A stretch of 22,423 nucleotides of DNA from a virus, in the IMG/VR virus record IMGVR_UViG_3300033149_005714, positions 1 through 22,423 of that record, one strand, 5' to 3'. The translations under genes were made by a program, and so were the position numbers. Positions 1 through 22,423 of this stretch are shown piece after piece. Under the pieces are notes generated by a model, which saw nothing but the letters and a program-made list of their open reading frames with translations, did not search any database and was not told the DNA's origin. How positions within the stretch are numbered: the stretch's first letter is position 1; every line of letters begins with the position of its first letter.

Positions 1-1
1 A

Positions 2-3000
2 AGCTCAGAAAGTTCATCAAGCAGTAGTTCTTCTGAAAGTTCTTCAAGTTCCAGTTCTGAAAGTTCGTCAAGCAGTAGTTCAGAAAGCTCAAGCTCAAGT
101 TCCAGTTCTGAAAGCTCTTCAAGCTCAAGCTCTGAGAGTTCTTCAAGTTCAAAATCTAGTGAAACATTTAGTAGTTCAAGTTCTGAATCTAGCTCAACAA
201 GCTCTGCAAGTTCTGAAAGTTCAAGTTCTAGTAGTGAAAGCTCTTCAAGCTCAAGCTCTGAGAGTTCTTCAAGTTCGTCAAGTGAGAGTTCGTCAAGTTC
301 GTCAAGTGAAAGTTCTAGTTCTTCAGAAAGTTCTTCAAGTTCTTCAAGCTCTGAAAGTTCAAGTAGTTCAAGCTCTGAAAGTTCAAGTAGTTCAAGCTCT
401 GAAAGTTCAAGTAGTTCAAGCTCTGAAAGTTCAAGTTCAAGTTCAAGTAGTGAAAGCTCAAGTTCTTCAAGTAGTGAATCATCTTCAAGTTCAAGTAGTG
501 AATCATCTTCAAGCTCAAGTTCAGAAAGTTCAAGTTCATCAAGTTCAGAGAGTTCTTCCAGCTCAAGTAGTGAGAGTTCATCAAGCAGTAGTTCTTCTGA
601 AAGTTCGTCAAGTTCCAGTTCTGAGAGTTCGTCAAGTTCCAGTTCTGAGAGTTCGTCAAGTTCCAGTTCTGAGAGTTCATCAAGCAGTAGTTCTGAAAGC
701 TCAAGTTCTAGTTCTTCTGAAAGCTCAAGTTCTAGTTCTTCTGAAAGCTCAAGTTCATCAAGCTCGGAAAGTTCCTCAAGCAGTAGTTCAAGTGAATCAT
801 CATCAAGTTCTAGTTCAGAAAGCTCAAGTTCTTCAGAAAGTTCCTCAAGCAGTAGTTCTGAATCATCTAGTTCTAGTTCAAGTGAATCATCTAGTTCGTC
901 AAGCTCGGAAAGTTCAAGTTCATCAAGTTCGGAAAGTTCAAGTTCAAGTTCTAGTTCAGAAAGTTCTTCAAGCAGTAGTTCAGAAAGTTCTTCAAGCAGT
1001 AGTTCTGAAAGTTCATCAAGCTCAAGTTCTGAAAGTTCATCAAGTTCCAGTTCTGAGAGTTCTAGCTCAAGCTCAAGTAGCGAATCATCAAGCTCATCAA
1101 GCTCTGAGAGTTCAAGTTCATCAAGCTCTGAAAGTTCAAGTTCAAGTAGTTCTGAAAGTTCATCAAGTTCAAAATCTAGTGAAACATTTAGTAGTTCAAG
1201 TTCTGAATCTAGCTCAACAAGCTCTGCAAGTTCTGAAAGTTCAAGTTCTTCAAGTGAAAGTTCGTCAAGTTCATCAAGTGAAAGTTCGTCAAGTTCATCA
1301 AGTGAAAGTTCGTCAAGTTCGTCAAGTGAAAGTTCTAGTTCTTCAGAAAGTTCATCAAGTTCATCAAGTTCTGAAAGTTCATCAAGCAGTAGTTCTAAAA
1401 GTTCATCAAGTTCAAGCTCAGAAAGTTCATCAAGTTCAAGCTCAGAAAGTTCAAGTTCCAGTTCAAGTTCTGAGAGTTCAAGTTCATCAAGCTCGGAAAG
1501 TTCATCAAGCAGTAGTTCTGAATCTAGTTCAAGCTCAAGTAGTGAGAGTTCAAGTTCGTCAAGCTCAGAAAGTTCAAGTTCGTCAAGCTCAGAAAGTTCT
1601 TCATCCAGTTCTGAGAGTTCTTCAAGCAGTAGTTCAAGTGAATCATCATCAAGCTCAAGTTCTGAAAGTTCAAGTTCATCAGAAAGTTCTTCAAGCAGTA
1701 GTTCCGAATCATCAAGTTCATCAAGTAGTGAATCATCAAGTTCATCAAGTAGTGAATCATCAAGTTCATCTAGTAGTGAATCATCAAGTTCTAGCTCAAG
1801 TTCTGAAAGTTCTTCAAGTTCAAGTTCCGAATCATCTTCAAGCAGTAGTTCTGAAAGTTCAAGTTCTTCAAGTTCTGAAAGTTCAAGTTCTTCAAGTTCT
1901 GAAAGTTCTAGCTCAAGTTCAAGTAGTGAGAGTTCTTCCAGCTCAAGTTCAGAAAGTTCAAGTTCTTCAAGTTCTGAGAGTTCATCAAGCAGTAGTTCTG
2001 AAAGTTCATCAAGTTCAAAATCTAGTGAAACATTTAGTAGTTCAAGTTCTGAATCTAGCTCAACAAGCTCTGCAAGTTCTGAATCATCAAGTTCAAGTTC
2101 AGAATCTAGTAGTAGTTCTGAAAGTTCGTCAAGCAGTAGTTCTGAGAGTTCAAGTAGTTCTAAGAGTTCTTCCAGCTCAAGTTCTGAAAGTTCTTCCAGC
2201 TCAAGTTCTGAAAGTTCTTCCAGCTCAAGTTCTGAAAGTTCATCAAGCAGTAGTTCTGAAAGTTCGTCAAGCAGTAGTTCTGAAAGTTCTTCCAGCTCAA
2301 GTTCAAGTGAATCATCAAGTTCATCAAGTTCAAGTGAAAGTTCGTCAAGTTCTAGTTCAGAAAGTTCATCAAGCAGTAGTTCAGAAAGTTCATCAAGCAG
2401 TAGTTCAGAAAGTTCATCAAGTTCAAGTTCTGAAAGTTCATCAAGTTCCAGTTCTGAAAGTTCTTCAAGCAGTAGCTCTGAGAGTTCAAGTTCTAGCTCA
2501 AGTAGTGAAAGTTCATCTAGCTCAAGTAGTGAAAGTTCGTCAAGTGTAGTTCAAGTTCCGAATCTAGCTCAACAAGCTCTGCAAGTTCTGAAAGTTCAAG
2601 TTCAAGTAGTGAATCATCTTCAAGTTCTGAAAGTTCATCTAGTTCTAGCTCTGAAAGTTCGTCAAGTTCTGAATCATCTTCAAGTTCTGAAAGTTCGTCA
2701 AGCAGTAGTTCTGAATCATCATCAAGCTCAAGTTCTGAAAGTTCATCAAGTTCTGAAAGTTCTTCAAGCAGTAGTTCTGAAAGTTCTTCAAGCAGTAGTT
2801 CTGAATCATCATCCAGTTCAAGTTCAGAAAGTTCTTCAAGCAGTAGTTCTGAATCATCTTCCAGCTCAAGTAGTGAGAGTTCGTCAAGCAGTAGTTCTGA
2901 ATCATCATCAAGCTCAAGTTCTGAAAGTTCTTCAAGCTCTGAAAGTTCTTCAAGCAGTAGTTCTGAAAGTTCGTCCAGCTCAAGTTCTGAAAGTTCATCA

Positions 3001-3279
3001 AGTTCCGAATCATCTTCAAGCAGTAGTTCTGAAAGTTCAAGTTCATCAAGTAGTGAATCTAGCTCAAGTTCTAGTAGTGAGAGTTCAAGTTCATCTAGTA
3101 GTGAGAGTTCATCAAGTAGTGAGAGTTCATCAAGCTCAAGTTCCGAGAGTTCTTCAAGCAGTAGTTCCGAGAGTTCATCAAGCTCAAGTTCCGAGAGTTC
3201 TTCAAGCAGTAGTTCAGAAAGTTCTTCAAGTTCAAGTAGTGAGAGTTCTTCCAGCTCAAGTTCTGAATCTAGTTCAAGT
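2..3279 (+). repeat. Low-complexity Ser/Glu coding tract 1
   Basis: The protein pattern is Glu every 6 or 8 residues in poly-Ser. Larger modules are superimposed on it. A unit encoding SKSSETFSSSSSESSSTSS recurs at about 149, 1169 and 2015, with a degraded copy near 2550 that keeps only its second half. After copies 1 and 2, the stretch at 293-333 recurs at 1313-1353, which indicates segmental duplication of a few hundred bases. Confidence 0.9.
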
Positions 3280-3645
3280 GATGTATTTGGTAAAGTATGG
3301 GGTTATGAAACACCTATAGGTAATAAAGGATTGCCATGGGATAATTGGAAGTTTAAAGAATCTGCTGTGGATGCTAGATATGATTCAAGTTATGGTGTAT
3401 TAAAAATAAGATTAGATGAAGAGTTTGTAAGCCCTGTGGTTGATTTTGGATCAAGTGAAACAAGATACTTAATTACTGATTATGATACTTATGATACAGG
3501 ACTCGGATCTGGTACAATTCAATGGAGAGGACATAATACAACATCATTTAACCAAGATGATGATGAAGTTAGTGGACCGACTTGGGAAAACTATGGTGCT
3601 GGTAATAAAGATTGGAGATATGCACAATTAAAGGTAACAGGTTAA
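2..3645 (+). CDS. Giant Ser/Glu-repeat protein 1, probable phage fibre/adhesin (5' partial, one frame break)
   Basis: The gene enters from the left edge with codons starting at position 2. It encodes runs of 5-7 Ser separated by single Glu, for about 1,090 residues. A non-repetitive C-terminal domain of about 120 residues follows from position 3280 (begins DVFGKVWGYETP) to the stop at 3643-3645. That domain is rich in alternating hydrophobic, Trp and Asp residues and looks like a beta-sandwich of the kind seen at fibre tips (inference). All six Ser codons are mixed, so the tract is kept at protein level and is not simple DNA slippage. Near 2545 the Ser frame moves by -1; the alternative frames give only Val/Leu/Gln-rich or Asn/Leu-rich nonsense. 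A long Ser/Glu stalk carrying a terminal domain fits host binding. Glycosylation or phosphorylation of the stalk is possible but unsupported. Confidence 0.8.
2540..2556 (+). other. Apparent -1 frame break in Ser/Glu protein 1
   Basis: Upstream codons begin at positions equal to 2 mod 3. From 2548 the Ser/Glu reading is in 1 mod 3. The local text tcaagtgtagttcaag would be restored by one A (agt agt agt tca). It may be a sequencing or assembly deletion, or a real lesion. Confidence 0.75.
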
Positions 3646-3649
3646 GGAT

Positions 3650-4014
3650 ATGAAACAAGAGTTAATAGATGGAATTATACTTTTAATTAAAAATCTTCCA
3701 GAATGGGGGAAAAGACAAAAAGTTACTATTCTTTTAGGTATGGAGTCTTTTGTTTCATATTTACCAACAGAAAGAATAATTAGAATTAAGACAGTAAGAT
3801 GTGATTTTTGTGGAGCTTGTTGTATGGAATTACCACCCAATAGTAATTTTCTTTTGGTATTGACGATGAAGGTAAATGTAATGTTCTTTATAAAGATAGA
3901 GATGGCACATGGAAATGTGGTGCAAAATATAATAAACCATATAGATGTCTTGGCGATCCGTCAAAAAGAAACACACCAGAATGTTGTATAGAATATTTGG
4001 AGATTAAAGTATAA
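3650..4014 (+). CDS. Small CxxCxxCC (YkgJ-like) zinc/iron-chelating protein, one frame break
   Basis: Restoring one base gives a 121-residue protein. It has C51-x2-C54-x2-C57-C58, then Cys at 77, 90 and 100 and a Cys pair at 112-113. The CxxCxxCC cluster followed by a C-x(9)-C segment with a Lys-Pro-Tyr-Arg-Cys core resembles the YkgJ family of putative zinc- or iron-chelating proteins, whose function is poorly known. The frame changes at 3846-3855, where T4 in aattttctttt would need to be T5. Beyond the break the reading GIDDEGKCNVLY to the TAA at 4012-4014 is clearly coding and supplies the remaining Cys residues, so the join is well supported. The ATG lies 4 bases after the stop of Ser/Glu protein 1, and the next gene's ATG follows this stop directly. 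This suggests co-expression with the two fibre-like genes, perhaps for their modification or maturation (inference). Confidence 0.7.
3845..3856 (+). other. Apparent -1 frame break in YkgJ-like gene (homopolymer T)
   Basis: Frame 2 carries the N-terminal half and frame 1 the Cys-rich C-terminal half. Adding one T to the T4 run restores N-S-N-F-S-F-G-I-D-D. Confidence 0.75.
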
Positions 4015-7000
4015 ATGGCTAATTATTATCTTGAAGATCATGGTACGGCTAAATTAGGTGAAACTAATTATACCTTGCAAGATACGCTGCTACTGCTTGT
4101 AATAAAGATACAGAAACTTCACATGAATATAGACTAGAGTTTAGTGAGGACGGTGGTGCGTGGACACCTGTTGGTGCCGCTACAGCTATTGCTTGGGGTT
4201 CGACTTCAATAACTACACCTGCAGTTCAAACCACTACTCAGTTATGTGGTGCTGTTGATGTTAGTGATGTTTACACTAATACTGATTCAGATAATTCAAT
4301 TACTGCCGGTGAAGTTTTGTCAGGGGCAGATGCTGAATTTCAATGGATGCTTAATCTTGATAATGCCAATATTAGTAGTGTTTATACATTTCAAGTTTAT
4401 TGTGTTACTGATACAGTAGTTTTAAATAATACAATTAACTCAACAATAACAATTGAAGCAGATAGTTCAAGCAGTAGTTCTGAAAGTTCTAGCTCATCAG
4501 AAAGTTCTTCAAGCAGTAGTTCTGAATCATCTTCAAGCAGTAGTTCTGAAAGTTCTTCCAGCTCAAGCTCTGAAAGTTCAAGTTCATCAGAATCATCTTC
4601 CAGCTCAAGTTCTGAAAGTTCTTCAAGCAGTAGTTCTGAATCATCTTCAAGCAGTAGTTCTGAAAGTTCTAGCTCATCAGAAAGTTCTTCCAGCTCAAGT
4701 TCTGAAAGTTCTTCAAGCAGTAGTTCTGAAAGTTCTTCAAGCAGTAGTTCTGAAAGTTCTAGCTCATCAGAAAGTTCTTCCAGCTCAAGTTCTGAATCAT
4801 CTTCAAGTTCTGAATCATCTTCAAGCTCAAGTTCTGAGAGTTCAAGCTCATCAAGTAGTGAATCAAGTTCAAGTAGTGAGAGTTCTTCAAGTTCAAGTTC
4901 AGAAAGTTCTTCAAGTTCTAGTTCTGAATCATCCAGTTCTTCAGAAAGTTCTAGTTCAAGTTCTTCTGAAAGTTCTTCAAGCAGTAGTTCTGAAAGTTCA
5001 AGTTCATCAGAATCATCTTCCAGCTCAAGTTCTGAATCTAGCTCAAGTAGTGAATCATCTTCAAGCAGTAGTTCTGAAAGTTCTTCCAGCTCAAGTTCTG
5101 AAAGCTCATCAAGTTCAAGTTCTGAAAGCTCATCAAGTTCAAGTTCTGAAAGCTCATCAAGTTCAAGTTCTGAATCTAGCTCAAGTAGTGAGAGTTCTAG
5201 TAGTGAGAGTTCCAGTTCATCCAGTAGTGAGAGTTCATCAAGCAGTAGTTCTGAGAGTTCATCAAGCAGTAGTTCTGAGAGTTCATCCAGTTCTAGTTCA
5301 GAAAGTTCTTCCAGCTCAAGCTCTGAAAGTTCGTCAAGTTCAAGTAGCGAATCAAGTTCAAGTAGCGAATCTTCAGCTATTATTGAATCAAGTTCTAGTT
5401 CTTCTGAATCATCAAGTTCTAGTTCTTCAGAATCTAGCTCAAGTTCTACGTCTTCTATATCAAGTTCACAAAGCTCAAGTTCTGAAAGTTCAAGCTCAGA
5501 GGGTTTTACATGGATAATTGAAGATATATTATTTGATGAAGGTACTGAATCAAGTAGTTCTAGTTCTGAAAGTTCAAGTTCATCAAGTAGTGAATCAAGT
5601 TCAAGTAGTGAAAGTTCTTCCAGCTCAAGTAGTGAATCTTCAAGTTCTTCAAGCTCTGAGAGTTCAAGTAGTGAATCTTCAAGTTCTTCAAGCTCTGAGA
5701 GTTCAAGTAGTGAATCTTCAAGTTCTTCAAGTAGTGAATCATCTTCAAGCAGTAGTTCTGAGAGTTCACTTCAAGTTCAAGTAGTGAATCTTCAAGTTCA
5801 TCAAGTAGTGAATCTTCAAGTTCATCAAGTAGTGAATCTTCAAGTTCATCAAGTAGTGAATCTTCAAGTTCATCAAGTTCAAGTTCTGAATCTAGCTCAA
5901 GTTCTAGTAGTGAGAGTTCAAGTTCATCAAGTAGCGAGAGTTCAAGTTCTTCAAGCTCGGAAAGTTCTTCAAGTTCAAAATCAAGCACAGCATTTAGTAG
6001 TTCAAGTTCTGAATCATCCTCAACAAGTTCTGAAAGCTCTGAATCATCAAGTTCAAGCTCGGAGAGTTCTAGTTCATCAAGCTCGGAAAGTTCTAGTTCA
6101 TCAAGCTCAGAAAGTTCATATAGTTCAAGTTCTGAGAGTTCTTCAAGTAGTGAGAGTTCATCAAGTTCAAGTAGTGAGAGTTCATCAAGTTCAAGTAGTG
6201 AGAGTTCATCATCGGAAAGTTCAAGTTCATCAAGTTCTGAGAGTTCTTCAAGCTCAAGTAGTTCAGAAAGCTCAAGTTCATCAAGTAGTGAATCATCTTC
6301 AAGTAGTGAATCATCTTCAAGTTCAAAATCAAGCACAACATTTAGTAGTTCAAGTTCTGAATCTAGCTCAACAAGTTCTGAAAGTTCAAGTTCTAGTAGT
6401 CAAAGTTCTGAAAGTTCGTCAAGTTCCAGTTCTGAGAGTTCGTCAAGTTCCAGTTCTGAGAGTTCATCAAGTAGTGAATCATCAAGTTCTAGTTCTTCAG
6501 AATCATCAAGTTCTAGTTCTTCAGAATCATCTAGTTCTAGTTCTAGCTCTGAAAGTAGAGTTCTTCCAGCTCAAGTTCAGAAAGTTCATCAAGCAGTAGT
6601 TCTGAAAGTTCATCAAGCAGTAGTTCTGAATCATCAAGCAGTAGTTCAAGTGAATCATCAAGCTCAGAAAGTTCATCTAGCTCAAGTTCTGAATCATCAA
6701 GTTCAGAAAGTTCATCAAGCAGTAGTTCAGAAAGTTCATCAAGCAGTAGTTCAGAAAGTTCATCTAGCTCAAGTTCTGAATCATCAAGTTCAAGTTCTTC
6801 TGAAAGTTCCGAATCATCAAGTTCCGAATCAAGTTCTAGTTCAAGTTCACAATCGTCTTCAAGCAGTAGTTCTGAGAGTTCTTCCAGTTCAGGTTCTTCT
6901 GAATCTTCCAGTTCAAGTAGTGAATCTAGCTCAAGTAGTGAATCTAGTTCAAGTAGTGAATCTAGTTCAAGTAGTGAATCTAGTTCAAGTAGAACATTTA

Positions 7001-7677
7001 GTTCATCTAGTTCTTCTAAATCATCAAGCTCAAGCTCAGAAAGTTCTTCAAGTAGTGAAAGTTCGTCAAGTTCCAGTTCTGAAAGTTCTTCTATATCAAG
7101 TTCTGAAAGCTCTAGTTCGTCTTCAGAATCAAGTTGGAGCAGTGAATCTAGTTCTTCACAAATACCAAAAATAATAAAGCCAATAATTGGCGATGGCCTA
7201 GATAAACAAGGAAAAACGGAAACAATAATTGGCGATGGCCTAGATAAACAAGGAAAGGCAGAAACAATAATTGGCCAAGGTTTGGATAAACAAGGAAAAA
7301 CGGAAACAATAATTGGCGATGGCCTAGATAAACAAGGAACGGCAGAAACAATAATTGGCGATGGCCTATATAAACAAGGAAAAACGGAAACAATAATTGG
7401 TGATGGGCTTGATAAACAAGGAACGGCAGAAACAATAATTGGTGATGGGCTTGATAAACAAGGAACGGCAGAAACAATAATTGGCCAAGGTTTGGATAAA
7501 CAAGGAACGGCAGAAACAATAATTGGCCAGGGTTTGGATAAACAAGGAACGGCAGAAACAATAATTGGCCAGGGTTTGGATAAACAAGGAAAAACGGAAA
7601 CAATAATTGGTGATGGTATAAATAAACAAAGAAAAACTGGAACAATAATTGGTCAAGGTTTAGATAAAATTAGATAA
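4015..7677 (+). CDS. Giant Ser/Glu-repeat protein 2 with 14-residue C-terminal repeats, probable phage fibre/adhesin (frame breaks)
   Basis: With three frame corrections this is about 1,221 residues. The N-terminal 150 residues (start MANYYLEDHG) are non-repetitive, Thr/Ala/Asp-rich and probably beta-structured, including HEYRLEFSEDGGAWTPVG and EFQWMLNLDNANIS. They could be the virion-attachment part. A Ser/Glu tract of about 900 residues follows (4464-7158). It is interrupted once by a hydrophobic-acidic insert (5499-5549, GFTWIIEDILFDEGTE). After the linker QIPKIIKP the protein ends in twelve IIG[DQ]GLDKQG[KT][TA]ET repeats. Frame breaks lie near 4086, 5769 and 6558, each acting as a one-base loss, and the same protein pattern continues across each. 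The start is an ATG directly after the previous TAA. Orientation and architecture match the first Ser/Glu gene, so the two are probably partners in one appendage (inference). A surface adhesin other than a tail fibre is an alternative. Confidence 0.78.
4083..4092 (+). other. Apparent -1 frame break in Ser/Glu protein 2 (N-terminal domain)
   Basis: The reading MANYYLEDHG... runs in frame 1 to D-T. It continues as A-A-T-A-C-N-K-D-T-E in frame 0. One extra G in gatacgctgct (acg gct gct) joins the two parts. Confidence 0.72.
5765..5776 (+). other. Apparent -1 frame break in Ser/Glu protein 2
   Basis: The Ser/Glu reading is in frame 0 to about 5768 and in frame 2 from 5771. agttcacttcaag becomes regular with one extra T (tca tct tca agt). 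Confidence 0.72.
6551..6564 (+). other. Apparent frame break in Ser/Glu protein 2
   Basis: The Ser/Glu reading moves from frame 2 to frame 1 at gaaagtagagttc. Loss of four bases from agt gag agt, or of one base, would explain it. Confidence 0.65.
7183..7674 (+). repeat. 42-bp tandem repeats encoding 14-residue units (11 full and one partial)
   Basis: Eleven full copies of IIGxGLDKQGxxET and a final 10-residue copy ending in DKIR precede the stop. Variation is confined to few positions: D/Q at position 4, KT/TA at 11-12, and synonymous choices at Gly-Leu (ggccta, gggctt, ggtttg) that travel in blocks. Unit 5 has Y for D. Unit 11 is the most divergent (GDGINKQRKTGT). Such near-identical copies expand and contract easily by recombination. 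Confidence 0.93.
7617..7624 (+). promoter_or_regulatory. Candidate T4-type late promoter octamer inside repeat unit 11
   Basis: TATAAATA matches the T4 late promoter -10 consensus exactly and lies 82 bases before the ATG at 7706. It is created by the two substitutions that make unit 11 unlike its neighbours (L to I, D to N). The octamer is expected several times by chance in DNA this AT-rich, so support is weak. Confidence 0.3.
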
Positions 7678-7681
7678 ATAA

Positions 7682-7689
7682 TATAAATA
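7682..7689 (+). promoter_or_regulatory. Candidate T4-type late promoter octamer before the 7706 gene
   Basis: Exact TATAAATA directly after the stop of Ser/Glu protein 2 and 16 bases before the ATG at 7706. A start point 6 bases downstream would leave almost no leader and cut into the AAAGG ribosome site at 7694-7698. The copy at 7617 may therefore be the better candidate. Confidence 0.3.
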
Positions 7690-7705
7690 ACATAAAGGTA
7701 TAAAA

Positions 7706-8125
7706 ATGGCAAATATAATTTATAATAAATTTAAAGAATACTTAGGTAATGATACAATTGATTTAGATAATGATACATTTAGAGTTGCATTATTAACTAG
7801 TTCACATATACCATCTGCTGGTTATGTTTCGTTTGCAGATGTTTCATCAAATGAGGTATCTGGTGCTGGATATATAGCAAATGGTCAAAAACTAACAAAT
7901 GTAACATGGGGCGAATCTGGTGATGGTATATCTTATTTTAATGCTGATGATCCTGAATGGACTGATGCAAGTTTTACAGCTAGATATGCTGTTATTTATG
8001 ATGATACAACTACTGTACCACCAAATGTGCTTGTATGTATGTATGATTTTGTAGTAGATCAGTATGTTAATAATGGAACTTTTATATCAACATTAGATCC
8101 AAGGGGGATATTAAAAATACAATAA
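7706..8125 (+). CDS. Probable phage virion-associated protein (conserved phage family)
   Basis: 139 residues starting MANIIYNKFKEYLGNDTIDLDNDTFRVALL. The order of elements matches a widespread phage family as I remember it: an N-terminal helix, D-(T/S)-FRVALLTSS, an Asn/Ser loop, G-A-G-Y near residue 53, and ARYAVIYDD near residue 90, ending in a beta-rich C terminus without membrane segments or signal peptide. Such proteins are usually encoded among structural genes, and a virion role is inferred rather than shown. The ATG has AAAGG 7 bases upstream. Its TAA overlaps the next ATG (TAATG), which makes the two genes translationally coupled. A tail or capsid-decoration protein is possible. Confidence 0.6.
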   Translation: MANIIYNKFKEYLGNDTIDLDNDTFRVALLTSSHIPSAGYVSFADVSSNEVSGAGYIANGQKLTNVTWGESGDGISYFNADDPEWTDASFTARYAVIYDDTTTVPPNVLVCMYDFVVDQYVNNGTFISTLDPRGILKIQ

Positions 8126-8562
8126 TGAAAATATTAAGTAGTAAAAAAATAAGAAAACAGTTAAAAATTTTATGGCCAATGTTTACTAAACTAGATGAAA
8201 TATGGCTCACAGATAGAGATTATTATTGTCCACCAATAAAACAAGTTGATGAAGCAATAAAGAAATGTGGTGTAGTGAATAAACTACCTAAAGGCGAGGC
8301 GTTTGATTGTGATGATTTTGCATTGGTAGCAAATGCTCTAGTAAGATTATATTTTATAGAAAAGGAATGGAATAAAGAAGGTAATAATTGGTATCCTATA
8401 GCATTTGGTGAAGCCATTGGAACAAAATGGAATGGATGGAGTGATGTTCATTCAGCAAATATTTGTATATGTGAAGAAGGTATAATGTTATTAGAACCAC
8501 AGCATGGCACTATGTGGAGAGCAAACACAAATGATGATAATTTATTTTTTATAAAGATATAA
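8125..8562 (+). CDS. Cys-His papain/transglutaminase-like phage protein
   Basis: 145 residues. A catalytic-looking FDCDDFA block has Cys62 at the start of a helix. W-x-D-V-H-S-A-N-I-C places His109 on a following strand, and LLEPQ places Glu124 after it. The order Cys, His, then an acidic or amide residue is that of papain-fold and transglutaminase-like enzymes. Phage proteins with DCDDFA and a later HxxN block have been compared with the agglutinin C-terminal peptidase-like domain (from memory). The substrate is unknown; peptidoglycan cross-links or a virion protein are options. No signal peptide is seen. It is coupled to the gene before (TAATG) and lies one base before the next ATG. Confidence 0.55.
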   Translation: MKILSSKKIRKQLKILWPMFTKLDEIWLTDRDYYCPPIKQVDEAIKKCGVVNKLPKGEAFDCDDFALVANALVRLYFIEKEWNKEGNNWYPIAFGEAIGTKWNGWSDVHSANICICEEGIMLLEPQHGTMWRANTNDDNLFFIKI

Positions 8563-8563
8563 T

Positions 8564-9037
8564 ATGAAAGATTTACTAGAAAGATTATATGAGGCAATTG
8601 TTGTTGGTAATTATCCAGATGATGGGTCTACTGGCATTGCTGGTGATGATGATAACCCACCTGGAAATATTGTTTATGGTGAGAAGTATAAGAAAACTAA
8701 TGACTATTTCAATAAACTTACAAATTTTAAAACTCAATATAAAACAGATTTAAGTAATTGGTATTGGGATGAGTTTGAAAGTTCTATAGGTATGGAAGAT
8801 CCAAGGAATTATTCATCTACATTAGATAGTATGGAAGATAGATTGCCTGGTTTATGGGGTCATGTAAAAAGAAGTGTTCCAGATGCTGAAAGAAAGGCTG
8901 ATTTAAGAAAAATGAAAAAAGAAATTCCAGATGAACCACTAGGTGATGAAGAAGAAGAATCAGCAGAAGATGAGTTAGATGATAGTGTTATATTAAATAG
9001 AATAGATAAGTATATGGAGAAACGATGGAAACTATAG
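8564..9037 (+). CDS. Hypothetical acidic phage protein
   Basis: 157 residues, not recognised. It begins MKDLLERLYEAIVV. The LYE-A could be a weak version of the leader seen in block 5, but the spacing differs and I do not rely on it. The middle is Tyr/Trp/Asp-rich (NWYWDEF). Residues 122-145 are strongly acidic (GDEEEESAEDELDD), and the end is a short basic helix. Its 3' end overlaps the next gene by 13 bases and supplies that gene's GGAG ribosome site. No catalytic motif is visible. Confidence 0.7.
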   Translation: MKDLLERLYEAIVVGNYPDDGSTGIAGDDDNPPGNIVYGEKYKKTNDYFNKLTNFKTQYKTDLSNWYWDEFESSIGMEDPRNYSSTLDSMEDRLPGLWGHVKRSVPDAERKADLRKMKKEIPDEPLGDEEEESAEDELDDSVILNRIDKYMEKRWKL

Positions 9038-9330
9038 AAAAATATTTAATTGAAAGAAATCCAGGTGGTTCGGCAAAACCAGGAAAATATACAAGTAAGC
9101 TAGTAAAAATAGACAAAAAATTGAAAAAAAATGTAAATGAACTAAAAAAACTTATATATACCATTGATGCTGGTGTACATACTGATAGAAATCGTAATCA
9201 TGTTCACGATATTGATAGATTTATTGAGAAAAAAATGATGCTTATTTATGGAGAATTAGAATCTTTTGAAGATCAAATTAATAATCTTACACCAGATTTT
9301 GGAAAGCTTACTAGAAGATCTGGGTTTTAA
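9025..9330 (+). CDS. Small basic helical protein with IEKYLIE leader
   Basis: 101 residues starting METIEKYLIERN. The leader ends in L-I-E at residues 8-10 and resembles the MAKIEKYLNE start of the gene at 18773-19036. Both are small, Lys-rich and probably helical, so they may be distant paralogues or merely share the leader. The body has a Lys-rich helix (residues 25-45), a D-R-N-R-N-H-V-H-D segment near 55-63 that could bind metal or nucleic acid (speculative), and a C-terminal helix. The start is set by GGAG 5 bases upstream, inside the preceding gene. The form is like T4 internal head proteins, which are small, basic and carry a short cleaved leader; function is otherwise unknown. Confidence 0.7.
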   Translation: METIEKYLIERNPGGSAKPGKYTSKLVKIDKKLKKNVNELKKLIYTIDAGVHTDRNRNHVHDIDRFIEKKMMLIYGELESFEDQINNLTPDFGKLTRRSGF

Positions 9331-9353
9331 AAATAAAAATGTGAGGGGATAAA

Positions 9354-9848
9354 ATGCCAAAATTTAAAGAATTTGCAGATAATGTTTATACAGTTCCAAT
9401 GATAAATAAAGAAAAATCTAAGAAGATGAATCCTAAAACTAATAGGATGAAAACATCAAAGAAAACAAAATTTCATACAACAGAAGTAAAACCAGAAGAT
9501 AGAACATTCAAAAATATACCAAAATATTCTACAGGCAAAAACAAGGTCAGATTTCAAGATTGGTTACTAATAAAAGGTGAAAAAACAAAACAAGATCATA
9601 GTGCTAATTCAATAGGATATTCTGAGGCTGATGGAAAATATTATGGATGGTCACATCGTGCTGTGAGTGGTTTTAAAGCAGGTGATGAGGTAAAGGGTGA
9701 TGATCATTTAGGCAAGAAGGTTGAATATCCTAAACTACCAAATGGAAATACAGATTTTGATAATGGCAAGTATGAAAAAGATTTTACAATCAAAAATATG
9801 GCGCATGCAAAAGAAGTAGCAACTACTTTTGCAAGCAATGTTTCTTAG
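9354..9848 (+). CDS. Conserved phage protein of unknown function (YGWSHRAV motif)
   Basis: 164 residues with GAGGGG 5 bases before the ATG. The first half is Lys/Thr-rich and probably extended. The second half has a block Y-Y-G-W-S-H-R-A-V-x-G-F-K-x-G-D (about residues 99-114), which I associate with a conserved hypothetical family in large phages, and a final helix rich in Ala and Lys. The start MPKFKEFAD recalls the capsid-targeting-like leader of other genes here but lacks the final Glu. The gene converges on the minus-strand gene at 9845 with a 4-base overlap, and no terminator hairpin is visible between them. Confidence 0.65.
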   Translation: MPKFKEFADNVYTVPMINKEKSKKMNPKTNRMKTSKKTKFHTTEVKPEDRTFKNIPKYSTGKNKVRFQDWLLIKGEKTKQDHSANSIGYSEADGKYYGWSHRAVSGFKAGDEVKGDDHLGKKVEYPKLPNGNTDFDNGKYEKDFTIKNMAHAKEVATTFASNVS

Positions 9849-10255
9849 TCATTTGCAGCATCTTCATAACCCTCACTATAACCTTTTTCATAACCATTAT
9901 CATAACCCTCACTATAACCTTCTTCGTGTCCATCAGAATGTCCTTCACTATAACCATCAGAATGTCCTTCATCATAACCATTAGAATGTCCATCATTCAT
10001 ACCTTCATTCACACCATCACTGAACCCATTTTCATATATATCATTTCTTTCATCTTCAGAAACATTATTTTCTTTTAAAGATTCTTTATATCCAATACAT
10101 TCACCATCTTCTATTCCTAAATAGTAAACAAAATCTATTACCTCTTCTATAATATCATATTGTTCTTGTGATCGAGCGATTCGTTTTATATTTATTTTCA
10201 AATCTTCATAACCAAGTTTTTTTCTTTTAGATTCGTCTATTATTTCTTTTAACAT
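9845..10255 (-). CDS. Protein with 14 tandem GxxxG-type tetrapeptides
   Basis: I prefer the ATG at 10255 (MLKEIIDESKRKK), because AAAAGG lies 9 bases upstream. An in-frame ATG at 10264 would have the same AAGG directly against it. The first 75 residues are helical and charged. The C-terminal region is 14 consecutive tetrapeptides G-[YHFVM]-x-[EDNK], such as GYSE, GHSD and GYDE, just before the end. Serial GX3 repeats occur in Yae1-type proteins (deca-GX3) and allow tight helix packing; here they may mediate oligomerisation. The alternating Tyr/His face could also bind metal or nucleic acid (speculation). It is the last gene of the replication operon, 13 bases after the polymerase C part. Confidence 0.7.
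   Translation of the reverse strand: MLKEIIDESKRKKLGYEDLKINIKRIARSQEQYDIIEEVIDFVYYLGIEDGECIGYKESLKENNVSEDERNDIYENGFSDGVNEGMNDGHSNGYDEGHSDGYSEGHSDGHEEGYSEGYDNGYEKGYSEGYEDAAND
9860..10027 (-). repeat. 12-bp imperfect tandem repeat encoding GxxxG tetrapeptides
   Basis: Fourteen in-frame copies of a 12-base unit, read on the minus strand as G-(Y/H)-(S/D/E)-(E/D/N). The copies vary at wobble positions and in the third and fourth residues. Confidence 0.85.
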
Positions 10256-10268
10256 ATTAAACATCCTT

Positions 10269-11138
10269 TTAAAAAAATAGATTTATTTTTTTCTTTGTAT
10301 TTTCTCTTAATAGTTTTTCCTTATTCATTGGTTCTAGAAGTGTATTGATTTTCTTCAAAAAGAATTTTTCAATCATTTTATTTGTATCGAAGCTAACAAC
10401 CTTTTCAAATTCTTTTGGCCAGTTATTAAATGTTATTGATTCTATATTATATGCATTTTTCTTAACATATACAACTCTGGCCTTCATTCCTTCATGAATA
10501 TCTTCATATTTATCTTCTAGTTTTAGCTCTTTTAATAGCATTCTATAATTATGAACACCTTTTATATGCCAAGGTGTTCCTTTTATTGGAAAACCAGTTC
10601 CTAAATATTTTTCTAATTTGTTTATTCCTATATTAGCTGATAAATCTTCTGGATGAAGTTTTTTTAGTTGCTTCTTATATACTTGTATTTGTTCGCTTAT
10701 TTTATCATCTGGGTGCTGTTTTAAAATCATTTCCAAAAGTTTTTTTAACATTGGTCTTACAGCTTGTGCTGTATCTGATCTAACAATTTCAAGTCCAGTT
10801 ACGGAAATTTTATCAGCGGGTGTTCCTTCATCATCAACAACCCAGTAGGCATATTTTTTCTTTTTAATGAATAATGCTGATCTAGCAATAATCTCTTGTT
10901 TAAAACCAATTTTAAAATCTTTTACTTGTGAGTTATAATCATTCTTTTGTGTTTCATTAAAGATTCTTTTATTTATATTATCTTCTATTTCTTTAGATAT
11001 TCTTTTTACATATTCTATTTTTTTATCACTATCCAAATTAAACCATTTATTTTTATCATTTATATTATTAATGATAAAGTTTTCGATGCCTATATAGCAC
11101 GAATCCGTGTCTCCGTAAATTATGAAGTCTTTATTCAT
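10269..11138 (-). CDS. 43B: Family B DNA polymerase, C-terminal part (motif C and thumb)
   Basis: 289 residues starting MNKDFIIYGDTDSCYIG. YGDTDS is polymerase motif C, with two metal-binding Asp. The order of the rest follows T4/RB69 gp43: a Lys/Tyr-rich stretch KKKKYAYWV near residue 94, G-L-E-I-V-R-S-D, then WHIKGVHNYRMLLKEL like the T4 thumb FHIRGV block. The end, INLFF, resembles the beta-clamp-binding tail of gp43. It lacks the exonuclease and motifs A and B, which are on the preceding gene in the same frame; only one TAA separates them (GAG TAA ATG). GGAG 9 bases before this ATG fits a real restart. A two-subunit polymerase is the simplest reading. TAA readthrough or a sequence error cannot be excluded. 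Confidence 0.88.
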   Translation of the reverse strand: MNKDFIIYGDTDSCYIGIENFIINNINDKNKWFNLDSDKKIEYVKRISKEIEDNINKRIFNETQKNDYNSQVKDFKIGFKQEIIARSALFIKKKKYAYWVVDDEGTPADKISVTGLEIVRSDTAQAVRPMLKKLLEMILKQHPDDKISEQIQVYKKQLKKLHPEDLSANIGINKLEKYLGTGFPIKGTPWHIKGVHNYRMLLKELKLEDKYEDIHEGMKARVVYVKKNAYNIESITFNNWPKEFEKVVSFDTNKMIEKFFLKKINTLLEPMNKEKLLRENTKKKINLFF

Positions 11139-12893
11139 TTACTCAATCTCCAGTATAATATTTTCTAATTCTTTATTTGGATTGTTTAATAATTCATTAA
11201 TAAAACGTTCGCCTTCTTTAATTGTATGGCGACCACAACTTGTGATAGCTTCGGACATATTAATATTAAAGTATCGCGAATATGGTACAGATGTAGCACC
11301 AAATACAGCGTTTAGCCAAATTTTAAGTGCCCATTGAAATGAAAACAGTTCTTGTGCTCTTTCCAAAACTCCTTCTTTTTCTTTTCCATCATGCATTTGT
11401 GATGCTTGATTTCTTAAATCTCTCATTAATGTTTTTATTTCCTTACGTTTAAAGAACACTTCTCTTTCAACTTCTGATATTACACCTATCTTTGATGTAG
11501 AGAATATAGATCCACAAGGAGCAATTGCTATCAACCCTTTTTTTAAAACCTTATTAAAGTTAGTTAGTTTTTTATCTTCCATTTTCACAATGCCAGAATT
11601 TTCTTTAAACATATCAAATGGCATAAATTCTTTATTCTTAACACATTCAATAATATAACTTTCTTTGAGGCCCATTATTCTTCCAATATATGTTTCAACA
11701 GACATATTAAGAGCTATAATATGTGATGGATAAGAAGATGTGATATCAACAGATGTCACCCAATTATGCATTCCTTTTTGTGGATCTTTTACATAAGCGG
11801 CTTCAAATGTTTCTTGTGTTCCACCCATAAAAATAGGAGCACATAAATTTTTTCTTCTGAAATATACTAACATAGCACCTTCAATTAATTGTGTCATTAC
11901 ATTATAATATTTCATTGGTGTTTTTGTTAATAATGATAGTGATTGTACGAGCTTTATATATCCAAGCTTATCTTCTAGTTGACGAACTCTTTCACAATCT
12001 ATTATATTATATTCAACATATTTATTCCAGTTTTTATTAAATAGTTCATTGAGACTACTATATTCTGAATAATCTAACTTACCGACACCAAGTTCTATTT
12101 CTGAAATATACCCTAGTTGATAATTCTCTGGTTTATTTGGCGAATACCATTTATATATACTATAGTAATCAAGTATACAAACACCGGCTATATCTATATT
12201 GAGCTCATCACTATTTTTTTGTTTCCATGTTTTAACAATTTTCACTGGAGACATTAAAACATGTGGACTATTTTTAAATAATATTTTTGATCTATTTATT
12301 ATATAGGGTAAATCAAAGTTCCATATGTTCCATCCAGATAAAACATCACAGGGGTTTCTATGTATATAAAGAAAAAACTTTTTTAGTAAATCTTTTTCAT
12401 CTTCACATTTTATAAATTCAACATTTTCTTTATTTCCAGTATATTCTTTTATACCAAATGACATTACTTTTTTCTTTATATTATCACTAAAAGAAATAAT
12501 TGTAATTGGATCAATTGGTTTTTTTGAATTTGGAAATCCTTTACTAGTCAGAACTTCTATATCAATGGAATAAATTTTAAGATCTGGTACAACTACCTCA
12601 TCATCTGGTATATCATAATATCGTTCAGTTAAAAACTGGATTTCTGGTCTGACTTTATTTTCATAACAAGTATTATTTGATTGAAAGTTATAATAATCAT
12701 GATAAGTATGAAAATCTTTTTTCATAACTGGTATATTGTCTATTGTTTTTGCATTTGCTCTATCTCCAATAGATTTTATAAAAACATATGGAACCCATTG
12801 AAATTTATCATATAAATCTTTGCCGTTTACTTGTTCCCATATATGTACTGTCGATTGACGAGTATTATAATAAACATTCTTAAAAATTTTAAC
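11139..12893 (-). CDS. 43A: Family B DNA polymerase, N-terminal part (exonuclease, motifs A and B)
   Basis: About 584 residues. Positions here count from the codon at 12893. Exonuclease motifs are DIE (about 110-112), GWNIWNFD (about 187) and Y-N-I-I-D (about 295). Polymerase motif A is SVDITSSYPS (about 381-390), and motif B is K-x3-NAVFGA near 524-533. The first ATG in frame is at 12725, but coding clearly extends upstream: VKIFKNVYYNTRQSTVHIWE matches the usual N terminus of T4-like polymerases (M-K-F-Y-K-N-V-Y). That stretch begins with GTT at 12893, not a normal start codon. GGGGG at 12896-12900 is only 2 bases away from it. ATT at 12887 has good 8-base spacing, and one lost G would make a TTG. 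The gene follows uracil glycosylase without a gap and ends by stop-restart at the C part. Confidence 0.88.
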   Translation of the reverse strand, partial: VKIFKNVYYNTRQSTVHIWEQVNGKDLYDKFQWVPYVFIKSIGDRANAKTIDNIPVMKKDFHTYHDYYNFQSNNTCYENKVRPEIQFLTERYYDIPDDEVVVPDLKIYSIDIEVLTSKGFPNSKKPIDPITIISFSDNIKKKVMSFGIKEYTGNKENVEFIKCEDEKDLLKKFFLYIHRNPCDVLSGWNIWNFDLPYIINRSKILFKNSPHVLMSPVKIVKTWKQKNSDELNIDIAGVCILDYYSIYKWYSPNKPENYQLGYISEIELGVGKLDYSEYSSLNELFNKNWNKYVEYNIIDCERVRQLEDKLGYIKLVQSLSLLTKTPMKYYNVMTQLIEGAMLVYFRRKNLCAPIFMGGTQETFEAAYVKDPQKGMHNWVTSVDITSSYPSHIIALNMSVETYIGRIMGLKESYIIECVKNKEFMPFDMFKENSGIVKMEDKKLTNFNKVLKKGLIAIAPCGSIFSTSKIGVISEVEREVFFKRKEIKTLMRDLRNQASQMHDGKEKEGVLERAQELFSFQWALKIWLNAVFGATSVPYSRYFNINMSEAITSCGRHTIKEGERFINELLNNPNKELENIILEIE

Positions 12894-12901
12894 TACCCCC
12901 T

Positions 12902-13483
12902 TTATTCTTCTTCTGTTCCTAAATATCTAAATTCTTTTATAGATTCTCTTAGTAAATCATAACCACTTTTATTATATATACAATAACTTGGGTGAATACT
13001 AGTTAAATAATACATATCATATTTATTGGAATAATATGACCGAGCATTTTTTCTTAATATACCACTATATGAACTATCTATTGATCCACGTGCAAAATTT
13101 CCAAGCAATATCATCCTGTATGGTTTAACAACTTTAATATATTTTTCCCATAATTGTTTACATAAAGAAATTTGATCTATACTCGGCTTCAAATTTCTAA
13201 CACCATCTGTGGGTCTACACTGAACACTGTTGATTATCAAAAACTCTTCTTTTCTAAAACCATATTCTAACATTATATCCCATAACATTCTACCTGTCTT
13301 ACCTACAAACGGCTCATTATTTTCAACTTCTTCTCTACCTGGTGCCTCGCCTATCATAGCATATTTTGATAAAGATGTCCAATATGGTATAACATGACCA
13401 CCAGTATATAGATCACACTTTTTACAATTTAAAATCATATCATCTAATAATTCTAGCATTCTTATTTCTTTATCATCTAGCAT
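12902..13483 (-). CDS. Family 4-type (Fe-S) uracil-DNA glycosylase
   Basis: 193 residues. It removes uracil from DNA. Seen: GEAPG (45-49) followed by the acidic water-activating region, FVGKTGRML (59-67), a Asn-Ser-Val-Gln-Cys-Arg-Pro segment (85-91) and HPSY (164-167). The four Cys at 20, 23, 89 and 108 have the C-x2-C ... C-x(18)-C layout expected for a [4Fe-4S] cluster in family 4 enzymes. Length is normal for the family. It lies 3 bases after dUTPase and its stop overlaps the polymerase ribosome site. The pair suggests the phage excludes uracil from its DNA or attacks uracil-containing DNA. A family 5 assignment is less likely because of the GEAPG motif. Confidence 0.9.
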   Translation of the reverse strand: MLDDKEIRMLELLDDMILNCKKCDLYTGGHVIPYWTSLSKYAMIGEAPGREEVENNEPFVGKTGRMLWDIMLEYGFRKEEFLIINSVQCRPTDGVRNLKPSIDQISLCKQLWEKYIKVVKPYRMILLGNFARGSIDSSYSGILRKNARSYYSNKYDMYYLTSIHPSYCIYNKSGYDLLRESIKEFRYLGTEEE

Positions 13484-13486
13484 ATT

Positions 13487-13918
13487 TTATAATCCTGTAG
13501 ATCCAAATCCTTGTGATCCTCTTTCAGTTGATTCAAGTTCATCTACTTCAATTATTTTAGACACAAATACAGGTGATATAACACCTTGAGCTACACGATC
13601 ACCAATTTTTATTATAAAATCTTCATGCTTGTTGTTATTAACTATTGGTATCATTATTTCACCAATATATGATGTGTCTATTGTTCCTATACCTATTGCT
13701 ATATAGTTAGGATATTTTCTTGATAAACCACTTCTTTGTCTTACTGTCATTTCATGATATGATGGTATTTTAATAGCAATTCCTGTTCTTACCATCACTA
13801 TCTGATCATAAGATATTCTATAATCAAGTATAGATGATAAATCAAAACCAACATCACCAGTATATACATACTTTGGTATTTTAGCAAGCCTATGTAATTT
13901 TTTAACTAATATATTCAT
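13487..13918 (-). CDS. dut: dUTPase (trimeric type)
   Basis: 143 residues. It hydrolyses dUTP to dUMP and pyrophosphate, lowering dUTP and feeding thymidylate synthesis. All five motifs are present in order: GDVGFDL (21-27), RSGLSRK (about 62-68), IGTIDTSYIGEI (about 78-89), RVAQ (about 107-110) and RGSQGFGSTG (about 132-141). In motif 3 the usual Gly-Val-Ile-Asp is Gly-Thr-Ile-Asp, keeping the catalytic Asp. The length is that of the homotrimeric family. The start overlaps the helicase stop (TAATG), a coupled arrangement. Confidence 0.95.
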   Translation of the reverse strand: MNILVKKLHRLAKIPKYVYTGDVGFDLSSILDYRISYDQIVMVRTGIAIKIPSYHEMTVRQRSGLSRKYPNYIAIGIGTIDTSYIGEIMIPIVNNNKHEDFIIKIGDRVAQGVISPVFVSKIIEVDELESTERGSQGFGSTGL

Positions 13919-15300
13919 TATCTCCTACTTCGACCCCCTTGTTGTCTTCTTTGTATTTGTGCTGCTTCTCTTTCATCACCAGATATTGATCTATCTTGTA
14001 TCCATTGTTCCATTTCTGTTTCATCATACATTTTTAAACTTCTAGCATCATAATATAGTTTTAATGATTCACCAACTCTTCCACCAAGCCTATTTTTTAC
14101 AATTTTACAACTAAGCTCATTTTGATAAATCATATTATCTTCATCAACACCCATGATACACATAAAATCCGCTGTAGCTGGAAGACCTATTGATTCCGCA
14201 ATATAGTTAAAATTAATTTCTTCAAATCCAACAAATGATCCTTCTCTATTTAATTGACTAACAGATACAACAGGCACTTCAAATTCAAAAGAAAGTGCTC
14301 TGAGTTCTTCTGATATTCTTTTAACAGTGGAATACATATTATTTTCAACCTTATATGCTGTTTTCATAAGGTTAATATAATCAGCATATATAATATCTAT
14401 TTTAATACCACGCATCAATAGTTCTCTTAAATATATTTTAAAGTCCAACACTGATGCCTCACCTGTTGGAAATTGTTTAATATATAGATCACCTCTATTC
14501 GTATCGTTTTTTAATTCTCTTAAAGCAGTAATGAGTTTCTGTTTTACATCAGGAACATTATACATTTTATTGATATCAAGTAATGTATATATAGCATCAA
14601 ATCGCTGAGCAAATGCTACTTCTGCCATTTCTAATGTCATAAGAGCCACATTATAACCATTTTTAACCTGTCTTGCTGCAATGTTAGCAAGAAAATTAGA
14701 TTTAAAACCATGAATTTTAGCAGCAAATATAGATAGAGTAAATGGCGTAAATCCACCATTTATAAATTCATCTAGTTGTGCAAAATATGTTGGTATTCTT
14801 GTATCAACAGCATTAAATATTTCTCTTAGACGTTTTCCCAAATCACCAAAATAATTTAGACCTAGATCAACTTTTATGTCTTTACTTAAAGCATTCTCTA
14901 TATCCTTTTGTATTTCTGCTCTTTTATCAGGATCATCAACCTTATCAACAGATGATATAATGGCCTTCTTTATTGCCTTTTCTTTTAAATAACTATTTGT
15001 TTGTGTTAGTAAATGATCATAATTTCTTACTATATCATAATCTATTAGTTCAACATCTGATAGTGATTCAATAATATCATCTTTATTATCTTCAAATGAA
15101 TTTATTATTATATCCTTTTGTGGAATATCCTTATACTCCATAAAGTAATCTTTAACAAACTCAAATATATTTGATATAGAAGAGTCATCAAAATAATCTT
15201 TTTCAAATACAGAAGAGACAACTGCTATATATTTTTTATTACTTAACATTCCCTTTACTATTAATTTTTCTAAAAAATCTGAATTCATCCTTTCTTCCAT
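13918..15300 (-). CDS. 41: DnaB/gp41-type replicative helicase
   Basis: 460 residues from the ATG at 15300 (MEERMNSDF), chosen because GAGG lies 6 bases upstream. The TTG at 15315 lies further out and overlaps the preceding gene. It has a helical N-terminal domain (about 1-105), a linker, then a RecA-like ATPase core. The P-loop is unusual: F-A-A-K-I-H-G-F-K-S (about 192-201), where the usual final Gly-Lys-Ser is Phe-Lys-Ser. The Lys and Ser are kept. The Walker B-like strand is IDIIYADYINLM, and SQLNREG is the DnaB H3-type motif. A basic Gln/Arg tail (RRQQGGRSRR) ends the protein. Its operon position before dUTPase, glycosylase and polymerase fits the replisome role of T4 gp41. Confidence 0.87.
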   Translation of the reverse strand: MEERMNSDFLEKLIVKGMLSNKKYIAVVSSVFEKDYFDDSSISNIFEFVKDYFMEYKDIPQKDIIINSFEDNKDDIIESLSDVELIDYDIVRNYDHLLTQTNSYLKEKAIKKAIISSVDKVDDPDKRAEIQKDIENALSKDIKVDLGLNYFGDLGKRLREIFNAVDTRIPTYFAQLDEFINGGFTPFTLSIFAAKIHGFKSNFLANIAARQVKNGYNVALMTLEMAEVAFAQRFDAIYTLLDINKMYNVPDVKQKLITALRELKNDTNRGDLYIKQFPTGEASVLDFKIYLRELLMRGIKIDIIYADYINLMKTAYKVENNMYSTVKRISEELRALSFEFEVPVVSVSQLNREGSFVGFEEINFNYIAESIGLPATADFMCIMGVDEDNMIYQNELSCKIVKNRLGGRVGESLKLYYDARSLKMYDETEMEQWIQDRSISGDEREAAQIQRRQQGGRSRR

Positions 15301-15301
15301 A

Positions 15302-15556
15302 TTATTCCTCACCAAAATCTTCTTCTAATTCTGCAAATATCGCTTTTGCTTTTTCTGCTTGTTCTCTAATCATATCACCATAATTAAATATAGTTACATC
15401 GAAATGCCTTGTAATTGATTTATCAAGTTTATCCCATGTATCAATATCATGTAACCTAGACATGATATAGAGCATACATTGAGCAAGTTCATATGCTGTA
15501 ATATCCGGTTGTGGATTCCAAATTGTTTCGTATTTAATTTCTTCTAATTCGGTCAT
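15302..15556 (-). CDS. Small conserved phage protein, function unknown
   Basis: 84 residues (start MTELEEIKYETIWNPQPDITAYELAQCMLYI). It has a WNPQPDIT segment followed by a hydrophobic helix. I have seen similar short proteins in phage replication regions but know no function. The middle (residues 35-60) is mixed, and the C terminus is an acidic Ala/Glu helix. It precedes the helicase by one base and carries that gene's ribosome site in its last codons, so the two are coupled. A helicase-loader role would be a guess. Confidence 0.7.
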   Translation of the reverse strand: MTELEEIKYETIWNPQPDITAYELAQCMLYIMSRLHDIDTWDKLDKSITRHFDVTIFNYGDMIREQAEKAKAIFAELEEDFGEE

Positions 15557-15567
15557 TTTATTCTCCT

Positions 15568-15816
15568 TTATATTATAAAATCCTCTTCTTGTAAAATCAT
15601 AAATATTCTTTCTTTTTCTTTACACTCGTTACACCATATATGTTTACAATTATCACATTCTTCTTCTATTTCTTCCGGTGCCTCACAACTAAATTCATTA
15701 TCATAATCAAACAAGCTATATCCACAATCATTAGATAGATTTACGCCACAATTTGGACATAGCACTCTGTTAGATTTTATAACTTCCTCAATAATTATCT
15801 TATCTATTATACCCAT
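15568..15816 (-). CDS. Small zinc-ribbon-like protein
   Basis: 82 residues with eight Cys: CPNC at 20-23, C31, C44, then CDNC at 54-57 and C-x2-C at 62-65. CPNCG followed by a later CxxC resembles zinc ribbons. The 54-65 group (C-x2-C-x4-C-x2-C) could bind a second zinc or complete the first site. There is no nuclease or kinase motif. It is the first gene of the leftward replication operon, behind the divergent control region, which would fit a transcription or translation regulator (inference only). No strong ribosome site is seen before the ATG at 15816. Confidence 0.7.
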   Translation of the reverse strand: MGIIDKIIIEEVIKSNRVLCPNCGVNLSNDCGYSLFDYDNEFSCEAPEEIEEECDNCKHIWCNECKEKERIFMILQEEDFII

Positions 15817-15826
15817 ATTAAATATT

Positions 15827-15839
15827 ATTATACTATAAT
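15827..15839. promoter_or_regulatory. Candidate divergent -10 elements
   Basis: TATAAT is present on the plus strand (15834-15839) and on the minus strand (15832-15827), lying almost back to back between the divergent replication operon and uvsY-uvsW. No clear -35 boxes are seen. High A+T content makes chance matches likely. Confidence 0.35.
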
Positions 15840-15846
15840 TAGATAA

Positions 15847-15868
15847 AAAAGTAAATGTGTTTACTTTT
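15847..15868. promoter_or_regulatory. Perfect 9-bp inverted repeat, candidate operator
   Basis: AAAAGTAAA and its reverse complement flank the spacer TGTG in the divergent intergenic region, 31 bases after the replication operon start and 43 before uvsY. Because the genes point away from it, a terminator is unlikely; an operator or early-promoter element is the better reading. Confidence 0.45.
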
Positions 15869-15910
15869 ATTGTTGATTGTTATATCATAAATAAAATAGG
15901 AGAGATTTAT

Positions 15911-16360
15911 ATGGAAGAACTAGAAAAACAAGAATTAGTTGACCAGTCTAAAGAAGAGAGTAAAATAATAGAAGAGCTAAAGCTAGAACATCCTATAGAT
16001 GAAATGGTGAAGTTTTCTGAAATAAACATAATGGATCGGCTCAAAGAAAATTCCTTTATGATCGTTAAGTATAGAGAACACTATTATCTAGAAAAATCCA
16101 AAATGGAAAAGTTAGATGATTTGTATGAAAAACTTCTAGGTTTAAGATATAAATACTATAGATTTGATGATGATCATGCGTGGACAAAGGTTGAGATCGA
16201 AAAATACTGTCTACCTTCGGATTCAAAAGTATTACAATTTAAGAAAATAATGTCGAGACAAAAAATAAGAGTAAAGTTCTTTGAACTTTGCTATAAAGGA
16301 TTCGAGCAAGTTGGTTGGCGAATGAAAACATTTTCAGACAATTTGAGAAGTGGAGTATAA
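15911..16360 (+). CDS. uvsY: UvsY-like recombination mediator
   Basis: 149 residues from the ATG at 15911, chosen because AGGAGAG lies about 7 bases upstream; an in-frame GTG at 15857 lies in the palindrome. T4 UvsY loads the UvsX recombinase on gp32-coated single-stranded DNA. The layout follows T4 UvsY (137 residues): a helix with F-M-I-V-K-Y-R-E-H-Y-Y-L-E-K near 58-71, a Lys/Arg-Tyr-rich segment (about 85-95), then SDSKVLQFKKIMSRQKIRVKF, which parallels the T4 segment SADKDVLKVDTSLQY. It ends in a helix with an FEQVGWRMKTFSDN block like the T4 end. An extra acidic N-terminal 35 residues are present. The neighbour uvsW on the same strand, as in T4, supports the call. Confidence 0.75.
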   Translation: MEELEKQELVDQSKEESKIIEELKLEHPIDEMVKFSEINIMDRLKENSFMIVKYREHYYLEKSKMEKLDDLYEKLLGLRYKYYRFDDDHAWTKVEIEKYCLPSDSKVLQFKKIMSRQKIRVKFFELCYKGFEQVGWRMKTFSDNLRSGV

Positions 16361-17824
16361 ATGAATAATGTAAGAATATCAAATCACAATCAAATGCAAA
16401 TCAAAATCAATACAGAGAGTAAAGAGTACATTTCTGGTATGAAAGAGTTGTTTACTCAATATGTAGAAGGATTTCAGTATATGCCACAATACCGCAGCGG
16501 CTCATGGTCAGGAAAAACATGTATGATTACAAATTTTCACAACACTCTACCATATGGTTTACTAGTTGATCTAATAAAATTTCATAAAAAACATTTCTCA
16601 CGTTTTCATTTATCTATAGATGATGATGTTAAAGTATTTTTCAAAGGCCCATCACTTAAAGTTAAGAATAATCTGTCATTAAAACCAAGATTCTATCAAA
16701 AAGAAAGTATAAGAATATGTTTGGATAGAACAAAGGGTATTATTAGATCAGCAACAGCCTCAGGTAAATCACTAGTAATATCATATATAATAAAGACTTT
16801 ACTAGAGAATAAAAATATCACAAATGTTGATAGAGTATTACTATTCGTCCCGACTGTAAGCCTAGTAGAGCAATTTTATAATGATATGATAGAATATGGA
16901 ATGGATGAAAAACTAATAGGTAGAGTATATTCAAAGAAAAAAGAATGGGATACACCTATTACTATATCTACATGGCAATCACTAATGAATAATCATGACA
17001 AATTACCAAACTATGATTGTATAATAAGTGATGAGGTGCATCAAGCTAAATCACATGAGCTTAAAAAAATATTAGTTAAAGCTGTAAAAGCTAACTATAG
17101 ATTGGGGTTCACAGGCACTCTTCATTCTAGTGAGCTTGATAATTGGAATGTTAAATCATATTTAGGCCCTGTGTTAAAAGAATATTCATCTGGTTTTCTA
17201 GCAGAAAAGGGTTTTATAAGTAAATGTAATGTACATATATTAGGAGTTGAATATAAAGATGAAAATATTGATGGAACTTATGATGAAGTTAAAGATATTA
17301 TATTCACTAATAGATCAAGAATTAATATTGTTAGTGATCTTATTAATAGGCTTGATCATAACGTTTTGGTTCTAGTTGGTAAAGTGGAAAAGGAAGGCGA
17401 TTTCTTACTTGATGAATTAAAAGAAAAAAATATAAACAAAGAAGTTGTGTTTCTTTCTGGACGAGATAGTGTAGAAGATAGAGAAAAGTGGCGAGCTGAA
17501 ATGATGGATAGAAACGATATTGCTTTAATTGCAACGTATGGTATATTTGCTCAAGGTATTAATATTCCAAATTTAAAGTATACTATACTTGCTTCTCCAT
17601 TCAAAGCTAAAATAAGAATACTACAATCAATAGGCAGAAATTTACGAATACATGAAAATAAAAAACATGGAGCACATATATTTGATATATATGACCATGT
17701 TAAATATCTTGAAAAACATGGGGTTGTGAGATATAGATTTTACGATAGTGAAAAATTCAGTATAAATGAATATGATCTGAAAGAGGGTGTTGATTTTGAT
17801 TTCTCACAACTTATTCTGAAATAG
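16361..17824 (+). CDS. uvsW: UvsW-like ATP-dependent DNA/RNA helicase
   Basis: 487 residues. T4 UvsW is an SF2 helicase that unwinds R-loops and branched DNA, ending origin-dependent replication and promoting recombination-dependent replication. Motifs: ATASGKS (131-137, motif I), VPT (about 163, Ia), SDEVH (223-227, motif II), FTGTL (250-254, motif III), TYG...GIN (about 392-401, motif V) and QSIGRNLR (422-429, motif VI). About 100 residues before the helicase core match the size of the T4 UvsW N-terminal domain. The length is close to T4 UvsW. ATG follows the uvsY stop directly, with GGAG upstream. The 3' end overlaps the convergent minus gene by 14 bases. Confidence 0.92.
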   Translation: MNNVRISNHNQMQIKINTESKEYISGMKELFTQYVEGFQYMPQYRSGSWSGKTCMITNFHNTLPYGLLVDLIKFHKKHFSRFHLSIDDDVKVFFKGPSLKVKNNLSLKPRFYQKESIRICLDRTKGIIRSATASGKSLVISYIIKTLLENKNITNVDRVLLFVPTVSLVEQFYNDMIEYGMDEKLIGRVYSKKKEWDTPITISTWQSLMNNHDKLPNYDCIISDEVHQAKSHELKKILVKAVKANYRLGFTGTLHSSELDNWNVKSYLGPVLKEYSSGFLAEKGFISKCNVHILGVEYKDENIDGTYDEVKDIIFTNRSRINIVSDLINRLDHNVLVLVGKVEKEGDFLLDELKEKNINKEVVFLSGRDSVEDREKWRAEMMDRNDIALIATYGIFAQGINIPNLKYTILASPFKAKIRILQSIGRNLRIHENKKHGAHIFDIYDHVKYLEKHGVVRYRFYDSEKFSINEYDLKEGVDFDFSQLILK

Positions 17825-18776
17825 TGACAAATTTGAACATATGATCTTTTTCAAAGTCTAATTTCTTTTGGCTGAAATCTGGTTTCATTGGACTACCAAG
17901 TAAAAAATGATTAGTTAATATATTATCAGGCGCAGCATCTATTAGAAAATATTCTTTACATTTAAAGGTTACTTCAACTTTTGATGAATGTGCCTTTCTT
18001 AAATTTTTATCAGTGTAACCATTAATATAATAATCAAGATTGCTGGTTATTTCATCATACCTATTTTCTGTTTTTTCATCAATATATTCACTAAAAGTTA
18101 TTTCTGGCATCCATTCAAATAAAGAATCATCGACCATAAGATCTGCTTCGTCTTCGTCTTCAGCATCACCATCATCAATCACATTACGTATAATCTGATT
18201 TTTTGCATCATCCAATTGTGATTCCATTGTATCATCATTATCATAATACCATGAGCCGCCAGCAGTGTCCTCACCAAATTCCCATTCCCATTCATTCTCT
18301 ATGCTACCATCATTTAAAAAATCGTCCCTAATAATTTCTCTATCTGGTATACTCCCTATATTATCATCTATTTCACCAAATAAATCATCTATACGTGGAT
18401 TATAAACAAATTTATACTTCTTTCCTATTGGTAGAAATATTCCTATTTGGCCATAATTTTTTGCACTACTTTTCCTTGATGTTGCAAACACGCCTTCGCT
18501 ACGCGGCCGCCATCCAAATTCATTATAGAATTGATCATCAAGATATTCTTGCATTTCTTCATCCATATCCACTGTACGTCTATCTTTTCGTGGCTTAATT
18601 TTCACCAGTTTTTTATCATCAAGTCTAGTTCTAGATCCTCTATAAAACCAATCATCTAAACCAACTCTCTTCATATGTTTTATAAAAGGCATACAATATT
18701 TTTCTATAACATTTATAATACCATATAGTTTAAGTTCATCTTTTTCTTTTTCAGTTATATATTGTTGAATTTTCAT
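17811..18776 (-). CDS. Leader-bearing protein with ADP-ribosyltransferase-like features
   Basis: 321 residues, start MKIQQYITEKE, carrying the capsid-targeting-like leader (I-T-E at 7-9). The region 41-130 has FYRGSR (R46), a run of basic and acidic residues, then RSEGVFATSRKSSAKNYG (92-109), then an F-L-P-I-G-K-K-Y-K-F strand. An early Arg, a later [ST]-x-S strand and a C-terminal Glu strand are the order of R-S-E type ADP-ribosyltransferases. Here the candidate Glu is in the KCKEYFLID strand near the C terminus. This is inference: the Glu assignment is uncertain and I know the family only as a conserved phage protein. The middle (about 150-230) is very acidic. A packaged ART would parallel T4 Alt, which is injected and modifies host RNA polymerase. 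ATGA overlap with the gene upstream. Confidence 0.6.
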   Translation of the reverse strand: MKIQQYITEKEKDELKLYGIINVIEKYCMPFIKHMKRVGLDDWFYRGSRTRLDDKKLVKIKPRKDRRTVDMDEEMQEYLDDQFYNEFGWRPRSEGVFATSRKSSAKNYGQIGIFLPIGKKYKFVYNPRIDDLFGEIDDNIGSIPDREIIRDDFLNDGSIENEWEWEFGEDTAGGSWYYDNDDTMESQLDDAKNQIIRNVIDDGDAEDEDEADLMVDDSLFEWMPEITFSEYIDEKTENRYDEITSNLDYYINGYTDKNLRKAHSSKVEVTFKCKEYFLIDAAPDNILTNHFLLGSPMKPDFSQKKLDFEKDHMFKFVTISE

Positions 18777-19036
18777 GATCTAAAATGATCATTTATATCT
18801 TCTAGTTTTTCCATAACATATCCAAGATCACCAACATATCCCCAATCCAAGGGTTTCTTAGAGAAACCTTTCTTATGTTTCTTTAACTTTGTAGTAATTG
18901 ATTTTAAAAGCTTTTCTATTTCTTTCTCATTCTTTTTATATCTTTCTACTGCTGATTCTTTCTTACCATAAACCATTGAATCCATATCCATACCAACTAC
19001 ATTTTTCTCATTTAAATATTTTTCTATTTTAGCCAT
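18773..19036 (-). CDS. Small Lys-rich protein with IEKYLNE leader, candidate internal head protein
   Basis: 87 residues from the ATG at 19036 (MAKIEKYLNEKN), chosen because GGGAG lies about 8 bases upstream; an ATG five codons earlier contains that ribosome site. The leader ends in L-N-E (8-10). The body is basic and helical, with a long Lys/Glu amphipathic helix (about 30-60, KKNEKEIEKLLKSITTKLKK), a K-K-P-L-D-W-G-Y turn and a final helix. Size and composition resemble T4 internal proteins (about 10 kDa, basic, packaged with the DNA), but no sequence match is claimed. It overlaps the next gene (ATGA). Confidence 0.7.
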   Translation of the reverse strand: MAKIEKYLNEKNVVGMDMDSMVYGKKESAVERYKKNEKEIEKLLKSITTKLKKHKKGFSKKPLDWGYVGDLGYVMEKLEDINDHFRS

Positions 19037-19077
19037 TTTATATACTCCCATATTTTTTAATTAAACCATCAACGTTC

Positions 19078-19770
19078 TTATGCTTTAGGTTTGTTCCCTA
19101 TTGCTGCTCCATATGATCTACCCATTTTAAGCAATGTCTTAATATCTAATGGAATGAACAATGCTTGCATTTTCAAATTTGGATCTGTCAGCATTACTTG
19201 TCCATGTCTATGATGCCCATCTAATATATATTTTTCTTTAGATACTATTACAGTAGTTCTTAAAACAGGGGAACCAGATTTGGGAGCGCCAAATTTTTTA
19301 ATATTACCTACTAACTTCTCTAGCCATACTTGACCCTGTAAAAGCTTTAATTTCTTTCCGGATATAGTAGTCCATTTAGCAAGAATCTTATCATCTTCTG
19401 GATTACCATCTTTTTGACCTAACTTCACCCACTTCTTACCTTCCTTCTTATTGAGATCAGTTGGAAATAATTCTTTACCTAATGCGTAAGGTTTGAATAT
19501 ATCTATTTCTCCTTTTTCCAATCTCTTATCAAATGTCTTCATATCATTTGGTTCTATAACAGGCATTTGTATTCTTGGTATATCCAATGATTCATTCTTA
19601 TATAATTTTTGAAGAATCATGTAGTTCTTATCAAAATCTGGAATTGATTCATTTAGTACTTCTACACTTCCAAATGTTTTTTCGGCATATGCCCTTGCTT
19701 TATCTAACGGTATATTTGCAACATTAAGATTATAGTTTCCACCCTCTATTAAATATTCTTGAAATCTCAT
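19078..19770 (-). CDS. ParB/sulfiredoxin-fold protein with capsid-targeting-like leader
   Basis: 230 residues, start MRFQEYLIEGGN. DGHHRHG at 184-190 matches the D-G-x-H-R signature of the ParB/Srx superfamily, which holds ATPases, nucleases and kinases as well as DNA-binding proteins. IPRIQMPVI near 64-72 resembles the strand that starts the domain. A long insert (about 90-165) separates them, so the fold is expanded. Residues after the motif (ALFIPLDI, then a Lys/Gly tail) complete the domain. Whether it cuts, binds or modifies nucleic acid is unknown. The leader (L-I-E at 7-9) is separate from the domain. It lies 4 bases after the CCA enzyme stop with GGAG 9 bases before the ATG. Confidence 0.75.
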   Translation of the reverse strand: MRFQEYLIEGGNYNLNVANIPLDKARAYAEKTFGSVEVLNESIPDFDKNYMILQKLYKNESLDIPRIQMPVIEPNDMKTFDKRLEKGEIDIFKPYALGKELFPTDLNKKEGKKWVKLGQKDGNPEDDKILAKWTTISGKKLKLLQGQVWLEKLVGNIKKFGAPKSGSPVLRTTVIVSKEKYILDGHHRHGQVMLTDPNLKMQALFIPLDIKTLLKMGRSYGAAIGNKPKA

Positions 19771-19774
19771 TTTG

Positions 19775-21208
19775 TTACGCTCCGTATTTTCTAATTAAGT
19801 TATCAATCGTTTCTTTGTCATCAACATCAATATTGTCATCCATAATTTTCTCAGTAACCTTTCTAATAATTTCACCAACTTTTGGTCCTGGTCCGATTCC
19901 TAATATTTCCATAACCCTATCACCATCAACAATTTTAAGCTGTTTATTGACGACTTTCATGCCGAATTTCTCTTTGATCTTAATGGCCTTATCAACGATT
20001 TTTTCAAACTCACCCTTGTACATAAATGCTTCGCCTCTTGAATATTCATCCGCTCGACCAACGGCAACCAATACATCCCAATCATCATCACTAACAAGTT
20101 TAGCAATTTTAGATGGTTTCATTTTCAAAATATCATGAAATTTCATATGGGCACCAACAGCAAATATAATAGCATTTCTTTCTTTATTACTCATTTTAAG
20201 TCTATCAGCTATTTGGTTTACTAGCTCTATACTCTTTCTAGCATGACCAAGATAACGAGGCAGCCCATTCTTATGTGAAAGAGTTACTCCTTTACCAACG
20301 TCATGAAGTAGGATTGCAATGTTTTTGATTGGGTTTTTTGTTTTGCTTGCTGATAAAGCTTTCATTACATGGGCATATACGGTTCCACCTTCTCCTCTTG
20401 TTTCAGGATGATGAACCAAATTTTCTCTATACCATTTAAGATTCATTACTTCTGGAAGTATAAATCTAAGTAGTTTTAAGTCAGCAAGTATTTGAATATA
20501 CTTGGCAAACTTATCACCAGATTGACTAGCTGCTTTAATCAGCTCTTCTCTCAAACGCTCTGCTGATAAATCCTGAATATTAGGTGAAAGTTTTTGTATG
20601 GCCTTTGTAGTATCTTTATCTATATCAAATCCAAGTTTCGCTGCGAATCTTGGTGCTCTCAACATTCTTAAATAATCTTCACCAAAACGTTCATAAGGAT
20701 TACCAACAGTTTTAAGAACTCTATTCTTTATATCTTTTTTACCATCGAAGTAATCTATGATCTCTCCTTTGGCATTAATACCCATAGCGTTTATAGTAAA
20801 ATCACGGCGACCGGCATCATCTTCAAATGATCCTGTTATAGTAATTGATTCTGGCCTACGACCATCACTATACTTACCATCGTTGCGAAACTGCGCGATC
20901 TCAAAATCAAATCCTTTATGTTTTATAACAACAATTCCGAAATCTCTTGATTTACCAACATCAAATGATCTCCATAATTTAGAAATCTCATCCATAGGCA
21001 TATTCGTGGCAATATCTATATCATGTGGCTTTAAATCACCAAGAACAATATCTCTTACAGATCCACCAACTATGTAAGCTTTGTATTTGGCTTTATTGAT
21101 TTTGTTCAAAACATCAACACCAGCAGCAAGTTCTTTATTAGTGGATATATATTTTTTCCATTGTTTTAACATTTCTTTAGCTTCTTTTATATATTGTGTT
21201 AGTCTCAT
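19775..21208 (-). CDS. cca: tRNA CCA-adding nucleotidyltransferase with HD domain and capsid-targeting-like leader
   Basis: 477 residues. It adds or repairs the CCA 3' end of tRNA. Seen: GGSVRD (48-53), DID (63-65, metal-binding Asp pair), RRDFTINAM (134-142), EDYLRMLRAPRFAAKLGF (177-194) and an HD domain with VHHPETRGEGGTVYAH (265-280), LLHDVGKG (300-307) and GH (321-322). This is the class II enzyme plus HD phosphohydrolase architecture of bacterial Cca. All catalytic residues I can check are intact, so it should be active. Unusual is the start MRLTQYIKEAKE, absent from bacterial enzymes as far as I know and shared with unrelated neighbours. The ATG overlaps the upstream stop (ATGA). Repair of tRNAs damaged by host anticodon or acceptor nucleases is a plausible role. 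Confidence 0.93.
   Translation of the reverse strand: MRLTQYIKEAKEMLKQWKKYISTNKELAAGVDVLNKINKAKYKAYIVGGSVRDIVLGDLKPHDIDIATNMPMDEISKLWRSFDVGKSRDFGIVVIKHKGFDFEIAQFRNDGKYSDGRRPESITITGSFEDDAGRRDFTINAMGINAKGEIIDYFDGKKDIKNRVLKTVGNPYERFGEDYLRMLRAPRFAAKLGFDIDKDTTKAIQKLSPNIQDLSAERLREELIKAASQSGDKFAKYIQILADLKLLRFILPEVMNLKWYRENLVHHPETRGEGGTVYAHVMKALSASKTKNPIKNIAILLHDVGKGVTLSHKNGLPRYLGHARKSIELVNQIADRLKMSNKERNAIIFAVGAHMKFHDILKMKPSKIAKLVSDDDWDVLVAVGRADEYSRGEAFMYKGEFEKIVDKAIKIKEKFGMKVVNKQLKIVDGDRVMEILGIGPGPKVGEIIRKVTEKIMDDNIDVDDKETIDNLIRKYGA
21181..21208 (-). repeat. Leader cassette copy A (cca gene)
   Basis: The first 28 bases of the gene encode MRLTQYIKE. They match copy B (21711-21738) at 27 of 28 bases, although the proteins that follow are unrelated. 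Confidence 0.9.
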
Positions 21209-21738
21209 GTGGTTTCCCAGAATATTTCAGCCCATTGCCCATCAAATCCAAATCCTTGTTTTAATTCACTACCAAATGTTTTCTTAAATAATTTCCAGTA
21301 TTCATTTACACTAACTTTATACCAAGGCCATCCATTACCAAAATCTTGACGCGGTGTTCCTTTACCCATATGCGTCCATACCATATCTGTATTTTTAAGT
21401 TTAATTGTCTTGTATAGTTTTTTAAACTTTCTATTTATTACTTTATTATCTAATCTTTCCATTTGATCAAATGGCAATTTATTGAATTCTTCTTGGCTCA
21501 TACCATATTCTTTTTTAAAGTCATTGTCCTTTATTCTAAGTCTATGTTTTTCTTTACCACCAACATATCCACCTAGAAAAGATAATTCATATTTTTTAGC
21601 TTGGACAGGTAACAACCATATACCCTTTCTAGCTGGTGCTTGATTATTATCTCTATGAGTTTGTTTTTGTCCAGACATCGAGCCTAAACGAATAAAAAAC
21701 TTATCAATGTCTTCTTTTATATAATGTGTTAGTCTCAT
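21205..21738 (-). CDS. Leader-bearing protein of unknown function
   Basis: 177 residues, start MRLTHYIKEDID (I-K-E at 7-9). I recognise no domain. After the leader come RLGSMSGQK, a P-A-R-K-G-I-W-L-L-P block (about 55-64), a Gly-rich LGGYVGGKEKHRLRIKD segment, and a C-terminal half rich in aromatic residues (WTHMG, WPWYKVSVNEYWKLF, GFGFDGQWAEIFW). No membrane segment is seen. The G-I-W-L-L-P and W-x-H-M-G pieces resemble those of conserved hypothetical proteins of T4-like marine phages as I recall them; a catalytic role is not evident. ATGA overlaps join it to both neighbours, so it is part of one transcription unit. Confidence 0.7.
   Translation of the reverse strand: MRLTHYIKEDIDKFFIRLGSMSGQKQTHRDNNQAPARKGIWLLPVQAKKYELSFLGGYVGGKEKHRLRIKDNDFKKEYGMSQEEFNKLPFDQMERLDNKVINRKFKKLYKTIKLKNTDMVWTHMGKGTPRQDFGNGWPWYKVSVNEYWKLFKKTFGSELKQGFGFDGQWAEIFWETT
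21711..21738 (-). repeat. Leader cassette copy B
   Basis: Encodes MRLTHYIKE. It differs from copy A by one base (the Gln/His codon region). Confidence 0.9.
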
Positions 21739-22265
21739 ATTTCCAACTTCCTCAATTGTTTTATAGTATCACTTGTATTCTTATGTAATATACCTATACC
21801 ACCCTTTGATTTCCATTGTCTTATATTTCTTTTATTATCATCTATAAGTACTGAATTTCCATCAGCATGATCTTGTTTTTGAATACCTAATACTACAAGA
21901 GATGTTCTAACGAATCCAGATCCAAGATGTTTATTTATCCATTTCTCTTTGCCTTCTATTGCAGAATGAACTGTTTTTGGTCTAGCTGTTAGAATTATAG
22001 GATCATATTTTTTTATATAGTTCCATAATTGTTTTCCATCATTAGTCCATTCTAGTTCAGACCAATATGATTCACCTATTTTTTTAACTTCATCCCAAAC
22101 ACCATTGTTAGTCATGTTTTTCTTTAACTTCCACCCACTCCAATCATCTACATTTGAATCAATTTTATCTTTTATGCCTCTAATAAAATCAACTAGTACA
22201 CCATCTAGATCACAATAGATTTTATACTCTTCTGATTTTTCTCTTATATAATTAGTTAGTCTCAA
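21735..22265 (-). CDS. HAD-superfamily 5'(3')-deoxyribonucleotidase-like protein with capsid-targeting-like leader
   Basis: 176 residues from a TTG at 22265 (leader MRLTNYIRE). It probably dephosphorylates deoxynucleoside monophosphates. HAD motifs are CDLDGVLVDF (18-27, nucleophile D19 and D21), ILTARP (91-96, motif II Thr), the Lys candidate in GKEKWINKHL (105-114, motif III) and VLIDDNKRNI (139-148, motif IV). Spacing and size fit the NT5C-type nucleotidase family. TTG is chosen because the leader then aligns exactly with copies A and B and because TTGA overlaps the upstream stop in the way the neighbours use ATGA. A role in supplying nucleosides or in attacking host nucleotide signals is possible; the leader suggests packaging (inference). 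Confidence 0.88.
   Translation of the reverse strand: MRLTNYIREKSEEYKIYCDLDGVLVDFIRGIKDKIDSNVDDWSGWKLKKNMTNNGVWDEVKKIGESYWSELEWTNDGKQLWNYIKKYDPIILTARPKTVHSAIEGKEKWINKHLGSGFVRTSLVVLGIQKQDHADGNSVLIDDNKRNIRQWKSKGGIGILHKNTSDTIKQLRKLEI
22239..22265 (-). repeat. Leader cassette copy C (nucleotidase gene)
   Basis: Encodes MRLTNYIRE from a TTG start. It matches copy A at 22 of 27 bases; two of the five changes fall in the fifth codon, one in the first base and one changes Lys to Arg. Confidence 0.85.
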
Positions 22266-22423
22266 TGATCCACGCCTGCTTTCTTTTCCATTTTTACCAA
22301 TCTTGTATAATAATCAGGTATTTCAGATAAATGATCTAATGCTATTTCTTTAGCTATTTCTTTTTTATTTGTATGCTCTAATTCTATTTTAATACCTAAT
22401 TTAAGTTCTTTAGGATCTGCGTC
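22262..22423 (-). CDS. DUF5661-like phage protein (5' partial)
   Basis: Only the last 53 codons are inside the window, up to the TGA at 22264-22262. The end LGIKIELEHTNKKEIAKEIA, then LDHLSEIPDYYTRLVKMEKKAG, matches my memory of DUF5661, a small all-helical family common in phages and of unknown function. The E-L-E-H-T and A-L-D-H-L-x-E-I-P-D-Y-Y segments are the family's most typical parts. The start, and whether it bears the shared leader, lie beyond the edge. The stop overlaps the TTG of the nucleotidase gene. Confidence 0.8.
   Translation of the reverse strand, partial: DADPKELKLGIKIELEHTNKKEIAKEIALDHLSEIPDYYTRLVKMEKKAGVDH

Follow-up and report, generated by a model that had tools for sequence, protein, structure and literature searches.

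A shared N-terminal leader on unrelated proteins of an uncultured T4-like phage lineage resembles the T4 capsid-targeting sequence

What does it mean when phage proteins that have nothing else in common begin with the same few residues? The question is raised by a 22,423-nucleotide stretch of viral DNA (IMGVR_UViG_3300033149_005714, positions 1 to 22,423, here called the window), in which seven genes open with M-x(1-2)-[LFI]-x-x-Y-[IL]-x-E, a leader of 9-10 residues that in all seven cases ends in L/I-x-E. On the minus strand, the leader is carried by a 5'(3')-deoxyribonucleotidase of the NT5C/HAD type (21735..22265; MRLTNYIRE, codons 22239-22265, with a TTG start), a 177-residue protein of unknown family (21205..21738; MRLTHYIKE at 21712-21738), a CCA-adding tRNA nucleotidyltransferase (19775..21208; MRLTQYIKE at 21182-21208), a 230-residue protein with a ParB/DGHHR motif (19078..19770, phrog_2859; MRFQEYLIE at 19744-19770), a small protein of 87 residues (18773..19036; MAKIEKYLNE at 19007-19036) and a 321-residue protein of the phrog_11975 family with YRG...RSEGVF...E motifs (17811..18776; MKIQQYITE at 18750-18776), below called the 17.8-kb protein. 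On the plus strand, it is carried by a small Lys-rich protein of 101 residues (9025..9330; METIEKYLIE at 9025-9054). The 87-residue gene is taken to start with the ATG at 19036, and not at 19051 where the longer reading frame starts, because GGGAG immediately precedes the inner ATG. Some of the tagged genes adjoin replication genes. A DUF5661 protein (22262..22423, minus strand) is cut by the contig end, so that only its C-terminal part is seen and its N-terminus is absent from the window; in a longer sister contig it starts with MKLKQYLEAGE, which is leader-like but has Ala at position 9, and full leaders are present on the DUF5661 proteins of two relatives (G008 and L004).

A preliminary description of this DNA had claimed seven shared leaders in front of unrelated proteins, and both parts of the claim hold. 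The shared leader is confirmed as a real observation in all seven genes, and when the first 12 residues are removed, the seven bodies fall into seven separate clusters. The names given to two of the enzymes are also borne out: the CCA enzyme matches the PolyA_pol head domain PF01743 (E 8e-31) and the RNA-binding domain PF12627 (E 4e-14), with solved CCA enzymes matching at E 1e-45, and a match to PF06941 begins at residue 16 of the nucleotidase. The label "ART-like", given to the 17.8-kb gene, could not be confirmed and is left open. Its YRG, RSE and E motifs are conserved, but the protein has no Pfam match, a PDB fold search with its AlphaFold model (pLDDT 83) returns no match at E <= 0.001, and its matches in the viral library are unnamed phage proteins only.

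The expectation that the leader be removable and lie outside the enzyme fold is met. The orthologue of the nucleotidase lacks the leader in one relative (G005) and has it, as MKFKQYIKE, in another (L201). Cellular CCA enzymes and those of other phages begin downstream of the leader, with enzyme homology from about residue 30, and the leader of the CCA enzyme is retained in relatives. Residues 3-8 of the 17.8-kb protein, which belong to the leader, are modelled with pLDDT values below 50, and the body is mostly above 85. The leader is thus no ordinary first helix of these families; had it been one, the preliminary description would have been refuted. Two proteins whose bodies resemble that of the 230-residue ParB/DGHHR-motif protein (L179/L181) have the N-terminus MRFKKFLTE.

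How many such leaders are expected by chance? When residues are shuffled, a slightly wider leader pattern is expected 0.04 times in the window and 0.09 times in a near-identical longer contig, where it is seen 7 and 15 times. The original consensus was fixed on the window beforehand and then run on independent genomes, with N-terminal compared to internal start codons. It matches 20 gene starts and 0 of 1,571 internal start codons (Fisher 1e-13) in G008, an independent 161-kb relative whose replication genes and CCA enzyme are 48-71% identical to those of the window, 8 gene starts and 0 of 1,325 internal start codons in G005, and neither kind in T4. The slightly wider pattern is found 31 times in G008 against 0.3 expected by shuffling, and 3 times in T4, where IPII and IPIII are among the matches and serve as positive control. 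A test across all G008 genes that uses no regular expression finds enrichment at K/R2, Y6, L7 and E9, the same positions as in the leader. With 2-3 matches to the wider pattern in each of KVP40, P-SSM2, phiM12 and CP81, and zero in HTVC008M, ACP17, Cr30 and SPO1, it follows that a large tagged set is no general feature of T4-like phages, as judged by the pattern used. Scans of viral contigs for homologues of the 17.8-kb and 19-kb proteins returned the sister contig only.

In T4, positions 4 and 7 of the capsid-targeting sequence control targeting and positions 8 and 10 control processing, the cleavage motif of gp21 is L/I-x-E, and enzymes carried by means of such a leader, as Alt is, become injected (PMC9026906). 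The present leader matches the spacing of T4 MKTYQEFIAE (IPII/IPIII) at both positions that control targeting as well as at the (I/L)-x-E cleavage site: the equivalents of positions 4 and 7 are L/F/I and Y/F, hydrophobic or aromatic residues that are three apart and at equal distance to the Glu. T4 likewise has a short N-terminal leader, cut by gp21, that is common to otherwise unrelated proteins (IPI, IPII, IPIII and the propeptide of Alt); leaders of the T4 type have about 10-19 residues. The leader here differs in that it usually has 9 residues instead of 10 and begins with MRL, MRF or MKF instead of MKT, in that about 31 genes are tagged in one genome (G008) against 3 in T4 by this pattern, and in that the cargo of the lineage includes tRNA, nucleotide, kinase, chaperone and protease families, whereas the T4 cargo consists of small basic proteins.

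The window contig is a fragment that has no head genes, and neither a gp21-like protease nor a scaffold is encoded in it, as had been noted from the start. The search for the protease, suggested as a check, succeeds in G008, which encodes a gp21-type S77 protease, a gp22 scaffold (T4_CASP), gp23, gp20 and TerL. Among related capsid loci gp21 is present at 66 of 80, and the capsid protein of the lineage retains an [LMI]-x-E42 site, with Glu in 80 of 80. Small tagged genes are located between gp21 and gp22, in the interval of the head-core genes. A few tagged G008 genes sit among tail-side genes and might mark something other than core cargo. A protease was looked for in G005 and not found, because the G005 contig contains none of the head genes. 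Since the window and its nearest contigs are without head genes, only relatives show the tag alongside the protease; an S77 protease with a gp22-type scaffold, as T4-type processing of the leader presupposes, is therefore established for the lineage (G008 and the capsid loci) and not for the window contig. Late-promoter sites of the TATAAATA type precede the G008 head genes and one tagged operon of G005, and no strong T4-type late promoter is close by upstream of most tagged blocks, which counts against the T4 reading.

From the spacing, the L/I-x-E end and the presence of protease and scaffold in the lineage, the T4-type interpretation of the preliminary description gains support, with cleavage, presence in the virion and injection remaining inferences. 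It is in our judgement quite likely that the residues common to these N-termini are a T4-type capsid-targeting sequence, by which cargo is loaded into the head, cut by a gp21-type protease and delivered to the host. The tag, its statistics, its separability from the cargo, and a lineage with protease, scaffold and capsid cleavage site are observed. In the inferred course of events, the 9-10-residue leader would form a short amphipathic helix, the hydrophobic and aromatic face of which ([LFI]3, Y6, [IL]7) would dock late-made proteins onto a core of gp22-type scaffold, the docking partner being itself an inference; the shell would close around the docked proteins; a gp21-type S77 protease would cut after [IL]-x-E and free the mature proteins inside the head; and these would enter the host alongside the DNA. 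Within the lineage, which is uncultured and T4-like, dozens of unrelated proteins have acquired the tag.

Packaging by the tag is well supported, yet inferred, as there is no virion proteomics for the lineage. Indirect backing for the packaging of a distantly related set comes from the Agrobacterium jumbo phage Atu_ph07, where CDS54, 57 and 59-63 are homologues of the 17.8-kb protein (E down to 1e-32) and carry, within CDS 53-63, a shared leader of their own, M[KR]WxxL[TN]E, which also ends in LxE. The phage has an S77 protease, and the tagged genes fall inside a cluster, CDS 31-76, of which 29 proteins were detected in virions by mass spectrometry (PMC6102473); the evidence is at the level of the cluster and not of each protein. 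The Atu_ph07 leader differs in having 8 residues, with Trp replacing Leu/Phe, and its tagged set is largely one expanded family in a 490-kb genome. The covered parts of that publication do not mention the leader (PMC6102473).

A tag for the prohead core could also recruit mainly scaffold or assembly helpers, which are degraded or retained in the head, with no delivery of host-acting enzymes. That several tagged proteins are small and encoded in the head operon between gp21 and gp22, comparable to T4 gp67/gp68, is in line with this, but many others are enzymes that have no part in building the head (CCA enzyme, nucleotidase, kinases, metallopeptidase, DnaJ, acetyltransferase), and T4 Alt, carried in the same way, is injected (PMC9026906); such a purely structural role is unlikely, though it deserves to be kept in mind. 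There is only a small chance that the leader targets elsewhere, to a membrane, a host complex or a replication site, and that its resemblance to T4 is superficial. The varied tRNA and nucleotide enzymes would also fit a site of replication or takeover, as would the replication genes next to some tagged genes, but the conserved end of the leader is the exact L/I-x-E protease site that the lineage capsid protein also retains, tagged genes occur in the gp21-gp22 interval, and the Atu_ph07 homologues belong to a virion cluster confirmed by mass spectrometry. Slimmer still is the chance that the leader is a module of DNA, an element for recombination or translation start, which encodes one peptide incidentally. 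Codon identity at same-residue positions is somewhat over expectation (0.58 against 0.50 in G008, 0.81 against 0.64 in G001 and 0.70 against 0.60 in G005) and gives a hint that recombination has spread the leader; the flanking DNA, however, differs between genes, many leaders encode the same residues with different codons, and the constraint falls on the hydrophobic and aromatic residues and on the Glu, from which leaders of 9 and of 10 residues are aligned, as one expects of a peptide signal. N-terminal amphipathic helices are common, but an ordinary first helix of each family and chance likeness are rejected, with hardly any probability left to them, by the counts over shuffling in the window (7 against 0.04) and G008 (31 against 0.3), by the leaderless orthologue and by enzyme domains that begin after the leader.

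Returning to the leader as a capsid-targeting sequence, the novelty lies in how much cargo is tagged and of what type it is (CCA enzyme, kinases, DnaJ, metallopeptidases). Tagged in the lineage are the tRNA CCA-adding enzyme, the nucleotidase, P-loop kinases, DnaJ, metallopeptidases, an acetyltransferase, a ParB-like protein and many small proteins. In SPN3US, N-terminal propeptides direct proteins into the head and are cleaved off by the prohead protease (PMC5694885); ejection-protein propeptides of this SPN3US/phiKZ type are similar in position, routing and removal, the last two being inferred here, but mostly exceed 100 residues and occur on few proteins. The polyvalent proteins of phages and plasmids combine a comparable enzyme set (ART, metallopeptidase, ParB-like, kinases) that is thought to be injected early (PMC5512222), with many domains fused in one long chain, whereas here separate enzymes each have their own short tag. 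The literature searched, which did not cover subscription papers, yielded no prior report of the leader in these phages.

Because the tag occurs on about thirty proteins in related uncultured phages, it is probably the mark of a large enzyme set that travels in the particle and enters the host upon infection. Somewhat less firmly, we lean towards a wider proposal, that a large, uncultured lineage of T4-like phages loads some thirty different enzymes per virion type by means of a single modular N-terminal zip code, with functions that include tRNA repair, nucleotide metabolism, kinases, chaperones and proteases, that the tag has evolved separately in each phage lineage, so as to fit the scaffold and protease present there (MRLxxYIxE in this lineage, MRWxxLTE in Atu_ph07), and that the injected proteome can be read directly from genome sequence. 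If this is true, the tag would be a sequence-only route to list the proteins injected by a phage at time zero, which homology hardly reveals, since they are unrelated to one another. Further natural tags would become available for packing foreign proteins into phage heads, and what is known for a few T4 proteins would become a loading mechanism that acts genome-wide on dozens of cargoes, the unknown tagged proteins among them being probable early-acting factors of host takeover or anti-defence.

Seven gene products of the window, a single fragmentary IMG/VR virus contig of 22,423 bases, start with a leader of nine or ten residues ending in [IL]-x-E. According to the ORF listing and a start-codon scan, six of the genes occupy 17811-22265 on the minus strand and one lies at 9025-9330. 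Three of the products are small or unknown proteins; the other four are, by Pfam and PHROGs, a deoxyribonucleotidase, a CCA-adding enzyme, a ParB-motif protein (phrog_2859) and a phrog_11975 protein. When the first 12 residues are removed, no similarity is detectable among the seven bodies. The preliminary description is correct in its observation that unrelated proteins here share one N-terminal leader.

The consensus of the preliminary description, M[KR][LFI]xxY[IL]xE, was fixed before other genomes were examined. It has many matches at gene starts: 5 in the window, 20 in an independent 161-kb relative (G008), 8 in another relative (G005) and 10 in a near-identical longer sister contig (G001). 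At internal start codons the consensus occurs in none of the four, and about 0.01 matches are expected from shuffled N-termini. A wider pattern, M x(1-2) [LFIYVM] xx [YF][ILVM] x E, which also fits T4, is found 7 times in the window (0.04 expected), 15 times in the sister contig (0.09), 10 times in G005 (0.5) and 31 times in G008 (0.3). At 80 other loci of the same capsid lineage, 59 starts fit it against 1.85 expected, distributed over 34 body clusters. Position-wise enrichment over all G008 genes, calculated without any pattern, brings out K/R2, Y6, L7 and E9.

In T4 the wider pattern has three matches, two of which are the internal head proteins IPII and IPIII, with the N-terminus MKTYQEFIAE. 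When aligned on the Glu, the window leaders are hydrophobic at the residue equivalent to T4 position 4 and have Tyr at 7, Ile or Leu at 8 and Glu at 10, and ten-residue leaders of relatives, such as MKTFEKYLNE and MNTFEKYLTE, come near the T4 sequence itself. Mutational work on T4 assigns positions 4 and 7 to targeting and 8 and 10 to processing, and the cleavage site of the prohead protease gp21 is L/I-x-E (PMC9026906). Also in T4, the hypothetical gp61.1 (NC_000866, 18966-19130) begins MKTFKEFIKE and fits the capsid-targeting pattern perfectly. The cyanophage P-SSM2 has the starts MKSFKQFLEE, MKSFSQFLTE and MKSLSQFIIE on proteins of 86, 424 and 573 aa (100269-100529, 158143-159417 and 169737-171458), which are likely to be capsid-targeted.

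Neither a gp21-like protease nor a scaffold lies within the window, as had been noted; both are found in G008, which is 48-55% identical to the window in DNA polymerase, replicative helicase and another helicase and 71% in the CCA enzyme. G008 encodes gp21 (Peptidase_S77), the scaffold gp22 (T4_CASP), the capsid protein gp23, gp20 and the large terminase. Between its gp21 and gp22 lie a protein starting MNFEKYLTE and two small proteins with looser versions of the leader; small leader-bearing genes occupy this interval also in a number of the 80 contigs with a related capsid gene, 66 of which have gp21. Residues 40-42 of the capsid protein read [LMI]-x-E; the Glu is present in all 80 sequences and the residue after it varies, as would be expected of a gp23-type cleavage site. 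The G005 contig has no protease, and this is uninformative, because it has no head genes at all.

Comparison in relatives indicates that the leader evolves separately from its cargo. The nucleotidase leader is present in the window and in one relative (MKFKQYIKE), and the G005 orthologue (41% identity) lacks it, starting straight at the enzyme with MFEIFCDMDGV. The CCA enzyme keeps its leader in all relatives for which the N-terminus is available (MRLTQYINE, MRFKRYLAE, MKFENYINE), and solved CCA enzymes and that of Tunturi_5 begin downstream of it. The P-loop kinases encoded by the sister contig have a Pfam domain that starts at residue 16-19. In the AlphaFold model of the 321-aa phrog_11975-family protein (17811-18776, minus strand; leader MKIQQYITE) the leader is modelled with pLDDT below 50, against mostly above 85 in the body.

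Leaders differ from gene to gene in their codons and in their flanking DNA, from which it follows that conservation is at the peptide level. Codons common to leaders are in moderate excess, which points to recombination as part of the way in which leaders spread. A leader-gene operon of G005, whose first gene starts MSRLETYVITE and is followed by two MRFKQYINE genes, has a TATAAATA-type late promoter upstream; in G008 sites of this type are found before gp20, gp22, TerL and other structural genes. For most tagged blocks no TATAAATA-type site is close by.

The tagged proteins of relatives include zeta-toxin/AAA_33-type kinases, a SprT-like metallopeptidase, an HD-domain protein, a GNAT acetyltransferase, DnaJ domains (two phages), DUF5661 proteins, many unknowns and, by weak matches only, an M78-type peptidase and a HAD phosphatase; no typical structural protein is among those listed. 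Separately, the window protein at 9354-9848 (plus strand) has a match (E 3e-21) to Tad6, which inhibits Thoeris defence; the protein starts MPKFKEFADN and its G005 homologue MKFDKFVDL, both just loosely leader-like. Elsewhere in the window, a family B-type DNA polymerase at 10269-12725 (minus strand) consists of two abutting ORFs of 528 and 289 aa; in G005 it is in two pieces about 1 kb apart and in G008 in one 887-aa ORF. A 139-aa protein at 9845-10264 (minus strand) is mostly EGHSDGYSEGYDNGYE-type repeat. Positions 1-7645 hold about 7 kb of low-complexity repeats with Ser/Glu runs in one frame and long open stretches in others, and look like a giant repetitive tail or adhesin region.

A structure search finds relatives of the phrog_11975-family protein in the Agrobacterium jumbo phage Atu_ph07, where its family profile matches CDS54, 57 and 59-63 (E down to 1e-32). 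Nearly all proteins of CDS 53-63 start M[KR]WxxL[TN]E, which differs from the window leader but likewise ends in L-x-E. This type of leader has 22 matches in the genome against 2.5 expected, a less strict kind of evidence, because the pattern was written after three leaders had been seen. The run of paralogues at 39484-50592 (MF403008) carries this leader on each, and one member, of 778 aa, has by database name a zeta-toxin domain. Atu_ph07 also encodes an S77 protease. According to PMC6102473, its virion proteome comprises 131 proteins, and CDS 31-76 contribute 29, only 2 of them previously predicted to be structural; row 70 of the record, a primase/helicase, is gp70 in that paper, which verifies the numbering. 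The virion data support the leader proteins at the level of the cluster only.

That the leader is a T4-type capsid-targeting sequence, as the preliminary description proposed, is the best supported interpretation: its spacing matches T4, protease and scaffold occur in the lineage, and it is separable from its cargo. Many unrelated proteins carry this shared T4-pattern leader in a lineage with the T4 head-maturation machinery; cleavage of the leader, packaging in the lineage of the window and injection are inferred. No earlier report was found among searchable papers. The mechanism is already known from T4, and what is new is how broad the cargo is and that the tag has versions specific to each lineage.
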